Source: an uncultured Clostridia bacterium
GTDB taxonomy: Bacteria; Bacillota; Clostridia; Christensenellales; Borkfalkiaceae
Direction: 5' to 3'
DNA length: 64,000 nt
Assembly: GCA_947632015.1 (NCBI GenBank)
Contig: CANRNP010000001.1
Location: 1 to 64,000, forward strand
In this document: positions 1 through 64,000 of the stretch, one piece after another
Layout of the letters: each line of letters opens with the position of its first letter
Numbering within the stretch: the stretch's first letter is position 1
Notes under the pieces: model-generated
Seen by the model: the letters and a program-made list of their open reading frames with translations, nothing else
The model's database searches: none
What the model was told of the DNA's origin: nothing
Made by a program: the position numbers and the translations under genes

Positions 1-539
1 AAACCGCAGGTCTCCATAAATTTATACACAGCGGCGATGAGTTTTTCCGACCACGCGGGGTGAATGGGACACACCGTAATGGGGACGATGCGGTGGGAGC
101 GTTCGGCGTAAAAGCCGACGACGTTTTTCCCGTTCTGCCGACTGATGGGAAGCTGGAGCTTGTTGCGGTAGCCGTATTCCTTTTCGCTCCGCTCCGGACG
201 GGAGACCGCGCATTCCAGCCCGCCGATCTTTCTGAGCGCCTCTTTGACGAGGTTCTGCTTAAAGCCGAGCTGGTAGCGGTATTTGATATGCTGCAAGCGG
301 CATCCCCCGCAACGCCCGAACGCGGGACATTCGGGACGGACCCGCTCCTCCGCGGGGGTGAAGATCTCCTGCACCTTGCCGTAGGCGACGCCCCCCTTTA
401 CGCTGAGGATCTTGATCTCCGCCCGCTCGCCGGGCAACAAAAAAGGCACGAACAAAGTGACACCGTCCTTCCGGACGATCCCCTCGCCGTTCGTGCCGAG
501 CGCTTCCGCGCTGCCGACGATGACATCATTCTTCTCCAT
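1..539 (-). CDS. rlmD: 23S rRNA (uracil-5-)methyltransferase RlmD/RumA-like, N-terminal part (truncated at window edge)
   Basis: Minus-strand translation MEKNDVIVGSAEALGTNGEGIVRKDGVTLFVPFLLPGERAEIKIL...CPAFGRCGGCRLQHIKYRYQLGFKQ: TRAM domain plus Cys cluster typical of the RumA family. Confidence 0.8.
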   Translation of the reverse strand, partial: MEKNDVIVGSAEALGTNGEGIVRKDGVTLFVPFLLPGERAEIKILSVKGGVAYGKVQEIFTPAEERVRPECPAFGRCGGCRLQHIKYRYQLGFKQNLVKEALRKIGGLECAVSRPERSEKEYGYRNKLQLPISRQNGKNVVGFYAERSHRIVPITVCPIHPAWSEKLIAAVYKFMETCG

Positions 540-542
540 CTC

Positions 543-1073
543 TCACCTCCGGATCCGCCGGATCGCAAGATCCGCCGAACGCTGACAGTAAAATATCATA
601 ACATCGTACGCCGCAAAGAACAGCGTGCCGCCGAGGAAGATGATGTAATAGAAAAACCGTACCACGTAGTCGGGAAAACTCATTCCCGCCATTGCGGTGA
701 GCACATAGTAAGAGAGCCACATCGCAAGATCGAACCAGACCGCCTTCGCGGCGAAACACGCGATCTTCAACGGCGTGCGCTTTACATACTTCCTTTGCAG
801 ATAGTTCACGATGGGATGAAGCCCGAAAAAGACGGCGTAGGGCACGATCTTCCACAGCGAAAGAGGAAGGGCGATGAGCCCCGCCGCCAAAAAGGCGAGC
901 GCGCTTCCCCAGACGAAATCCTTGGAAAGAGGCACCATGAGCGCAAAAGTCGCGACGAGGTACCCCGTGGCAAGCAAAAAGGGATTGAGCGTTCCCAGCA
1001 TAAGGAACGCCGCCGCAAACGCCGCGGCAAGCGCGCTCAGCGCGATCTCAAACGACTTCGTCGGCTTTTTCAT
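543..1073 (-). CDS. Multi-pass membrane protein of unknown function
   Basis: 176 aa ORF with about five hydrophobic helices; directly upstream of the rlmD-like gene on the same strand. Confidence 0.65.
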   Translation of the reverse strand: MKKPTKSFEIALSALAAAFAAAFLMLGTLNPFLLATGYLVATFALMVPLSKDFVWGSALAFLAAGLIALPLSLWKIVPYAVFFGLHPIVNYLQRKYVKRTPLKIACFAAKAVWFDLAMWLSYYVLTAMAGMSFPDYVVRFFYYIIFLGGTLFFAAYDVMIFYCQRSADLAIRRIRR

Positions 1074-1085
1074 ATCCGTGCGCCG

Positions 1086-1685
1086 TCAACGGCAGTTACA
1101 GCAAAGGTTGAAGAGACAGTTGACGCAGAGAAAGGTGTAACAAAAGTTCGCGCAGTTGGCGCACCAGTTTCCCCCCATCTGCTCGTCGGGCGAGGGGTTC
1201 GGATCGACGTTGGGCGCGCCGCCCGTCTGCTCGCGGTAATCTGCCCGCGCGCGCAGTTTTTCGTACGCTTCGCGGTATTTTTGGTTCGCGCCGTCGAGCT
1301 GGATGGCGATTTCGAGCTGCTTTTTGCTCTCGTTGATCCAGCTCTTTTTATAGAAGATGACCGATTGCAGATAGTGCCATTCGGCGCCCCGTTCGTTGAA
1401 GGCGTCGAGCTTTTCCTGCGCGGCGGCGATCTCCCCTTTGCGGATGAGTTCGGCGACTTCGTCGTAAGCGCTCGTCCCCTCCGTGTTGCGGCTCTTCTCC
1501 CGCCGTTCGCGCATGATCTCTTCGTAGGCGACGTCGATCTTTTCGAGCATCCGCGCCGCGCGGTTGCCCGCTTCGCCGTCGAGCCAGCGCTCCTCGTTGT
1601 ATTTCATTTTCAGCGTGCGGTACGCCTCTTTGATCTCTTCGTCCGTGGCGGTTTCGCTGACTTGTAAAATTTCGTAGTTGCTCAT
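1086..1685 (-). CDS. J-domain (DnaJ-like) protein with Cys-rich C-terminal tail
   Basis: MSNYEILQVSETATDEEIKEAYRTLKMKYNEERW... J-domain-like start; C-terminus NWCANCANFCYTFLCVNCLFNLCCNCR. Confidence 0.75.
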   Translation of the reverse strand: MSNYEILQVSETATDEEIKEAYRTLKMKYNEERWLDGEAGNRAARMLEKIDVAYEEIMRERREKSRNTEGTSAYDEVAELIRKGEIAAAQEKLDAFNERGAEWHYLQSVIFYKKSWINESKKQLEIAIQLDGANQKYREAYEKLRARADYREQTGGAPNVDPNPSPDEQMGGNWCANCANFCYTFLCVNCLFNLCCNCR

Positions 1686-1733
1686 ATCCGGTCCTTTCTT
1701 TGTTTTGTATTCCAAAGCGCAAAAGCGCCTCTC

Positions 1734-2600
1734 CTATACTTTGACCTCCATCTTAGCGGGAGGCATCCCCTCCATGACCCGCTTCGTCTCCGCGGGGATG
1801 CCGAGCAGGATCACGTTGTCCGTGAGATCGCGGTTGAAAGAAAACTTACAGCCGCCGAGCCCCTCTCTCAGAGAATAGAAGAGCGTATCGAACACGAACC
1901 CAATCTCCCCGCCGTTCTCTTTGATGAGGGTCCGCTTGTTTTCCGCCCCGTAGGCAAGCACAAACGGATTGTAGGAACCCTTCTTTTTGTCTTTGTCGTA
2001 ATCGTCGAGGGCGTCAATCAAATATACCCATTTTCCGAGCGCGTAAAACAGCTCGTCGGTGCCCTCGCCCGCCCGTTCCTTCAAAAAGTGGCGGGAAAGA
2101 CGCTGCATCATGCACGCCGTCGGATCCGCCGCGCGGTCGAGAGAGGGCGTTTTCGTCCGCTCCGTTTCCGCCTGCTCCTTCGAAAAGGTCTCCACGAGGG
2201 TCACGAGCGCGGGATATTTCTTCTTCGCCCTCAGAAATCCGCGGCGGAACCACAGCCGTTTTCCCCTGCCGCGGTCGCCGTCCGAAATATCATCGGTGAG
2301 CTTATAGTAGAGAAGCACCGTGTTCAGCGCGCCGAGCTCCTCGGTGAGTTCGTCGGGAAGGGCGATGGGACGCTTTTTTATGGTGTGTTCGAAGCAATTC
2401 TGTTTTTCCACCTTAACGTCGATCCCCGCCAGATTGTGCAAAAGCGCCGAGAGAAAGGTGACGTCGTAGGAGAGCCCCACCCGCGCCGTTTGCCCGCACG
2501 CTTTTGCAATGCTCTTGCAGAGCCCGCAATAGAGCGCCTTGTAGAGCATGAGATCTTTCACGCACAGGTTGGGAAGATCGTAACGAACGTAGCCGAACAT
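1734..2600 (-). CDS. DUF5685 family protein
   Basis: MFGYVRYDLPNLCVKDLMLYKALYCGLCKSIAKACGQTARVGLSYDVTFLSALLHNL resembles the DUF5685 N-terminus; abuts trpS. Confidence 0.7.
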   Translation of the reverse strand: MFGYVRYDLPNLCVKDLMLYKALYCGLCKSIAKACGQTARVGLSYDVTFLSALLHNLAGIDVKVEKQNCFEHTIKKRPIALPDELTEELGALNTVLLYYKLTDDISDGDRGRGKRLWFRRGFLRAKKKYPALVTLVETFSKEQAETERTKTPSLDRAADPTACMMQRLSRHFLKERAGEGTDELFYALGKWVYLIDALDDYDKDKKKGSYNPFVLAYGAENKRTLIKENGGEIGFVFDTLFYSLREGLGGCKFSFNRDLTDNVILLGIPAETKRVMEGMPPAKMEVKV

Positions 2601-3598
2601 TATTCCCCCTGGTAAAAACCGACTTTGCGGTAGACCTTGGAGAGCGTTTTGCGCGCCGCCTTGAAGGCGCGTTCCGCCCCCGCGGCGAGCACGCCGCGAA
2701 GATATTCCTTCTCTTGCAGGATGCGCGCCCGTTCCGCCTGGATGGGGGCGAGCCCGTCGGCGACCGCCTCGCCCACGGCAAGTTTGAATTCGCCGTAGCC
2801 CTTGCCTGCAAAATCCTTTTCCGCCTCTTCGACCGTTTTCCCCGTAAAGGCGGCGTAGATCGTGAGGAGGTTGGAGATCCCCCCCTTCTCGGCGGGGGCA
2901 AAGCGGATCTCACTTCCGCTGTCGGTGACCGCCCGCTTGAATTTGCGCAGAACGGTTTCCCTGTCGTCCGTCATAAAGACGCAGGCGTTGGGGTTTTCGT
3001 CCGACTTGCTCATCTTCCTGGCGGGGTCCTGCAACGAAGCGATCTTCGCGCCCTGCTTCATGATGAGCGCGCGCGGCACCGTAAACGTTTCCCCGAAGCG
3101 GTTGTTGAACCGCACGGCGATGTCCCGCGCGATCTCGACGTGCTGGGTCTGGTCCTGCCCGACGGGCACGAGATCGGTTTGGTAGAGCAAGATATCCGCC
3201 GCCATGAGAACGGGGTAATCCATGAGCCCCATATTGATATTGTCGGCATGGCGCGCGGATTTATCCTTGAACTGCGTCATGCGCTCCATTTCGCCCACAT
3301 AAGTGACGGTATTGAGCACCCACATCAGCTCGGCGTGCTGGGGCACCTGCGACTGCACATAGAGGGTGCACTTTTCGGGATCAAGCCCGCAGGCGAGATA
3401 CAGCGCGGCGAGTTCCAGCGTCCTCCTGCGCAATTCGGCGGGGTCCTGCCGCACCGTGATGGCGTGCATGTTCGCCATAGCGAAGAAACAGTTGTGATCT
3501 TCCTGCAACGCCAGCCAGTTGCGGATCGACCCGACATAATTGCCGATGGTGAGATTTCCGCTCGGCTGGACCGCCGAATAGACTGTATTTCCGTCCAT
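2600..3598 (-). CDS. trpS: Tryptophanyl-tRNA synthetase
   Basis: VYSAVQPSGNLTIGNYVGSIRNW (HIGH-like region), KMSKSDENPNACVFMTDD (KMSKS). Confidence 0.97.
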   Translation of the reverse strand: MDGNTVYSAVQPSGNLTIGNYVGSIRNWLALQEDHNCFFAMANMHAITVRQDPAELRRRTLELAALYLACGLDPEKCTLYVQSQVPQHAELMWVLNTVTYVGEMERMTQFKDKSARHADNINMGLMDYPVLMAADILLYQTDLVPVGQDQTQHVEIARDIAVRFNNRFGETFTVPRALIMKQGAKIASLQDPARKMSKSDENPNACVFMTDDRETVLRKFKRAVTDSGSEIRFAPAEKGGISNLLTIYAAFTGKTVEEAEKDFAGKGYGEFKLAVGEAVADGLAPIQAERARILQEKEYLRGVLAAGAERAFKAARKTLSKVYRKVGFYQGE

Positions 3599-3628
3599 AT
3601 TTCTCTCCGTAGACCGTTGTACGGAGCT

Positions 3629-3657
3629 ATTATACCAAATTCTTCATTAAAATGCAA
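3629..3657 (-). promoter_or_regulatory. sigma70-like promoter for trpS
   Basis: Minus strand TTGCAT-17 bp-TATAAT about 30 bp upstream of the trpS start. Confidence 0.65.
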
Positions 3658-3685
3658 TGCCTGACCGTTATGTTTTTGTGAAATT

Positions 3686-6600
3686 TTACGGCGCCGCGCG
3701 ATAGTTGCAATGCGCCGCGCGGAGGGTGGCGATCGTGCCAAGACGCAGGATGAAATACTCCCCCGTATCCGCTTCCCGAAGCACCGCCCCGTCCTCTCCC
3801 GCGCAGACGGGCACGAACGCGCGCGCTCCGAGACGGACGCCGTAGCCGTCGAGAGCAAGCGTGCCTTCCGCCGAGGGATATTCGCCCGTAAGAGCGGCGA
3901 GCGCCCCGTTGCATTCCTCGTAGACCCCGCCCTCGCCGCCGCGGCGGACGCGCATCTTTCTCACGTCTCCGCCCGCAAAGGTGCAGAGAAGCTCCTCTTC
4001 CCCCGCGTATTCTCCCTGCCGCCAAACGCCGCCCTCGAAGAGGAAGAGGGTGCCGTCGCCCCGCAGAAAGAGTTTCCCCTCTCCGCCGAATCGTTCGTAC
4101 GTTCCGAACTCTTCGCCGAGCGCCTCGGCGAGCCCCTCTCCCGCGATGCGGAAGCCGAGCTGTCCTGAGGGCGTTTTTACGGAGGGGGACGAGAACACAA
4201 CGAGCCCGCCGCTTGTAATGCGGGCGCTCCCCTCCGTCCGTTCGCCCCCTGCGGTGAGAACGCCGAAGCCGCAACCGTCCGTGTCGATCTCCGCGCCGTC
4301 GGGGGTGCGGAAATGCCCCTCCTGCGCCGCCTCGTAATAGTAGAAATTTTCCCCTTTCAGCCTGTATTCGAACCGCATCCCCTCGGATAGGAAGCGAAAT
4401 TCTTCATGGATCCCCTCGCGGCGGACCTCTCCCGCATAGATCGCGAGCAGATCGTCCGTCTGCAAATACAGTTCGTCCCCTGAGAGCGGGTCGAGATAGC
4501 GGGTAAACCGCCGCAGGGAGAACTCCCCTTCCGACAATTCGAATTGCAACAGTTCTCTCTCCCGCAAGATCTCGGCGCGCCCGTTGACCACGGCGTATTT
4601 CGCCGAAAATCCCTCGTCGCCCGAATAGATGGCGCCGCCGTAGCCGTCGAGGGTGAGCGTTTCTCCGCCGTTGCGGAAAACGCCCACGACGTCCGACTGC
4701 ACGCACACCGTGACCCCGCCGCGCTCCTCAAAGCGGTAGCGCGCGGGAAGATCCCCGAACATGCAGGAAACTTCGCGCGTCTTTTGCTCGTAGCGGTATT
4801 CCCCCCGTTTTTCGCCCGCGCCGAGCAGGGCCGCGCCGCCCTTGCCGTCGAGCACGAGGGAGCCGCCCGTAAACTCCTGCCCGCGAAAGACGGGGAAGAT
4901 CCCCGCCTCCGCCGCGGCGATCTCCGAGACGGTCTTTTCCTCCCTGTTTACCGAGAGTGCGAGCGTTTTCGTGTTCCCCTTGATCATGTCGGAGCGGAGC
5001 ACGAAGAGCTCTTCCCCGCTATATAGAACTTCCGCCTCGATCTCGACCGCAAAGCGGGGGTAATAGGTTCCCGAACCGTATCCGTCCAGAACGAGCGCGA
5101 GCCCGTAGAGCGGGTTTTCGAAATTCCCGTACCGCAAGCCGTCGAACACGCGGTATTCCTGCCCCGAAAGGCGGAAGGAAAAGGTCTCGCTCCCCTCAAA
5201 CTCCCATGCGCCGTCGCCCGCGCGGTACGAACCCGCCGCGCCGCCGAGCAACGCTCCGCCCGCGCCGTCCAAAAAGAGCGTCCCCTTCTCTCCCGCATAT
5301 TCGCCGTATTCCTCCCCCGTGGGGACGAAATTTTCCCCCTTCAACGTGAAACGGAGAGGCTCGCCGCCATAGAGGGTGATGAGATCGCCCGTCCGCAGGA
5401 AGGCGCCCTCGCGCGAAGTGCCGCCCGCGCGGTAAACGCCGCGCACGCCGTAGCCGTCGAGGGTGAGCGTTCCGCCCCCCTCCGCCGCATATTCCCCGTC
5501 GAGCAAGGGATCGTAATACAGGTAGGAGCGCTCCTCTATAAACGCCTCGTCGTCCGACCAGAGCAAACTTCCGAGCAGGACGCGGACGCTCTCCCCCTCT
5601 TCGGGGATAAAGAGCCATTCGTTTTCGTACCGCCCGCCGCGGTAGCTCCCGCGGGAGACAACGCCGCTTCGCGCGAAAACCGCGCCGCCGTAGCCGTCGA
5701 GGGTGAGCGTATCGGAAAGGAAGGTCTTTCCCGCATAGGAATACGCCGTGTAGCGCTCTTTTTCTTCCCCCTCGCGCAAAAACTTCTCCCCGTCGAGGCG
5801 GAAATAGAACGTCGCGCCGCTCCCCTCGAAGAGATAATTGCCCGTGTAGCGCGCCGCCTCTTCGTCGTATTCGTACCGGTACTCTCCGCCGATCTCCGCC
5901 TGCGGGAGACGGTAGCTCGCCTTGCCCGTGCCGAAATCGAGGGTGAGAACGCCGTATTCCTCCCCTGCGGTGCCGTAAAACAGGCTTTTTCCGATATATT
6001 TTCCCGAATCGTCGGTCAAAAATCCGTCCCGTTCCAAGCGCCCTTTGTGCGCGCCCGCCGCAAAACTGCCGTCCGAGCGGTAAAACACGCCGACCGCGCG
6101 CTCTTCGCCGTTTTCGAATACGGCGCGGCGCTCTTCCGCCTCCCCGACTTCGACCGCGAGCGTGCCCTCTCCCCTGAGCGCGGGATAGAGTTTCCCCCAC
6201 ACGCCGACGAGATCGAGGGGCTCTTCGAGGGTGACCGTCTCCCCGCCCGCATACTCCTTTCCGCCCGAACGCCAGCCGAAAAATTCGTAGCCTAAGGGGC
6301 ATTCGGGCGAGCCGAGCCCGATATGGGCGCCGTAGCGGGAGACAAAACTTTCCTCCCGCTTCTCCCCTCCGGGGACTTCGAGCGAGTAGGAGACTTCGAG
6401 CTCCTCCCTGCAAAAGCGCAGTTCGAAGAGGTTGCCGCCCGCGCGCAACTCGCCCGAAGCCGCCGATTTTTCCGCTTCAAAGGAAAAATGTTCGAGCGAG
6501 GGAATTTCGGCAAGAAACTCGGTATCCGCCCATTGCGCGCCCGTGTAGCTGTATTCGGCGCTCCGTTCATACTTTTCGGGGTCGTCCGCCGATTGCAGAT

Positions 6601-7147
6601 AGACGCAAACCATATACTCCGCCTTGTATTTCGCCACAAGGTTCAGATCGTTTTCGGGCATTACGGCGCCGCTTCCAAGAATTTCTCCGCCCAGCTCCCA
6701 TCCGCCGAACACGAGCCCCTCCTTTTGGGGAACGCGGTCGGCAAGATACTCCGAAAGAAGGGTGCCCGGACGGACGTAGCGGGATGTTTCGGCAAGTTCG
6801 CCCCCGTCTGCGTCGAGGGTAAGCACGGGGCATTTGAGATACTTCGCAAAGTAAGTGGTGCTCTCGCCGGGCAATACGTCGGGCAGAGACAGCCGCTCTC
6901 CCTCGCACCCCGCGTCCTGATACCAGCCGTCGAAATAATACCCCTCCTTTTCGGGATCGGACGGCTTTTCGTATGTACTGCCCGAACTGCCCTCGACGGA
7001 GGCAAGGTAAGTGCCGTCCCCCGTCTCGAACCGCAGCGTGACCCGTTCGCTGCACGCCGCCGATACGAGCACCGTGACCAAAAGCGCGAACACGACCGAA
7101 AAGACGGTGACGGACAAAGTTAAAATCGTTTTGCGGAAAGTTTTCAT
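3686..7147 (-). CDS. Large exported, probably lipid-anchored repeat protein: InlB/Flg_new-like repeats followed by about nine LxLDGYGG-type beta repeats
   Basis: Start MKTFRKTILTLSVTVFSVVFALLVTVLVSAACSERV (signal peptide, weak lipobox); KEGYYFDGWYQDAG; recurrent DTLTLDGYGGAVFARSG, GTLTLDGYGVRGVYRAG, GTLFLDGAGGALLGGA, ETLTLDGYGGAIYSGD, GTLALDGYGVRLGARA. Confidence 0.8.
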   Translation of the reverse strand: MKTFRKTILTLSVTVFSVVFALLVTVLVSAACSERVTLRFETGDGTYLASVEGSSGSTYEKPSDPEKEGYYFDGWYQDAGCEGERLSLPDVLPGESTTYFAKYLKCPVLTLDADGGELAETSRYVRPGTLLSEYLADRVPQKEGLVFGGWELGGEILGSGAVMPENDLNLVAKYKAEYMVCVYLQSADDPEKYERSAEYSYTGAQWADTEFLAEIPSLEHFSFEAEKSAASGELRAGGNLFELRFCREELEVSYSLEVPGGEKREESFVSRYGAHIGLGSPECPLGYEFFGWRSGGKEYAGGETVTLEEPLDLVGVWGKLYPALRGEGTLAVEVGEAEERRAVFENGEERAVGVFYRSDGSFAAGAHKGRLERDGFLTDDSGKYIGKSLFYGTAGEEYGVLTLDFGTGKASYRLPQAEIGGEYRYEYDEEAARYTGNYLFEGSGATFYFRLDGEKFLREGEEKERYTAYSYAGKTFLSDTLTLDGYGGAVFARSGVVSRGSYRGGRYENEWLFIPEEGESVRVLLGSLLWSDDEAFIEERSYLYYDPLLDGEYAAEGGGTLTLDGYGVRGVYRAGGTSREGAFLRTGDLITLYGGEPLRFTLKGENFVPTGEEYGEYAGEKGTLFLDGAGGALLGGAAGSYRAGDGAWEFEGSETFSFRLSGQEYRVFDGLRYGNFENPLYGLALVLDGYGSGTYYPRFAVEIEAEVLYSGEELFVLRSDMIKGNTKTLALSVNREEKTVSEIAAAEAGIFPVFRGQEFTGGSLVLDGKGGAALLGAGEKRGEYRYEQKTREVSCMFGDLPARYRFEERGGVTVCVQSDVVGVFRNGGETLTLDGYGGAIYSGDEGFSAKYAVVNGRAEILRERELLQFELSEGEFSLRRFTRYLDPLSGDELYLQTDDLLAIYAGEVRREGIHEEFRFLSEGMRFEYRLKGENFYYYEAAQEGHFRTPDGAEIDTDGCGFGVLTAGGERTEGSARITSGGLVVFSSPSVKTPSGQLGFRIAGEGLAEALGEEFGTYERFGGEGKLFLRGDGTLFLFEGGVWRQGEYAGEEELLCTFAGGDVRKMRVRRGGEGGVYEECNGALAALTGEYPSAEGTLALDGYGVRLGARAFVPVCAGEDGAVLREADTGEYFILRLGTIATLRAAHCNYRAAP

Positions 7148-7297
7148 TTTCTTCGTCTCCTTCCCCCGCGAAACGCGAGGTAAATTTGATTTTATCACTT
7201 CCCGCCCGCAAAAAATTGCCGATCGTAGCGAAATTGCGCTTTCTTTATCCGTTTTCCCGCCGCGGCAAAAAAATTCGCATGATTTGGAAAAACTCCC

Positions 7298-7326
7298 TTG
7301 CAATTTCCGCGCAAACGCGCTATAAT
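7298..7326 (+). promoter_or_regulatory. sigma70-like promoter for fba
   Basis: TTGCAA-17 bp-TATAAT, followed by GGAGG before the fba ATG. Confidence 0.75.
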
Positions 7327-7353
7327 TGAAAAAAATTCTTTTGGAGGAAATTT

Positions 7354-8289
7354 ATGCCCTTAGTTACAACCCAGGAAATGTTTGCGAAGGCATACGCGGG
7401 CGGCTATGCCGTGGGCGCGTTCAATGTGAACAATATGGAAATGATCCAGGCGATCGTTGAGGCGGCGAACGAATGCCGTTCTCCCGTCATTTTACAGGTG
7501 TCCGCGGGAGCGAGAAAGTACGCCAACCCCACTTACCTGCGCCATCTCGTGCTCGCCGCCGCGGAGGAGACGGATATTCCCATCGCGCTCCACCTCGACC
7601 ACGGCGCAGACTTCGACATCTGCAAGGCTTCCATCGACGGCGGATTCACCTCCGTGATGATCGACGCTTCCTCCAAGCCTTGGGAAGAGAACATTGCCCT
7701 CACGAAGAAGGTCGTGGAATACGCGCACAGCCGCGGCGTCGTGGTGGAAGCGGAGCTCGGCAAACTCGCGGGCATTGAGGACGACGTCCACGTTGCGGCA
7801 AGCGATGCGATGTTCACCTCTCCCGACGAAGTGGAAGAGTTCACTTCGAGAACGGGAATCGATTCCCTCGCCATCGCCATCGGTACCTCCCACGGCGCCT
7901 ATAAATTCAAACCCGGACAGGATCCCAAGCTCCGCATCGACATTCTCGAAGAGATCGGGCGCCGCCTTCCCGGCTTCCCCATCGTTTTACACGGCGCTTC
8001 GAGCGTGCCGCAGGATCAGGTCGCGATCGTGAACGAATTCGGCGGCTCCATGCCCAACGCCATCGGCATTCCCGAAAGTGAACTGAGAAAAGCCGCCAAG
8101 CTCGCCGTCTGCAAGATCAATATCGACTCCGACCTGCGCGTCGCCTTTACCGCGGCGATCAGAAAACATCTTGCGGAAAATCCTTCCCACTTCGATCCCC
8201 GCCAGTATCTCGGCGACGCCAGGGCGAACATGAAGGAGATGGTCAAGCACAAGATCGTAGACGTGCTCGGTTGCGCAGGAAAGGCATAA
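7354..8289 (+). CDS. fba: Class II fructose-bisphosphate aldolase
   Basis: GAFNVNNMEMIQAIVEAA, PIALHLDHGADFDICKASIDGGFTSVMIDASSKPWEENIALTK, VEAELGKLAGIEDDV. Confidence 0.96.
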   Translation: MPLVTTQEMFAKAYAGGYAVGAFNVNNMEMIQAIVEAANECRSPVILQVSAGARKYANPTYLRHLVLAAAEETDIPIALHLDHGADFDICKASIDGGFTSVMIDASSKPWEENIALTKKVVEYAHSRGVVVEAELGKLAGIEDDVHVAASDAMFTSPDEVEEFTSRTGIDSLAIAIGTSHGAYKFKPGQDPKLRIDILEEIGRRLPGFPIVLHGASSVPQDQVAIVNEFGGSMPNAIGIPESELRKAAKLAVCKINIDSDLRVAFTAAIRKHLAENPSHFDPRQYLGDARANMKEMVKHKIVDVLGCAGKA

Positions 8290-8310
8290 GAGACGAAAAC
8301 GAAAAGATAA

Positions 8311-8352
8311 GGCATCCGAGCCGCGGTCTGCGGCTCGGACGCCTCTTTTTTT
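8311..8352 (+). terminator. Rho-independent terminator of fba
   Basis: ggcatccgagccgc-ggtct-gcggctcggacgcc followed by tctttttttt. Confidence 0.85.
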
Positions 8353-8380
8353 GGGTACGTTCGGTTTTTTTGCGGACAGG

Positions 8381-9214
8381 TTACGGGCGGCGGACCGTCT
8401 CGAAGATGAGATCGGACAGGGCGCCGAGGCGGGCAGGTTCGAGCGTTTCCCCCCGCACCCCCTCCGGAAGTCCGAGCGCCCGCAACAGTGCTCCCGCCCG
8501 TTCGCGCGGCAGGGAAAAGGCGCTCATCAGGTTGTTTTCGAGCGTCTTTCGGCGGCTCGAAAAGGCGCAACGCACCGTATCGCGGAAGCAGAGCTCGTCC
8601 TTTACCGCAAATCCGCCCCGTGTGAAATCGAATTTGACGACCGCGCTGTCTACATTCGGGCGGGGCGTGAACAGTTCCCGCGAGACGCGGCGCATCATTT
8701 TGCACTCCCCGCGGTGGGCGATCGCCGCCGTGACCGCGCCGTAATCGCCCGTTCCCGCCGCCGCGCAAAACCTGCGGGCGACCTCTTCCTGCACCATGAC
8801 GGTGAGAAATTTGCAATTTTTGCTCTCGCCGACGAACTTCATCACCACGGGCGTCGTGACGTAATAGGGCAGGTTGGCGACGACGCAATAAGCCCCGCCG
8901 AGCTCCTCTTCGACGGCGGACATCTTCTCCCGCGTAAAATCGCGGAAGATCACCTCGGCGTTCTCGCAACCCGACAGCGTTTCGGCGAGCACGGGCTGTA
9001 AACTGCGGTCGATCTCGTAGGCGACAACTCTCTTCGCCTTTTCCGAAAGGACGCGCGTGAGCGCGCCCGCGCCCGCGCCGATTTCGAGCACGGCGTCCTC
9101 TTCCCCAACGCCCGCGTCCGCGACGATGGCGCGAAGCAGGTTGGCGTCGGTGAGAAAGTTCTGCCCGTACCGCTTTTTGAAGGCGAAATTGTGTTTTTTG
9201 AGGAGCTCTTCCAT
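8381..9214 (-). CDS. rsmA: 16S rRNA adenine(1518/1519) dimethyltransferase
   Basis: KKRYGQNFLTDANLLRAIV...VLEIGAGAGALTRVLSEKA...VVANLPYYVTTPV. Confidence 0.96.
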   Translation of the reverse strand: MEELLKKHNFAFKKRYGQNFLTDANLLRAIVADAGVGEEDAVLEIGAGAGALTRVLSEKAKRVVAYEIDRSLQPVLAETLSGCENAEVIFRDFTREKMSAVEEELGGAYCVVANLPYYVTTPVVMKFVGESKNCKFLTVMVQEEVARRFCAAAGTGDYGAVTAAIAHRGECKMMRRVSRELFTPRPNVDSAVVKFDFTRGGFAVKDELCFRDTVRCAFSSRRKTLENNLMSAFSLPRERAGALLRALGLPEGVRGETLEPARLGALSDLIFETVRRP

Positions 9215-9315
9215 GCTTTTCCTCCCATAAAAGGCGCGTTGCGGCGCATACTGCTACCGAGGGAGTTCCCCTCCTTACCGATGAGAAAAGGGAGCCGCAA
9301 AGGCTCTCTTATTTT

Positions 9316-9906
9316 TTACGGAATGTATTCCCGCACGCGGAGAGGGATACCGACCTCTTCGGCAAGCGCGCGGCAGAGGGCGATCTTTTCCCCGCCGATG
9401 ACGTCTACGACGGAAAACCAGCAGTTGACGCCGTTTTGCTTGCAGGAGCGCGCAAATCCGAGCGTCGCCTCGAACGCGCCCCCGATCTGCGGGCGGCAGA
9501 GCGCTTCGTACTCCTCCCGCGTGGGGGCGTTGAGCGAAATATTCACACCGTCGAGCGCGCCAGAAAGGAGCGGCGCGATGTCCTTCCCGTTGATGGCGCT
9601 TCCGTGCCCGTTGGTGTTGAGGCGGGTCTTTTTGCCGGCGCTATGGACATAGCCGCAGACGGCAAGCATTTCCGTAAGGCGGAAGGTCGGCTCGCCGAAG
9701 CCGCAGAACACGACCTCGCGGCAGTCCGCGCCGCCGAGCTCGCCGATCACCTGCTCCGCCGTCGGTTCCGCGCCGCGGAGCCAAAGCGCATGTCCCTCGT
9801 AGGTCTCCTTTCCGTTCCGCACGCAAAAGACGCAACGGTTGGTACAGCGGTTGGTGAGATTGACGTACAGATTTTCTCCGATCCGATAAACGTAAGTATC
9901 TTTCAT
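9316..9906 (-). CDS. TatD-associated radical SAM protein
   Basis: MKDTYVYRIGENLYVNLTNRCTNRCVFCVRNGKETYEGHALWL: CxxxCxxC radical SAM motif; start overlaps the tatD stop by 4 bp. Confidence 0.88.
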   Translation of the reverse strand: MKDTYVYRIGENLYVNLTNRCTNRCVFCVRNGKETYEGHALWLRGAEPTAEQVIGELGGADCREVVFCGFGEPTFRLTEMLAVCGYVHSAGKKTRLNTNGHGSAINGKDIAPLLSGALDGVNISLNAPTREEYEALCRPQIGGAFEATLGFARSCKQNGVNCWFSVVDVIGGEKIALCRALAEEVGIPLRVREYIP

Positions 9907-10661
9907 CTTAGTTTCGGGAAGAGCCGCACGGCGTTTTCGTGCACGGCGGCTTCCAGCTCTCCCGCCTCCATCCGTTTGACGGCGGCGAGTTTTTGCAAAA
10001 TGACGGGAATGTTTGCGGGCGTGTTCTTCTCCCCGCGGAAGGGGGAAAGATAGGGGCTGTCCGTCTCGGTGAGAAGGCGGGAGACGGGACAAAACTCCGC
10101 GCTCTCGACCGCTCTTCTCGCGTTCTTGAAGCACACCACGCCGCCGAAGGAAAAATAGGCGCCGATTTGAAGAAAGGCTTCGAGATTTTCCGCGCCGTAC
10201 GAATAGCAGTGCATCAAAAACCCGCGTTTGAGCGCTTCGCGGTGTTCCCGCAGGATAGCGAGGGTATCGGCGCAGGCGTCGCGCGAGTGGATCTGGACGG
10301 GAAGAGCGAGCTCTTCCGCGACGCCGAGCTGGGCTTCAAACGCCGCCCGCTGTGCCGTCTTGTCGGGATCGGGATAGTGATAATCGAGCCCGATCTCCCC
10401 CACGCCGACGCATTTTTCCCGCAAACAGAGGGCGCGGAGCTCTTCGAGCGTCTCTTTTCCGAAGTCTTTCAGCTCGGAGGGGTGCACGCCCGCGGTGAAG
10501 AAGGCGCCCCCGTGCTCCTCGCAGAACTTTTCGTGCCACTTCGCGTGTCCGAGGGTATCCGCCGCGAGAATGACGGTGTTTACCCCCGCCGCCCTTACCT
10601 TTTCCCATTCGGCGGGAAATTCGTAGCCCTCCTCCGCAAAATGGGCGTGAACGTCGATCAT
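9903..10661 (-). CDS. tatD: TatD family hydrolase
   Basis: MIDVHAHF, GVGEIGLDYHY, PVQIHSRDA, LLTETDSPYLSP. Confidence 0.95.
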   Translation of the reverse strand: MIDVHAHFAEEGYEFPAEWEKVRAAGVNTVILAADTLGHAKWHEKFCEEHGGAFFTAGVHPSELKDFGKETLEELRALCLREKCVGVGEIGLDYHYPDPDKTAQRAAFEAQLGVAEELALPVQIHSRDACADTLAILREHREALKRGFLMHCYSYGAENLEAFLQIGAYFSFGGVVCFKNARRAVESAEFCPVSRLLTETDSPYLSPFRGEKNTPANIPVILQKLAAVKRMEAGELEAAVHENAVRLFPKLR

Positions 10662-12607
10662 CTGACCTTCGCCCCGCTTGCGACCGCCCGTTCGGGAGTG
10701 AGAAGAGTAAGGTTCCCCTCTTCGTCCTCGGCGCAGAGGATCATGCCCTCGGAGAGCACGCCGCAGAGCTTGACGGGCTTTAAGTTGGTGACGAGCACCA
10801 CGCGCTTGCCCACCATTTCTTCGGGCGTGTAGAATTTTGCGATGCCCGAAACGACGGAGCGGAGCTCTTTGCCCACCTTCACCGTTTCATGCAACAGTTT
10901 TTCGCTCTTTTTCACCTTTTCGCAGGCGACGACCTCGCCGATTTTCAGCTCGACCTTGGAAAAATCTTCGATGGAGATCTGCGGCAGAGCCTTTTCTTCT
11001 TCGCGCTCCTCGCTTTCGCGGCGGGGCGGCTCCTTTTCTTTGAGCAGTTTTTCGACCGCGGCAAGCTCCTTCGCGACGTCGATGCGCGGGAAGATGGGCG
11101 GCAGTTTTTCCACCTTTGCGCCCGCCTGCAAACAGCCGAACGAGGCGCTCTCAAACCCCATATCCGCGGGGCAGGAGAAGCTCTGCAAGATGAGCGACGG
11201 CGCCCGCGTGAGGAAGGGTTTGAGCAGGACCGCGCAGACGCGGCATGCCTCGGCGAGGTGGTAGAGCACGGTGCCGAGCCGTTCCCGCTTTGCAGGATCT
11301 TTGGCGAGGATCCACGGGGTCGTTTCGTCGATATACTTGTTGGCGCGGGCGACGAGGGCGAAGATCTCTTCAAGCGCTTCGGGCGCGTTGAGCCCGTCCA
11401 TGGCGCGTTTCACCTTCGGAAGGAGCCCGTTTACCATCTCTTCAAGCTCCGCGTCGAGCGCAGTCTTTTCCCCGCAGGGGGGAAGCACGCCGAAATTCTG
11501 CACGATCATCGCCGACGTGCGGGAGACGAGGTTGCCGAGGTCGTTTGCAAGGTCGGCGTTGATACGGGTCAGAAATCTCTCCCCCGTATATTCGCCGTCG
11601 CTCCCGAAGGGGATCTCCCGCAACAGATAATAGCGCACCGCGTCCGCGCCGTAACGCTTGACGAGCTCGTAAGGATCGGTGAGTTCGGGGCGGGCGTTCT
11701 CCTTCGACTTGCTCAGCTTTTCCCCGCCGATGAGAAGCCAACCGTGACCGTAGATCCGTTTGGGCAACGGCTCGCCGAGCGCCATTAAGATCGCGGGCCA
11801 GATGATGGCGTGGAAGCGCACGATCTCCTTGCCCACGAGGTGAAGATCGGCGGGCCAGAATTTGCGGTAGAGCGAATCGTCCGTCCCTGAATATCCGAGC
11901 CCGGAGAGGTAGTTGGACAGCGCGTCGATCCATACATACGCCGTGTGCTTTTCGTCGAACGGGAGCGGGATCCCCCACTTTACCGTCGTGCGGGAGACCG
12001 AAAGATCGGTGAGCCCCGCCTTCAAAAAGTTGTTCACCATTTCGTTGACGCGGGACTTGGGCTGCAAGAATTCGGGGTTTTCCTCATACAGCTTCAAGAG
12101 ACGGGGCGCGTATTTGGAGAGGCGGAAAAAGTAGCTCTCCTCCTTTTGGAGGGTAACTTCCCTGCCGCAGTCGGGGCACTTCCCCCCTTTGAGCTGCGCT
12201 TCCGTCCAGAACGCCTCGCAGGGCGTGCAGTAATATCCGCTGTATTCCGCCTTGTAAATATCCCCGCTCTCGTACAGCTTGCGGTAGATGTTTTGCACGC
12301 ACCTGACATGGTCTTCGTCCGTCGTGCGCAAAAACCGGTCGTATTCGACGTCGAGGAGCTTCCACATGTCTTTCAGCTGTCCGACGAGCGGATCGATGAA
12401 TCCGCGCGGCGTAACGCCCCGCTTTGCCGCCTCTTTTTCCACCTTTTGCCCGTGCTCGTCGGTGCCCGTCATGAAGAACACTTCTTCCCCAAGCATCTTA
12501 TGGAAGCGGGCGAGCGCGTCGCAGATGACCGTTGTGTAACAGTGCCCGATATGCCAGTTCCCGCTCGGATAGTAGATCGGCGTTGTGATATAGTATTTCT
12601 TTGCCAT
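10658..12607 (-). CDS. metG: Methionyl-tRNA synthetase with C-terminal tRNA-binding domain
   Basis: YYITTPIYYPSGNWHIGHCYTTV, GGEKLSKSKEN, C-terminal EDFSKVELKIGEVVACEKVKKSEKL. Confidence 0.97.
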   Translation of the reverse strand: MAKKYYITTPIYYPSGNWHIGHCYTTVICDALARFHKMLGEEVFFMTGTDEHGQKVEKEAAKRGVTPRGFIDPLVGQLKDMWKLLDVEYDRFLRTTDEDHVRCVQNIYRKLYESGDIYKAEYSGYYCTPCEAFWTEAQLKGGKCPDCGREVTLQKEESYFFRLSKYAPRLLKLYEENPEFLQPKSRVNEMVNNFLKAGLTDLSVSRTTVKWGIPLPFDEKHTAYVWIDALSNYLSGLGYSGTDDSLYRKFWPADLHLVGKEIVRFHAIIWPAILMALGEPLPKRIYGHGWLLIGGEKLSKSKENARPELTDPYELVKRYGADAVRYYLLREIPFGSDGEYTGERFLTRINADLANDLGNLVSRTSAMIVQNFGVLPPCGEKTALDAELEEMVNGLLPKVKRAMDGLNAPEALEEIFALVARANKYIDETTPWILAKDPAKRERLGTVLYHLAEACRVCAVLLKPFLTRAPSLILQSFSCPADMGFESASFGCLQAGAKVEKLPPIFPRIDVAKELAAVEKLLKEKEPPRRESEEREEEKALPQISIEDFSKVELKIGEVVACEKVKKSEKLLHETVKVGKELRSVVSGIAKFYTPEEMVGKRVVLVTNLKPVKLCGVLSEGMILCAEDEEGNLTLLTPERAVASGAKVR

Positions 12608-12672
12608 GGTTCACCTCATTCGTTGCTATTATAGCGCATTGCCCGCAATTTGTAAAACACTTCCGCAGGCGA

Positions 12673-15132
12673 TTATCCGGTAATTTCGAGCCTTCCCTCG
12701 ATTCTGACGATCTCGTAACAGAAGGTGACGTCCTCCCCGCGGACGTTGCGGATAGAGACGGACCCGATGGTGTTCGGCGAGACGCCCACCCCCTTTTGCA
12801 CGCCTTCGATCGAGACGCTTATGGCATCGCCGTTTGCAAGGGAGCCGAGGGAAATGCGGCAACTCTGCGCCGAAAGTTCGGTCCCGTCGTCCTTTTTGGT
12901 GACCGATTCGCTCGTGATCTCGATGTGCCGCGGGATGATTTTGAGCGGTTCGCCCGCAAAGGAGAGAACGTAGTCGTCCTCCGTGAGGGAGAGCCCGTCC
13001 TTCGAGACGGAAATGGGGAGACTCCTGATCGTTTCCATCGGATAGGTACCGACTTTCGTGAGGCTTCCCGAAAGGGAGAAGGAGACCGAGAGATCGCCGA
13101 GATTATTCCATTTCTCGATGAACCAGTCGTTGGAATGGTAGGAGAGCGGGGCGCCGTCGTAGACCTTGCTCAGCTCGTAGAGGGTGATCACGAGGCGGTA
13201 ACGGACGGTGAGGACGCCGTAGCGCACGATCAGCACCTCGTAATTTTCGGTAACGACGTTCCCCGACCTGTCGAAGATCTCAGGGGTGAAGCGGTTTTCG
13301 TACTTTCTCACTTCCTTCGCGCCCGTGCGGACGCCCCCCTCTTTCGCCCGCAGGAAGTGCCCCGCCACGAGCTCGTAGGGGGAATCTGCGGCGTATTCGA
13401 ATTCTTCGTAAAAATGCTCGCCGCCGTCGTACAAAAAGTCCCGCGAGCCCGTAACGATCCGGATGGGGCGGGGCAATATGCTCAGCGTGCCGAAGCGCAG
13501 TTCGATCTCGTAATTGTCGGAGACGTCCTGGTCGTTTTCGTCGAAGATGCGCGCGAAAAACCTGCCCGTAACGGCGCCCTCCCACACGTTTTGCACGGAA
13601 GCCGCAACGGTGCCCTCCACCCTCTGCCCGTGCGCGAGCTCGCCCTCGGCAACGAAGATGTCCTCGCGGGGGTCGGCGGAATGGCGCTCGCCGTCGTAGA
13701 TGAATTCGCGGTCGCGGCAAGCGACGGTGATCGGGCAGGGCAAAACGGTGAGCGTGCCGTATTCCGCCGTGATAAGATATTCGGACGTGACGTCCGACGC
13801 GCGCCCGCCTTCATCGGAGAAAATGCGGATGACGAGGACGTTCGAGATCCCTGCGATCGCGCCGTTTTTCCGGATCACGTCGGTCACGCTGAAATCGACG
13901 GCGAGCCGCGCGGTCTCTCCCGCCGCAAGCGCTTCGGCGCCCGCCGTTTCCCCCGCATAGCGGAGGGAAAATTCACGGCAGACATGGGGAAGCCCGTCAT
14001 AGAAAAATTCCTCGGAGCCCGTTACGAGCACGACGGGACGGGGGGTGACCGCAAGTTCGCCCGCCGAGAGCGAAATGTCGTAATTTTCCGTGACGTCCCT
14101 GCCCTCTCCGTCCGTGACGGTGACTTTAAGCTCGATCTGTTTCCGCCCCGTGTAACGGAGTTCGTTCTCCCCCGAAAGAAGGAGACTGTGTCCCTCGGCG
14201 AGCCCCGAAACTTCCGCGCTTTCAACGTCCGCCGTGAGCGGCAAGCCGTCGTATTCCTTTTCCGCGCCCGCGACAGAGACGGACAGGGGACGCTTTTTCA
14301 CCGTGAGCGCGCCCGATTTTATGCGGACGCGGTAATAATCGGTCATATCCCCCTGCTCCCCAAAAACGGAGTATTCCGGGCGGTTCTCCACCCGCCCGAC
14401 GTCGGTGAGGCTCTCGGAAAAGGTGAGAAACAGCTCGTCGCCGAAGGCGAGGCTCCCCTCCTCTATGATGTATTTGTCGCTCGTGAGCGGGGTGCCGTCG
14501 TAGACCTTTTCCGCGTAGTCCACTTCGACCGTGATTTCGCGGCGGGTGACGGTAACCTCCGTCTCCTCGGCAATGACGCGGTAGCAGGAAGTAACGTCCT
14601 CTTCCCCCTGCATGACGCGAATGCTCTCCGCTTTGGGCGTTATGAACGTATTTTTGCCGAACGTATAAGAAAATTCCGTACAAACGAGCTCGTCGCCCTC
14701 CAAGGGGTCGGCGGTCGCGACGGGCAATTCGCCGTACGTCCATTCCTTTTCGACCCCCACGCGCAATTCCCGCGGAAGCACGGTGAAGAAGTGTTCCTTC
14801 CCCTTTTTGCCCGCGCCCTCGGAGACCGCACGCACCCAGAATCCGCCCGTTGCGGCGGGCAGCTGCTCCATCCATTCCTCTTCGCCATCTCTGCGGTATT
14901 CATAGCGGACGCCCTGAAAGACCGCCTTCGCGCGATAGGGAAGCTCCTCGCCGTAAACGATTTCGGCGGGGCATTCCGCCGCGTCGGAAACCGTCCCCGC
15001 GACGCTCGCCATCGTGATCGCAAAGGCGATGAGAAGAACCAGCGCGGCGCAGACGGGCACGCGGAACCGCCAGAGCTTTTTCAGCATTTCGCCCACACGG
15101 TCTATCCTGTTTTTATACTCGGTGTACCCCAT
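12673..15132 (-). CDS. Membrane-anchored ectoprotein made of tandem YDG/MBG-type repeats
   Basis: N-terminal TM (FRVPVCAALVLLIAFAITMASVAGTV); recurring about 80-90 aa unit with VYDGTPL / EYDGLPL / FYDGLPH / IYDGERH / LYDGGEH / VYDGAPL and DVTxNYxIxxxxGxLxV. Confidence 0.85.
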   Translation of the reverse strand: MGYTEYKNRIDRVGEMLKKLWRFRVPVCAALVLLIAFAITMASVAGTVSDAAECPAEIVYGEELPYRAKAVFQGVRYEYRRDGEEEWMEQLPAATGGFWVRAVSEGAGKKGKEHFFTVLPRELRVGVEKEWTYGELPVATADPLEGDELVCTEFSYTFGKNTFITPKAESIRVMQGEEDVTSCYRVIAEETEVTVTRREITVEVDYAEKVYDGTPLTSDKYIIEEGSLAFGDELFLTFSESLTDVGRVENRPEYSVFGEQGDMTDYYRVRIKSGALTVKKRPLSVSVAGAEKEYDGLPLTADVESAEVSGLAEGHSLLLSGENELRYTGRKQIELKVTVTDGEGRDVTENYDISLSAGELAVTPRPVVLVTGSEEFFYDGLPHVCREFSLRYAGETAGAEALAAGETARLAVDFSVTDVIRKNGAIAGISNVLVIRIFSDEGGRASDVTSEYLITAEYGTLTVLPCPITVACRDREFIYDGERHSADPREDIFVAEGELAHGQRVEGTVAASVQNVWEGAVTGRFFARIFDENDQDVSDNYEIELRFGTLSILPRPIRIVTGSRDFLYDGGEHFYEEFEYAADSPYELVAGHFLRAKEGGVRTGAKEVRKYENRFTPEIFDRSGNVVTENYEVLIVRYGVLTVRYRLVITLYELSKVYDGAPLSYHSNDWFIEKWNNLGDLSVSFSLSGSLTKVGTYPMETIRSLPISVSKDGLSLTEDDYVLSFAGEPLKIIPRHIEITSESVTKKDDGTELSAQSCRISLGSLANGDAISVSIEGVQKGVGVSPNTIGSVSIRNVRGEDVTFCYEIVRIEGRLEITG

Positions 15133-15141
15133 GCGTCCGCC

Positions 15142-18100
15142 TCAATACAGTTCAAGTTTTCCGTCGAAGGTATCGATGTTGTAATTTTTCGTAACGTCCT
15201 CGCCTTCCGCGTTGAAAATGCGCACCGACACCACGCGGTTGCTCGCTCTTCCCCGCTTCGAAAGACTGCCTTCGAGCACGACGACGACCCTGTGCCCTTC
15301 CACGAGCCCTTCCGATACCCTGTATTCCTCCGAAGTGAGGGTCTGCCCCGTAAAGGGCTCGCTGGCGCTTCCCGCCCATACGATGATCGAACGTGGGGTA
15401 ACGGTGAGGGCGCCGTATTCGTAGGAGATGATATATTCCTCGGTGACGTCTTGAAATTGCGCGTTCCGCACGGTGACGGTAAGCGTATTGCTCACCGAGC
15501 CGACGTCGCGGATCGTGGCGACGCTTGCCGCGTCGAAAAACAGCATGTGACCGGGAGCGAGGGCGGAGCGCTCTTTTGCAAGCTCGAATCCGCTATCCGA
15601 ATGGTAAGTCCCGTCGTACACGAAATCGCGGCTTTGGGTGATGATGAACAGCCTTCTGCGGAATTGTTTGAGATATTCGTCGATTTGGGACTTTCCCGCC
15701 TCCAACGCCCGCTCGACCGCCTCGCCGTCTACCGCGCCCTCGATGCCTTGAACGCCCTTTTCGAGCAGTTCGCCGTAGAGCTCGCCCTCGATTTCCCGCT
15801 TTTGCTCTTCCGAGAGGTCCTCGCGCTCCTCGATGAGCCCGCTCTTTTGCCCGACGTAATCTTCCAGCTCGCCCTTCGCCTGCTCTTTCGCTCGGTGCAG
15901 CTCGTCGTCTGCTTCCGATACCCGCTGCCACACGGCATGGAAAACGACGTTCCCCGTCACCTCGTATTCCGCGCCCGCGGGCAAGAAATCGTGAAATGTC
16001 CGGGAAGGATCCCCTTCGATCCAGTACGCGCCGTTTTCCGCATGGAGCTCCTCTGTCCAGCCGACGAGGATGTAATTTCTGCCCAGCCGCTCGGCGAGGT
16101 AGGCATGGGCGCCGTATTCGTTCAGCCCGAAGAGCACGATCTTTGTGCCCGGAAGGATGTCGCTCACTTCTTTCTGCCAGTTATCGGGGTCTCTCTCCGA
16201 AGAAGAGCGGTATTCGACGGTGTAGCGCTCCAGCTCCCGCCAGTCGGGGACGCCGTTCTGGTTCTTGTCCTCCGCCCAGAGCGCGTGCAAAGCGATCTCG
16301 CCCGCCTTGGCGTGAGAAGGATCGACCGTGTACGATTTTTGCAGAACGGGCTTTGGAATTTCGTCCTCGCCGCGCAAAATGTCGTGTTCTTTCGTGCTCC
16401 AACCCAAGAGGGTATAGGGTACGCCGTCGCGGAAGAGCCATACGCCCGCAGGCAATCCGACCGTCTGCCCCGCCTTGTAGGTTCCGAGCTCGCTCGGAAG
16501 GGAAAGACCTTCCGTTTCCCCGCTCGTTTCGGAGACGAGCGTGAGGCGGTAGGAGCGGTCGCCTAACGAAAAGTCGGGATCTGCCTGACCTGCCCCGTCT
16601 CCATTTCCGACCGCGTCCACCTTGATCCAGCCGCTTCCCGCGATATAGATCTCCGTCCACGCATGCCCCTGATCGGCGTAAAATACCGTATCTTTGTTTG
16701 CCGCCACCCTGCCGACGTATCCCGTAACGTAGCGCGCGGGAATGCCGACGGCGCGGAAGAGAAGGGTCGCCGCCGCCGCAAAGTGCTGGCAGATGCCCTC
16801 CCTGTACTCGTTGAGGAAGGCGAGCACGACGTCGGGCGAAGAATCGAGACCGTCGTCGTAATCGAGATTATATCTCGCCCGCCCGCGCACGAAGGAGCCG
16901 ATCTTATCGATGATCTGCGGATCGTCCGGGGCGATCCCCTCCTCGGCAAGGATGTTTTCCAGACCGCGGCGGGTGCTCGCGGGAATGGAGAGGTACTTTG
17001 CGCAGACGTAGGCGTAATATTCCTTCTCCCGCGCGGCGAGTTCGCCCGTGAGCGCGGGGAGCTCTTCCCCGTATTTATAAATGCGGAAGGGGACCGTGTA
17101 GGGCGCGGAGACCTTCGCGGAGCAACGCACGTCGCTCGTCTGCACGGGATAGCCGTCGTCCATCGTCGCGTAATAGGGCAACAGGAAGAAGGGCGAATCG
17201 ATCGTGACCGAATAGACGTCGCCGCCGAGCGCGGCGCCCGTGAGATAGTTGTAGCAATACTTGCCGTAGAGGAGCTCCGGATAGTCCTCGCCCGCCGCCC
17301 ATCCGTGATAAGTATAGTCGCCGTAACTGCTTTCGCGCAAATACATGGACGTATCGACGTTCGCATAGACGGAAAAGAGGGGCATGTGCGGAGGATCCGC
17401 TTTGGAAAACGTCGTATCGCGGTTCTCCTCTTCCGGCTCGGTAGCGCTTTCGTCCGTTTTCCACACGGCATAGAGGGCGAGCGTATCCCGCACGGCGAGC
17501 ATTTCGTCGACCGTGTAGCTCCCGCCCGCGGGGATGAATCTGCCGCTCGCGCGGAGAACAAATTCCTCGCGTTCCTCCTCCGTTTCGCAAAGATAGCTGT
17601 CGAGCCCGCCGTCCTCCGTCCAGCCGAACAGGATATACTTCTCCCCGTCGCGCTCCAAAGCGCCCCGTTCGGGGGTCGTGACGGACTCCCCGCACACCGC
17701 CTGCGCCGCGCTCGGAAGCGTTCCTTGAAGGAAAGTCGTCTGCCCCTTCTCGCGGTTTCGGTATTCCACCGTGTAGAGCTTTTGCCAAAGAGGATAGAGC
17801 GTTTCGTCGCTTTGGACGACGAGTTCGCCGAAAAGCACTTCCCCCCAGAGCTCCCCTTCGCAGAGGGGATACCGCTCCTCCCTGCTCCAACCCGCAAAAC
17901 GGTAAGCGCGGTTTTCCGCCTCGACGGGCGCAAGAGCGGGAAGCTCGACCGTCGTATTGCACAAAACGGAGAGATCGGCGGGATATTCTACGCCTTCGAA
18001 CGTGTGGCGGAAGGTGACGGTGTAATATTCGCCGCTATCCTCCCAGTCGGGGATGCCGTTCTTGTTTTCGTCCTTTGCCCAGACGGCATAAAGCCCGATC

Positions 18101-19389
18101 TTCCCCTCTTCGGCGTCCTCAGGGTCGATGAGATAGGTCTGCGCCGTGAGGTAAGCCTTTCCCTCTTCGGCAAACATTTCGTCGAATTCCGCCTGCGAAT
18201 GCACGGTGTAACGGCTGAGCGCGCCGTCCTTCGTCCACCCGCAGAGCATGTAATCTTCGCCGAGGCGGAAATTCCCATCGAGAGGGACTTTTTCGCCCGC
18301 CCTCCCGATAAAGGGGACCTTCCACGGTTCGGGGCGCACCTCCCCTTCGGCGAGGTTTTCGAAATGGACCTCATAAAGGGAAGGCGGGGCGGGCAGCGCG
18401 CCGCTCCCCGTGACTTCGACCTTGATCCAGCCGACGCCGTCGCGGTACACTTCCACCCAGGCGTGCGCGCCCGAAGAATCGATCTCCGTCCATTCGTTTT
18501 CCCTTACGTTCCCCACAAAGCCGATGACGTAGCGGGCGGGAATGCCCAGCGTGCGGTAAAGGAGGGTCGCCGCCGAGGCAAAATGGCGGCAGACCCCTTG
18601 TTGATACTCGGTGAGGAAGGAGACGACGATGTCGTCGCTTTGATCGAGCGCGGGATCGTACCGCTCCGAATACTCCGCCGACGATTTTATGAATTCCGCG
18701 ACGGCGCCGACGACGTCCTTCCCCTCGCCGAGCCCGTTCTGTTCGGCGAGAGAGGAGAGCACCTGCCTCGTTCCGGCGGGGACGTTGAGATAGGAATCAT
18801 AGACAAATTCGCGGTAGGCAAGTTCGCGTTCGGAATATTCCTTCGCGGAAGAGACGTTCCCCTCCTCGTAAGAGATATAGTCCGCTAAGTAGCTCTTGCC
18901 CGTATCGCCCGCATAGGAGACGTCGCTCGTTTGCGCGTCGTATCCGCTGTTCTCGCGGCAGAGATAGTAGGGCAGGAAATACTGCCCGTTGTACGATATG
19001 ATCGTGATATGGTTGAGCGCATACCCCGAAGCCTGCATTTCGGCTCCGGCGAGACTGTTCATGCCGTTCACCCCGTCGAGATCGCCCCCGTAGCTTTTAG
19101 CGTTGTTCCAGCTTTTGCCCGTGTAATCGCCGAAACTCATGAGGCGGAAATACATGCGCTTGGTTTCGTACCCGAACACTTTCAGCGCCGTTTTGGCGTC
19201 GTTGCGGTCGTAGTCATCCTTCGTCAGATCGCCCGAAGTATCGAGTTTCTCGCTCACAGGGTCATCTCCGTCGCCCGTACTGTCGCCCGTCTCCCGCAGG
19301 AAGAGCGACGCGCCGTAGAGCACTAAGGCGAGCAAGATCACGATGAGCAGAGCGCCCACGATATAGATCGGTTTCGAACTGTGCTTCAT
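15142..19389 (-). CDS. Membrane-anchored protein with two transglutaminase-like modules, InlB-type repeats and C-terminal YDG/MBG repeats
   Basis: N-terminal TM; GVCRHFASAATLLYRTLGIPARYVIGFVG...GAHAWVEVYRDGVGWIKVEV and GICQHFAAAATLLFRAVGIPARYVTGYVG...GHAWTEIYIAGSGWIKVDA; C-terminal DFVYDGTYHSD...DVTEEYIISYEYGALTV. Confidence 0.9.
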   Translation of the reverse strand: MKHSSKPIYIVGALLIVILLALVLYGASLFLRETGDSTGDGDDPVSEKLDTSGDLTKDDYDRNDAKTALKVFGYETKRMYFRLMSFGDYTGKSWNNAKSYGGDLDGVNGMNSLAGAEMQASGYALNHITIISYNGQYFLPYYLCRENSGYDAQTSDVSYAGDTGKSYLADYISYEEGNVSSAKEYSERELAYREFVYDSYLNVPAGTRQVLSSLAEQNGLGEGKDVVGAVAEFIKSSAEYSERYDPALDQSDDIVVSFLTEYQQGVCRHFASAATLLYRTLGIPARYVIGFVGNVRENEWTEIDSSGAHAWVEVYRDGVGWIKVEVTGSGALPAPPSLYEVHFENLAEGEVRPEPWKVPFIGRAGEKVPLDGNFRLGEDYMLCGWTKDGALSRYTVHSQAEFDEMFAEEGKAYLTAQTYLIDPEDAEEGKIGLYAVWAKDENKNGIPDWEDSGEYYTVTFRHTFEGVEYPADLSVLCNTTVELPALAPVEAENRAYRFAGWSREERYPLCEGELWGEVLFGELVVQSDETLYPLWQKLYTVEYRNREKGQTTFLQGTLPSAAQAVCGESVTTPERGALERDGEKYILFGWTEDGGLDSYLCETEEEREEFVLRASGRFIPAGGSYTVDEMLAVRDTLALYAVWKTDESATEPEEENRDTTFSKADPPHMPLFSVYANVDTSMYLRESSYGDYTYHGWAAGEDYPELLYGKYCYNYLTGAALGGDVYSVTIDSPFFLLPYYATMDDGYPVQTSDVRCSAKVSAPYTVPFRIYKYGEELPALTGELAAREKEYYAYVCAKYLSIPASTRRGLENILAEEGIAPDDPQIIDKIGSFVRGRARYNLDYDDGLDSSPDVVLAFLNEYREGICQHFAAAATLLFRAVGIPARYVTGYVGRVAANKDTVFYADQGHAWTEIYIAGSGWIKVDAVGNGDGAGQADPDFSLGDRSYRLTLVSETSGETEGLSLPSELGTYKAGQTVGLPAGVWLFRDGVPYTLLGWSTKEHDILRGEDEIPKPVLQKSYTVDPSHAKAGEIALHALWAEDKNQNGVPDWRELERYTVEYRSSSERDPDNWQKEVSDILPGTKIVLFGLNEYGAHAYLAERLGRNYILVGWTEELHAENGAYWIEGDPSRTFHDFLPAGAEYEVTGNVVFHAVWQRVSEADDELHRAKEQAKGELEDYVGQKSGLIEEREDLSEEQKREIEGELYGELLEKGVQGIEGAVDGEAVERALEAGKSQIDEYLKQFRRRLFIITQSRDFVYDGTYHSDSGFELAKERSALAPGHMLFFDAASVATIRDVGSVSNTLTVTVRNAQFQDVTEEYIISYEYGALTVTPRSIIVWAGSASEPFTGQTLTSEEYRVSEGLVEGHRVVVVLEGSLSKRGRASNRVVSVRIFNAEGEDVTKNYNIDTFDGKLELY

Positions 19390-19399
19390 ATTTCCTCCT

Positions 19400-21055
19400 C
19401 TACCCGTTCCGCGCGATGCGGCGGATATATTCTTTGCAGACGGTCATGCGTTCGCCGAACAATTCATCCAGAAAGTCGCACAACTCCTCGGACATGTTGC
19501 GCACATATACCGCGTTCTGCGCCTCCAACTTTCTCAAAACCTTTTTGGAGATGATGTCGTCGAGCGCGTCGAGTTCGTCCCCCCCGCAGTCGACAAACAC
19601 GGGGACGTAGCTCTTGATCTGCTTCATGATGCGGTTGCCGAACGAGATATGGAATTTCTCGCTCAGGAAGGCGTCGAGCTTGCCGAGGCGCCTTAAATTG
19701 CGCGACGTGATCTCAAAACACTCGCACGAGTCCTTTACGAGCGCGTCGAACTGCTCCGCGGAAAGGCGGATGTTGCGGCAACTCTCCGCGCGGAAGGGCT
19801 CGCTCTTCCGGTCGAGGTTGAGCACCATCGCACGGTCGTACACCTTATCCGAGATCGCAAACGTCGAATCGTCGTTGTTCGCCGTGCCGATGAACCACAT
19901 GTTTTCGGGAAGTTTGATCCGCCCCTCGTTGAGGAGCTTGGGATCGGTTTTCCACTTGTCCGAGACGACTTCGAGGAGCCGCGCTTCGGGGTCGGGGATC
20001 TCCAAGAGAGACAGAAACTCCGCGAAATAATATTCCACGCGGGCGATATTCATCTCGTCGAGAATGGTGATGTAGATATTTTTGTTATAGTTCGCCTCGT
20101 ACATTTTTTGCAGGAGCAACGTCTCGTTGAACCGCTTGGTGAACTCGTTATAGTAGCCGAGAAGATCGGTGCGCTCCTTCCACATGGGCTGGACGGGGAT
20201 CACCGTAGACGGGTTTTCGAGGAATTCCCCGAAGGCGTAGGCGAGGGAAGTTTTTCCCGTGCCCGACATGCCCTGCAAAATGAGGATGCGGGAGACGGCA
20301 AGCCCCGCGATAAAGCGGCGGATGTCCGATATGTCGTAATAAAGCCCCAACTTGTTCGCCGCAAAATTGCGGAATTCTTCGCAAAGTTCTTTTAAGGTAA
20401 CCTCTTCGTCGAACCCGCCGCCCATAACGCGGTAGGGGTCGTTATCGAGCTCCGCGAGCAGGCTGAAACGGGGCTTTTCCACCTGTTCCTTCTTTCTAAG
20501 CTCCTCTTCTTCCTTGCGGCGGCGCTCCTCGGCGTTCTTCCGCGCGATGACTTGCGACTGGAAGCGGATGCGCCTTTTGAGCGCGGCGACCGTACGGCTG
20601 CGGCGGAAATTGACAAAGATCATACAGCCTGCGAGAATGGGCAACAGGAGCAGATGGGAAAGAAAGAGGGTGCCGCCGATACCCGAAGGCTCCGAGGCGC
20701 TCATGTAGTACCAGATCTCCGCCTCCAAATAGCAATAGATGAGGGAAATGATGATGAGCGCCAAGCTCCAACGCTGTAACTTGATGTCGTTGGCGGTGCG
20801 GAAGAGCGCGTTCGATGCGTTGAGCCGATACAGAATGAACAGCAAGACAGGCAGCGCCACGAGGATCGCGATGAAAACGAATCCGACCGCTTCGCCGTTC
20901 AGACCCAACGTCTCCACGAAATTTTTCCAGCCCTCGCTGTCCGAATAGAACAGGATCAACGAGGACAGAACAAGTCCCCCCACGATCAGCGTGAGGATCA
21001 AAAGAATCAGCGGCAACAGAAACCGTGCGCGCACGCTCTTTCCCGGCTTACTCAT
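19400..21055 (-). CDS. Membrane-anchored McrB-like AAA ATPase (copy 1; about four N-terminal TM helices)
   Basis: Walker A LQGMSGTGKTS, Walker B ITILDEMNIARVEYYFAEFLSLLE, FIGTANNDDSTFAISDKVYDRA. Confidence 0.88.
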   Translation of the reverse strand: MSKPGKSVRARFLLPLILLILTLIVGGLVLSSLILFYSDSEGWKNFVETLGLNGEAVGFVFIAILVALPVLLFILYRLNASNALFRTANDIKLQRWSLALIIISLIYCYLEAEIWYYMSASEPSGIGGTLFLSHLLLLPILAGCMIFVNFRRSRTVAALKRRIRFQSQVIARKNAEERRRKEEEELRKKEQVEKPRFSLLAELDNDPYRVMGGGFDEEVTLKELCEEFRNFAANKLGLYYDISDIRRFIAGLAVSRILILQGMSGTGKTSLAYAFGEFLENPSTVIPVQPMWKERTDLLGYYNEFTKRFNETLLLQKMYEANYNKNIYITILDEMNIARVEYYFAEFLSLLEIPDPEARLLEVVSDKWKTDPKLLNEGRIKLPENMWFIGTANNDDSTFAISDKVYDRAMVLNLDRKSEPFRAESCRNIRLSAEQFDALVKDSCECFEITSRNLRRLGKLDAFLSEKFHISFGNRIMKQIKSYVPVFVDCGGDELDALDDIISKKVLRKLEAQNAVYVRNMSEELCDFLDELFGERMTVCKEYIRRIARNG

Positions 21056-22880
21056 CTTCCCCCTCTCCTGCGCCGTCCGCCTTCGGGAAGTCCCCTTCCG
21101 CCGCTTCGGGCTCTTTGTCTCTTTCTATCGTTTCTATCGTTTCGGGCTGTTCGTCTCTTTCGACCGTTTCCGCCGTTTCGGGCTGTTCGTCTTTTTCGAC
21201 CGTTTCCGCTTTTGGCGGCGTTTCTGCGGGTTCCGTTTCCCCGCGCTTTTTTTTCTGCGCCATGATGGAAGCTACAAGCGCCCGCCACATTTCGCGGCGG
21301 ATGCGCCGTTTCGTCTTTTTCCACTGCCCGCGGAAGAATACCTGAAAGAGGGCGTACTCCTTTTCCAGCTCGCGGAAAGCCTCTTCGGACGTGAAATCGT
21401 CGGACGGGGCGGTATAACCCTGTTCAAAGCGCAACGCATTCAGCCTGCCCTGCGCCAGAGCGCGCGCCTCTTCCGACTTGCGCAATTCCTCCGTGCGGTC
21501 TGCGAGTTCCCCCTCTTTTTCGCGCAGAAGGGCGCGGTGCTCCCCGTCGCGCGCGTTGAGCTCGCGATAGTATTCCTCCTCGGCGGCACGGAGTTCTTCG
21601 CGGTGCGCCGCCCGCTCGCCGTCGCGCTCGCGCGCCATTTCGTCGAGCCGCGCTCCTACCTCCGCCAGCTCCCTGCCGTGCCGTTCGTTGAGCTTTTCGA
21701 TCTCGTTGCGGTGCCCCGATATGACGAGGTTGAACTTCTCGATCTCGCCATTCAAACGCTCGATCTCCGCGCGGCAGGAAACGAGTTCTTCGTGCTCCGC
21801 CTCTAATTCGTTGTTGCGCGTCTCCAAGAGGAGCATATACTCCTCAGGGTCCCCCGCGCGCTCTTCGATACGGCGGCGAAGCGCCTTTAAGAGCTCCTTC
21901 CTCCGCTCGGCCTCCGCCTCTCTGCGCCGCGCTTCCTCCTTTTCGTACTCCGCTTCGAGGTAGTCCTCGATGCCGAGCCCGTGCTCATAGGTAAGAAAGG
22001 AGGCGAGCATTGCCGTTTCGGCAAATTCCTCGGCAAAGGCTCCGGGAAGCGGGGCGATCGTCTTTTCCTCTTTGAGGACGGTGTAGCCGTCCTTTGTGTA
22101 GGAAGAGAGAAATTCGTAGAGGGCGACCACCTCTTTGAAGTTCTTGTCCATGCGCAAAACGTTGGTTTTGGTAATGGGCGGTTTGAGTTTATCCACCTTT
22201 GCGACTTCGAGCATCAGCGGCGTGCGGAGATAGAAATACACCGAACGCAGAATGAGATCGATGCGGTCTACCGCGTCCTTCATGGGGTTGTGTTCGAGCA
22301 GATACGGATCGTCCTTCCGCTCTTCGGAAAGTTCCATGCGGTAGACGAGGCGCTCTTTGTTGAGGTTGACGACCTTATCGAACTTCACTTCGCCCGTGTA
22401 GGTGTTGGTGAGCTCCAAGATCTTGTGATAGCGCAGGGAGACGAAATCGCGCAGGTTGCAGAGCACCATGTAGAGAAAACGGTTCTCATAGACGGAATAG
22501 TCGTTGAGGCGCTCCACGGTATAGAGACGGTCGGGGATGATGTCGTTCCCCTTCTGCTCCCGCGAAATATAATTGCTGTGCCGCGCCAGATGCTCGACCG
22601 ATTCCCGCGAGACGTGCTTCACCTTTTCGATCTCCACCGTTTCGCCGTTGGAGAGAATGAACTGCCGCTCCTCGCCGATCGCCTTTTCGAGAAAGGGAAG
22701 CCCCCGCTCGATGGCTTCGATCCAGTCCTCCTCGATGACGCAACTCGTGCGCGTGACCGTGAGGCGGTCCTTTTCGGCGTCCGCACGGGCGATCGCCTCG
22801 CGGCGCTGCCCCGCCTCCTTTGAAGCGGTCTGCTTGCGGTATTCGAGAAATGCGCGATATAAAAGGTCTGTCAGGGTCAT
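21048..22880 (-). CDS. DUF2357-like protein with long coiled coil and Glu/Thr-rich repeat tail
   Basis: LYTVERLNDYSVYENRFLYMVLCNLRDFVSLRYHKILE resembles the DUF2357 family linked to McrB-like ATPases; central heptad-rich coiled coil; tail ETVEKDEQPETAETVERDEQPETIETIERDKEPE. Confidence 0.65.
   Translation of the reverse strand: MTLTDLLYRAFLEYRKQTASKEAGQRREAIARADAEKDRLTVTRTSCVIEEDWIEAIERGLPFLEKAIGEERQFILSNGETVEIEKVKHVSRESVEHLARHSNYISREQKGNDIIPDRLYTVERLNDYSVYENRFLYMVLCNLRDFVSLRYHKILELTNTYTGEVKFDKVVNLNKERLVYRMELSEERKDDPYLLEHNPMKDAVDRIDLILRSVYFYLRTPLMLEVAKVDKLKPPITKTNVLRMDKNFKEVVALYEFLSSYTKDGYTVLKEEKTIAPLPGAFAEEFAETAMLASFLTYEHGLGIEDYLEAEYEKEEARRREAEAERRKELLKALRRRIEERAGDPEEYMLLLETRNNELEAEHEELVSCRAEIERLNGEIEKFNLVISGHRNEIEKLNERHGRELAEVGARLDEMARERDGERAAHREELRAAEEEYYRELNARDGEHRALLREKEGELADRTEELRKSEEARALAQGRLNALRFEQGYTAPSDDFTSEEAFRELEKEYALFQVFFRGQWKKTKRRIRREMWRALVASIMAQKKKRGETEPAETPPKAETVEKDEQPETAETVERDEQPETIETIERDKEPEAAEGDFPKADGAGEGEDE
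21111..21212 (-). repeat. In-frame short tandem repeat encoding an ETxExDEQPETxETxERDEQPE-type acidic tail
   Basis: Forward strand repeats of cgtttc(c/g)gggctgttcgtctctttcgaccgtttccgc units. Confidence 0.7.
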
Positions 22881-22893
22881 GGCTCTCTCCCGC

Positions 22894-24207
22894 CTATGCG
22901 TTGTTTGCGAGCCTGCGGATGTATTCCTTGCAGGCGGTCATTTCCTCTTCGCCGAACAGCCCGTCGAGGAAGGCGCAGACCTCCTCCGCCATGCTCCGCA
23001 CATATACGGTGTTCTGCGTTTCCAGCTTGCGGAAAACTTTTTTGGCGACGATGTCGTCGAGCGCTTCGAGCTCCCGCCCGCCGCACACGACATAGACGGG
23101 GATATACGCCTTGATCTGCTTCATGATGCGGTTCCCGAAGGTGAGGTGGAAGGTCTTGATGAGATATTCGTCCAACGTCTCCAACTTTTCGAGCGTTTCC
23201 GCGGAGACGGTGTAAGCGCTCATCGCCGCCGCGGCGAGATCGGTAAAGTCCTTCGCCGAAAGACGGACCGTTCTGCTCGACGCCACATGGAAGGGCTCGC
23301 TCTTCCGGTCGAGGTTGAGCACCATCGCGCGGTCGTACACCTTATCCGAGATCGCAAACGTCGAATCGTCGTTGTTCGCCGTGCCGATGAACCACATGTT
23401 TTCGGGGAGCTTGATCCGCCCCTCTTTGAGGAGTTTGGGATCGGTCTCCCACTTGTCCGAGACGACTTCGAGGAGCCGCGCTTCGGGGTCAGGGATCTCC
23501 AAGAGGGACAGAAACTCCGCGAAATAATATTCCACGCGGGCGATGTTCATCTCGTCGAGAATGGTGATGTAGATATTTTTGTTGTAGTTCGCCTCGTACA
23601 TTTTTTGCAGGAGCAACGTCTCGTTGAACCGCTTGGTGAACTCGTTATAATAGCCGAGAAGATCGGTGCGCTCCTTCCACATGGGCTGGACGGGGATAAT
23701 GGTGGAGGGATTCTCCAAAAACTCCCCGAAGGCGTAGGCAAGGGAAGTTTTTCCCGTGCCCGACATGCCCTGCAAAATGAGGATGCGGGAGACGGCAAGC
23801 CCCGCGATAAAGCGGCGGATGTCCGATATATCGTAATAAAGCCCCAACTTGTTCGCCGCAAAATTGCGGAATTCTTCGCAAAATCCCGCGAGCGTTGCCG
23901 TATCGAAGGATTCGGCTGGCGGTTTGCCGTAATAGCGGTCGTCGAGTTCGTTGAGCATGGAAAAGCGGCTCGCCGTCGCCTCTTTTTTCGCCGTTTCCCC
24001 CGCCGCCGCGGCGCCTTTCGGTCTTTTCCGCATCCGCTTCATCGCTTTGGAAAAGCGACTTTCCTTCATCATGACGGAGATGATGAGAAGCAGGATGATC
24101 GCGAGGATGATGACGATATAGATGATTATGGCGAGCGGCGCGGTCATTTTGCTCCATGCCCACTTCAAAAAGTTGTTGACGTCGTCGAAGATCACAAGTA
24201 ATTGCAT
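22894..24207 (-). CDS. Membrane-anchored McrB-like AAA ATPase (copy 2; single N-terminal TM)
   Basis: APLAIIIYIVIILAIILLLIISVMM TM; Walker A/B and sensor region almost identical to copy 1. Confidence 0.88.
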   Translation of the reverse strand: MQLLVIFDDVNNFLKWAWSKMTAPLAIIIYIVIILAIILLLIISVMMKESRFSKAMKRMRKRPKGAAAAGETAKKEATASRFSMLNELDDRYYGKPPAESFDTATLAGFCEEFRNFAANKLGLYYDISDIRRFIAGLAVSRILILQGMSGTGKTSLAYAFGEFLENPSTIIPVQPMWKERTDLLGYYNEFTKRFNETLLLQKMYEANYNKNIYITILDEMNIARVEYYFAEFLSLLEIPDPEARLLEVVSDKWETDPKLLKEGRIKLPENMWFIGTANNDDSTFAISDKVYDRAMVLNLDRKSEPFHVASSRTVRLSAKDFTDLAAAAMSAYTVSAETLEKLETLDEYLIKTFHLTFGNRIMKQIKAYIPVYVVCGGRELEALDDIVAKKVFRKLETQNTVYVRSMAEEVCAFLDGLFGEEEMTACKEYIRRLANNA

Positions 24208-24208
24208 A

Positions 24209-27200
24209 TCATTCCTCTCCTTCTTCGCGGATGTTGCGCAGCATTCTCGCGCACCGCGGGAGGTCCTCTCCGAAAATTTCGTTCAGAACGGGCAGAAGTT
24301 TATCCGTCCCCGTCCGCCGCCAGATGGCGAGCATGCGGGCGAGCAGTTTTACCGCCACCACGCTGTCGAGCGCCTCTTCCTGCGTGCCGCCGCAGGCAAG
24401 ATAGACCGCCGCGTAATTCTCCGTCATGAGCCAGAGCCGATTCCCGATGCGGTAAGGCTCCCGCGCGTTGACGGCGCTCTCCAAACGGTCTACCCGCTTC
24501 CAGAGGGCCTCGTCGATCTCGCACGTCATTTTGGCGAGACGGTCGGATTCCGCCAGCTGGCGGTAGCCGTAAGGGCTCGTGAGACGCTTCCCCTCCCGCG
24601 GCGGAGCGGGCGTGAGTTCGGGAGTGAGCCACGACGCGACGTCCGCCACACAGGCGGGCAACTCTTCGGGGCTCTGCCCCTCGGACAGAATGAGGAGAAA
24701 ACGAAGATTCGGCGCGAGCGCGCACTGTTCGCCCGATCCGAGATCGAGCGGCTTTGCGCGGGGATCGCCGAGCCGCTCGGCGACGGGCGCGAAATATCCC
24801 TCCAACGCCGACAGCTTCACCCGGTTGAGCACCGCGAACTGCAAATAGGGCTTTAATTCGTTTGCGGAGACGATGGCGCGGTAGATGTTGCTCTTCACAC
24901 GCACGCCGTGGACGCCGTCTTTATAGAGAAGGTCGTCCAGGTCGCGGCAACGCTCCGCCCCTTCCATGTAGAAGGGAGAGCCGAAGTACTCGGCGAGCAG
25001 TCCCGCCAGCTTTACGAGCGGCTTTACGGGGCCGCGCAGAATGAGACAGCGGGTGGAGGCGAGCGCCGAAAAGAGGGAACGCACCGTATCGGCGCTCATC
25101 ACGAGCCCGCTATCCGCCGTGAACGCGGAGAGCTCCTCGCACGCCCGCGCAAAGGTGAGCGATTCGTCGAAATATGCCTCCCCTTCCTCTCCGCCGCCGC
25201 GAAGAGTCTCCTCCGTCTCCTTTTCTTCCAGCGCCTTCACGAAGAATTGCTCCAAAGGGGCATTTTCCGCCGACTCCGCGCCGTCGAGACGGACGGCGCT
25301 CTCAGGCAGGCTTGCGATAGCGCCCTTGCCCCGCGTTGCGCGTTCGCAGATGAGCGCGGCGCAGGAGAGCAGCAAGAGAAAATTCACGAAAAACATGAGA
25401 CCGCCGAAGCCGCCGAACGAGACCCCTGCGCTCGCCGCGGCGATGAGGAATACGTCCGCGATCGCCGAAATGGCGAGCATGATCAGCGCGGCAATGCGCA
25501 TGATCTTGTGCTCCTTGCGGTTGCGGAGAATGCGGGATCGCGCGTCTTTCAGCGTGTATCCCCCGTGCATGACGTTGGTTTCGCTCAAAAGATAATCGGA
25601 GATCGCCTCTTCCTTTTCCGCCCTCGGCTCCCCCGCGACCGTAAACACGCCTTTGAGGCGGATGTCGGTGACGGACGCGCCGATATAGAGGGTATAGGCG
25701 CCGCCGTCCGTGGAGAAGGTGTGCGAATCTTCGTTGTAATAGCAAAATCTTTCCGCGGGCAAAGCGATCTCGACGGGCTTGCTCTCGCCCGCGGCAAGTT
25801 CCACTTTTTCGAAGGCGACAAGCTCTTTCAGGGGGCGGACCCCCTTCTTCCCCGCATACACCTGCACGACCTCTTTCCCCGCAAAGGAGCCGAGGTTGGT
25901 TACGGTGAAGCGTACGGAGCGTTCCCCGATTTCAAGCCCCGAATAGGCGAAGGGGGAATAGCCCAGCCCGTGCCCGAAGGGATAGCGGGGCGGCGTGCCC
26001 GAAAGATCGTAACGGCGGTAGCCGACGAGCCCGCCCATGCGGTTGCGGCCCGCGTCTTTATATTTTTTGGAGACGAGGAACAGCTCGTCGGTGTTATCGT
26101 AGCCCGTGCGGGTGAGTTTGCCCGAAGGATTCACCTTGCCCGCGAGCACCCCCATCAGAGCGTCCTGCGCAAAACCGCCCTCCGCGGGGGCGAGCAGGAC
26201 TGCGTGCAACTTTTCGTCGAAGCCCATCTCCACGGGACGGTCCCCGCCGACGACGGCGACGATCTTCTTCCCCGTGCGGACGAGCGCGTCGATGAGCGCA
26301 AGCTGGCAGGCGGGCAAAGCGAGGCTCTTTATCAGCGACATTTCGTTCTCCCGCGCGCCGAGCCCCAAAAAGAGCAGGACGACGTCCGCCTCCTCGGCAA
26401 CGCGCACCGCTTCGGGGATGAGCTCCTCGCTCCGCTCTTCCGTGAGCGAATAGCCCTCCGCCTGCCCCGCGAACCGCAGGTTATGATCGGGTCCCGCCAA
26501 CCGCGAAAAGCGCACGGCAAAGCTCTCTTCCCCCTCCGTGGCGAGCGCGCCGACGACGGCGACCTTCGTTTCGGGGGAGAGGGGCAGGACCTCTTTGTTC
26601 TTCATCAAGACGATGCTCTCTTCCGCCGCCCTGCGGCAGAGGGATTCGGGATGTTCGGGCGGGAGAGTTTTGAGCGACGACAGCCTTTGCGCCAAGCCGA
26701 TGACCCGATCGACCGCCTCGTCGAGCCGCTCTTCGGAAAGCGCCCGCCCCGAACGGACCTCTTCGGCAAGCTCCTCCTCGGTGGCAGTCCCCTCCTCGAC
26801 CCGCTCCTTCAAACGGCGGTATCTGCCGAGGGCGGAATCGAGGGGCAGAACGGCGCCGCCCAAAAACACGTTCCCGCCCAAGAGCTCGTTAAAATCGGCG
26901 TCGAGCGGGACGTTCTCGCAGAAGAGGAAGCTCTCCCCCTTCGAAGCCTCACGCACCATGCGGCGGTTGACGTCCGAATAGTCCCCCGAAAGAGGGGCAA
27001 GCGAGGCGCGCAAAGCGTCCGCATTCCCCTTTTCCTGCGCGACGCGGAAGGGGATCTCATAGAACTTTTTGAGCGCCTCGTCGCTGCGGCGGACGTCGAG
27101 ATATTCCGCGTCCTCTTCCCGCAGGGAATATTCGCTCAGACAGCTCCCCACGTTGGCGCGGCGGATCCCTTCGAGACAGCTCCCGCCCAGCGCGCCGCAG

Positions 27201-27529
27201 AGGTAGGGATCTTCGGAAAGACGGTCGGAATAGGGGCTGACCCCGCTCTTGACGTCGGGCGCCACGACGAGTTCCACGCCGCGCGCGCCCGCCTCCGCCG
27301 CAAGCTGCTCGGAAACGTCGCAAAAGAGGGCGCGGTCCCAGCTCCGCGCGAGCCGTGCGGAATCGGGATAGCGCGAAGCGGCGGCGTTGATCTCCTTCAT
27401 CGTCGCCACGTTCACTTCGGCGACGCCGGCGCGCAGGATCTCCGCGTCGGCAAGGCTCTTCACGTCGGTGAGGAGCGCCAGCTTTTGCCGCAGATTGAGT
27501 TTTTCGATAACTTTGGGATATTTCAGCAT
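24209..27529 (-). CDS. GH3-like pseudoglycosidase fused through a TM hairpin to a degenerate AAA domain
   Basis: GH3 features (SEDPYLCGALGGSCLEGI; AAEESIVLMKNKEVLPLSPETKVAVVG; RYPFGHGLGYSPFAYSGL; FTVTNLGSFAGKEVVQVYAG), TM segments near 25340..25505, then a C-terminal region alignable by eye to the neighbouring AAA proteins but without Walker residues. Confidence 0.85.
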   Translation of the reverse strand: MLKYPKVIEKLNLRQKLALLTDVKSLADAEILRAGVAEVNVATMKEINAAASRYPDSARLARSWDRALFCDVSEQLAAEAGARGVELVVAPDVKSGVSPYSDRLSEDPYLCGALGGSCLEGIRRANVGSCLSEYSLREEDAEYLDVRRSDEALKKFYEIPFRVAQEKGNADALRASLAPLSGDYSDVNRRMVREASKGESFLFCENVPLDADFNELLGGNVFLGGAVLPLDSALGRYRRLKERVEEGTATEEELAEEVRSGRALSEERLDEAVDRVIGLAQRLSSLKTLPPEHPESLCRRAAEESIVLMKNKEVLPLSPETKVAVVGALATEGEESFAVRFSRLAGPDHNLRFAGQAEGYSLTEERSEELIPEAVRVAEEADVVLLFLGLGARENEMSLIKSLALPACQLALIDALVRTGKKIVAVVGGDRPVEMGFDEKLHAVLLAPAEGGFAQDALMGVLAGKVNPSGKLTRTGYDNTDELFLVSKKYKDAGRNRMGGLVGYRRYDLSGTPPRYPFGHGLGYSPFAYSGLEIGERSVRFTVTNLGSFAGKEVVQVYAGKKGVRPLKELVAFEKVELAAGESKPVEIALPAERFCYYNEDSHTFSTDGGAYTLYIGASVTDIRLKGVFTVAGEPRAEKEEAISDYLLSETNVMHGGYTLKDARSRILRNRKEHKIMRIAALIMLAISAIADVFLIAAASAGVSFGGFGGLMFFVNFLLLLSCAALICERATRGKGAIASLPESAVRLDGAESAENAPLEQFFVKALEEKETEETLRGGGEEGEAYFDESLTFARACEELSAFTADSGLVMSADTVRSLFSALASTRCLILRGPVKPLVKLAGLLAEYFGSPFYMEGAERCRDLDDLLYKDGVHGVRVKSNIYRAIVSANELKPYLQFAVLNRVKLSALEGYFAPVAERLGDPRAKPLDLGSGEQCALAPNLRFLLILSEGQSPEELPACVADVASWLTPELTPAPPREGKRLTSPYGYRQLAESDRLAKMTCEIDEALWKRVDRLESAVNAREPYRIGNRLWLMTENYAAVYLACGGTQEEALDSVVAVKLLARMLAIWRRTGTDKLLPVLNEIFGEDLPRCARMLRNIREEGEE

Positions 27530-28119
27530 GGCTCCTCTCCGAACTCCGTCATGACCGCTTCTTCCTCCTCTCCTTCTTCTTCCTTTCCGAGATTGCGGAA
27601 GAGGGAAAAGGCACCGATCGTAAGCGCGAGGGCGGCGACGACGAGGAAGAGGACGCGCTTGGACCTCCCCACGCCCGAAACGACGACGCTTCGCCTGCCG
27701 CCCGTTTTGCGCGAGAGTTTTTCGCGGTCGGGCGGCTCCGTCTCCGGAAGATACTTCACCCGTATCCCGCTTTTTTTCACTTCATAAACATAGTCGTGCG
27801 AGCGGACGGACAGCACTTCCACGCGCACGCGGGCGCATGCGCCGCTCAACGGGATCTTCTCCGTCGGACCGAAGATCTGCGCGGGCGCAACGGGCGGACC
27901 GCCGTAAACGTATTCCCGCTTGCCGATCGGACGTCCGTCGTCGGTATAGCCGAAAATTTCGAGGCGGAATCCCGTGACGACCTCTCCGCTCCCGTTGCAA
28001 AGGCGCAGGAGCAGATAGCGTTTCCCGTCCTCTTCGGCGATGAGATATTGCTCGACCGTAAGAAACCGGCTGTGCTGATGACCGGTGTAATTCCCCTTAT
28101 CCAAGATCCGCGCGCTCAT
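27523..28119 (-). CDS. Small tail-anchored membrane protein (EQYL domain, paralogue of next gene)
   Basis: RFLTVEQYLIAEEDGKRYLLLRLCNGSGEVVTGFRLEIFGYTDDGRPIGKREYVY; C-terminal TM VLFLVVAALALTIGAFSLF. Confidence 0.7.
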   Translation of the reverse strand: MSARILDKGNYTGHQHSRFLTVEQYLIAEEDGKRYLLLRLCNGSGEVVTGFRLEIFGYTDDGRPIGKREYVYGGPPVAPAQIFGPTEKIPLSGACARVRVEVLSVRSHDYVYEVKKSGIRVKYLPETEPPDREKLSRKTGGRRSVVVSGVGRSKRVLFLVVAALALTIGAFSLFRNLGKEEEGEEEEAVMTEFGEEPC

Positions 28120-28997
28120 TCTTCGCTCCCCGCCCTCTTCTTTTTGTGAAAAAGAGCACGGAGCCGTTCGGCGGCTCTTCCCGTTTTACGGCGAAGGGCG
28201 AGCATGAAACGGCTCGTGTAAAAGAGGACAAACAGATTGCGCACGGAATAGAAAAGATTTTTCGTGCGGGATACAAGGCGGGAGAGCGTTGCCGCGCCGC
28301 CTTTGGAAATTCCCCCTCCGAGACGGCGCAGACCTGCCGCCGCGCGTTTGAGGCAGAACAGGAGAAATACCGTTACGGAGACGGTTGCGGCGGAGAGAAA
28401 GGTCATGAGCGACACGAATCCCGCCCCGCCTTCGGGAAGAAGGGAGCCTTCCCCGCTCAAAAGGCGGAAAAAGCAGATCTCGAACAACAATGCCTGTAAA
28501 GAGAGCAAAAGCGTGAGAAAGAGCGCCGTTGCGATCATCGCGGGAAGAGACCGCCTGAAATTTTTTTCGCTGCGGGGAAGCGCCGTTTCGTTGACGGCGC
28601 GGAGGGCGGGAGAGACGGAGCCCGTATCCTTTGGCAGGGCGATCTGCTCGCCCCGTCCGTTCTTGGGCAATTCCCGCACGTTGAGGATCCCGATGATCCT
28701 TCGGCTGCGGTCGTAGACATAGAGGTCGTATTCGCAATAGAGGACGTCTTTCTTCCACTTGCCCAAAAAGACGGCGTCCTCGCCGATCCGCGCCACAAGA
28801 TATTGCTCCAAGGCAAAAGAAAACGCGGAGGACGGCTCATACACGACCGCACTCCCCGCGGGAAAATTGAGTTTGCGGATCCCGCGGTCCCGCGCGGCAT
28901 ACCCTGCCCCGCGCACCGCGAGGAGCAATTTGGGGAGAACTGCCGCGCAGACCGTTCCCAAAAGGGCTGTTCCGAGTAGGAGAAGAAAGACAAACAA
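28116..28997 (-). CDS. Membrane protein with EQYL domain; probable first gene of the operon (TTG or alternative start)
   Basis: FSFALEQYLVARIGEDAVFLGKWKKDVLYCEYDLYVYDRSRRIIGILNV plus three predicted TM segments; 4 bp overlap with the next gene. Confidence 0.7.
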   Translation of the reverse strand: MFVFLLLLGTALLGTVCAAVLPKLLLAVRGAGYAARDRGIRKLNFPAGSAVVYEPSSAFSFALEQYLVARIGEDAVFLGKWKKDVLYCEYDLYVYDRSRRIIGILNVRELPKNGRGEQIALPKDTGSVSPALRAVNETALPRSEKNFRRSLPAMIATALFLTLLLSLQALLFEICFFRLLSGEGSLLPEGGAGFVSLMTFLSAATVSVTVFLLFCLKRAAAGLRRLGGGISKGGAATLSRLVSRTKNLFYSVRNLFVLFYTSRFMLALRRKTGRAAERLRALFHKKKRAGSEE

Positions 28998-29043
28998 TGG
29001 GCGATTCCGGGCAAATGCCGCTCCTTTTTTCTATTCCGCTATG

Positions 29044-29072
29044 ATTTTATCATATCCCGGAAGAAAAGTCAA
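29044..29072 (-). promoter_or_regulatory. sigma70-like promoter of the AAA/transglutaminase operon
   Basis: Minus strand TTGACT-17 bp-TAAAAT, just upstream of 28997; the -35 overlaps the 3' end of the DUF1893 gene. Confidence 0.55.
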
Positions 29073-29527
29073 GATTTTGCCCCCTGTCCGTTTTGTCCCG
29101 TTCTCATCGCGCGGAGCCGAACGCGGATGGCGCACAGCCCCTTCAAAGGTTCGAAGATCCCCTCCGTCGCTTCCTCCATCGGGCAGGGTCCCGTGCCCTG
29201 ACGGTTGACGATGCTCTGCGTGAAAACGCCGTACCCGTATGCGATTTTTTGCGCCTTGAAGATCTCCTCCGCAGAGGCGCTCAACACTTCGCCGTACACC
29301 TCTTTCGCGCCGAGAAAGGCGTAAAGAAGTGCCGCCGCCCTGCCCACGACCCGATCCGCGCAGGAAAAGCCTTCGAGCGTTTTGCCCTCATCTGCGAGCG
29401 CGAGAAGGGGCGCCACCCCGCGTTGGGCGCTCGTGAATTGCTCCTTTCCGCGCACGAACGCGCAGGTATAGGCGGGGTCTTCCCCAAGAAGCTCCCTCGC
29501 CCGCTCCAAGTCCTTCCTGCTTTGCAT
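29069..29527 (-). CDS. DUF1893 domain protein
   Basis: CAFVRGKEQFTSAQRGVAPLLALADEGKTLEGFSCADRVVGRAAALLYAFLGAKEVYGEVLS. Confidence 0.8.
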   Translation of the reverse strand: MQSRKDLERARELLGEDPAYTCAFVRGKEQFTSAQRGVAPLLALADEGKTLEGFSCADRVVGRAAALLYAFLGAKEVYGEVLSASAEEIFKAQKIAYGYGVFTQSIVNRQGTGPCPMEEATEGIFEPLKGLCAIRVRLRAMRTGQNGQGAKS

Positions 29528-29537
29528 TCTTTCTCTC

Positions 29538-30644
29538 CTATTCGAACTGTTTTGCGACCTGTTTCAACAATTTTCTGATTTCGAGATGCTGCGGGCAGGA
29601 CGCCTCGCATCTGCCGCACCCGACGCAATCGCCCGCCTTGCCCCGCCCCGACGTGTAGTTGGCGTAATATACGTCGCTGTTCCAGTCTTTATAGAGCTTT
29701 TTCTGGTTGAGGCAGGAGAAGAGATCGGGAATGGAGATCTGCTTGGGACAGCCGTCCGTGCAATAGCGGCAGGCGGTGCAGGGGATGAAATCCTTTCCCG
29801 CAAGGATCGCCCGCACGTGCAGGACCGCCCGCTCTTCCTCTTCCGTGAGGGGAGCGAAATCTTTCATGTAAGAGAGATTGTCCTTCATCTGCGCGCGGTC
29901 GCTCATGCCCGACAGCACCATGAATACCCCCTTCTGCTCCGCCGCAAAGCGGATGGCGTAGCTCGCGTTGCTTCCGCCGCCGAGGGCGCGAAAGACCTCT
30001 TCGGCATCGGGGGGAAGATTTGCCAGATGCCCGCCCTTGACGGGCTCCATGACGATGACGGGCTTGCTGTGCTTTTGGCAGGTTTCGAGGCAGAGGCGGG
30101 ACTGCACGCTGTGGCTCTCGTAATCGGCGTAGTTGAACTGGATCTGCACGACTTCGATTTCGGGGAAGTCGGTAAGAATGCGGTCGAGAACGGTCGCCTT
30201 GTCGTGGAAAGAGATGCCGACATGCCCGATCTTGCCCTCTTCTTTGAGCTTGAACGCCGTCTCGTAGGCGTTCAGGCGGCGGTATTTGCGGTAGTTGACC
30301 GCGTTCTGCGCGTGCATGAGGTAGAAGTCGAAATACTCCACGCCGCAGGCTTTGAGCTGGCTCTCGAAGAAGGGGCGGATGTCCGCCTCCTTGTGGAAAA
30401 AGTTCTCGGTGAGCTTATCGGTGAGCGAAAAGCTCTCGCGGGGGTGGCGGGCGGAGACGCAGTCGCGGATCGCCGTTTCGCTCTTGCCGCCGAGATACCC
30501 GTGCGCCGTATCGAAATAATTGAATCCGCCGTCTAAAAATTCGTCCGCCATGTCGCAAAACTGCGGATGATCCACCTCTTTGCCCGTCATGGGCAGGCGC
30601 ATACAGCCGAAGCCTAACTTCTTTTTGACTTTTTCGAATGCCAT
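29538..30644 (-). CDS. Aldo/keto reductase with C-terminal 4Fe-4S ferredoxin-type domain
   Basis: LGFGCMRLPMTGKEVDHPQFCDMADEFLDGGFNYFDTAHGY; CTACRYCTDGCPKQISIP; CVGCGRCEASCPQHLEI. Confidence 0.93.
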   Translation of the reverse strand: MAFEKVKKKLGFGCMRLPMTGKEVDHPQFCDMADEFLDGGFNYFDTAHGYLGGKSETAIRDCVSARHPRESFSLTDKLTENFFHKEADIRPFFESQLKACGVEYFDFYLMHAQNAVNYRKYRRLNAYETAFKLKEEGKIGHVGISFHDKATVLDRILTDFPEIEVVQIQFNYADYESHSVQSRLCLETCQKHSKPVIVMEPVKGGHLANLPPDAEEVFRALGGGSNASYAIRFAAEQKGVFMVLSGMSDRAQMKDNLSYMKDFAPLTEEEERAVLHVRAILAGKDFIPCTACRYCTDGCPKQISIPDLFSCLNQKKLYKDWNSDVYYANYTSGRGKAGDCVGCGRCEASCPQHLEIRKLLKQVAKQFE

Positions 30645-30794
30645 ATTTGCTCCTTATGAAATGTTCGTCGGTTTGATTATATCACACCCGCACGGAAAAA
30701 TCAATGACAAGCAGGTGAAAATCGCTTTGTGAAATCTTGCAAAAGGAATTAGAAAATCCAACAAAAAATTTCGCGGCGGCGGGGCGGTTTTCGG

Positions 30795-30823
30795 TTGACT
30801 TTTTCCGAAAAATTTCATATAAT
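30795..30823 (+). promoter_or_regulatory. sigma70-like promoter upstream of the MATE gene
   Basis: TTGACT-17 bp-TATAAT. Confidence 0.8.
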
Positions 30824-30848
30824 ATTTGTACAATGTGTAGCTTCAAAG

Positions 30849-30882
30849 GGCGTAAATCCGATTGGGTTTACGCCTTTTTTTT
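30849..30882 (+). terminator. Intrinsic terminator/attenuator between promoter and MATE gene
   Basis: ggcgtaaatcc-gatt-gggtttacgcc followed by eight T residues, about 20 nt after the predicted transcription start. Confidence 0.75.
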
Positions 30883-30901
30883 GTGCAAAAAGAGGTGTTT
30901 T

Positions 30902-32314
30902 ATGAAAGAGATCAAACAAAACAAAATGTCGTCGGCGCCCGTCGGCAGGCTCATCCTCGGAATGGGGCTCCCCATGATCGTCTCCATGATCCTGCAAGCC
31001 GTCTATAACATCGTGGACACGGCGTTCGTCATCAACATGGGCGAGGAGGGCGCTCTGGGCAACCTCGCGCTTACCTACGCCTTTCCCGTCCAGCTTCTGA
31101 TCATCGCCGTCGGCGTGGGGACGGGCGTCGGGCTGAACGCGCTTCTCTCCAAATCCCTCGGCGGACACGACCGCGAAAAGGCGGAAAAAACGGTGGGCAA
31201 CGGAATTTTTTTGGGAGTTGTCATCTATCTCGTCTTTCTTCTGTTCGGGCTGTTCGGCGCAAAGCCCTTCATCGCCATGCAGGCGCGCGGAGAGGAACGG
31301 GTCGCCGAAATGGGCGCGGAATATCTCACGATCTGCTGCTGTCTTTCCTTCGGCGCAATCGGTTTTACCGTCTACGAACGCTTTTTGCAGAGCACAGGTA
31401 AGACGATGTTTTCCACGATCTCCCAAATTTCGGGCGCGGCGGCAAACATTTTGCTCGACTATGTGTTCATCTATCCCCTTCGCATGGGCGTTGCGGGCGC
31501 GGCGTGGGCGACGGTCATCGGGCAGATCTTGTCCCTTGCAGTCGCCATGCTCTTTCACTATTGCGCCAACAAAGAGCTGGGGAACCGCTTAAAAGCGCTC
31601 GTTCCGAGCGGAAAGATCATCAAGGAGATCTACCATATCGGGCTTTCGGCGGCGCTCATGCAGGGAATGCTCTCGGTGATGATGCTCGGCGTCAACCTCA
31701 TTCTCGGCACGGCGGAAGACCCCTCTCTCCTGCAAGGGAGTTTCGGCGTGTACTATAAGATCATGCAACTCGCGCTGTTCGCCTGTTTCGGGCTCTCCAA
31801 CACCATTATTTCCGTCCTCTCCTATAACTACGGACGCGGCGACGGGGAGCGCTCCCGCGCCTGTATCAAGTGGGGGATCGCGATCACCCTCATCGCGGCG
31901 GCGGTCATCACCGCGCTGTACGAGACGCTTGCCGGGCCCATGGCGCAACTCTTCGGCATGGCGAGCGGAGAGAGCGGGGAAGCGCTCATCCGCACCGTCG
32001 CGCTCGCCGTGCGGATCGCAAGTATCGGATATGCGTTCATGGGGTTGAGCATCGCCGTGCAGGGGGTATTGCAAGCGCTCGGCTGCGCGCTCTATCCCCT
32101 TCTCATCTCCTGCCTGCGGCTCGCCGTGTTCGTCTTTCCCGCCGTTTGGCTGCTCACGCTCGCGCCGGACGCGGCAGAACTCGTTTGGTGGGCGTTCCCC
32201 ATTGCGGAGATCCTCACGGCGGCGGTCTCGGCGATCGTGCTTGCCGGGCTCATGCGCAAAAAACTCCCGGCGCACACCTCTGTTCCGCTCCCGCGCGCCC
32301 TGAAAGAAGTTTGA
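30902..32314 (+). CDS. MATE family efflux transporter (possible in-frame extension to ATG at 30834)
   Basis: PVGRLILGMGLPMIVSMILQAVYNIVDTAFVINMGEEGALGNLALTYAFP; 12-TM MATE pattern. Confidence 0.95.
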   Translation: MKEIKQNKMSSAPVGRLILGMGLPMIVSMILQAVYNIVDTAFVINMGEEGALGNLALTYAFPVQLLIIAVGVGTGVGLNALLSKSLGGHDREKAEKTVGNGIFLGVVIYLVFLLFGLFGAKPFIAMQARGEERVAEMGAEYLTICCCLSFGAIGFTVYERFLQSTGKTMFSTISQISGAAANILLDYVFIYPLRMGVAGAAWATVIGQILSLAVAMLFHYCANKELGNRLKALVPSGKIIKEIYHIGLSAALMQGMLSVMMLGVNLILGTAEDPSLLQGSFGVYYKIMQLALFACFGLSNTIISVLSYNYGRGDGERSRACIKWGIAITLIAAAVITALYETLAGPMAQLFGMASGESGEALIRTVALAVRIASIGYAFMGLSIAVQGVLQALGCALYPLLISCLRLAVFVFPAVWLLTLAPDAAELVWWAFPIAEILTAAVSAIVLAGLMRKKLPAHTSVPLPRALKEV

Positions 32315-32321
32315 TACAGCC

Positions 32322-32365
32322 GCGGCGGCGCGGGTGCCGAGCACCCGCGCCGCCGCTTTTTCTTT
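32322..32365. terminator. Strong GC-rich terminator between MATE gene and recO
   Basis: gcggcggcgcgggtgc-cga-gcacccgcgccgccgc followed by tttttctttat. Confidence 0.8.
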
Positions 32366-33089
32366 ATAACATTCTCACAAATTCGGGAAGAGAGGTAAGT
32401 TCGCTGTCCGTCTGGTAGGCAAAATAGGAATAGAGGAGCCGAAGGGCGCGCTTTTCGCCGTCCCGCGTGCGCGGGGGAGCTTTTAAGCCGAGCGCCTCGC
32501 GGACCGTAAAATAGGTGACGGGGCTCGCGGGCGTGCCCTTTTCCGCCGAAAAGGAGCCGCTCTCCATCTCGAAGAAAAGAGCGCCCGCCGAGGGTCCTCC
32601 CTCCTTGGTGGGGGCAAAAGCGCCCGCGTCCGTTGCGGGCAATCCGGCGCGGACGGGATAGCCCGAAAGGCGCAATGCGGTAAGTAAAAATTTTATGAGA
32701 GGAAAGGCGGCGTCCTCCCCGCACATGTTTTTGAGGGCGGAAACCGCCGCAACGAGCAGTTCCCCGCAGGGCATCCCCTCGTAGGCGAGCTTATCGCACG
32801 CCTCGCAGACGACCGCCGCCGCAAAATATTTGCCCACGTCCTCGCGGAGCGGAAAAAACCCGTCGTACAGCGAAGCGGATATAACGGTGTGCCGTCCGCT
32901 CTTTTCCGCCAGAACGTATTCGGCAAAACAAAAGGGCTGCGCCGCGAATCTGAGCCGCGCGTTCGCCTTTTTTACCCCTTTCATGCCCGCGCCGAGCTTG
33001 CCGCGGTCGGCGGTGAGAAGAGTGACCATCTTGTCGTTTTCGCCAAAGTCCACCGCCCGAAGCAGGAGCGCGTCCGTTTTGAGTTCCAT
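32364..33089 (-). CDS. recO: DNA repair protein RecO
   Basis: MELKTDALLLRAVDFGENDKMVTLLTADRGKLGAGMKGVKKANARLRFAAQPFCFAEYVL. Confidence 0.9.
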   Translation of the reverse strand: MELKTDALLLRAVDFGENDKMVTLLTADRGKLGAGMKGVKKANARLRFAAQPFCFAEYVLAEKSGRHTVISASLYDGFFPLREDVGKYFAAAVVCEACDKLAYEGMPCGELLVAAVSALKNMCGEDAAFPLIKFLLTALRLSGYPVRAGLPATDAGAFAPTKEGGPSAGALFFEMESGSFSAEKGTPASPVTYFTVREALGLKAPPRTRDGEKRALRLLYSYFAYQTDSELTSLPEFVRML

Positions 33090-33099
33090 TTTCCGAAAT

Positions 33100-33213
33100 T
33101 CAATCCTTGAACTGTTTGTACAACATATAATAGGTGGGATTGCCCGTCTCTTCGAACATCTCCCACGCGATCTCTTTTGCACTGCGCGGTTTGCGGAATT
33201 CTTCCTCTTTCAT
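33100..33213 (-). CDS. yqzL: YqzL-like small protein
   Basis: 37 aa MKEEEFRKPRSAKEIAWEMFEETGNPTYYMLYKQFKD, located between era and recO as in other Firmicutes. Confidence 0.75.
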   Translation of the reverse strand: MKEEEFRKPRSAKEIAWEMFEETGNPTYYMLYKQFKD

Positions 33214-33280
33214 CTTTCCCTCCCTCGCTTTCAGTATGGGAAAAAGAAGCGGGTTCATGCAAACAAAACGCGGCGCGCCG

Positions 33281-34171
33281 TCAGGTATCTTCTTCGCCGT
33301 AGCCGAGTTCTCTGAGCATCCCGCCGCGGTCGCGCCAGTCCTCGCGCACTTTGACATACGTCGTTAAAAAGACCTTCTTGCCCAAAAATTTTTCCATATC
33401 CTGCCGCGCGAACGAGGCGACTTCTTTGAGCGCGCCCCCCCGCTTGCCGATGAGGATCGCCTTGTGGTTCCGCTTTTCGCAGACGATGTCGAGGTCGATC
33501 TCCACGACGCCGTCCTCCCGCTCCTCGAATTTGTTGACGACGATCGCCACGCCGTGCGGGATCTCTTTTTCGTATTTGAGCAAGATCTTTTCACGCATGA
33601 TCTCCGCGATCATGAACCTCTCGCTCTTATCCGAGACGACGCCTTCGGGGAAGAGGGGCTCGCCTTCGGGCAGGACGGAAAAGATCGCCTCTTCGAGACG
33701 GCGGAGATTTTTCCCCTTCCGCGCCGAAACGGGATAGACGTCTGCCGTAACGCCCGCCTCAAACAGCGTTTTGACGTCCTCAGGGATCTTTTCCTGCGGC
33801 ATGATGTCGATCTTCGTGTAGGCGATGAGCATCGGGATCCCCAGCGCGGCGTACTTTTTCATGAGCGCAATGTCGCTCTCGGTCACGCCCGCATGCCCGT
33901 CGTGGACGAACAGAATGACGTCTACGTCCTTGCTCGTATTTTCGGTGGTGCGCATCATGAGCCCCGTGAGCTCGTTGCGCTGTTTGTAGACGCCGGGCGT
34001 ATCCGCGAACACGATCTGCCCCATTTCGCGGTTGAGAATGCCGAGAATGCGGTCCCGCGTGGTCTGCGGTTTGGGGGAGGTGATGGCAATCTTCTCCCCG
34101 ACGAGCACGTTCACGAGGGTGCTCTTGCCTGCGTTTGCCTTGCCGATGACGGCGACCGTTCCGCTTCTCAT
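33281..34171 (-). CDS. era: GTPase Era
   Basis: VAVIGKANAGKSTLVNVLVGEKIAITSPKPQTTRDRILGI; FADTPGVYKQRNELTGLMM; C-terminal KH domain. Confidence 0.96.
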   Translation of the reverse strand: MRSGTVAVIGKANAGKSTLVNVLVGEKIAITSPKPQTTRDRILGILNREMGQIVFADTPGVYKQRNELTGLMMRTTENTSKDVDVILFVHDGHAGVTESDIALMKKYAALGIPMLIAYTKIDIMPQEKIPEDVKTLFEAGVTADVYPVSARKGKNLRRLEEAIFSVLPEGEPLFPEGVVSDKSERFMIAEIMREKILLKYEKEIPHGVAIVVNKFEEREDGVVEIDLDIVCEKRNHKAILIGKRGGALKEVASFARQDMEKFLGKKVFLTTYVKVREDWRDRGGMLRELGYGEEDT

Positions 34172-34677
34172 ATCCGTTTTAACCCCAACTTTTGCATGAC
34201 GTATTCCTCTTTTTCGCGCATGATCGCCTTTTCTTCCTCCGTTTCGTGATCGTAACCCAAACAGTGGAGCGCGCCGTGCACGGCGAGATAGAAGATCTCC
34301 CGCTCATAGGAATGCCCGTACTCCTCTGCCTGTTCCTCCGCCCGCTCTTTGCAGATGACGACGCTCCCCAAATAGAGGCGCGCCCGCCTAAGCCCCCTTT
34401 TAGGTTCCACACAGTCGGCATGTTCGGCGGAGCGGATGGATTTTCCCGCTTCAAAATTGTCGGCGGGAAAACTCAATACGTCCGTCACCCGGTCGACGTT
34501 CCGCTTTTCGCGGTTGAGCGAACGGATGGTTTCGCCGTCCGTGAAAAGAAGCTCCAAAAAGAGCGGCAGATCGCTCTCCGCGAGCCCTTCGAGCGCCTTG
34601 CAAAACCGCTTCCGCTCCCTTCGTCCGAGCTGTTCGCATTCCAAACAGAATTTACTTGCCGCTTTCATCGGATTCAT
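34168..34677 (-). CDS. ybeY: rRNA maturation RNase YbeY
   Basis: NREKRNVDRVTDVLSFP; YLAVHGALHCLGYDHETEEEKAIMREKEE. Confidence 0.95.
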   Translation of the reverse strand: MNPMKAASKFCLECEQLGRRERKRFCKALEGLAESDLPLFLELLFTDGETIRSLNREKRNVDRVTDVLSFPADNFEAGKSIRSAEHADCVEPKRGLRRARLYLGSVVICKERAEEQAEEYGHSYEREIFYLAVHGALHCLGYDHETEEEKAIMREKEEYVMQKLGLKRI

Positions 34678-36202
34678 CCTTGACGACCCGCCGCTCGCGG
34701 TTGAAACGGATGGCGGGATATTTGACCCTGTGGTGGTGCACGCCTGAGAGCGCCTCGACGATCGTCTCCTTGATGGTGGTGAGCTCGCGCATCGTGATGT
34801 CGCAATCGCCGAACTGGTCGAGGTCCATCCGTTCCTCGATGACCGAACGCACCATGCGCTCCACGTTTTCGGGCGTGCGGTCTTTGAGGGTGCGCGCCGC
34901 CGCTTCCGAAGCGTCGGCGATCATGATGATCGCGGCGGTCTTGCTCCGCGGCGTGGGTCCGAGATAGGAATAATCCTCGATATTCGCGTCCCCGCCCGAA
35001 AGACGCATCGCTTTATCGTAAAAATATTTGATGGGCAGGGTGCCGTGGTGCTCCCGCGCGACGTCGGCGATCTCTTTGGGAAGGCGCGCCGCCATCAAGA
35101 GTTCGTAGCCGTCCGTCGCGTGCGAACGGATAATGTCCGCCGAAAGTTCGGGCGTGAGCTCGTCGTGGATGTTGTAATCGGTCTGGTTCTCGGTAAAACA
35201 ATCGGGCTGTTTGAGCTTGCCGACGTCGTGGTAATATGCCGCGGCGCGGGCGAGCTCGGCGTTCTCGCCGATGGCGATGGCGCACGATTCGGCAAGCTGT
35301 GCCACGATGAGCGAATGGTTGAAGGTACCGCCCGCCTCCGTTCTGAGCCGTTTGATGAGGGGGACGTTCGCGCTCGTGAGCTCCCTGAGGCGGAATACCG
35401 TAAGACGGTTGAAGGTGAATTCCAGCACGGGAAGGAAGCAGAGGGTGAGCGCGGAGGAGAGGAAACAGCCCAAAATGCCGTACCCCGCCGAGGCGATGTA
35501 GGCGATCCAGTTCGCCTGCTTGCCGATGTTGAACGCGGGAAGTTCCAGTAAGAGAATCACGATCACGGTGGGAATGGACACGAACGTGCCCAAAATGAGC
35601 ATCCCGCCCCGCGTTTTCACGTTCGCCGCCGTGAGCACGGCAAAGGTCCCGCAGACAAAGCCGAGCATGAGGGAAAAGTAAACTTCCGCCTGAATGCCGC
35701 TGTCGGGCATTCCGGGAAGAGCGGCGATCCCCGACCCCGACGAGGCGAAATTATCGGTATAAGTATCGATGACGAAAATGAGCAGCGAAAAGACAAAGTT
35801 GAGCAAGATCGCCTGCCTGCGGTTGAACAGAAACAGGCTGAGCAGGGCAAGAAGCGCCATGGGACGGGCAAATACGCTCACGAATCTGCCCATGAGATAG
35901 CAGATGAGCACGGAGAGCATCATGATGGAAAAGATGAGCACGGCGTTCTTTGCCTGCGACAAAAATTCCTTGTCCTCGAAATAGTAATAGTAGAAAACGA
36001 TATAAAAAAGCAACAGCACGCAAACGCACAGGGAGAGGAAGCGGGAAAAATCTTCGGTAAAATAATTTTGCCAGCCCTGCGGATTGTTGATGATGATCAT
36101 GAGAAGGACAAAGAGAATGAACACAAAATAGCAGAGCGCAAACACGAGCGCGCTGCGGAAAAGGTTCACGCCCTTGACCGGTTTTACGGCTTCCGATTTC
36201 AT
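34652..36202 (-). CDS. Membrane HD-family phosphohydrolase (PgpH/YqfF-like)
   Basis: Multi-TM N-terminus and cytosolic HD domain GTFNHSLIVAQLAESCAIAIGENAELARAAAYYHDVGKLKQPDCFTENQ. Confidence 0.88.
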   Translation of the reverse strand: MKSEAVKPVKGVNLFRSALVFALCYFVFILFVLLMIIINNPQGWQNYFTEDFSRFLSLCVCVLLLFYIVFYYYYFEDKEFLSQAKNAVLIFSIMMLSVLICYLMGRFVSVFARPMALLALLSLFLFNRRQAILLNFVFSLLIFVIDTYTDNFASSGSGIAALPGMPDSGIQAEVYFSLMLGFVCGTFAVLTAANVKTRGGMLILGTFVSIPTVIVILLLELPAFNIGKQANWIAYIASAGYGILGCFLSSALTLCFLPVLEFTFNRLTVFRLRELTSANVPLIKRLRTEAGGTFNHSLIVAQLAESCAIAIGENAELARAAAYYHDVGKLKQPDCFTENQTDYNIHDELTPELSADIIRSHATDGYELLMAARLPKEIADVAREHHGTLPIKYFYDKAMRLSGGDANIEDYSYLGPTPRSKTAAIIMIADASEAAARTLKDRTPENVERMVRSVIEERMDLDQFGDCDITMRELTTIKETIVEALSGVHHHRVKYPAIRFNRERRVVKDESDESGK

Positions 36203-37170
36203 CTTTTTTCTCCTTTGCTCTTTTTCATTGCGTCTTTCTCGTAGGCGCGCACGATCCGCATGACGAGCGGATGGCGCACGACGTCTTTTTCGGTGAGCGT
36301 GCACACGGAAATGCCCTCGACGTCCTTTAAGATCGAGACCGCCTGCCTGAGCCCGCTCGTCTTTCCTTCGGGAAGATCCGTCTGGGTAAGATCGCCCGTG
36401 ACGACCATTTTGCTCCCCTCGCCGAGACGGGTGAGGAACATTTTCATCTGCTCCCGCGTACAGTTCTGCGCCTCGTCCAAAATGACGAATGCGTTCGACA
36501 GCGTTCTTCCGCGCATATACGCGAGCGGCGCCACCTCGATGGCTCCTTTTTCGAGCAATTTCGCATACGTCTCCAACCCGAACATCTCCTGCAAGGCGTC
36601 GTACAGAGGGCGGAGGTAGGGATCCACTTTCGTTTGCAGATCGCCCGGCAGAAATCCGAGCTTTTCTCCCGCTTCCACCGCGGGACGGGTCAAAATGATC
36701 TTCTCCGTCTCCTTGTTTTTATAGGCGCTCACCGCGAGACACACGGCGAGATAGGTCTTTCCCGTGCCCGCAGGTCCCACCCCGAAGGTGACGGTATTCT
36801 TTTTAATGGCGGTAACGTACTCCTTCTGCCCCACCGTTTTGCACTTGACGGGCTTGCCGCGGCAGGTGACGGCGACGACGTCCTTCATCATGCCGAGAAG
36901 ATCCGCCGTCTTGCCCTCCTTCGCGAGTTCCACGCAATAAAGGAGGTTTCCCTTTTCGATATTTTCGCCCGCCTCGACGACTTTCAGCAAGCTCTTTACC
37001 GTCTCCGCCCCCGCCGAAGCGTTTTCCCCCTCGAAGAGGATGCGCGTTCCCTCCACATGGGCAACGAGCCCCAGCTCGCGCGCGATGAGCGAGAGATTTT
37101 CGTCGAATACCCCAAGTACTTTTGCGAGCTTGTCTACATCGCCCGTTTCTACCGTAACCGAATTTGCCAA
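36199..37170 (-). CDS. phoH: PhoH family ATPase
   Basis: TFGVGPAGTGKTYLAVCLAVSAY; LTRPAVEAGEKLGFLPGDLQTKVDPYLRPLYDAL; FVILDEAQNCT. Confidence 0.95.
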   Translation of the reverse strand: MANSVTVETGDVDKLAKVLGVFDENLSLIARELGLVAHVEGTRILFEGENASAGAETVKSLLKVVEAGENIEKGNLLYCVELAKEGKTADLLGMMKDVVAVTCRGKPVKCKTVGQKEYVTAIKKNTVTFGVGPAGTGKTYLAVCLAVSAYKNKETEKIILTRPAVEAGEKLGFLPGDLQTKVDPYLRPLYDALQEMFGLETYAKLLEKGAIEVAPLAYMRGRTLSNAFVILDEAQNCTREQMKMFLTRLGEGSKMVVTGDLTQTDLPEGKTSGLRQAVSILKDVEGISVCTLTEKDVVRHPLVMRIVRAYEKDAMKKSKGEKR

Positions 37171-37182
37171 AACAACTCCTTT

Positions 37183-38100
37183 TCAAAGATTGATCGCCGC
37201 AGACGCCGACGCCCTGCCCGTGAGCAGAAATCCTCCCTCGGCGGGCTCCGCGTGCAGCAGAGATATTTCACCGAAGTCGAGCAGCGCCTGCGCGCGCGCT
37301 TCCTCCTCCGAGCCCGCATAAAAAGCGGTGACGGGGTAGGAAATTTTCACCCGCGCAATGATGAGAACGCCCGTCCGCTCCTCGCCGTAACAGGCGAACG
37401 GCTCTACGACGGTTTGCCCCTTTTCCACTTCGTCTCCCACCTGCACGCAGGGCGTGCCGCGCAGAACGACGAGCTCCTCTACCCTTCCCCCGGCGGGGGA
37501 AAGAAGAGGCTCGGCGGAAAGGCGCTCCGCTTCGTCGCTCACCCGCACTTCCACGGTGAGCACGCCGCCCGAACACTTCATTTCGCAGAAAGTGACGCGG
37601 GGCAGGGAGAGGATTTTGGCGGTGAACGGATGAAAATTTTCGGGCGGAGCCGAAAAGGGAACTATCCCCGCGGCTTCGAGCGTTTCCAACACTTCCCGCT
37701 CGTAGTATGCCCCGCTCCCCACCACTTCGATGCGGAGGACGCGGCTCTGCGCCGCGGCGACGAGGAGCACAAACAGCGCCGCGCCGATGAGCAGTCCGAT
37801 CCGCGCAAGACATTTTTTGTAGAGCAAAGCAAGTCCGCGTTCGCGTACTTCGGCAATATTATAGCACGAACCGCGCAAAATTGCAAAAACTTTTTCACAG
37901 TCTTTGCGGGCAACTTGAACGGAGATTGAATTTTTTCCCGTCTTTCGCACCGAATACACTTCGATCCCGCCGCGGACGAGCTTATCCGCCACGCGGTGGC
38001 TCGACAGGGAGACGACCTCGATCTCCGCCCTGCCCGCTCTCAGCCGCGCGGACCCCTTTGACGGCTTATTTGCTTTTTTTCCGTGCGCTCCGTCTTTCAT
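37183..38100 (-). CDS. yqfD: Sporulation protein YqfD
   Basis: RVLRIEVVGSGAYYEREVLETLEAAGIVPF...; synteny with phoH and yqfC. Confidence 0.85.
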   Translation of the reverse strand: MKDGAHGKKANKPSKGSARLRAGRAEIEVVSLSSHRVADKLVRGGIEVYSVRKTGKNSISVQVARKDCEKVFAILRGSCYNIAEVRERGLALLYKKCLARIGLLIGAALFVLLVAAAQSRVLRIEVVGSGAYYEREVLETLEAAGIVPFSAPPENFHPFTAKILSLPRVTFCEMKCSGGVLTVEVRVSDEAERLSAEPLLSPAGGRVEELVVLRGTPCVQVGDEVEKGQTVVEPFACYGEERTGVLIIARVKISYPVTAFYAGSEEEARAQALLDFGEISLLHAEPAEGGFLLTGRASASAAINL

Positions 38101-38357
38101 ATCCGCTCCACCTTGTCGATCTTGCCCCGCACCGCGGCGTCTCCCCCGCCGTATTTGCCGAGGGAGAGCCCCTTCCCCTCCACGCGGACGCCGCTCTTGC
38201 CGCCGCGGAAAACGATGAGCTCCTCCGTGAACGTTTCGAGCCTCTTCACGTTCTGGAAATACCCGCCCTGCCCGTCTATCACGGTATATCGGATCTCGGT
38301 GCCGAGCTCGGCGCCGAGGGCATTTACGATCTCCGCAAAAAATCTCATATTCCCCAT
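38097..38357 (-). CDS. yqfC: YqfC/YabP-family sporulation protein
   Basis: LETFTEELIVFRGGKSGVRVEGKGLSLGKYGGGDAAVRGKIDKVE; 4 bp overlap with yqfD. Confidence 0.8.
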   Translation of the reverse strand: MGNMRFFAEIVNALGAELGTEIRYTVIDGQGGYFQNVKRLETFTEELIVFRGGKSGVRVEGKGLSLGKYGGGDAAVRGKIDKVERI

Positions 38358-38390
38358 TTTATGCGCGCGGGAAGCGGAAAATACGGCATA

Positions 38391-38436
38391 AAAAAACCGC
38401 CGCGGGCGGGGCGCTGATTGCGCCCCGCCCGCGGCT
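38391..38436 (-). terminator. Terminator of the XRE regulator gene
   Basis: ccgcgggcggggcgc-loop-gcgccccgcccgcgg with a U-tract on the minus strand. Confidence 0.8.
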
Positions 38437-38452
38437 TCTCCGTTTTCGGTCA

Positions 38453-38767
38453 TTATAACATGGACTTCATGAAAGTAAGCATATTTCTCTGCTGTTCGGG
38501 GTTTAGCCGGTTCCAGACTTCCATCAGTTCGCGGTGCTCCGAAATATCATCCTCATCCATTAAAAAATTTATGAGATTTATACCCAATGCAGAACATAAA
38601 GCGTCCAGAATCAAAAGAGTCGGTGAAGATTCTCTTTCTCGCCAATGATATAGCGCCATAGCGGATATTCCCGCTTCCTGTGCAAGCCGATTGATCGACC
38701 ACCCCTTTTCTTTCCGCAACGCATCTATCTTGGCATAGAGAGCCTTACTGTCATAAATATCAATCAT
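38453..38767 (-). CDS. XRE-family HTH transcriptional regulator
   Basis: ALRKEKGWSINRLAQEAGISAMALYHWRERESSPTLLILDALCSALGINLINFL. Confidence 0.88.
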   Translation of the reverse strand: MIDIYDSKALYAKIDALRKEKGWSINRLAQEAGISAMALYHWRERESSPTLLILDALCSALGINLINFLMDEDDISEHRELMEVWNRLNPEQQRNMLTFMKSML

Positions 38768-38834
38768 AAACCACCCGTTTATTTAGATTATATAGACAGC
38801 TGGTGCATTTTTCCAACCTATCGGAAAATAATTT

Positions 38835-38850
38835 TCAACCCAATGGTTGA
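38835..38850. promoter_or_regulatory. Inverted repeat, candidate operator
   Basis: TCAACC-caat-GGTTGA in the divergent intergenic region between the XRE gene and the 112 aa ORF. Confidence 0.4.
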
Positions 38851-38952
38851 TTTATCTTAAAATTTTAGTTATACTTGTATGGGACAAAGCAAGCTGACAT
38901 TTGTTGAAGAACAAAAAAAGCGGCTTCCGTTTGAAAGGATAGGAGAAGGCAA

Positions 38953-39291
38953 ATGACGAAAAAACTCTCAAAAGAAGAGCTCACGGCGTTGCAAAACATG
39001 GTTGCTCTATTTCGCGCCATAGATGTCAGTTCGATTTTGAATGCCTACGCGATTGAAAACGTCGTTTTCGGCGACCTGAAACCGAAAGAGAAAGTCCCGT
39101 TCGAGAAGTTTATCAAGGACTTGGAATTAACGGCTTGGCAACCTTACTCCGTTCGGGACTGTATTGCAGGCATAGCCATTGATTTTCGGCTTGCCGTCCT
39201 TTCCGCGATCCATTTTATGAACGCGGAACACACCCAGCTCTTTGAGCTCAAAGCGCGGAAATGGGCAAGTTCGCGCGGTTTTTTGACGTGA
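38953..39291 (+). CDS. Hypothetical protein, 112 aa, divergent from the XRE regulator
   Basis: MTKKLSKEELTALQNMVALFRAIDVSSILNAYAIENVVFGDLKPKEKVPFEKF...; AGGAGAAGG RBS upstream. Confidence 0.6.
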   Translation: MTKKLSKEELTALQNMVALFRAIDVSSILNAYAIENVVFGDLKPKEKVPFEKFIKDLELTAWQPYSVRDCIAGIAIDFRLAVLSAIHFMNAEHTQLFELKARKWASSRGFLT

Positions 39292-39404
39292 GCGCCGACT
39301 TTTTGCTCGGATGAAAGGAAGAATATTGAGAAGCCGCCGCGGGGCGCTCCCAAAGGATGCGCCCCGCGGCGGCAAAAGGGCAAAAAAACGACCCAAAGCG
39401 CAAA

Positions 39405-39435
39405 AAAGCGCTTCCTCCGCGGAAGCGCTTTTCGT
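39405..39435 (-). terminator. Terminator of gapA
   Basis: agcgcttcc-tccgc-ggaagcgct with T-tracts. Confidence 0.75.
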
Positions 39436-39446
39436 TTGCCTTGAAA

Positions 39447-40469
39447 TTACAGTTCGGCGAAGTACTTGATCGTACGCACCATCTGCGAAGTGTAGGAATT
39501 CTCGTTGTCGTACCAAGCGACGACCTGTACCTGATAGGTCTCATCGTCGATCTTCGTGACCATCGTCTGGGTGGCGTCGAAGATGGAGCCGTGAGTCTCG
39601 CCGATAATGTCGGAGGAAACGAGTTGCTCCTCGGTGTAGCCGAAGGACGCCGAAGCAGCCGCCTTCATTGCCGCGTTGATGCTCGCGGGCGTGATGTCCT
39701 TCCCCTTAACGACCGCCACCAAGATCGTGGTGGAGCCGGTGGGAACGGGCACGCGCTGTGCGGAGCCGATGAGTTTGCCGTTGAGTTCGGGAATGACAAG
39801 CCCGATCGCCTTTGCCGCGCCCGTGGAGTTGGGAACGATGTTCACTGCGGCGGCGCGCGCTCTTCTGAGGTCGCCCTTTCTGTGAGGTCCGTCGAGCACC
39901 ATCTGGTCGCCCGTGAAGGCATGGACCGTCGTCATGATGCCGCTGACGATGGGATATGCGTTATTGAGCGCATACGCCATAGGCGCGAGGCAGTTGGTCG
40001 TGCAGGACGCCGCGGAGATGATCGTGTCCGTTGCCTTCAACGTCTTTTCGTTGACGCCATAGACGATCGTAGGAAGATCTTTGCCCGCGGGTGCGGAGAT
40101 GATGACTTTCTTCGCGCCGGCGTCGATATGCGCCTGGCTCTTTTCTTTGGAGCAATAGAAGCCCGTGCATTCGAGCACGACGTCTACCCCGATCTGCCCC
40201 CACGGCAGGTTCGCCGCGTCTTTTTCCTTGTAGATCGTAATGGTCTTGCCGCAGACGGTGATGGTGCCCGCTTCGTCGTCCGCCGTGACGGTGTCCGCAT
40301 GCTCGTATCTGCCCTGCGCAGAATCGTATTTCAAAAGATGCGCGAGCATTGTGGGGCTGGTAAGGTCGTTGATCGCGACGATCTCGTAACCTTGTGCGCC
40401 GAACATCTGGCGGAACGCGAGACGACCGATACGACCGAATCCGTTGATTGCAACTCTTACATTTGCCAT
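39447..40469 (-). CDS. gapA: Type I glyceraldehyde-3-phosphate dehydrogenase
   Basis: [55 protein letters not shown]. Confidence 0.97.
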
Positions 40470-40683
40470 GATAAAAAATCCTCCGATTTAGCGTCTTTTT
40501 CCGAGGCGCTTTTTTTACGGTGATATTCTAACACAAATTTTTTCGGTAGTCAATATTCTTTTGGTATTTTTTTCTTTTTTTGTAAGAGTTGCAACGGCGG
40601 TACGGACAAAATCCCGCCGAAATGTACAAAAATCGACGGACTTGCCCCCGCCCTCCCGCATAGGATAGCGGCGGAGGTGCACA

Positions 40684-41313
40684 ATGGAACTTTCCGAGTT
40701 GCCCGCAAAACCCGTTGTCTCCCCGTCGGGAGAACGGTTCGGGTACATAAAAGAGGTGTACGTTTGCAAAAATCTTGTCGAAATTGCGTCCGTCGTCTGT
40801 TTCGACGAGGAAGAGGAAGAATTTGTTCTCCCCGCCCGCGCGCTCATCGCGGTGGGAGACGCCGCCGTGGTATCCGCCGCCCGCGTAAAAACGCCGAAGG
40901 GGATCCCCTGCCCCGTGGGAAAGGCGGTATTCGACGGCGCGGGGACGTTTTTGGGGCATTGCAGCGGGCTTGAAACGGAGAGCGGCGTCCTTTCCGTGGG
41001 GATCGGCGAAGAGAAAAAGCATTTCCCCGCCGAACGGGCGCGCGTTGCGGACGTTGCGATCGTCCCCGCGGGGAAGGATGAAAAGGGCAGACCCGCCAAA
41101 AACGGGGGACGTGTGCGCAAAACGCAACGGGCGGCGAAGGAAAACGCCGCCGAAGAGCGCCCGGACGAGATGTTCGGACTGCTCGGAAAACAGCTGAAAA
41201 AGACGGTGGAGGGCGTTGCGGAGCAGGGGGAAACGGTAACCGCCGCGACTTTGAAGCGGGCGAGAGAAAACAACAAACTGCTCGAACTCACCGCCAACAC
41301 GCTGACGGAGTAA
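40684..41313 (+). CDS. PRC-barrel domain-like protein
   Basis: MELSELPAKPVVSPSGERFGYIKEVYVCKNLVEIASVVCFDEEEEEFVLPARALIAVGDAAVV. Confidence 0.55.
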   Translation: MELSELPAKPVVSPSGERFGYIKEVYVCKNLVEIASVVCFDEEEEEFVLPARALIAVGDAAVVSAARVKTPKGIPCPVGKAVFDGAGTFLGHCSGLETESGVLSVGIGEEKKHFPAERARVADVAIVPAGKDEKGRPAKNGGRVRKTQRAAKENAAEERPDEMFGLLGKQLKKTVEGVAEQGETVTAATLKRARENNKLLELTANTLTE

Positions 41314-41317
41314 AAGG

Positions 41318-41360
41318 GCGCCCCGCCGTTTCCCGCTTTGCGGGGAAACGGCGGGGCGCC
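41318..41360. terminator. Strong hairpin between converging genes
   Basis: ggcgccccgccgtttccc-gctttgc-ggggaaacggcggggcgcc. Confidence 0.7.
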
Positions 41361-41377
41361 TCTCCTCGTGCCCGATA

Positions 41378-42037
41378 CTATTCTTTCGCGCCGTATTGCC
41401 CGCGGTATTCCTTCATGGCGGAAAGATACTCCCTGCCGCCGATGACCCCCTCTTCGATCGCCTCGATGATGTCCGTTACCGTGACGATGGAATAGACGGG
41501 GATGCCGTACGTTTCGAAAACTTCCGCCGCGGCGGACTTTTCGCCCGTGCCCTTCTCCTGCCGGTCGACCGAGATGAGCATTGCGGCAACGCGGACGTTT
41601 GCCTCCTGTTTGAGCTTGGGAAGAATTTCGCGGAGCGCCTTGCCCGACGTCATGACGTCCTCGACAAGGCAAACGCTGTCGCCGTCGCGGAGGGTCTGCC
41701 CCACGAACATGCCGCCTTCGCCGTGATCTTTTACCTCTTTGCGGTCGAAGCAAAAGCCAAGGTCCAAGCCGTGGTTTTTTGCAAGGGCGATCGAAACGGA
41801 TACGGCGAGCGGAATGCCCTTGTAGGCGGGACCCACCAGCGTATCCGCGCAGATGTTATGGGAAAGATAGCACTCCGCGTAATATTCGCCGAGGCGAGCG
41901 ATCTGGCTTCCCGTGCGGTATTTTCCCGCATTGATGAAATAGGGCGCCTTCCTTCCGCTCTTTAAGGTGAAATCTCCGAAAAGGAGTACCTCGTTTTCCA
42001 CCATGAATTGTATAAAACGCTGTTTGTAGTTCAACAT
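41378..42037 (-). CDS. pyrE: Orotate phosphoribosyltransferase
   Basis: GDFTLKSGRKAPYFINAG; VCLVEDVMTSGKALREILPKLK. Confidence 0.95.
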   Translation of the reverse strand: MLNYKQRFIQFMVENEVLLFGDFTLKSGRKAPYFINAGKYRTGSQIARLGEYYAECYLSHNICADTLVGPAYKGIPLAVSVSIALAKNHGLDLGFCFDRKEVKDHGEGGMFVGQTLRDGDSVCLVEDVMTSGKALREILPKLKQEANVRVAAMLISVDRQEKGTGEKSAAAEVFETYGIPVYSIVTVTDIIEAIEEGVIGGREYLSAMKEYRGQYGAKE

Positions 42038-42065
42038 TAAACCCCCTTGGCGGCGTTAAGCCTTT

Positions 42066-42974
42066 TCAGTTCAGTTTTGCGGCTCCGATCAGATCGGTCA
42101 CCCTTTCCACGCCGTGCGCGGCGCACCACTTTTCGAGCCCCTTGATGATCTTGGGGCAGGCGAGCGCGTCGGTAAAGTTCTGCGTGCCCACCTGCACGGC
42201 GGTAGCGCCAGCCATGATGAATTCCACGGCGTCCTCGGCGCAGGTGATCCCGCCCATCCCGATCACGGGGATGTTCACGGCGTGCGCGGCTTCGTACACC
42301 ATTCTCACGGCGATCGCCTTGATCCCCGCGCCCGAAACGCCCCCCGTGTTGTTGGCGAGGACGGGGCGCCTGCGTTCGATGTCGATCGCCATTCCCGTAA
42401 AGGTATTGACGAGGGAGACGCAATCCGCGCCCCCCCGCTCCGCCGCCCGCGCGTTTGCGGAAATGCTCTCCACGTTGGGCGAAAGTTTTACGATGAGCGG
42501 CGTGGTTTTGAGCGCGGCTTTCGCGATCCGCGTGACGCTCTCCACATTTTCGGGCTTGACGCCGAGCGCCATGCCGCCGCATTTTACGTTGGGGCAGGAG
42601 ATGTTGAGCTCGATCAGATCGACGAGCCCGTCGAGCCGTTCGCAGATCTTCGCGTAATCCCCCTCTTTGCGCCCCGCGACATTTGCGATGACCCGCGTTT
42701 TGGAGCGGAGCCAGCCAAGATCGTGCTCGATGAAGTGCTCCACGCCGGGATTCTGCAACCCCACGGCGTTGAGGATGGTCCCGCGGCTCTCCGCGATGCG
42801 GGGCACGGGATTGCCGATGCGGGGTTCAAGGGTTAAGCCCTTCGTGGCGACGCCGCCGAGCACCGAAATATCGTAAATTTCGTTGAATTCCCGTCCGAAC
42901 CCAAAGGTGCCCGAAGCGGGGATGACGGGGTTTTTCAGCTCTACCCCGCAGAGCGTAACGCGCAGATCGGTCAT
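42066..42974 (-). CDS. pyrD: Dihydroorotate dehydrogenase B catalytic subunit
   Basis: MTDLRVTLCGVELKNPVIPASGTFGFGREFNE; ELNISCPNVKCGGMALG. Confidence 0.96.
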   Translation of the reverse strand: MTDLRVTLCGVELKNPVIPASGTFGFGREFNEIYDISVLGGVATKGLTLEPRIGNPVPRIAESRGTILNAVGLQNPGVEHFIEHDLGWLRSKTRVIANVAGRKEGDYAKICERLDGLVDLIELNISCPNVKCGGMALGVKPENVESVTRIAKAALKTTPLIVKLSPNVESISANARAAERGGADCVSLVNTFTGMAIDIERRRPVLANNTGGVSGAGIKAIAVRMVYEAAHAVNIPVIGMGGITCAEDAVEFIMAGATAVQVGTQNFTDALACPKIIKGLEKWCAAHGVERVTDLIGAAKLN

Positions 42975-43723
42975 AACGTCACCTCCCCGATCTCGAACAC
43001 GGGTCCGTCCTTGCATACCCGCGCGTGCAAGCCGTTCGTTAAGTTGCACGCGCAGACGAGGCAGGCGCCGACGCCGCACCCCATGCGCTCTTCGAGAGAG
43101 ACGTAAGTGGGGATATTCCGCCCCGAAACGGCGTTTTTGAGGGCGCGGAGCATGGGCGTGGGTCCGCAGGCAAGGACGACATGCGGCTTTACGCGGTCGA
43201 TATTTTCCATAAACGCCTGCACGGAAGTGCCGCGGTAGCCCGCGGAGCCGTCGTCCGTGGCGATGACGAGTTCCTTCCCCCGCTGCATTTCATACTGCAT
43301 ACAGATCGCCGCCCTGTTGCGGAAGCCCATGTAGGCGTAGATCTCCTTCGACTCTGCGTACTCGCGGATCGCGGAGACGAGGGGGAAGATCCCCACGCCG
43401 CCGCCGACGACGGCGACACGTTTTTCCTGCTCCGTGACAAAAAAACCGTTACCGAGGGGGAGCAATACGGAGATCTTTTCCCCGCGGGAATAGCGGGAAG
43501 CGAGCCGCCGCGTCCCCTCCCCCTTCAAACGGTAGCAGACGGTGATGCGCTCCTTTTCCGCCTTGCATACGGCGATGGGACGGCGGAGCGGGAAGCCGTC
43601 TACGCCGAGCATGACGAACTGCCCGGCGCGCACCGCAATGGGTTCCTCCGTCGCGAACGTGAGAGAGAAGATCTCCTCGGCGATCGACTTGTTTTCGAGC
43701 ACGGTTGCGATTATTTCGCACAT
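42971..43723 (-). CDS. pyrK: Dihydroorotate dehydrogenase B electron transfer subunit
   Basis: VRAGQFVMLGVDGFPLRRPIAV; SLEERMGCGVGACLVCACNL. Confidence 0.95.
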   Translation of the reverse strand: MCEIIATVLENKSIAEEIFSLTFATEEPIAVRAGQFVMLGVDGFPLRRPIAVCKAEKERITVCYRLKGEGTRRLASRYSRGEKISVLLPLGNGFFVTEQEKRVAVVGGGVGIFPLVSAIREYAESKEIYAYMGFRNRAAICMQYEMQRGKELVIATDDGSAGYRGTSVQAFMENIDRVKPHVVLACGPTPMLRALKNAVSGRNIPTYVSLEERMGCGVGACLVCACNLTNGLHARVCKDGPVFEIGEVTL

Positions 43724-44616
43724 ATTTCCCCCAGAACGGAACGAAGGTCCTCCCGCATTCCGAGCGCGGCGTCGCGGGCGCAGAGCCCGACGCGCGCGCG
43801 GTGAGATTGCCATTTCTCCGACTTTTTATAGGCGCATAAAATCCCGCGGGAATTGTTGACGATCCCGCCCATGCCCCCTTTTGCAAAGCAATTTTTGAGC
43901 ATTTCGGCATTTCCGCCCTGCGCCCCGTAGCCGGGGATCAGAAAGAAGGTATGGGGAAGGCGGGCGCGCAGGATCTTCGCCTCTTCGGGATAGGTCGCCC
44001 CGACGACCGCGCCCACGCGGGAATAGCCGTATTTGCCGCAGGTGCCCTCTCCCCACTTTTCCGCCATGTCCCCCATGCACTCGTAGACGGTGCGCCCGTC
44101 TTGCAGCCGAAGGTCCTGCAACTCGCCCGAAGAGGGGTTGCTCGTTTTGACGAGGACAAAGACGCCTTTATCGTATGTTTTCGCCTTCTCCACGAAGGGG
44201 GCGATCCCGTCGGTGCCGAGGTAGCCGTTGACGGTGAGAAGATCGACGTCTTGGAAAAATCCCTCGCCGTTTTCCCCGCCAAGATATGCCTTGGCGTACT
44301 GCTCCGCCGTGGCACCGATGTCGTTGCGCTTGCAGTCGGCAATGACGAAGAGCCCGTTCTGCTTGGCGTAACGGCAGGTCTTTCCGAAACATTCGATCCC
44401 CTCGGCGCCGAGCGCCTCGTAATAGGCGATCTGCACCTTGACGGCGGGGACGACGTCGCACACCGAGTCGACGATCTCCCGGTTAAACAAATCAATCTTT
44501 TGCGCCAGCTCCCGCCTCTCGCAGGAAGAAGGCAAGTATTCGGGCGCGGTATCCAGCCCCACGCAGGTGGGGTTTTGCTTCTCGATGATCTTTTCGATGA
44601 GACGGTCTATGATCAT
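43711..44616 (-). CDS. pyrF: Orotidine-5'-phosphate decarboxylase
   Basis: NPTCVGLDTAPEYLP; VIADCKRNDIGATAEQYAKAYLG. Confidence 0.95.
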   Translation of the reverse strand: MIIDRLIEKIIEKQNPTCVGLDTAPEYLPSSCERRELAQKIDLFNREIVDSVCDVVPAVKVQIAYYEALGAEGIECFGKTCRYAKQNGLFVIADCKRNDIGATAEQYAKAYLGGENGEGFFQDVDLLTVNGYLGTDGIAPFVEKAKTYDKGVFVLVKTSNPSSGELQDLRLQDGRTVYECMGDMAEKWGEGTCGKYGYSRVGAVVGATYPEEAKILRARLPHTFFLIPGYGAQGGNAEMLKNCFAKGGMGGIVNNSRGILCAYKKSEKWQSHRARVGLCARDAALGMREDLRSVLGEICAK

Positions 44617-44617
44617 A

Positions 44618-45874
44618 TCATTTCTCCCCGTATTTGATCTCTCCGTCCACGACGGTATAGACGACTTTCCCGAACACTTCCCTGCCCGCAAAGGGGGTGT
44701 TTTTGCCCTTGCTGACGAAATCCTTCGGGTCTACTTTCCACTTCTTGCCGAGATCGGCGATCGTGAGGTCCGCGGGCGCGCCGGTTTCGAGCTCCCCGCC
44801 CTCCAAGCCGAGGATCTTCGCGGGATTTGCGCTCATCTTTTCCGCGAGCTGCGGCAACGAGAGAATGCCGCCTTTGACAAGTTGGGTATAGGAGAGGGCG
44901 AAGCTCGTCTCCAAGCCGCTGATGCCGAACGCCGCGGCGTTGTATTCGACGCGCTTGTCGTCCTCATGGTGGGGCGCATGGTCGGTGACGATACAGTCGA
45001 GCGTGCCGTCTCTGAGCCCCTCTATGACGGCGAGCCTGTCCTTTTCCTCCCTGAGCGGCGGATTGACCTTCGTGTTCGTATCGAAGGAGCGGATGGCGTC
45101 GTCTGTGAGGGTGAAATAGTGCGGGCAGGTCTCCGCGGTGACCTTCACCCCGCGCGCCTTCGCTTCCCGGATGAGCTGCACCCCGCTGTATGTGGAAACG
45201 TGGCAGATATGCACGGGCAAGCCTAAGCTCTCGGCAAGGCACAATTCGCGGGCGATGATGATGTCCTCCGCGGCGCGGACGCTCCCTTTGAGCCCCGTGA
45301 CGGTGGAGCAATACCCCTCGTTGACGACCCCGCCGTCCACGAGCGATGCGTCCTCGCAGTGGCAAAGGCACTTTAAGCCGAAATCGCTCGCATACAGCAT
45401 GGCGTTTGCCATGAGTTTGGTGTTTTGGACGCTCTTGCCGTCCTCGGAGATGGCGACGATCCCCGCCGCCTTCATGCCGCCGATCGCCGCGAGTTCTTCC
45501 CCCTTTTGCCCCTTCGTGATCGCGCCGATCGGGTGGACCTTGCAAAGCCCCGCCGCACGCGCACGCTCTTTGATATAGGTGACGACGACCTTGTTATCGG
45601 TGACGGGTTGGGTATTCGGCATACAGCAGATCTGCGTGAATCCGCCCTTGACGGCGGCGCGGCTTCCGCTCAGAATGTCCTCCTTTCTCTCGAACCCCGG
45701 ATCGCGCAGGTGGACGTGCATGTCGATAAGCCCCGGAAAGAGGGTCAAACCCGTGCAGTCGATCCCATCGCCCGCGCCCGCTTTGCCGATCGCGGCGATC
45801 CTGCCGTTTTCAACGGTGACGTCGGCGCGGACGACCCCGCTTTTCAATACAACTTCCGCATTTTTGAAGATCAT
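44618..45874 (-). CDS. pyrC: Dihydroorotase
   Basis: LFPGLIDMHVHLRDPGFERKEDI; IVTDHAPHHEDDK. Confidence 0.96.
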   Translation of the reverse strand: MIFKNAEVVLKSGVVRADVTVENGRIAAIGKAGAGDGIDCTGLTLFPGLIDMHVHLRDPGFERKEDILSGSRAAVKGGFTQICCMPNTQPVTDNKVVVTYIKERARAAGLCKVHPIGAITKGQKGEELAAIGGMKAAGIVAISEDGKSVQNTKLMANAMLYASDFGLKCLCHCEDASLVDGGVVNEGYCSTVTGLKGSVRAAEDIIIARELCLAESLGLPVHICHVSTYSGVQLIREAKARGVKVTAETCPHYFTLTDDAIRSFDTNTKVNPPLREEKDRLAVIEGLRDGTLDCIVTDHAPHHEDDKRVEYNAAAFGISGLETSFALSYTQLVKGGILSLPQLAEKMSANPAKILGLEGGELETGAPADLTIADLGKKWKVDPKDFVSKGKNTPFAGREVFGKVVYTVVDGEIKYGEK

Positions 45875-46791
45875 TTTCCTTCCCCTCCGCTGAGAAGCGA
45901 CAAAACCGCCATGCGCACCGAGAGCCCCGAAAGGACCTGGTCCTCGATGCGGCTTTGCGCGCCGTCTATAACGCCGCTCGTGAGCTCCACCCCGCGGTTG
46001 ACGGGACCGGGATGGAGAATGAGCGCGCCCTTTTTTGCCTCGCTTAAAATCTGTTCGTCTACGCCGTAATACTTCGCGTATTCGCCCAAGGAGGGGAAAT
46101 TCCCCGCCTTCTGCCGTTCGAGCTGGATCCTCAGCCCCATTACGGCGTCCGCGCCGCGGAGCGCTTCCTCGCGGGAGCGGCAGATGACGGCGCCCTCCCG
46201 CGCGAGCCCCTCCGGCATGAGGGTGGCGGGGGCGAACATGCGCACCTGCGCCCCCGATCTGGTGAGCCCGTAGAGGTTGCTCCTCGCCACGCGGGAATGG
46301 CGGATGTCGCCGAGGATCGCCACCGTTAAGCCCGAAAGACGCCCGAAATGCTCTTTCAGTGTGAGCATATCGAGGAGCGCCTGCGTGGGATGTTCGTTCA
46401 TGCCGTCCCCGCCGTTGACGACGTGGGCGCGTACCGTTTCGGCAAGAAGTTTGGGCGCGCCGCCCATCGGGTGGCGGATGACGATGACGTCGTTTTTCAT
46501 CGCGTCGAGCGTCTTTCCCGTATCGACGAGGGTCTCCCCCTTCTGGACGGAAGAGGTCGCCACCGAGATGTTCACGACCTGCGCGCCCAAAAATTTTGCC
46601 GCGAGCTCGAAGCTCGTGCGGGTGCGGGTGCTGTTCTCATAGAAGAGGGTGACGACCGACTTCCCTTTGAGCGCGCCGTGCTCTTTTTCGCCGCGCTTTA
46701 ACGCGGACTTGAAAAAAAGCCCTAAATCGAGGATCTCCGCGATCTCCTCCGCGGAGAGACCGTAGAGCCCTAATAAGTCTTTTCTGTTCAC
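45871..46791 (-). CDS. pyrB: Aspartate carbamoyltransferase catalytic chain
   Basis: FYENSTRTRTSFELAAKFLGAQVVN; HPTQALLDMLTLKE; LILHPGPVNRGVEL. Confidence 0.97.
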   Translation of the reverse strand: MNRKDLLGLYGLSAEEIAEILDLGLFFKSALKRGEKEHGALKGKSVVTLFYENSTRTRTSFELAAKFLGAQVVNISVATSSVQKGETLVDTGKTLDAMKNDVIVIRHPMGGAPKLLAETVRAHVVNGGDGMNEHPTQALLDMLTLKEHFGRLSGLTVAILGDIRHSRVARSNLYGLTRSGAQVRMFAPATLMPEGLAREGAVICRSREEALRGADAVMGLRIQLERQKAGNFPSLGEYAKYYGVDEQILSEAKKGALILHPGPVNRGVELTSGVIDGAQSRIEDQVLSGLSVRMAVLSLLSGGEGK

Positions 46792-46828
46792 CGAATATGC
46801 TCCTTTTCCGACTTTTTATTGCGCCGTT

Positions 46829-47524
46829 TCAATAGATCTGCGCCAAGCCGAAGTGCAATTTATCGCAGGAAGTGAGAAAGTAGGAAATGCCGTTCTTTTC
46901 GCTCTTCAAGGGGAAATATCCCGCCCCGTGCAAATGCCCGAATACCACGGTATTGACCCCGTTTTCCTCGAACAGCCGCGTAAAAACGGTATCTTCGAGC
47001 TTTATGTTGAAGGGCGGAAAGTGGATGAGCGCGATGAGCTCGTCGCCCTCCCGCCTCGTTTTTTGCACCTCTTTGAAGGCAAGGCGGAAGCGCTCTCCCT
47101 CGCGCAGATAGAGCGCCATGTCGTGCTCGGTAAATTCGGCGCTGCCGGGGCATAGCCACCCCCGCGAGCCCGCGATGACATACTTGCCGATCTTCACGCA
47201 GTCGTTCTGCAAAAAATGAAAGGTATCGTCCGGGGCGGCGGCGCGGACGTGGGAGATGGCGTTCCACCAAAAATCGTGATTGCCGCGGATGAATACCTTG
47301 TGCCCTTTGAGCGGCGCAAGCGAACGGATGTCGTACGCCCCTTCTTCGAGATACATTCCCCACGAGGTATCCCCCCCGATGAGCACGATGTCCTCTTGGG
47401 AGACTTTCTTTTCCCAGTCCGCCTTGATTTTTTCGAAATGCCCTTCCCAGCCCGGTCCGAACACGTCCATCGGCTTGTTCATGAGCCCCGAAAGATGCAG
47501 ATCGCTCACCGCAAATACCTTCAT
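46829..47524 (-). CDS. Metallophosphoesterase
   Basis: MKVFAVSDLHLSG; VLIGGDTSWGM; FIRGNHDFWWN; VVFGHLHGAGYF. Confidence 0.93.
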   Translation of the reverse strand: MKVFAVSDLHLSGLMNKPMDVFGPGWEGHFEKIKADWEKKVSQEDIVLIGGDTSWGMYLEEGAYDIRSLAPLKGHKVFIRGNHDFWWNAISHVRAAAPDDTFHFLQNDCVKIGKYVIAGSRGWLCPGSAEFTEHDMALYLREGERFRLAFKEVQKTRREGDELIALIHFPPFNIKLEDTVFTRLFEENGVNTVVFGHLHGAGYFPLKSEKNGISYFLTSCDKLHFGLAQIY

Positions 47525-47685
47525 ACTGAGGGCATTATAGCATAAACCGCCCGACTTGGCAAGCGTTCGGAAGAACTTCGCACGAGAATGAGGACATGGC
47601 GCCGCTCTCAGAAAGGGCGCGTTCCGAAGGATCTTCCGTCGGCGCCGCCCGCGGGGCGGACGCCCCGCGGGCGGCGCTCCCTCTC

Positions 47686-47713
47686 TTGACAAAAATTTTT
47701 CCCCGATTATAAT
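47686..47713 (+). promoter_or_regulatory. sigma70-like promoter for the sigma factor gene
   Basis: TTGACA-16 bp-TATAAT about 55 bp before the ATG at 47768. Confidence 0.8.
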
Positions 47714-47767
47714 TTTCGGTGAGTAAAATGCCCTTCCCGTCCGTTTTATCAGTGTAGGAGGTATAAG

Positions 47768-48322
47768 ATGACAGACGACGGTGCAAGTAGCTACCACCGC
47801 TATCTGCAAGGAGACCCCCATGCCCTCGAAGAGTTGGTGCGTACATACAGCGACGGGCTCACCCGTTACGCCTATCTCTACGTGCGCGATTTTGCGACCG
47901 CCGAGGACATCATGGAGGAGTCCTTTGCCGCGCTCATTTTGAAGCGGAAACAGCTCCCCGATATTCTGCGCTTTAAGGCGTATCTTTACAAGACCGCAAG
48001 AAACAAGTGCATCGACTTTCTGCGCTCCAAAAAGCGGAAAGAGCTCCCCCTTTCGGACTATGCGGACGCCCTCTTCTCTGAGGAAGCAGAGCTGTCGGCG
48101 CAAAAGCGCATGCGGGACGAGAAGGTGTTCGGGTGCCTCGGAAAGTTACCGAAAGACTACCGCGACGTGCTCTACTTCGCCTATTTCGACGGCTACAAGA
48201 TCGCCGAGATCTGCCGCATGACGGGGAGAAGCCGCAAAAAGGTGTATAATCTCCTCGCGAGGGCGAAGATCGCCCTCAAAGAAATTCTCTTAAAGGAAGG
48301 TATCGGCTATGACGACCTATGA
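47768..48322 (+). CDS. ECF-type RNA polymerase sigma factor
   Basis: LEELVRTYSDGLTRYAYLYVRDFATAEDIMEESFAALI; CLGKLPKDYRDVLYFAYFDGYKIAEICRMTGRSRKKVYNLLARAK. Confidence 0.93.
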   Translation: MTDDGASSYHRYLQGDPHALEELVRTYSDGLTRYAYLYVRDFATAEDIMEESFAALILKRKQLPDILRFKAYLYKTARNKCIDFLRSKKRKELPLSDYADALFSEEAELSAQKRMRDEKVFGCLGKLPKDYRDVLYFAYFDGYKIAEICRMTGRSRKKVYNLLARAKIALKEILLKEGIGYDDL

Positions 48323-50264
48323 CAATTACGACAGACGGGTAAATAAAATTCTCGAAAAGGCGGAGGCGGAGAAAAAACGGCGGAAAAAGCGCAGGATCGT
48401 GCGCCTCTCCCTGCTCTCCTCTGCGGCGGCGCTCCTTTTGGCGTTCAATTTGACCCTCTTCGTCCCCTACACCGTCGGCGGGTACGATATTTCCGCCTAT
48501 GCGGGAAGCGAATACTACGCCCTCATGGATGAGATCGGCTCCCTCAACTGCACCCGCGCACACAAAACCAACAACTTCAAGGCGTGGGGGCTCGACGCGC
48601 CCTTCCTCGCGGGTGCCATAGATCCGGCGGGGGAAGAAACGCCCCCCGGCATGAGCGGGACCACGGGCGACCAGAACTACGAGGAAGTGACGAACAACCA
48701 GGTGGAGGGCGTTGTGGAGGGCGACCTCTTGAAGCGGAGCGACAAGTACCTCTACTATCTGAGTTACTCCGAAGCGATCCATCATGCAGGCGAAGTCATC
48801 GTGGACGAAAACGGAGAACCCATTCCCGACGAAAACGGCAACAAGCAACTGACTCCCTCCTACACTTCGCCCGCAAAGCTCATCCTCAATATTTACACCG
48901 TTTCGGGCGAAAAAGTGAATACGTATGAGATTTTGGGTGAGAACACTTTCTCCTACGACGGCTACGGCGAGCGGCGGGAGATGTATTTGACCGAGGACTG
49001 CACCAAAATACTCATCCTCGTGCCCTACTTCGACAATGCGGCGAAGGCGCTCTTTACCCGCATTCTCGGAATCGACGTTTCCGACCCCTCCGCGCCCTAT
49101 GAATTTGCGAGAAGCGCGGTGTCGGGCGATTACGTCTCTTCCCGCCTTGTGGGGAATACGCTTCTGCTCGTCAGCAACTTTTCGGTGATAAGAAACCCCG
49201 ACTTCGCCGAAGAGAAGCAATATCTGCCCGCGGCGGACGGCGAAGTTCTGCCCATGGAGAACATCGTTCTGCCCGAAAACCCGAAAAACGCGCGCTATAC
49301 CGTGCTCTCCTCCTTTGCGGCGGACGCCCTGACGCTCGGCACGAGCCGCGCCTACTTTGACTTTTCGGACGAGGTGTACGTCTCGGCGGAAAATATCTTC
49401 ACCACGCGGGAGAAAGTCGTGCGCAACCAAAACGGCAATGCCGACGTACTGCCCGATATACCCCCCTATACCGAGATCGCCTGCACTTCCTACGACGGCA
49501 TGAGCCTTACCTATCGCGGCGAGGTGTCGGCGGTTGGCACGATCGTCGATCAATATTCCCTCGACGAGCATGAAGGGGTCCTGCGCGTGTTCACGACGGG
49601 CGCGAACGGCGCCACGGGGCGCGCCGCCTGCAACCTCTACTGCTTCGACCTTTCGACCTTTGAGCAAATTGCCGCCGTGGAGAACTTTGCGCCCGATGGC
49701 GAGAGCGTGAAATCGGTGCGCTTCGACGGAAATACCGCCTACGTCTGCACGGCGGAAGTCACCTACAACAACTATGTCGTCGCGATCGACGACCCCGTAT
49801 TCGAGTTCGACCTGAGCGACTATCGCAACATCACTTACAAGGACACGGGGACGATTCCGGGGTATTCGATGAGCCTTGTCAAGTTTTACGGCGGGACGCT
49901 GCTCGGCATCGGCTACGGGGACGGATTTGACGAGCTCAAAATCGAAGTTTATGCCTCGGACGAAGAAAAAGTCACCCCGCTTTGCGAATTCAAGCTGTTT
50001 GCGCGGTTTTCCTCCGAGTTCAAGGCGTACTTCATCGACGCGGAACGCGGGCTCGTGGGTTTGCAAGTGGGCGCGGACAGCACGCACAAGAGCGGGTATC
50101 TCTTGCTACGGTTCGACGGCTACCACCTCGTGGAGCTTATGACGATGGAAGATGTCGGCATATATCCCGACGCCGCCCGCGCCTGCTTTGTAGGCGGCAC
50201 GTTGTACATTTTCGGCAACGCGAACAACGGCGAGTGCATTTTGAAGATGGTAGAGGTGGGGTGA
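48309..50264 (+). CDS. Membrane-anchored beta-propeller domain protein
   Basis: Basic cytosolic N-terminus, TM LSLLSSAAALLLAFNLTLF, large ectodomain with YEEVTNNQVEGVVEGDLLKRSDKYLYYLS; 14 bp overlap with the sigma factor gene. Confidence 0.85.
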   Translation: MTTYDNYDRRVNKILEKAEAEKKRRKKRRIVRLSLLSSAAALLLAFNLTLFVPYTVGGYDISAYAGSEYYALMDEIGSLNCTRAHKTNNFKAWGLDAPFLAGAIDPAGEETPPGMSGTTGDQNYEEVTNNQVEGVVEGDLLKRSDKYLYYLSYSEAIHHAGEVIVDENGEPIPDENGNKQLTPSYTSPAKLILNIYTVSGEKVNTYEILGENTFSYDGYGERREMYLTEDCTKILILVPYFDNAAKALFTRILGIDVSDPSAPYEFARSAVSGDYVSSRLVGNTLLLVSNFSVIRNPDFAEEKQYLPAADGEVLPMENIVLPENPKNARYTVLSSFAADALTLGTSRAYFDFSDEVYVSAENIFTTREKVVRNQNGNADVLPDIPPYTEIACTSYDGMSLTYRGEVSAVGTIVDQYSLDEHEGVLRVFTTGANGATGRAACNLYCFDLSTFEQIAAVENFAPDGESVKSVRFDGNTAYVCTAEVTYNNYVVAIDDPVFEFDLSDYRNITYKDTGTIPGYSMSLVKFYGGTLLGIGYGDGFDELKIEVYASDEEKVTPLCEFKLFARFSSEFKAYFIDAERGLVGLQVGADSTHKSGYLLLRFDGYHLVELMTMEDVGIYPDAARACFVGGTLYIFGNANNGECILKMVEVG

Positions 50265-50280
50265 AAAACCGTATCGGCTC

Positions 50281-50317
50281 AAAAACAGTCTTTGGTGATT
50301 CACCAAAGACTGTTTTT
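50281..50317. terminator. Bidirectional terminator at the R-M island boundary
   Basis: Perfect 17 bp arms aaaaacagtctttggtg-att-caccaaagactgttttt. Confidence 0.9.
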
Positions 50318-50330
50318 GTATCATCTGTAT

Positions 50331-51545
50331 TTATTTCAAACTTTTCTGTCCAAAAACTAAATATTCATAAAGTTGCTTATTGCAATTTCGTTTCCGGACA
50401 ACTCGGCAGTCCACATTAGTAAACCCTATTATACTCATCATATCAATAAATATTTTTTCGGACGAAACCGTAACCCCGTAAAAGTTCGAATTCCCGATAA
50501 TATAGAACACTTTCCCCCCATCCGCAAGCCCGGCGTAGACAGAAGCCAAATGGCGATACATATCTTCAAAATACCTTAAAACATAATTTGCCATCAGACC
50601 CGCAGACTTATTTTCCGCGATCGATATTTTTTTTGCAATATCATAGACATATTGAGGAAGAGAATTATTGCTTTCCCATGTCCCTAATAAACTTGTAGCT
50701 TTACCCCACGTCCCACCGATCGCTTTCCAGTCAAGGTCAGACGCTTGTTCGGAGCTTTCAAGAAAATCCATCCAGTACATATAAGGGCGTAATTCGCGTA
50801 TGTATGATATTCTGTTTGGATACGGCGGTGAGGTAATTACGGTATCGTACTTGCCGATATACCTGAGCGGAACAGACCTCGAATCGTGCAATATTACCTC
50901 CGAGGTAACACATGGTTGCGATAAAGCGCTTTTTGCAACAATTTCGCAAACAGAAAAAACTATCTTTTTTGCCGCTCCAAGCGAAAAGGTGTCCTCTTCT
51001 TTATTTTTGAAAGAGGTAGACACATGGTTAAAAGTAGCGTTGGAAAGTTCAATTATGATTCGGCAAAAAGCAACTCCGAACAGTTGAGCCACCGCGCTGT
51101 CCTTTATCGTCTTGCTTGCATATTTCAGCCGTGCCAAAAATTCGGCTTGCGGGGGATTCCACCATCGGGACAAATGATATATCGGAGGAAATTCAGCCGG
51201 AGGATAGTCCTCGAAGTTTTTTATCAGACTATTTACAAAAGAAAGAAATTTCTCGACTTTATCTAATGGGTATATATCTAATTTGGCATTCCCCAACCAT
51301 ACTAAAAAAGGATTGATTTCAAATGCAAAAGACGGAATTCCTTTGTTTGCACACACCAGCCCCGTCGTCGCCGTTCCCGAAAAAGGATCCATGACACAAA
51401 GGGGCGAATAATCAAGCCCCGAAAGTATTTCCTCAACTAATTGAACAGAATATGCCGGGGTAAGTCTCAACCATCCGTGTCTGCTTAATGAAGAATTATA
51501 TTTATAAGTATATTGTACGTTTTGCGTTATGGTTGCTTGACGCAT
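50331..51545 (-). CDS. DNA methyltransferase (m4C/m6A, TSPPY type) of a probable type II R-M system
   Basis: Motif I VMDPFSGTATTGLVCANKG, motif IV TVITSPPYPNRISYIRELRPYMYWMDFL. Confidence 0.9.
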   Translation of the reverse strand: MRQATITQNVQYTYKYNSSLSRHGWLRLTPAYSVQLVEEILSGLDYSPLCVMDPFSGTATTGLVCANKGIPSFAFEINPFLVWLGNAKLDIYPLDKVEKFLSFVNSLIKNFEDYPPAEFPPIYHLSRWWNPPQAEFLARLKYASKTIKDSAVAQLFGVAFCRIIIELSNATFNHVSTSFKNKEEDTFSLGAAKKIVFSVCEIVAKSALSQPCVTSEVILHDSRSVPLRYIGKYDTVITSPPYPNRISYIRELRPYMYWMDFLESSEQASDLDWKAIGGTWGKATSLLGTWESNNSLPQYVYDIAKKISIAENKSAGLMANYVLRYFEDMYRHLASVYAGLADGGKVFYIIGNSNFYGVTVSSEKIFIDMMSIIGFTNVDCRVVRKRNCNKQLYEYLVFGQKSLK

Positions 51546-52351
51546 TTATTCTATCCTCATCAACTGTTCAAGAACATTCAGAATTTTACTCTTGAAATAT
51601 TCTTGATTGCTATTCATAAACTCGACAAAATCAAAGCCAATCACTTGCTTGAAAAAACTAAAAGTAGAAACAAAAGGAGAACCGTCAATAAACCCCTGCA
51701 AAATAGCCCACTTTGCAGTGTTATACCGTGTCACAATATCGTCGTCGATCTGAGACGAGATAACCATTAAGCAGGGGATATAGCCGTTCGTATAAGCGTT
51801 TGCCGCGTTGGCAATATCCGCATTTGGCGTTTGGAATCTTTGCTTTTATAGCCCTGACGAACCTCAAAAACAATGCCGTTCATCGCTTCGCGAATGGGCG
51901 AAGCCAACTTCAAATTGTCCGCCACCCGTAACATCCATTCGGTACAGCGTGCTTTAACTTCGCGGTCTGAAATTTTGGCGAGTATGATTCTCCCATCAAG
52001 GGAAAGCGTACGTTCGTTCCCACCGGGACCCGCCACTTTATATGACCATGTAACATCTTCGGCTTTATGCCCTAAATAATCTATAAAAACGGCCCTGACA
52101 AGCCTCTCACAGCCTATGCCGATTTGCCGATAGACGCTCGTAATACCACCAGCGGCTTTATGGGCAGAATACATAAGCGGATTATCCAACCCAAGCCATG
52201 TGTAGAACGCATCGGCGCCATACAATTTTTGAAACTCCGCAAAGGAAAAGCCTCCGTTTCTTCCATGTCCGAACTTTGGCGCATAAGTTGCGCATTCGTT
52301 TATAGGATCGGTCAAAATACTTCTATAGCGTAAGTTCTGTTCGTTTGTCAT
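51546..52351 (-). pseudogene. Putative restriction endonuclease split by a frameshift (ORFs 51767..52351 and 51546..51767)
   Basis: N-part ends ...GIVFEVRQGYKSKDSKRQ; the other frame continues as ADIANAANAYTNGYIPCLMVISSQIDDDIVTRYNTAKWAILQG if one base is inserted in the TTT run at 51823..51825; adjacent to the methyltransferase. Confidence 0.7.
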
Positions 52352-52516
52352 TGCTTTCTCCTTCGTTTTTACCCGTGATGAAATATATACCCGTAACTAT
52401 TTTATCATAAGTGCATTGATTTTTCAAATATAAAACATGGAAAAAAACAAACTTTATTCTGCTTTGTTTTTTATAGCAAAGCAAGTTTTCGTTTATATTT
52501 CGGATAAACCCATCGA

Positions 52517-52545
52517 AAAAACCTCCCGAAAACGGGAGGTTTTTG
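52517..52545 (-). terminator. Terminator of rplU-rpmA
   Basis: aaaacctcccg-aaaa-cgggaggttttt. Confidence 0.8.
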
Positions 52546-52546
52546 T

Positions 52547-52828
52547 TTACGCTTCTTGTACTTCTTCGATGACTGCCTGCTTCTTGTCTCTGCCCAAACG
52601 CTTGAAACGGACAACGCCGTCCTTCAACGCAAACAGGGTATCGTCGCCGCCGATTCCGACGTTCTCACCGGGATGGATTTTCGTGCCGCGCTGGCGGACG
52701 ATGATGGTCCCCGCATGGACGAGCTGTCCGTCCTGCCGCTTCACGCCGAGACGCTTCGCGTTACTGTCTCTGCCGTTGTGCGAAGAACCGGTACCCTTTT
52801 TATGAGCGAACAATGCAATAAAAAACAT
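52547..52828 (-). CDS. rpmA: 50S ribosomal protein L27 with N-terminal extension
   Basis: [58 protein letters not shown]. Confidence 0.97.
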
Positions 52829-52881
52829 TTTTCTTTCTCCTTATTTCAAAATTTTTCGGGCAAACGCCCCCTTGCGGCAGA

Positions 52882-53187
52882 TCAGAGCGTGATGCTCTCG
52901 ATCTTGACCTGCGTGAACGGTTGACGGTGACCTTGCTTTTTGCGCTCGTTCTTCTTCGACTTGTACTTAAAGACGATGATCTTTCTGAACTTATCCTGCG
53001 CTTCGACTTTTGCGGTGACTTTGGCGCCCTCGGCTTCCTTGCCGACCTTCACGCCGTCGTCTCCGCCCACCATGAGCACGTTGAAAGTGACGGTATCGCC
53101 CACGTTCGCTTTGAGCTTTTCCACTCTCACAACGTCGCCCTCGGAAACTTTATACTGTTTCCCGCCGTTTTCGATGATCGCGTACAT
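52882..53187 (-). CDS. rplU: 50S ribosomal protein L21
   Basis: [42 protein letters not shown]...[21 protein letters not shown]. Confidence 0.97.
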
Positions 53188-53365
53188 TTGATCTGTACCT
53201 CCTTATAGGTCTCGCAAGGCAACTTAGGCGGTCCCCTTTTGCAGAACGCTTTGTGCCCGTCCTTAGCGGCTCATTTCCAAATTTAACATAGCCGAAAGGA
53301 AAAGTCAAGCAGTTTTGCATAGGAATTGCGAAATTTCTCAAACTGCGGGTAAAAGGAGATATATT

Positions 53366-53809
53366 ATGACGTTGAAAAAAAGCGAAGAGATCCTTTCCGA
53401 AGTGCACCGCAACTGCCAGCTCGCCCTTCAATCCATTTCGGACATCCTGCCCGAAGCGGAGGACACCGACGTCCGCGAAGAGCTTTTACGCCAGCACGAC
53501 GAATACGAGCATATGTGCGGCAGAGCGGCGATCCTCGCAAAAGATAAGAATATCGAACTCAAAGACCCCGGTCCCATCAAAAAGGCGATGATGTGGAGTA
53601 GCATCAAGATGAGCACGATGGCAGACAATTCCCGCGCGCATATCTCGGAGATGATGACGCAGGGCACCGTGATGGGCATTACCGCCATTAAATCGAGCCT
53701 TGCCGATATGAGCGACGAGGAAGAGGACGAAGATATCCGCAAACTCGCCGAAGATACCCTCCAAATGGAAGAACGCTTCGAAGAGATCTGGAAAAATATG
53801 ATCAGATAA
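53366..53809 (+). CDS. Hypothetical alpha-helical protein
   Basis: MTLKKSEEILSEVHRNCQLALQSISDILPEAEDTDVREELLRQHDEYEHMCGRAAILAKDKNIELKDPGPIKKAMMWSSIKMSTMADNS; RBS aaaaggag. Confidence 0.7.
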   Translation: MTLKKSEEILSEVHRNCQLALQSISDILPEAEDTDVREELLRQHDEYEHMCGRAAILAKDKNIELKDPGPIKKAMMWSSIKMSTMADNSRAHISEMMTQGTVMGITAIKSSLADMSDEEEDEDIRKLAEDTLQMEERFEEIWKNMIR

Positions 53810-53810
53810 T

Positions 53811-54394
53811 TTCGCGAAAAATCTTGCTTCGCAATCTTTTCCGCGAGGAAACGCGCCTTTACGGTTTAACCCGCGCGTCCTCTTGTTCGTTTCATCGGAC
53901 AAGAAGCCGCAGGTATGCGGCAAATTGTGTCGCCCTACTTCGCCTGCGGCTCGTGCCGTGCTTAGAGAAACAGAACAGCGCGCGGGGCGGCAGAAATGAA
54001 TTCTGCCTAAGGCAAGAGATCGAATTTCGCGAAAAATCTTGCTTCGCAATCTTTTTTGGGATCATTTTGGAAAGGCTGTACGAGGAGCATAGCTCCGAAG
54101 TAGCAGACAAGCATTCTAATCCGTCACCCTGCCACGCCCGCACGTTCTATGTTGCCGAAGGGCGGCACGAGGAGCAAAGCGACGAAGTAGCGAAGTCGAA
54201 GGGTCGCCGCAGTCTTAACGCTAAGGCGATGTTTCGACACGCCACTTCGTGGCGGCTCAACATGACGTGATAAAAAATGGGCTCGTGCCGTGCTTGGAGA
54301 AATAGAATTTCGCACGGGGCGGAATGACAAATTAAAAATACTAAGGAGATGTTTCGACTACGGCTAACGCCTTCGCTCAACATGACGTAATTAG
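53811..54394. repeat. Intergenic cluster of imperfect dispersed repeats
   Basis: ttcgcgaaaaatcttgcttcgcaatctttt at 53811..53840 and 54026..54055; gctcgtgccgtgctt[ag]gagaaa at about 53948 and 54281; aaggNgatgtttcgac...gctcaacatgacgt at about 54223..54270 and 54342..54394; acgaggagca[ta]agc at about 54078 and 54168. Confidence 0.75.
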
Positions 54395-54437
54395 AAAGGC
54401 GATGTTACTTCACCTGCGGAAAGGACGGAGCCGGAAA

Positions 54438-54474
54438 TCGGCGCCGCCGAGGGCTAATGCCCTCGGCGGCGCCT
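54438..54474. terminator. GC-rich hairpin downstream of thrC
   Basis: ggcgccgccgagggc-taat-gccctcggcggcgcc. Confidence 0.55.
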
Positions 54475-54498
54475 GTAAAATTTTGCCCTTATCCGCGA

Positions 54499-55989
54499 TT
54501 ACGCAAAATTCAATACTTCTTCGAAAATTTTATCGGGAGCGACCACCGCTTTGAAGCGCGGCGGCTTGTAACGCAACTCCTTCAAACTTTCGGGGACCTT
54601 CATCGCCGTGATGAGATGGATGCGCTTGATCCCCTTGAAACTGTCCTTCACGTCGTTGCCCGTAAGCGCATAATACACCGCCTGCGGGAATTTATAGGGG
54701 CTCGCCGTACTCACCACCACCATCGGGCGCTGTTCGGCGTTCACGTCCTCCGCCCGCTTCCTGCAATAGGTGCGCGCAACGTGCATGGCGACCCCCGTGT
54801 GGGGATCGAGCGGGTAGCTGAACTCCTCGAAAAATTCGTATGTGCATTCCACCGTCTCTTCTTCGTTCGCAAAACCCGCAAAGAAGGATTCCTGCATCTT
54901 TTTCAGCTCCTCGGCGCGGACGGTATAACGCCCCGCGGAGCCAAGCGATTTCATCCGCTCGACGGTGAGGGCGACGTCCCGCCCCGAAAGCTCGAACAGA
55001 AGCCGTTCGAGGTTGGACGAGACGAGAATATCCATCGACGGGGACATGGTGCGGAAGAGCGGACGCTTTTTATCGTACGTCCCTTTTTTGAAGAAATCGG
55101 TGAGTACGTTGTTGCGGTTGGAAGCGCACACGAGGGTCCCGACGGGCAATCCCATTTTTTCGGCATAATATGCGGCGAGAATGTTGCCGAAATTCCCCGT
55201 GGGAACGGCAAAATCCACCCTGTCCCCCGGTTTTATCTGTTCGGAAGTGACCAGATCGCAATACGCCGAAAAATAATAGGCGATCTGCGGCACGAGCCGC
55301 CCGATGTTGATGCTGTTCGCCGACGAGAGCAATACTCCCTTTTCTTTGAGCTTTTCGTTGCATTCCTGCGAGCGGAAGATCTTTTTTACCGCCATCTGGC
55401 AGTCGTCGAAATTGCCCTTGACCGCCACGACGTCAACATTTTCCCCCTCCTGCGTCACCATTTGCAACTTCTGCATTTTGGAAACGCCTTCGTCGGGATA
55501 GAATACGGCGACTTTCACCCCCTTCTCCCCCGCGAATCCTTCGAGCGCCGCTTTTCCCGTATCCCCGCTCGTTGCCGTGAGGATAAGGATCTCGCTCTGG
55601 ATGCCGAGCATATCGCACCCCTTCCGCAACAGATAGGGAAGAACGGAGAGCGCAATATCCTTGAACGCGCAGGTGGGACCGTGGAAAAGTTCCAGAACGA
55701 ACAGACCGTCCTCGATCTTGACGAGCGGGACGGGGTCGTCTCCTTCGAACTTGCCGTAAGCGGTCTCCAACGCCTGCAAGAGCTCGCCGCGGGGATATTC
55801 GTCGAAATACTTTCCGAGAATGAAGGCGGCGCGCTCCGGATAGCTCATCGGAAGCATCGCTTCGAGCTCTTCCGCCGTAACGGAGGGAAAGACTTCGGGA
55901 ACGTATAGCCCGCCCCCTTCCGCCATGCCGCGCACGATCGCTTCCGCGCCCGTAACGGCGCTCCCTCCTCTTGTGCCGATGAATTTCAT
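54499..55989 (-). CDS. thrC: Threonine synthase
   Basis: MKFIGTRGGSAVTGAEAIVRGMAEGGGLYVPE; FHGPTCAFKDIALSVLPYLL; LTATSGDTGKAALEGF. Confidence 0.96.
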   Translation of the reverse strand: MKFIGTRGGSAVTGAEAIVRGMAEGGGLYVPEVFPSVTAEELEAMLPMSYPERAAFILGKYFDEYPRGELLQALETAYGKFEGDDPVPLVKIEDGLFVLELFHGPTCAFKDIALSVLPYLLRKGCDMLGIQSEILILTATSGDTGKAALEGFAGEKGVKVAVFYPDEGVSKMQKLQMVTQEGENVDVVAVKGNFDDCQMAVKKIFRSQECNEKLKEKGVLLSSANSINIGRLVPQIAYYFSAYCDLVTSEQIKPGDRVDFAVPTGNFGNILAAYYAEKMGLPVGTLVCASNRNNVLTDFFKKGTYDKKRPLFRTMSPSMDILVSSNLERLLFELSGRDVALTVERMKSLGSAGRYTVRAEELKKMQESFFAGFANEEETVECTYEFFEEFSYPLDPHTGVAMHVARTYCRKRAEDVNAEQRPMVVVSTASPYKFPQAVYYALTGNDVKDSFKGIKRIHLITAMKVPESLKELRYKPPRFKAVVAPDKIFEEVLNFA

Positions 55990-56110
55990 ATTGCCTCCTG
56001 AGCCTTCTGCAAACGTTTTTTACAAGCCTAAACCGTCCCGCCAAGCGGGACGGCTAAGATATTCCGAAATGTCGGGACGATTCGTGTAAGAGCGCCGCAA
56101 GGCGCGCCTG

Positions 56111-56518
56111 TCACAGATATTTCTTCGCGAAATCGGGAAGTTCGTCCTCGGTGCAGCTGCAAGTGACGTAGAGTTGCAGATCGCGCATTTCCGCCACTTT
56201 TTCGAGCATATAGAAAAGTTGCGCCATATCCTTGATGGGCTTGCCGGCAATGCGCGCCACGCCGTCCACAAAGACATATTCGTTATCGTAACTGCCCGCG
56301 ATCACTCCCTTGATGAATCCGCAGAGCGAATCTTCGCCCGCGACCGAGTAATCGCTCACGTCGATGAAGCGGACCTCCCTCTTCAAGTCGTACATGTAGC
56401 GCTTCGTATCGGTGATAAAGACCAAATGTCCCTTCGCAACGGCTACGGCGTCGTTTGCCGCGTTGATGATCCTTTTCGTCTTTCCGCTTCCTTTGGGACC
56501 GCATATAATTTTGATCAT
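56111..56518 (-). CDS. Small P-loop ATP-binding protein of unknown function
   Basis: IKIICGPKGSGKTKRIINAANDAV (Walker A); EYVFVDGVARIAG. Confidence 0.75.
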   Translation of the reverse strand: MIKIICGPKGSGKTKRIINAANDAVAVAKGHLVFITDTKRYMYDLKREVRFIDVSDYSVAGEDSLCGFIKGVIAGSYDNEYVFVDGVARIAGKPIKDMAQLFYMLEKVAEMRDLQLYVTCSCTEDELPDFAKKYL

Positions 56519-56620
56519 TGTGACCTCCTCGCGCCTGCGCGCGTTTTTGTGATTTCTATCTCTATTGTAACAAGTTTTCGTGAACTTTTCAAGGGGTTTT
56601 TGAAAAAAATTTTCCGAATT

Positions 56621-57820
56621 TCAGTTGAGGCTCATGACAAAGGCGTCGATGCGGTCGAGCCCTTCGAGCATGTCCTTCATCGAGAGGGAATAGCTCAGCC
56701 GCACGCAATCGTCCGCGCCGAAGGCTTTGCCCGGTACGACCGCCACCTTCGCCGCGTCGAGCAGGCAATCGGCAAAATCGACCGAATCGTTGATGACGCG
56801 GCTCCCGAAGCGCTTTCCGTACACCTGCCCCACCACGAGCATCGCGTAAAACGCCCCCTCCGGAATGATGACGTAAACGTTCTGCATATCCGAAATGCGC
56901 TCGATCATGGCGAGCCGCCGCCGCGAAAAGCGCGCGACCATCTCTTCGACGGAGGCCTCCGGGGAGTTGAGCGCCTTCAACGTGGCGTACTGCGCGATGG
57001 AGTTGGGGTTGCTCGTGGCATGGCTCTGGAAGGAATCGATCGCTTTGGCGACGTCGGGCGGCGCGGCGAGATAGCCGATCCGCCAGCCCGTCATGGCGTA
57101 CGTCTTGGAAACGCCGTTGACCGTGATCGTCATATCCTTGATTTTGGGAGAGCAGGCTGCAAAGGAAAAGGGCTTGGTGTTCCCGTAGACCAGCTTTTCG
57201 TAAATTTCGTCGGACAGGACGAAGATGCCCGCCTCCTCGCAGACCGCCGCAAGCGCGCGCACTTCCGCCTCGGAATAAACCGCGCCCGTGGGGTTGCAGG
57301 GGGAATTGAAGATGAAGAGCTTCGTCTTTTCCGTGATCGCGCCTTTCAGCTGTTCGGGCGTGATCTTGAATCCCGTTCTCTTGCTCGCCTTGACGATGAC
57401 GGGGACCCCGCCGCAACATTTTACGACTTCGGGATAGGTGAGCCAGTAGGGCGCGGGGATGATGACTTCGTCCCCCTCGTCGAGCAGGGCGAAACAGGCG
57501 TTGAAGATGGAATGCTTCGCGCCGTTGGAAACGATGATCTGCGAGGGTTCGTATTCGAGCCCGTTATCGCGGCGGAATTTACTGCAAATCGCGCGGCGGA
57601 GCTCGATGAGCCCCGCGGAGGGCGTGTATTTGGTGTATCCCCTGTCCAGCGCGTCTTTCGCGGCTTCGACGATGTGCTCCGGGGTGGAAAAATCGGGTTC
57701 GCCCACGCCGAAGTTGACGACGTCCTCGCCCGCCGCCTTCATCGCCTTTGCCTTTGCGCTGATGGAAAGGGTGAGCGAGGGGGATATGGTGCTCATTCTC
57801 TTGGAAAGTCTGCCCGTCAT
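56621..57820 (-). CDS. Pyridoxal phosphate-dependent aminotransferase (aspartate aminotransferase type)
   Basis: VNFGVGEPDFSTPEHIVEAAKDAL; NSPCNPTGAVYSEAEV; TVNGVSKTYAMTGWRIGYLA. Confidence 0.95.
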   Translation of the reverse strand: MTGRLSKRMSTISPSLTLSISAKAKAMKAAGEDVVNFGVGEPDFSTPEHIVEAAKDALDRGYTKYTPSAGLIELRRAICSKFRRDNGLEYEPSQIIVSNGAKHSIFNACFALLDEGDEVIIPAPYWLTYPEVVKCCGGVPVIVKASKRTGFKITPEQLKGAITEKTKLFIFNSPCNPTGAVYSEAEVRALAAVCEEAGIFVLSDEIYEKLVYGNTKPFSFAACSPKIKDMTITVNGVSKTYAMTGWRIGYLAAPPDVAKAIDSFQSHATSNPNSIAQYATLKALNSPEASVEEMVARFSRRRLAMIERISDMQNVYVIIPEGAFYAMLVVGQVYGKRFGSRVINDSVDFADCLLDAAKVAVVPGKAFGADDCVRLSYSLSMKDMLEGLDRIDAFVMSLN

Positions 57821-57840
57821 AATGCCTTTTCTCCTCTGCT

Positions 57841-58908
57841 TTATTCGTTGCCCGACGAGAGCTGCGCTTCGCGGTCCGCACGGGCGAGCGCGTCGATCAT
57901 CCCGTCGAGATCTCCCGCCAGAAAACTCTCCATTTCGTGCAGGCTCAGACCGATGCGGTGATCGGTAATCCTGCTCTGCGGGAAATTATAGGTGCGGATG
58001 CGCTCGCTGCGGTCCCCCGTCCCCACGAGGGATCTGCGGTTTTGCGCCTCCGCCGAATCGCGCGTTCTCCGATAATAGTCGTAGAGGCGCGCCTTCAAAA
58101 CGCGGTATGCTTTTTCTTTGTTTTTGAGCTGGCTCCGCTCGTCCTGGCAGGTAACGACGATCCCCGTCGGGAAGTGGGTGAGGCGGATCGCCGTCTCCGT
58201 TTTGTTCACCTTCTGCCCCCCCGCGCCGGAGGAGCGGAAGAGGTCTACGCGGACGTCCTTTTCGTCGATCTCCACCTCGACGTCCTCCGCTTCGGGAAGC
58301 ACCGCGACCGTCGCCGTGGAGGTATGGATGCGCCCCTGCGATTCCGTTTCGGGCACCCGTTGCACGCGATGGACCCCGCTCTCGTATTTGAGCCGTCCGT
58401 ACGCCCCCTTCCCGCTGATGTTGACGATCGCTTCCTTCATGCCGCCGAGCTCCGTCTCGTTGAGGTCGACGACCTCCCATTTGAAACGGTGCCGCTCGCA
58501 ATAGCTTTGATACATTCTGTATAAAACATAAGCAAAGAGCGCCGCCTCCTCGCCCCCCGCGCCTGCGCGGAGTTCGAGCGTGCAACCGCGCTCATCCCTG
58601 ATGTCTTTGGGCAGGAGCAGGAGCCTCAGTTCCTCTTCAAGCCCTTCGAGCCGCTCTTTACAGGCATAGCCTTCTTCGAGGAGCAGCTCCTTCATCTCCC
58701 CCGTCTCCCTCTCCGCTTCCGCAAACGCGCCGTCCATTTCCCCCCTTACGGAGAGACATTCGGCGTATTTTTGCGCGATCTCTTCGATCTCCGCCCGCTC
58801 TTTGGAGAGCTTCGTCCATTCCTCCATATTGCCGAGGACGGCGGGATCGGAAAGTTTTTCGGTCAACGACAGGTATTTTTCATAGATCTCTTTTACTTTT
58901 TCGAGCAT
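57841..58908 (-). CDS. prfA: Peptide chain release factor 1
   Basis: LRAGAGGEEAALFA; GVHRVQRVPETESQGRIHTSTATVAVLPE; RSSGAGGQKVNKTETAIRLTHFPTGIVV. Confidence 0.97.
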   Translation of the reverse strand: MLEKVKEIYEKYLSLTEKLSDPAVLGNMEEWTKLSKERAEIEEIAQKYAECLSVRGEMDGAFAEAERETGEMKELLLEEGYACKERLEGLEEELRLLLLPKDIRDERGCTLELRAGAGGEEAALFAYVLYRMYQSYCERHRFKWEVVDLNETELGGMKEAIVNISGKGAYGRLKYESGVHRVQRVPETESQGRIHTSTATVAVLPEAEDVEVEIDEKDVRVDLFRSSGAGGQKVNKTETAIRLTHFPTGIVVTCQDERSQLKNKEKAYRVLKARLYDYYRRTRDSAEAQNRRSLVGTGDRSERIRTYNFPQSRITDHRIGLSLHEMESFLAGDLDGMIDALARADREAQLSSGNE

Positions 58909-58950
58909 CGCCCTTTCTCCCGCAAAACAGCATTTTTCCGACGCCGCCGC

Positions 58951-60771
58951 TCAAAAGACGATCTTTACGACGCGCTCTTTCCCGCTGAGGTCCTTTACGA
59001 CCATCGCGTAATCGCAACGGGAGAAAATTTTCAGGATGTCCCGCGCCTGGTCCTCCCCGCATTCGAGGATGAGCATGCCGCCCCGCACGATATAGCGGTT
59101 GATCTTGGCGGCGATACGGCGGTAAAAATCCAGCCCGTCCTCCCCGCCGTCCAGCGCGACGTGCGGTTCGAAATCGCGCACTTCGCGCTGTAACGACCCG
59201 ATCTCCGCCGTTCTGACATAGGGCGGATTCGCCGTGATGAGGTTGAACTTTCCGCGGATGTTCTCGAAAAGATCGGACTTGACGAGGGTGACGTTGGCTT
59301 TGTTCTGCCGCACGTTGGTGCGCGCGACTTCCAGCGCGTCCTCCGAAATATCCGCCGCGACGACGGTGACGTTCTTATCCTTCGCCGCCTCGCACGCGAC
59401 CGCCACCGCAATGGCGCCGCTCCCCGTGCACAGATCGAGCACCCTGTCGCCCTCGGAAAGGGCGGCGATCGCCTGCTGGACCAAAATTTCCGTTTCGGGA
59501 CGGGGAATGAGCACCCGTTCGTCCACCTCGATGCGGTAACCGTAAAATTCGGTGTTTCCGATGATGTACCAGAGCGGTTTGCCCGTGAGCCGCTCCTCAT
59601 AGAGGGCGAGGATCTGCCCGCATTCCTTCTGCGAGACGACCCGCTCTTTGGAAAGTTCGCTCCGCGGCACGCCCAACGTAAGGCTTAAAATCCATTCCGC
59701 GTCCGATTCGTCGATCTGCTTTTCCGCAAAGTGCTTCTTCATCATCTGCTGTAACTTCGACAGCTTCGTCTCGGTGACGAACGTCTTTTCGGGCGATTCG
59801 GGATCGGAGTCCATGTCCAGCACCTTTTCGAAGGCGAGAATGGCGCATTCGATCATCTCGTCCGTCGGCTCCCGCGTGGTGAGCTTTTGAAGAAGGTATC
59901 CGGGCGCTTTTAAGGGCAGAACGACGGGGCTCTGGATCTTGGAGAGCAATCGGAGCACTTCGTAAGACACCCCCGCGACGACGGGCAGAAACAGCAGCTT
60001 GATGAGGAATACCAAGAAGAAGTCGAGCCCGGCGATCCCCGTCTGGATGCGGCTCCCGATGAGCCAGCCGACGAGGGAGAAAAGCACGATGGAGATGATC
60101 ATTACGATGAACAAAAAGGTCGTTCCGCAACGGTCGTGGAGACGGGAACAGCCCTTGACGTTCTCCACGGTGAGGGGCATTCCGTATTCGTAGCAGTTGA
60201 TGGTCTTATGCTCCGCCCCGTGATAGCAATAGGTCTCGCGGAGAGATTTGAACAGCAGGGTGAACAGGATATAGCCGATAAAGATGATGAGGCGGTATCC
60301 CCCTTCGAGCAGATAGTACCAGATGCCGTGCATGGGGACGTAATCGGGCGCCGCCTTCGAGATCATGTTCGTAAACAGCTGCGGAAGAAACATAAAGAGC
60401 CCCAGCGCGATGACGACGCCGAGCATCGTGGCGATCGTCGTGACGATCTCCGAAACGCTGACTTTCCACTTTTCCGCCACCCACTTATTGAGCTTGGGGG
60501 GCGCCTCGTCCTCTACGATGGCGACCTCGGAGCTTCTTAAAAGCGCCTGCATCCCTCCGACAAGGGAGAGAATGAAGTTGACGACGCCGCGCACAAAGAC
60601 AAAGCGCATCCATTTTTTCCGCGCTTCGGGGGGAGTGATGCGTTTCGCTTCCATCTGTAATTGTCCGTTGTCGTCGCGCACCACCGTCGCCATGCCGGTC
60701 TTTCCCCGCATCATCACGCCCTGTATGACCGCTTGACCGCCGATGTATGTGAAACAGGTCTTTTTCTTCAT
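58951..60771 (-). CDS. prmC: DUF1385 membrane protein fused to PrmC (release factor N5-glutamine methyltransferase)
   Basis: N-terminal IGGQAVIQGVMMRGK...CYHGAEHKTINCYEYG (DUF1385) and C-terminal VLIPRPETEILVQQAI...VLDLCTGSGAIAVAVA...NLITANPPYVRTAE (PrmC NPPY motif) in one ORF. Confidence 0.93.
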   Translation of the reverse strand: MKKKTCFTYIGGQAVIQGVMMRGKTGMATVVRDDNGQLQMEAKRITPPEARKKWMRFVFVRGVVNFILSLVGGMQALLRSSEVAIVEDEAPPKLNKWVAEKWKVSVSEIVTTIATMLGVVIALGLFMFLPQLFTNMISKAAPDYVPMHGIWYYLLEGGYRLIIFIGYILFTLLFKSLRETYCYHGAEHKTINCYEYGMPLTVENVKGCSRLHDRCGTTFLFIVMIISIVLFSLVGWLIGSRIQTGIAGLDFFLVFLIKLLFLPVVAGVSYEVLRLLSKIQSPVVLPLKAPGYLLQKLTTREPTDEMIECAILAFEKVLDMDSDPESPEKTFVTETKLSKLQQMMKKHFAEKQIDESDAEWILSLTLGVPRSELSKERVVSQKECGQILALYEERLTGKPLWYIIGNTEFYGYRIEVDERVLIPRPETEILVQQAIAALSEGDRVLDLCTGSGAIAVAVACEAAKDKNVTVVAADISEDALEVARTNVRQNKANVTLVKSDLFENIRGKFNLITANPPYVRTAEIGSLQREVRDFEPHVALDGGEDGLDFYRRIAAKINRYIVRGGMLILECGEDQARDILKIFSRCDYAMVVKDLSGKERVVKIVF

Positions 60772-60833
60772 CCTCTACCGTCCGAAATTCCGAATCATAG
60801 CAAAACAGCCCCGTAAATTGAGGCTGACCTGCA

Positions 60834-61037
60834 TTAAATGCCGTATCTTTTCTTGAACTTATCAACGCGACCGCCGGTATCCACGAGCTTCTGTCTGCCC
60901 GTGAAGAACGGATGGCATTTGCTGCAAATATCCACTTTCAAAACCTCGACGTCTTTCGTCGTCCCCGTCTTGAACGTCTCTCCGCAGGCGCACACCACCG
61001 TCACTTCATGATACTTGGGATGAATGTCTTTCTTCAT
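60834..61037 (-). CDS. rpmE: 50S ribosomal protein L31
   Basis: [66 protein letters not shown]. Confidence 0.97.
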
Positions 61038-61214
61038 GATGAAACCTCTCCTCCTATACTCGCGCACACGCTTTCCAAACGTACGCGCTATTCCCATTAT
61101 AGCGTGTTTTTATTTCTTCGTCAACTGATTTTTTCCCGACAATCGCAAATTCTTGCTCCGCCGCGATAAAATTTTCCGTCTTCCGCCGAAAATGGCGCGA
61201 CTTTTGAAAAACGC

Positions 61215-61243
61215 TTGCAAAACCGGGCAATGTGCGGTATAAT
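61215..61243 (+). promoter_or_regulatory. sigma70-like promoter for the MDR dehydrogenase gene
   Basis: TTGCAA-17 bp-TATAAT, then aaggag before the ATG at 61282. Confidence 0.75.
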
Positions 61244-61281
61244 ATGAGAGAATATGGCGGAAACCATAATAAGGAGATTGT

Positions 61282-62286
61282 ATGAACGTTTGGAAGCTGA
61301 CCGCGGCGGGAAATCTCGTGAAAGGCGAAGAGGACGTTTCCCCGGAAGAGGGAAAACGGCGGGTGCGCGTGACCAAAGTGCTCGTAACCCCCGAAGACGC
61401 CCTCCTCTATAAGGGGCGCAACCGGGTGAAATATCCGCTCATCCCCGGACGGTTCGCCACGGGGATCATCGCCGACGAAGGAAGCGCGCTCTTCCCCAAG
61501 GGGGCGCGCGTGCTTCTCCACTCCTATCTCCCCGCGGAGGACTCCGGCACCGAGGCAAGATCGTTCACAGAGGACGATTTTCGCATCCTCGGCAAGACGG
61601 CGGACGGCTTTTTGCGCGACTTCGTGTTTGCGCGCGAGGAGGAGCTCACCCTGCTCCCCGATTCCGTAAACGACGAAAAGGCGCTCCTTTTATATCATCT
61701 CGCCCTCGCGCAGGCGACCGTGGATACGCTCGACGTGAAGCGCGGGGAGCATATCGCCGTCGTCGGCGGCAACATTTTGGGGCTCTTCGTCGCCCGCCTC
61801 CTCATCTACCGGCAGGCGGCGCCCGTGCTCATCGATTCCCGCAGGGACCGCCTGGATTTCGCGCGCGGAAGAGGGGTGTATTACACCTCCCTCACCGACG
61901 ATTCCCTCATGGGGCTCGTCGGCACGGTGACGGGCGGACGGCTCGCCGACGGGGTGGTTTTCGTCACGGGCGCGGGTGAAAAGGACATGTCTCTCCCCGT
62001 CTCCGTCTGCGCGCCCGATAAGCATATCGCCTTCTGCGGCATGACTTCGGACCCCATTTCCCTCGATCTTGGGAGCGTCATCAAAAAACGGCTCACCGTT
62101 CACGGCGTTTCCGACGGGACGGAAAACCTCGAAATGGCAATCAACCTCGTCGCGAACAAGAGCATCGACCTCTCCGCGTTCCATTTCAGCGTGTTCTCCT
62201 CGGAAAAGCTCGTTCCCCTTCTCGATGAACTCGCCCGCGAGCCCGAACGCCCCGTCGATGAGATCTGCATCGTCAATTTGGTATAA
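61282..62286 (+). CDS. Alcohol dehydrogenase-like (MDR superfamily) oxidoreductase
   Basis: IPGRFATGIIADEGSALFPKGARVLLH; VKRGEHIAVVGGNILGLFVARLL. Confidence 0.8.
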   Translation: MNVWKLTAAGNLVKGEEDVSPEEGKRRVRVTKVLVTPEDALLYKGRNRVKYPLIPGRFATGIIADEGSALFPKGARVLLHSYLPAEDSGTEARSFTEDDFRILGKTADGFLRDFVFAREEELTLLPDSVNDEKALLLYHLALAQATVDTLDVKRGEHIAVVGGNILGLFVARLLIYRQAAPVLIDSRRDRLDFARGRGVYYTSLTDDSLMGLVGTVTGGRLADGVVFVTGAGEKDMSLPVSVCAPDKHIAFCGMTSDPISLDLGSVIKKRLTVHGVSDGTENLEMAINLVANKSIDLSAFHFSVFSSEKLVPLLDELAREPERPVDEICIVNLV

Positions 62287-62321
62287 ATTTTTGCATACGT
62301 TCTTGCGTTTTGCGTACATAT

Positions 62322-63710
62322 ATGCTGCGCAGACATCTCGTGGGAAGATTGCTCCCTTGCGTGCTGTTTCTTCTCTTACTGACGGCGGCGGGGGTATTTC
62401 TCGCCGTAAAATTGCCTTCGGCGCTGGCGCCGATCGCGGCAGGCGAGCGCCTGCTTTCTCTTTGCGCCGCGCTCTTTGTTTTGCGCAAAGCGCCCGCCGA
62501 GAGCAGACCCTACCGCCTCTTTCTCTTGCTCGTCCCGTGGCTGGGCGCCGCGGTCTGCTTTTTTCTGCGCCCGAAGCGCCGCGTCCGCCCCTCTCCCGCC
62601 GCGCCCTTTTCCGACGGCACGGCAAACGCCGTCGCTTCCATCGCCGCCTGCGCGGGGTTTCAAAGCGGTTTTGCGGAGGACGTGTGCTATTTTTGCACCG
62701 GCAAGGAGATGAGCGAGCGCCTGTTTGCCGATCTGAATGCGGCAAAACGGGAAATTCTGCTCGATTACTACATTCTCTCGCATGGCAGATTTTTTGATAC
62801 CGTTCTGCAAATTTTGGAACAAAAGGCGAAATGCGGGGTTGCGGTCGAACTCGTATGCGACGGGTTCGGCTCCGCGGGGCTTCCGCGGCGGTTGAAGGGG
62901 CAGCTCAAAGCGCGGGGGATCGAAATGCACGTTTTCCACCCCCTTTGCCCCATTCCCTTGGCGAAACTCAACGCGCGCGACCACCGGAAGCTCACCCTTA
63001 TCGACCGCAGGATCGCCTACGTCGGCGGCGTGAATCTTGCCGACGAATACATCGGCGAGAAGATCCGCTTCGGGCACTGGAAGGACAGCGCGGTGCGCTT
63101 GGAAGGGGACGTCGCCGGAGAATTTGCCGCGCTCTTCGGAAAGGAAAGGAAGGCAGCTCCGAATCCTTCCCGCGGCGGCGTTTTATGCGTCCCCTTTGCC
63201 GACAACGCGGGCGCTTCCCTCTGCACGGGCGAAGAGATCTTTTTGCGGCTCATCGCCTCCGCACAGCGCAGGATCACCCTCTGCACCCCCTACCTCATCC
63301 CGACGGAGCGGCTGTTCTCGGCGCTGAAAAGTTCGGCGCGCGCGGGGGTGGACGTGCGGCTCCTGCTGCCCCATATTCCCGATAAAAAGACGGTGTTCCT
63401 TCTCTCCCGCGGGTATGCGCGGGAACTGATGGAGGCGGGCGTGCGAGTGCGGGAGTACGCGGCGGGATTTCTGCACGCGAAGAGCTTGACGGCGGACGGA
63501 AAATACGCCGCGATCGGCTCTTACAATCTCGACCGTCGAAGCCTCGGAACGCAGGCGGAATGCGGCGCGTTCTTTTCAGACGAAGCGCTCACCGCCGCCG
63601 TTGACCGCGATTTCGCCTCGCTCTGGGAGACCTCCGTCCCCGTGAAAAAAGCCTCTTTTTGGGAAAATCTCGTGCAAACGCTCCTCTTGCCGTTTGCGCC
63701 GTGGGTATAG
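62322..63710 (+). CDS. Cardiolipin synthase-like phospholipase D family protein
   Basis: Two HKD-type motifs: NARDHRKLTLIDRRIAYVGGVNLADEYIG and FLHAKSLTADGKYAAIGSYNLDRRS; N-terminal TM helices. Confidence 0.94.
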   Translation: MLRRHLVGRLLPCVLFLLLLTAAGVFLAVKLPSALAPIAAGERLLSLCAALFVLRKAPAESRPYRLFLLLVPWLGAAVCFFLRPKRRVRPSPAAPFSDGTANAVASIAACAGFQSGFAEDVCYFCTGKEMSERLFADLNAAKREILLDYYILSHGRFFDTVLQILEQKAKCGVAVELVCDGFGSAGLPRRLKGQLKARGIEMHVFHPLCPIPLAKLNARDHRKLTLIDRRIAYVGGVNLADEYIGEKIRFGHWKDSAVRLEGDVAGEFAALFGKERKAAPNPSRGGVLCVPFADNAGASLCTGEEIFLRLIASAQRRITLCTPYLIPTERLFSALKSSARAGVDVRLLLPHIPDKKTVFLLSRGYARELMEAGVRVREYAAGFLHAKSLTADGKYAAIGSYNLDRRSLGTQAECGAFFSDEALTAAVDRDFASLWETSVPVKKASFWENLVQTLLLPFAPWV

Positions 63711-63715
63711 ACCGC

Positions 63716-64000
63716 ATGATAAAACTGATCGCGACCGACCTCGACGGCACCCTTCTCGACGACGAAAAAAATTTGCCGGGAGAGGTGTTCGGGCTCATCG
63801 GACAACTGCATGAAAGAGGCATCCTCTTCGCGCCCGCCAGCGGACGGCAATACGCCAACTTAAAGCGGCTGTTTTTCCCCGTGTGGGAGAAACTGCTCTT
63901 CATCTGCGAGAACGGCGCGCTCGTCAAATACCGCGGAGAGACCCTCTACCTCGACCCCGTCCCCGAAGGGGAGATCGGGGAAGCGCTCTCACAGATCCGC
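63716..64000 (+). CDS. Cof-type HAD family hydrolase (truncated at window edge)
   Basis: MIKLIATDLDGTLLDDEKNLPGEVFGLIGQLHERGILFAPASGR. Confidence 0.92.
   Translation, partial: MIKLIATDLDGTLLDDEKNLPGEVFGLIGQLHERGILFAPASGRQYANLKRLFFPVWEKLLFICENGALVKYRGETLYLDPVPEGEIGEALSQIR

Follow-up and report, generated by a model that had tools for sequence, protein, structure and literature searches.

An eight-gene clostridial operon with two membrane-anchored McrB-type NTPases, a nuclease-free DUF2357 partner, and large ectoproteins

Composition of the operon

The window analyzed here, the first 64,000 nucleotides of contig CANRNP010000001.1 from an uncultured gut bacterium of the Clostridia, contains eight open reading frames on the minus strand (Table 1), all of them located where the first-pass annotation of this DNA had placed them. 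The junctions range from an 8-nt overlap between p5 and p6 to a 13-nt gap between p4 and p5, as had been described, and the promoter candidate TTGACT-17-TAAAAT was recovered upstream of p1; it is a sigma-70-like consensus match only, with 0.1 such sites expected by shuffling. The metG gene, downstream of the operon, has its own promoter-like site. p1 has no ATG start, and its TTG start is uncertain. Searches of the eight proteins with Pfam, NCBIfam, and PADLOC retrieved no DUF58, VWA, or nuclease family, in agreement with the earlier reading, and no HEPN or toxin family, and Pfam and NCBIfam found no kinase, cyclase, DNA-binding output, or signal peptidase in the operon. The sole candidate signal peptidase elsewhere in the genome is C41, with a sub-cutoff SipW match.

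Table 1. Genes and promoter-like site of the operon in the window
Feature	Coordinates	Strand	Basis
Promoter-like site TTGACT-17-TAAAAT, upstream of p1	29044..29072	-	Consensus match
p1, membrane protein: N-terminal TM, soluble domain, two TM segments	28116..28997	-	ORF; TM prediction
p2: N-terminal beta-sandwich, one TM, short C-terminal tail	27523..28119	-	AlphaFold2
p3: GH3 pseudoenzyme, Fn3-like domain, TM hairpin (about 675-732), pseudoAAA	24209..27529	-	Pfam; alignments
p4 (AAA1): TM-anchored McrB-type NTPase	22894..24207	-	Pfam AAA_5; motifs; tree
p5: DUF2357 (McrC N-terminal) domain and long coiled coil, without nuclease domain	21048..22880	-	Pfam; hhalign; AlphaFold2
p6 (AAA2): McrB-type NTPase, about four N-terminal TM segments	19400..21055	-	Pfam AAA_5; motifs
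p7: N-terminal TM, large ectodomain, two transglutaminase-like domains, YDG-like repeats	15142..19389	-	Pfam Transglut_core x2; motif scan
p8: N-terminal TM, YDG/MBG-type repeat ectodomain	12673..15132	-	Pfam YDG; family tally

The AAA proteins and their DUF2357 partner

p4 and p6 both match Pfam AAA_5 and present a GMSGTGKT Walker A motif, a DEMN motif, and an NxD motif, ANNDD, that is nearly invariant among their homologues. Both show McrB-like similarity in NCBIfam and similarity to PDC-M26A in PADLOC, and the McrB-type AAA protein P0006 retrieves McrB chains with an E value of 2e-5. One transmembrane (TM) anchor is predicted in p4 and about four in p6, and hydropathy together with positive-inside flanks places the AAA domains in the cytosol. 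The earlier description of these proteins as TM-anchored McrB-like ATPases is borne out by the AAA_5 matches, the motifs, and the TM prediction. Bell et al. (PMC11090510) define the CoCoNuT/CoCoPALM branch by an NxD version of the McrB signature, which D or E often follows, and by sequence p4 and p6 belong to this NxD branch of McrB-type NTPases. In maximum-likelihood AAA trees, the loci with two AAA genes form one group, sister to a CoCoPALM-like group of single-AAA loci that come from the same order, Christensenellaceae, Erysipelotrichaceae, and Bacillales. Support is strong for the CoCoPALM-like group (100/99) and weaker for the two-AAA group (89/93 and 93/96).

The two AAA proteins are 96% identical over a 205-amino-acid core, and the DNA at positions 19738 to 20037 repeats that at 23235 to 23534 with 89% identity over 300 nt. 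When AAA1 is compared with AAA2 of its own locus, core identity reaches 100% (rounded) in 10 of 48 loci and at least 92% in 14 of 48, the window included; the AAA1 core shows a mean identity of 61 to 74% to the AAA2 cores of other loci, and the AAA tree pairs AAA1 with AAA2 of the same locus in many lineages. These cores are, on the sequence patterns, subject to repeated gene conversion, and such concerted evolution would fit subunits of one mixed ring.

p5 matches the Pfam DUF2357 model at 23.4 bits (cutoff, 23.3); 29 of 41 p5 homologues match this model too. p5 also aligns with the DUF2357 proteins of CoCoPALM-like loci with an hhalign probability of 100 and an E value of 1e-47. Its AlphaFold2 model presents helices at residues 305 to 543, comprising one helix of ~140 residues and further coil, followed by a disordered tail (residues 543 to 610) and no folded C-terminal domain; segment 74 to 123, into which the Pfam match partly falls, has low confidence. 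A fold search of the model (pTM, 0.50) against the PDB gave no significant match and no McrC, and the p5 profile retrieved only coiled-coil chance matches, and not McrC, among PDB sequences. Pfam, hhalign, and AlphaFold2 agree with the initial view of p5 as a DUF2357-like coiled coil with no nuclease domain detected.

The inactive fusion protein p3 and the small membrane proteins

p3 presents GH3_C and Fn3-like matches and a weak GH3_N match in Pfam, and about 620 residues of its GH3 domain can be aligned with active beta-glucosidases. All 37 aligned homologues have lost the SDW nucleophile region with the catalytic Asp, as well as the KH motif and the DGPHG loop, and judged by these residues the domain is a pseudoenzyme across the whole family. 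The C terminus is a divergent homologue of P0006 (E value, 6.4e-19) and lacks the Walker A motif in 48 of 49 proteins, the sole exception (L074) being a different protein. In the window's p3, the GH3 domain is not preceded by a signal peptide and is followed by a TM hairpin flanked by basic residues, so this domain is probably cytosolic; the TM count varies among relatives. The proposed GH3-TM-pseudoAAA architecture is upheld by Pfam, the homology to P0006, and the TM prediction, and an inactive protein of this type is kept in most loci. One locus (L104) presents a second, shorter p3-like protein of about 714 amino acids upstream of the operon.

Neither p1 nor p2 has a Pfam match. p1 has 41 homologues at the same operon position. 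The AlphaFold2 model of p2 (mean pLDDT, 83.6) shows a beta-sandwich and a TM segment and finds only generic beta-sandwich matches in the PDB, and in some relatives the C terminus is a long LRR_5 ectodomain (a BspA-type LRR fusion). The "EQYL domain" attributed to both proteins proved to be a short sequence coincidence: the family profiles do not match (hhalign probability, 1.9%), and p1 and p2 were rejected as paralogues.

The ectoproteins

Pfam identifies two Transglut_core domains in p7 and YDG in p8, and the YDG-like C terminus of p7 is common to p8. Most homologues have one N-terminal TM segment (37 of 43 for p7; 50 of 60 for p8), and the repeats of the two families match YDG, MBG (MBG_2), and AgI_II_C2, adhesin-type repeats of variable length. 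Where sequence extends past AAA2, two-AAA loci nearly always encode ectoproteins after the AAA genes. A motif scan shows that the transglutaminase Cys and His are kept wherever the domain occurs, p7 included, and finds the motif in 22 of 52 loci; the 30 loci without it still present AAA-DUF2357-AAA and YDG-type proteins. The duplicated transglutaminase of p7, the YDG repeats of p8, and the N-terminal anchors stand as annotated, but the transglutaminase varies from locus to locus, and as an optional component it was rejected as the core of the system. At locus L136 (14088-14747), an ectoprotein of tandem PWxxIPWxELPxD-type repeats takes the place of p7.

Recurrence, coinheritance, and insertion site

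A scan of 85,462 species genomes yielded 73 loci, nearly all in clostridial gut metagenome-assembled genomes (MAGs). Profiles of the individual parts found the full order p1-p2-p3-AAA-DUF2357-AAA-ectoprotein-ectoprotein in 23 sequence-distinct loci, which rules out chance; most of the remaining loci are truncated at contig ends or represent shorter forms. An assembly artifact is ruled out by the repetition of the order in many independent MAGs. The eight-gene order recurs in several families of one clostridial order, at least four of which have complete or near-complete arrays. Short forms were found in a further family of the same class (L190 and L191) and in one Acholeplasmatales MAG (L135). 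P0006 was matched in 22 of 61 relatives, and by our reading of its match table the two-AAA form is present in 14 of the 37 genomes of the genus, where the other three matches are different McrB types. Among 388 genomes of the class, the p5 profile matched 18; in a sample of 398 from the phylum it matched one, that of the window itself.

Pairwise distances of p1, p2, p3, AAA1, p5, and AAA2 correlate with one another at r values of 0.86 to 0.98 across ten genomes (nine for p1 and six for p2), and with those of the host metG at 0.48 to 0.71. The operon parts evolve together, not with the host metG. The recurrent order and the correlated distances show that the genes are co-inherited, as expected for the single operon originally proposed.

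In the window, the operon is inserted exactly between metG and a DUF1893 gene (Pfam TM1506), leaving 65 and 71 nt of that interval unfilled. The same site holds a 436-amino-acid LRR/collagen-like surface protein in the nearest carrier (G006), where the operon lies on a different contig from the metG-DUF1893 site, and a zinc-ribbon protein in G024, which gave no match to P0006. The cassette thus behaves like an accessory unit whose site varies. The 92 flanking proteins are diverse and mostly housekeeping, with no recurrent defense family among them, and a defense island was rejected on this ground. A phage origin was rejected because p5 has no match in phages and p6 has none in viral contigs.

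Three further features of these neighborhoods were recorded. The metG-DUF1893 interval is itself variable, holding the operon in the window (12607-29069) and an LRR/collagen-like or zinc-ribbon protein at the same site in L229 and L230. In G006, a gene that we read as a serine recombinase (L238, 3113-4837) adjoins the p8 end of the operon. Downstream of metG, the minus strand of the window (3686-7303) encodes a 1,205-amino-acid protein with a Listeria-Bacteroides repeat (Flg_new), probably a surface protein.

Relation to described systems

Published work on the CoCoPALM branch amounts to a single paragraph of a 2024 eLife paper, which names it and describes an NxD McrB-type NTPase with a TM (FtsB-like) and a coiled-coil segment, a coiled-coil DUF2357 partner, and a signal peptidase (Bell et al., PMC11090510). 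The examined sister loci pair AAA-DUF2357 with a signal peptidase: TIGR02228 scores over the cutoff in L160 and L066, and the SipW model scores below it in L160, L066, L091, and L156; the one gene tested in L086 matched neither model. By the features of their NxD AAA, DUF2357, and signal peptidase, compared with the description in that paper, the single-AAA sister loci match CoCoPALM. The present operon shares with CoCoPALM the NxD McrB-type NTPase with TM helices, the DUF2357 coiled-coil partner, the surface-protein context, and the sister position in the AAA trees, but it has two AAA genes instead of one and adds the GH3-TM-pseudoAAA protein, two small membrane proteins, and the downstream YDG/transglutaminase ectoproteins. 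Because it contains no signal peptidase gene, we file it as a sister variant of CoCoPALM and not as a member.

With CoCoNuTs, the operon has in common the NxD motif, DUF2357, a long coiled coil, and a nuclease-less McrC homologue. CoCoNuTs without an active McrC nuclease always lie beside HEPN or another nuclease (PMC11090510), whereas no adjacent nuclease was detected in this operon and its AAA proteins are membrane anchored. The classical McrBC of Escherichia coli shares the McrB-type AAA fold and DUF2357, but the AAA proteins here carry NxD instead of NxxD, have TM anchors, and lack a DNA-binding domain, and the PD-(D/E)xK nuclease is absent. The conserved plasmid operons L240 to L242 (Rhodoferax, Deinococcus, and Pseudanabaena), which encode a PP2C phosphatase, a Ser/Thr kinase, an AAA-domain protein, an unknown protein, an NxD McrB, and DUF2357, fall outside both the two-AAA and the CoCoPALM-like groups and form a further McrBC branch. 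A search for literature linking McrB with transglutaminase or SipW found nothing relevant.

A proposed surface-directed motor and its alternatives

As the best of the readings considered, we tentatively propose that the operon encodes a nuclease-free motor of the McrBC type, anchored in the membrane and devoted to the assembly, display, clustering, release, or tensioning of surface proteins. On the inner side of the membrane, p4 and p6 would combine into a single mixed hexameric ring, and the pseudoAAA of p3 would serve as a nonhydrolyzing subunit or adaptor. In McrC, the DUF2357 helical bundle carries a stalk that contacts the ring (PMC11090510); p5 would likewise insert its DUF2357 domain into the ring and stimulate NTP hydrolysis, as McrC does on McrB, while its long coiled coil could be a scaffold or stalk. 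NTP-driven movement could pass through the TM segments of p1, p2, p3, p4, and p6 to the N-terminally anchored p7 and p8 and drive their assembly, display, clustering, or release, and the transglutaminase domain, in loci having it, may crosslink or clip the ectoproteins. That the cytosolic AAA proteins remodel or energize the ectoproteins is something we purely infer. Because no sortase was found in the genome, sortase-independent handling of p7 and p8 is plausible. A more specific form, a surface-organelle machine, is doubtful; in it, a membrane-anchored, nuclease-free hetero-hexameric McrBC-derived motor, joined by the dead GH3-dead AAA fusion, would assemble giant surface proteins or extrude them across a Gram-positive-type envelope.

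The other NxD McrB relatives, the CoCoNuTs, are predicted defense systems (PMC11090510), which speaks against a surface motor, as does the p5 profile search that recovered no McrC among PDB sequences. A defense role, where a CoCoNuT/McrBC relative either detects cytosolic invaders and responds through the envelope or uses surface proteins to keep phages from adsorbing, would agree with the Type IV restriction-like description of these relatives (PMC11090510), with the patchy and site-changing distribution, and with the plasmid PP2C-kinase-AAA-DUF2357 operons of related AAA proteins. Both AAA proteins also match the PADLOC candidate PDC-M26A, though partially (E value, 1e-46; best stretch, positions 313 to 431 of 724), and no other operon gene matched a PDC-M26 model. 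We consider this role unlikely, given the lack of detected nuclease, HEPN, or toxin families, the housekeeping flanks, the negative phage and viral searches, and the ectoproteins that so regularly follow the AAA genes.

An AAA that matures or switches an extracytoplasmic transglutaminase, in envelope maintenance or enzyme activation of the MoxR-DUF58-transglutaminase kind, would account for the conserved Cys and His, and the bifidobacterial PFNA operon (pkb2-fn3-aaa-duf58-tgm) offers a precedent, in which genes for a MoxR AAA, DUF58, a transglutaminase, an FN3 adhesin, and a Ser/Thr kinase occur together (PMC6803598). PFNA has no DUF2357, and the systems are not homologous. The MoxR/DUF58/TgpA frame invoked by the first-pass annotation was rejected, as the AAA proteins are McrB-type (NxD branch, next to CoCoPALM) and neither DUF58 nor VWA is present; with the transglutaminase also missing from most loci that keep the remaining modules, such activation seems improbable. 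Very unlikely is a sensor whose ectoproteins and GH3-derived domain bind surface contacts or sugar ligands and control a motor that signals inside: the GH3 pseudoenzyme retained in all 37 aligned p3 proteins, the p2 ectodomain that is absent or LRR-type, and the repeats of variable length would suit it, but the GH3 domain is probably cytosolic and no kinase, cyclase, or DNA-binding output is present.

Motor proteins related to a DNA-cutting defense enzyme, here with no nuclease detected, anchored in the membrane, and regularly encoded beside large surface proteins, suggest that a defense motor was reused for building or displaying surface structures. McrB and McrC are known as DNA restriction motors, and the operon makes their reuse in cell-surface building testable. 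AAA proteins kept alike by conversion, alongside the retained dead GH3-TM-AAA protein, lead to a structural prediction, a mixed ring with a dead subunit. Elsewhere in the window, on the minus strand (58951-60771), a single 606-amino-acid protein is a fusion of DUF1385 with a PrmC-type methyltransferase.

Follow-up and report, generated by a model that had tools for sequence, protein, structure and literature searches.

An uncultured Clostridia bacterium carries, in the window analysed here (64,000 nucleotides; contig CANRNP010000001.1 of assembly GCA_947632015.1, positions 1 to 64,000), a gene that joins a glycosidase-like half to an AAA-like half, each without its catalytic residues. The question that this locus raises is what such a protein is and what purpose it may serve. 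By sequence and prediction, the fusion is a conserved double pseudoenzyme, formed by a dead GH3, a membrane hairpin and a dead third McrB-type AAA+ paralogue. Its identity is firm; its mechanism is inferred. No relevant work on GH3 pseudoenzymes, or on fusions of GH3 with AAA, was present in the literature searched.

AlphaFold and profile searches divide the protein in three: the N-terminal half resembles a GH3 beta-glucosidase, a helical hairpin in the membrane follows, and the C-terminus is an AAA+ domain (Table 1). The full-length AlphaFold2 model, computed from a family alignment of 46 sequences, reached a mean pLDDT of 87, with values above 90 across most of both halves.

Table 1. Coordinates of the operon, its genes and the domains and sites of the fusion within the window.
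Feature	Position	Strand	Evidence or remark
Operon, A-B-fusion-AAA1-DUF2357-AAA2-TG-D	12673..28997	(-)	
A: three-TM protein, first gene of the operon	28116..28997	(-)	Hydropathy, synteny
B: conserved N-terminal domain and one TM	27523..28119	(-)	
GH3/pseudo-AAA fusion gene	24209..27529	(-)	Single uninterrupted ORF, 1106 aa
Degenerate GH3 N-terminal (TIM-barrel) domain	26660..27529	(-)	Residues 1-290
Retained SED motif	27209-27217	(-)	
Site of the KH motif	27131-27136	(-)	Reads S132-E133
Site of the SDW nucleophile Asp	26915-26917	(-)	Reads E205, within FCENV
GH3 C-terminal domain	25958..26614	(-)	Residues 306-524; alpha/beta; Pfam PF01915 Glyco_hydro_3_C, 3.6e-32
Fn3-like domain	25673..25873	(-)	Residues 553-619; Pfam PF14310, 5.9e-18
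Membrane helical hairpin	25313..25552	(-)	Residues 660-739; AF2 helices and hydropathy
Pseudo-AAA domain	24218..25165	(-)	Residues 789-1104; without P-loop, Walker B, sensor 1
AAA1: single N-terminal TM and intact McrB-like AAA+ NTPase	22894..24207	(-)	
DUF2357 (McrC-like) protein with coiled coil	21048..22880	(-)	Pfam 23.4 bits, cut-off 23.3
AAA2: four predicted TM and intact McrB-like AAA+ NTPase	19400..21055	(-)	
TG: N-terminal TM anchor, two transglutaminase-like domains and repeats	15142..19389	(-)	Pfam 3.2e-45, two stretches
D: N-terminal TM anchor and YDG-type surface repeats	12673..15132	(-)	PF18657, 2e-6

Membership of the N-terminal half in GH3 was supported by the presence of the N, C and Fn3 domain fold, the last being typical of GH3 enzymes. 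Foldseek comparison of the model with GH3 beta-glucosidases gave E values of 1e-39 to 1e-40, and the GH3 profile match reached 4.6e-142; the Pfam Glyco_hydro_3 N domain was matched weakly (3.3e-4), under its cut-off. The same three-domain fold, Fn3-like domain included, occurs in the beta-glucosidases C. thermocellum BglB (7ms2), PSTG1 (8j9f) and B. adolescentis (5wab); in contrast to these, the fusion lacks every catalytic motif and the substrate loops, is predicted to be cytosolic, and is joined to TM helices and a pseudo-AAA domain.

GH3 catalysis depends on the KH, SDW and E..DR residues. The first two are substituted in the fusion, and the acid/base E..DR motif is gone from its GH3 C-terminal domain. 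Aligned independently by profile to 7ms2, a beta-glucosidase of solved structure, the fusion had its degenerate residues exactly at SDW and KH, lacked the DGP and GRNFE(Y) loops through deletion, and contained no intact nucleophile motif elsewhere. An alignment of 60 distinct fusion proteins with intact GH3 enzymes from the order to which they belong showed each of the KH lysine, SDW and E..DR in 0/60. Ten of the 60 have Asp at the aligned nucleophile column, never in an SDW-type context, and therefore the loss is one of motif and not strictly of residue. It could still be proposed that the GH3 half is an enzyme whose catalytic apparatus has been displaced, for instance to a D or E at the old nucleophile column, where acidic residues are frequent; 57/60 also retain the ED of SED. 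This explanation is very improbable, however, in view of the three motifs missing throughout, the deleted loops, and a nucleophile column that also contains R, K, S, A, V, T, I and Y. In a tree, the pseudo-GH3 sequences split from intact GH3 of the same order with 100% support, with which a single origin would be compatible. BLAST of the fusion against its own genome located ordinary GH3 genes at other places.

The C-terminal half is homologous across its full length to both flanking AAA proteins. Residues 691-1104 matched AAA2 by BLAST (1.2e-18, 27% identity), and hhalign against the AAA1/AAA2 profile gave a probability of 99.9 and an E value of 5.9e-37 over 325 columns. The Walker A lysine has become L (LRGPVKPLVK), the Walker B DE reads N902-R903, and the NNDD sensor reads SEGQ at 949-952. 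These losses extend to the family, with a P-loop in 0/50 pseudo-AAA domains and with Walker B and the sensor Asn (NxxD) also lost. Conservation is concentrated in the C-terminal lid and not in the nucleotide pocket, with the near-invariant residues W1010, K1011, D1014, N1030 and E1037 located in the lid. Modelled alone, the domain adopts an AAA+ fold (pLDDT 94.8, pTM 0.93), whose best PDB match is E. coli McrB, followed by NorQ, CbbQ and other helix-2-insert AAA+ proteins. The TM-scores of these matches are low, about 0.4, possibly owing to differing subdomain orientation. In a PDB sequence profile search McrB was the sole match.

The first-pass annotation, made from sequence alone, had claimed a double pseudoenzyme, with a TM hairpin between a GH3 and a degenerate AAA domain that resembles the flanking proteins, and all of this held. 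Its individual readings were likewise confirmed: KH as SE, SDW as CEN, a recognisable SEDPYL region and GH3 C-terminal domain, and loss of the Walker A lysine, Walker B DE and sensor. Neither of the two outcomes it had named as refuting, a non-AAA fold for the C-terminus or an intact nucleophile Asp elsewhere in the GH3 half, was obtained. What it did not recognise was the age and conservation of the family, the McrB-like nature of the AAA relatives and their DUF2357 (McrC-like) partner, the occurrence of the pseudo-AAA without GH3 in some operons, and the variation of the linker between 0, 2 and 4 TM helices.

The absence of catalytic motifs from both halves could also indicate a decaying gene or an assembly chimera. 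The search for further GH3-TM-AAA fusions, which the same annotation had suggested, recovered at least 60 distinct sequences (22-60% identity), and a chance origin is therefore excluded. Values of dN/dS were 0.10-0.45 in seven pairs, with GH3_N, GH3_C plus Fn3 and pseudo-AAA each measured; the protein is thus maintained and not decaying, under purifying selection on both halves. With the reading frame intact in at least 60 independent sequences and synteny conserved as well, decay or chimerism is all but excluded and was counted as already refuted.

The hairpin of the window fusion has TM cores at about residues 679-697 and 710-728 by hydropathy. Across the family, hydropathy predicted two TM helices in 36/60 linkers, four in 19/60 and none in 4/60, with one unresolved, and the fusion showed neither a signal peptide nor a hydrophobic segment at its N-terminus. 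An even number of TM helices without a visible signal peptide places both halves on the same side of the membrane, and a cytosolic location for both, which had been suggested as a possibility, remains the likely and simplest reading (59/60 even).

The remaining genes of the operon combine motors with proteins of surface type. GxSGTGKT, DE and NNDD are each present in 101-102 of 102 AAA1/AAA2 sequences, the last motif fitting NxD as well as NxxD, and the only PDB match of these proteins is McrB. In the window, AAA1 and AAA2 share 84% nucleotide identity across 983 bp. Pairs in other loci were observed to share about 94-100% over 1.1 kb while their anchors differ (L066, L075, L085, L088-L094, L096, L102, L104, L106, L109, L112, L114, L118, L120, L121, L123 and L124). 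Near-identical motor bodies on differing anchors are likely the product of gene conversion. The DUF2357 protein ends in a coiled coil and a conserved W..TKK.IRK tail; neither in it nor elsewhere in the operon was a PD-(D/E)xK or other nuclease family found. Its homology to McrC rests on Pfam DUF2357, because a PDB search with its profile returned mostly coiled-coil proteins and McrC was not among the matches.

TG, D and B each have a single TM, an N-in orientation and secreted-type repeats, and TG is predicted to be extracellular. The second transglutaminase domain of TG carries Cys-His-Asp, and the first has Glu at the expected Asp. In several relatives B is a giant protein of about 1300-2200 aa (for example L047:2639-9283 and L066:2214-7193), composed of the conserved N-terminal domain, a single TM and BspA-type LRR repeats. 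By eye, A and B have similar soluble domains, in which a YLVA/YLIA stretch is followed by strands; no Pfam family matched either, and they may have an unnamed domain in common.

A genome-collection scan with the AAA alignment yielded 511 encoding stretches, the best 74 loci of which were examined. The fusion is present in 56 of them (55 by ORF and L060 by tblastn), with AAA1 directly after it in 54/55 loci and A/B ahead of it in 46/55. Its hosts are Clostridia MAGs, Ca. Gallimonas and the cultured Anaerocaecibacter muris (L104). Three complete operons (L088, L089 and L121) have the pseudo-AAA without GH3, and three others (L103, L107 and L117) are without both. In place of GH3, the pseudo-AAA of L088 (3131-4885) carries a zinc ribbon (Pfam) and TM segments, and that of L089 (7869-9833) a cysteine-rich, multi-TM N-terminus, so that the N-terminus may be an exchangeable input module. 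The simplest history, tentative in the absence of a rooted tree, would be that a third AAA paralogue lost catalysis and acquired a pseudo-GH3 N-terminus in most lineages. The AAA core was found in 91/396 genomes of the order at E <= 1e-100 and in 0/398 further genomes of the phylum at E <= 1e-50. Many of the 91 have a simpler sister locus with one TM-anchored AAA and DUF2357; those inspected (L128-L136) encode a single TM-anchored McrB-like AAA, with DUF2357 in most, scored at 40.1 bits by Pfam. The same sister loci were seen to sit among secreted proteins with ATFAWFS-type N-termini.

Among named systems, the closest kind is CoCoPALM (Bell et al. 2024, PMC11090510), known in the literature searched only from that paper and its preprint, in which AAA-DUF2357 pairs stand beside a SipW-type signal peptidase. 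The window operon shares with it TM-anchored McrB-like AAA+ proteins and a DUF2357/McrC-like partner with a coiled coil; TM helices of AAA1/AAA2 by hydropathy and the coiled-coil matches of the DUF2357 profile satisfy its TM plus coiled-coil criterion. Another mark of CoCoPALM is NxD in place of NxxD, and the NNDD of AAA1/AAA2 can be read as either. Sister loci, with the same AAA family and gene order, adjoin SipW-type signal peptidases (above the TIGR02228 cut-off in L128 and L129). Unlike in CoCoPALM, no linked signal peptidase or pilus assembly gene was identified in the window operon, which adds a second active AAA, the pseudo-AAA/pseudo-GH3 subunit, TG and YDG-repeat proteins and, in relatives, BspA-LRR surface proteins; no second AAA, pseudo-subunit or surface proteins of these kinds are described in the searched passages of PMC11090510. 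The operon is therefore likely an elaborated relative of CoCoPALM and not a plain member. Of solved structures, E. coli McrBC (PDB 6hz4, 6ut6) comes closest to the active as well as the pseudo AAA and also has a DUF2357 partner, but the window proteins are membrane-anchored, lack a DNA-binding domain, have no PD-(D/E)xK nuclease that could be found, and include a dead third AAA subunit. MoxR/NorQ-type H2-insert AAA+ proteins (NorQD, CbbQ, RavA) provide the next-best fold matches of the pseudo-AAA and are likewise motors paired with a dedicated partner; however, sequence profiles retrieve McrB and not MoxR, and the operon has no VWA partner.

These likenesses suggest a mechanism that remains inferred. 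The fusion would be a non-hydrolysing regulatory or structural subunit of a membrane-bound McrB/McrC-like complex, in which AAA1 and AAA2, nearly the same motor body on different anchors, would hydrolyse NTP. The DUF2357 domain of McrC stimulates McrB (PMC11090510), and by analogy the nuclease-less DUF2357 protein may stimulate AAA1/AAA2. Through its conserved lid the pseudo-AAA would occupy or cap ring positions, so that the ring loses its symmetry and is held in place at the membrane. The pseudo-GH3, on the cytosolic side, would be a module that binds a sugar, a cell-wall precursor or a protein and thereby gates or docks cargo. The complex may target the single-pass surface proteins encoded with it (transglutaminase/YDG-repeat, BspA-LRR), at the stage of assembly, cross-linking or display. 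Both hetero-oligomerisation and a role at the surface are inferred from operon context, there being no interaction, ring-assembly or nucleotide data, and this reading of a dead subunit in a membrane-bound McrB-like motor for the handling of surface proteins can be held or doubted with equal reason.

Alternatively, the fusion could be a passive scaffold, located outside the AAA ring, by which DUF2357 or surface-protein precursors are held at the membrane. The missing nucleotide site, the variable number of TM helices in the linker and the other N-termini borne by the pseudo-AAA in L088 and L089 would agree with this. Preservation of the AAA+ fold over the full length and the near-invariant lid residues, which an inter-subunit interface would predict, speak against it, and it remains a less likely possibility.

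A further alternative is that the operon is a membrane-tethered McrBC-type anti-phage system, whose fusion senses phage-induced envelope damage and whose membrane and surface proteins are effectors. It is favoured by McrB/McrC ancestry, by the match of AAA1/AAA2 to the PADLOC candidate phage-defence model PDC-M26A (2e-46) and by a weak match of the DUF2357 protein to LmuB. The PDC-M26A match counts against the surface-motor reading, as does the lack of any SipW-type peptidase above cut-off in the window's own genome, none having been identified in the operon either. Defence is nevertheless unlikely: no nuclease was found in the operon, gene order is strongly conserved across an order and not patchy, and the remaining components are surface-type proteins. 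By eye, the window neighbours outside the operon also look housekeeping (MetG-, TrpS-, Era- and RecO-like).

The surface-motor reading can be taken further, to an McrBC-derived motor repurposed in gut Clostridia as a membrane machine that assembles surface structures, in which a dead glycosidase, borne by a dead AAA subunit, is the cytosolic sensor of glycans or cell-wall precursors. This bolder version is more readily doubted than accepted; were it true, it would represent a new class of envelope machinery. On the inferred reading, the fusion is a conserved subunit of a membrane machine that has not been described before, encoded next to the cell-surface proteins and descended from the McrBC restriction family. 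Restriction-type McrB/McrC machinery without a nuclease, at the membrane and tied to surface proteins, is of interest in an order that is widespread, mostly uncultured and found in the gut, and a double pseudoenzyme as a fixed subunit offers a concrete system for studying the control that dead AAA subunits and dead glycosidases exert on live motors. Since Anaerocaecibacter muris is cultured, the question is open to experiment.

Beyond the order, a phage collection gave no match, and a viral structure library gave merely generic MoxR-like AAA matches. A few AAA matches occurred in records labelled Anaeroplasmataceae or Bacillales, and a plasmid collection contained one matching gene, from Pseudanabaena, which adjoins a DUF2357 gene.
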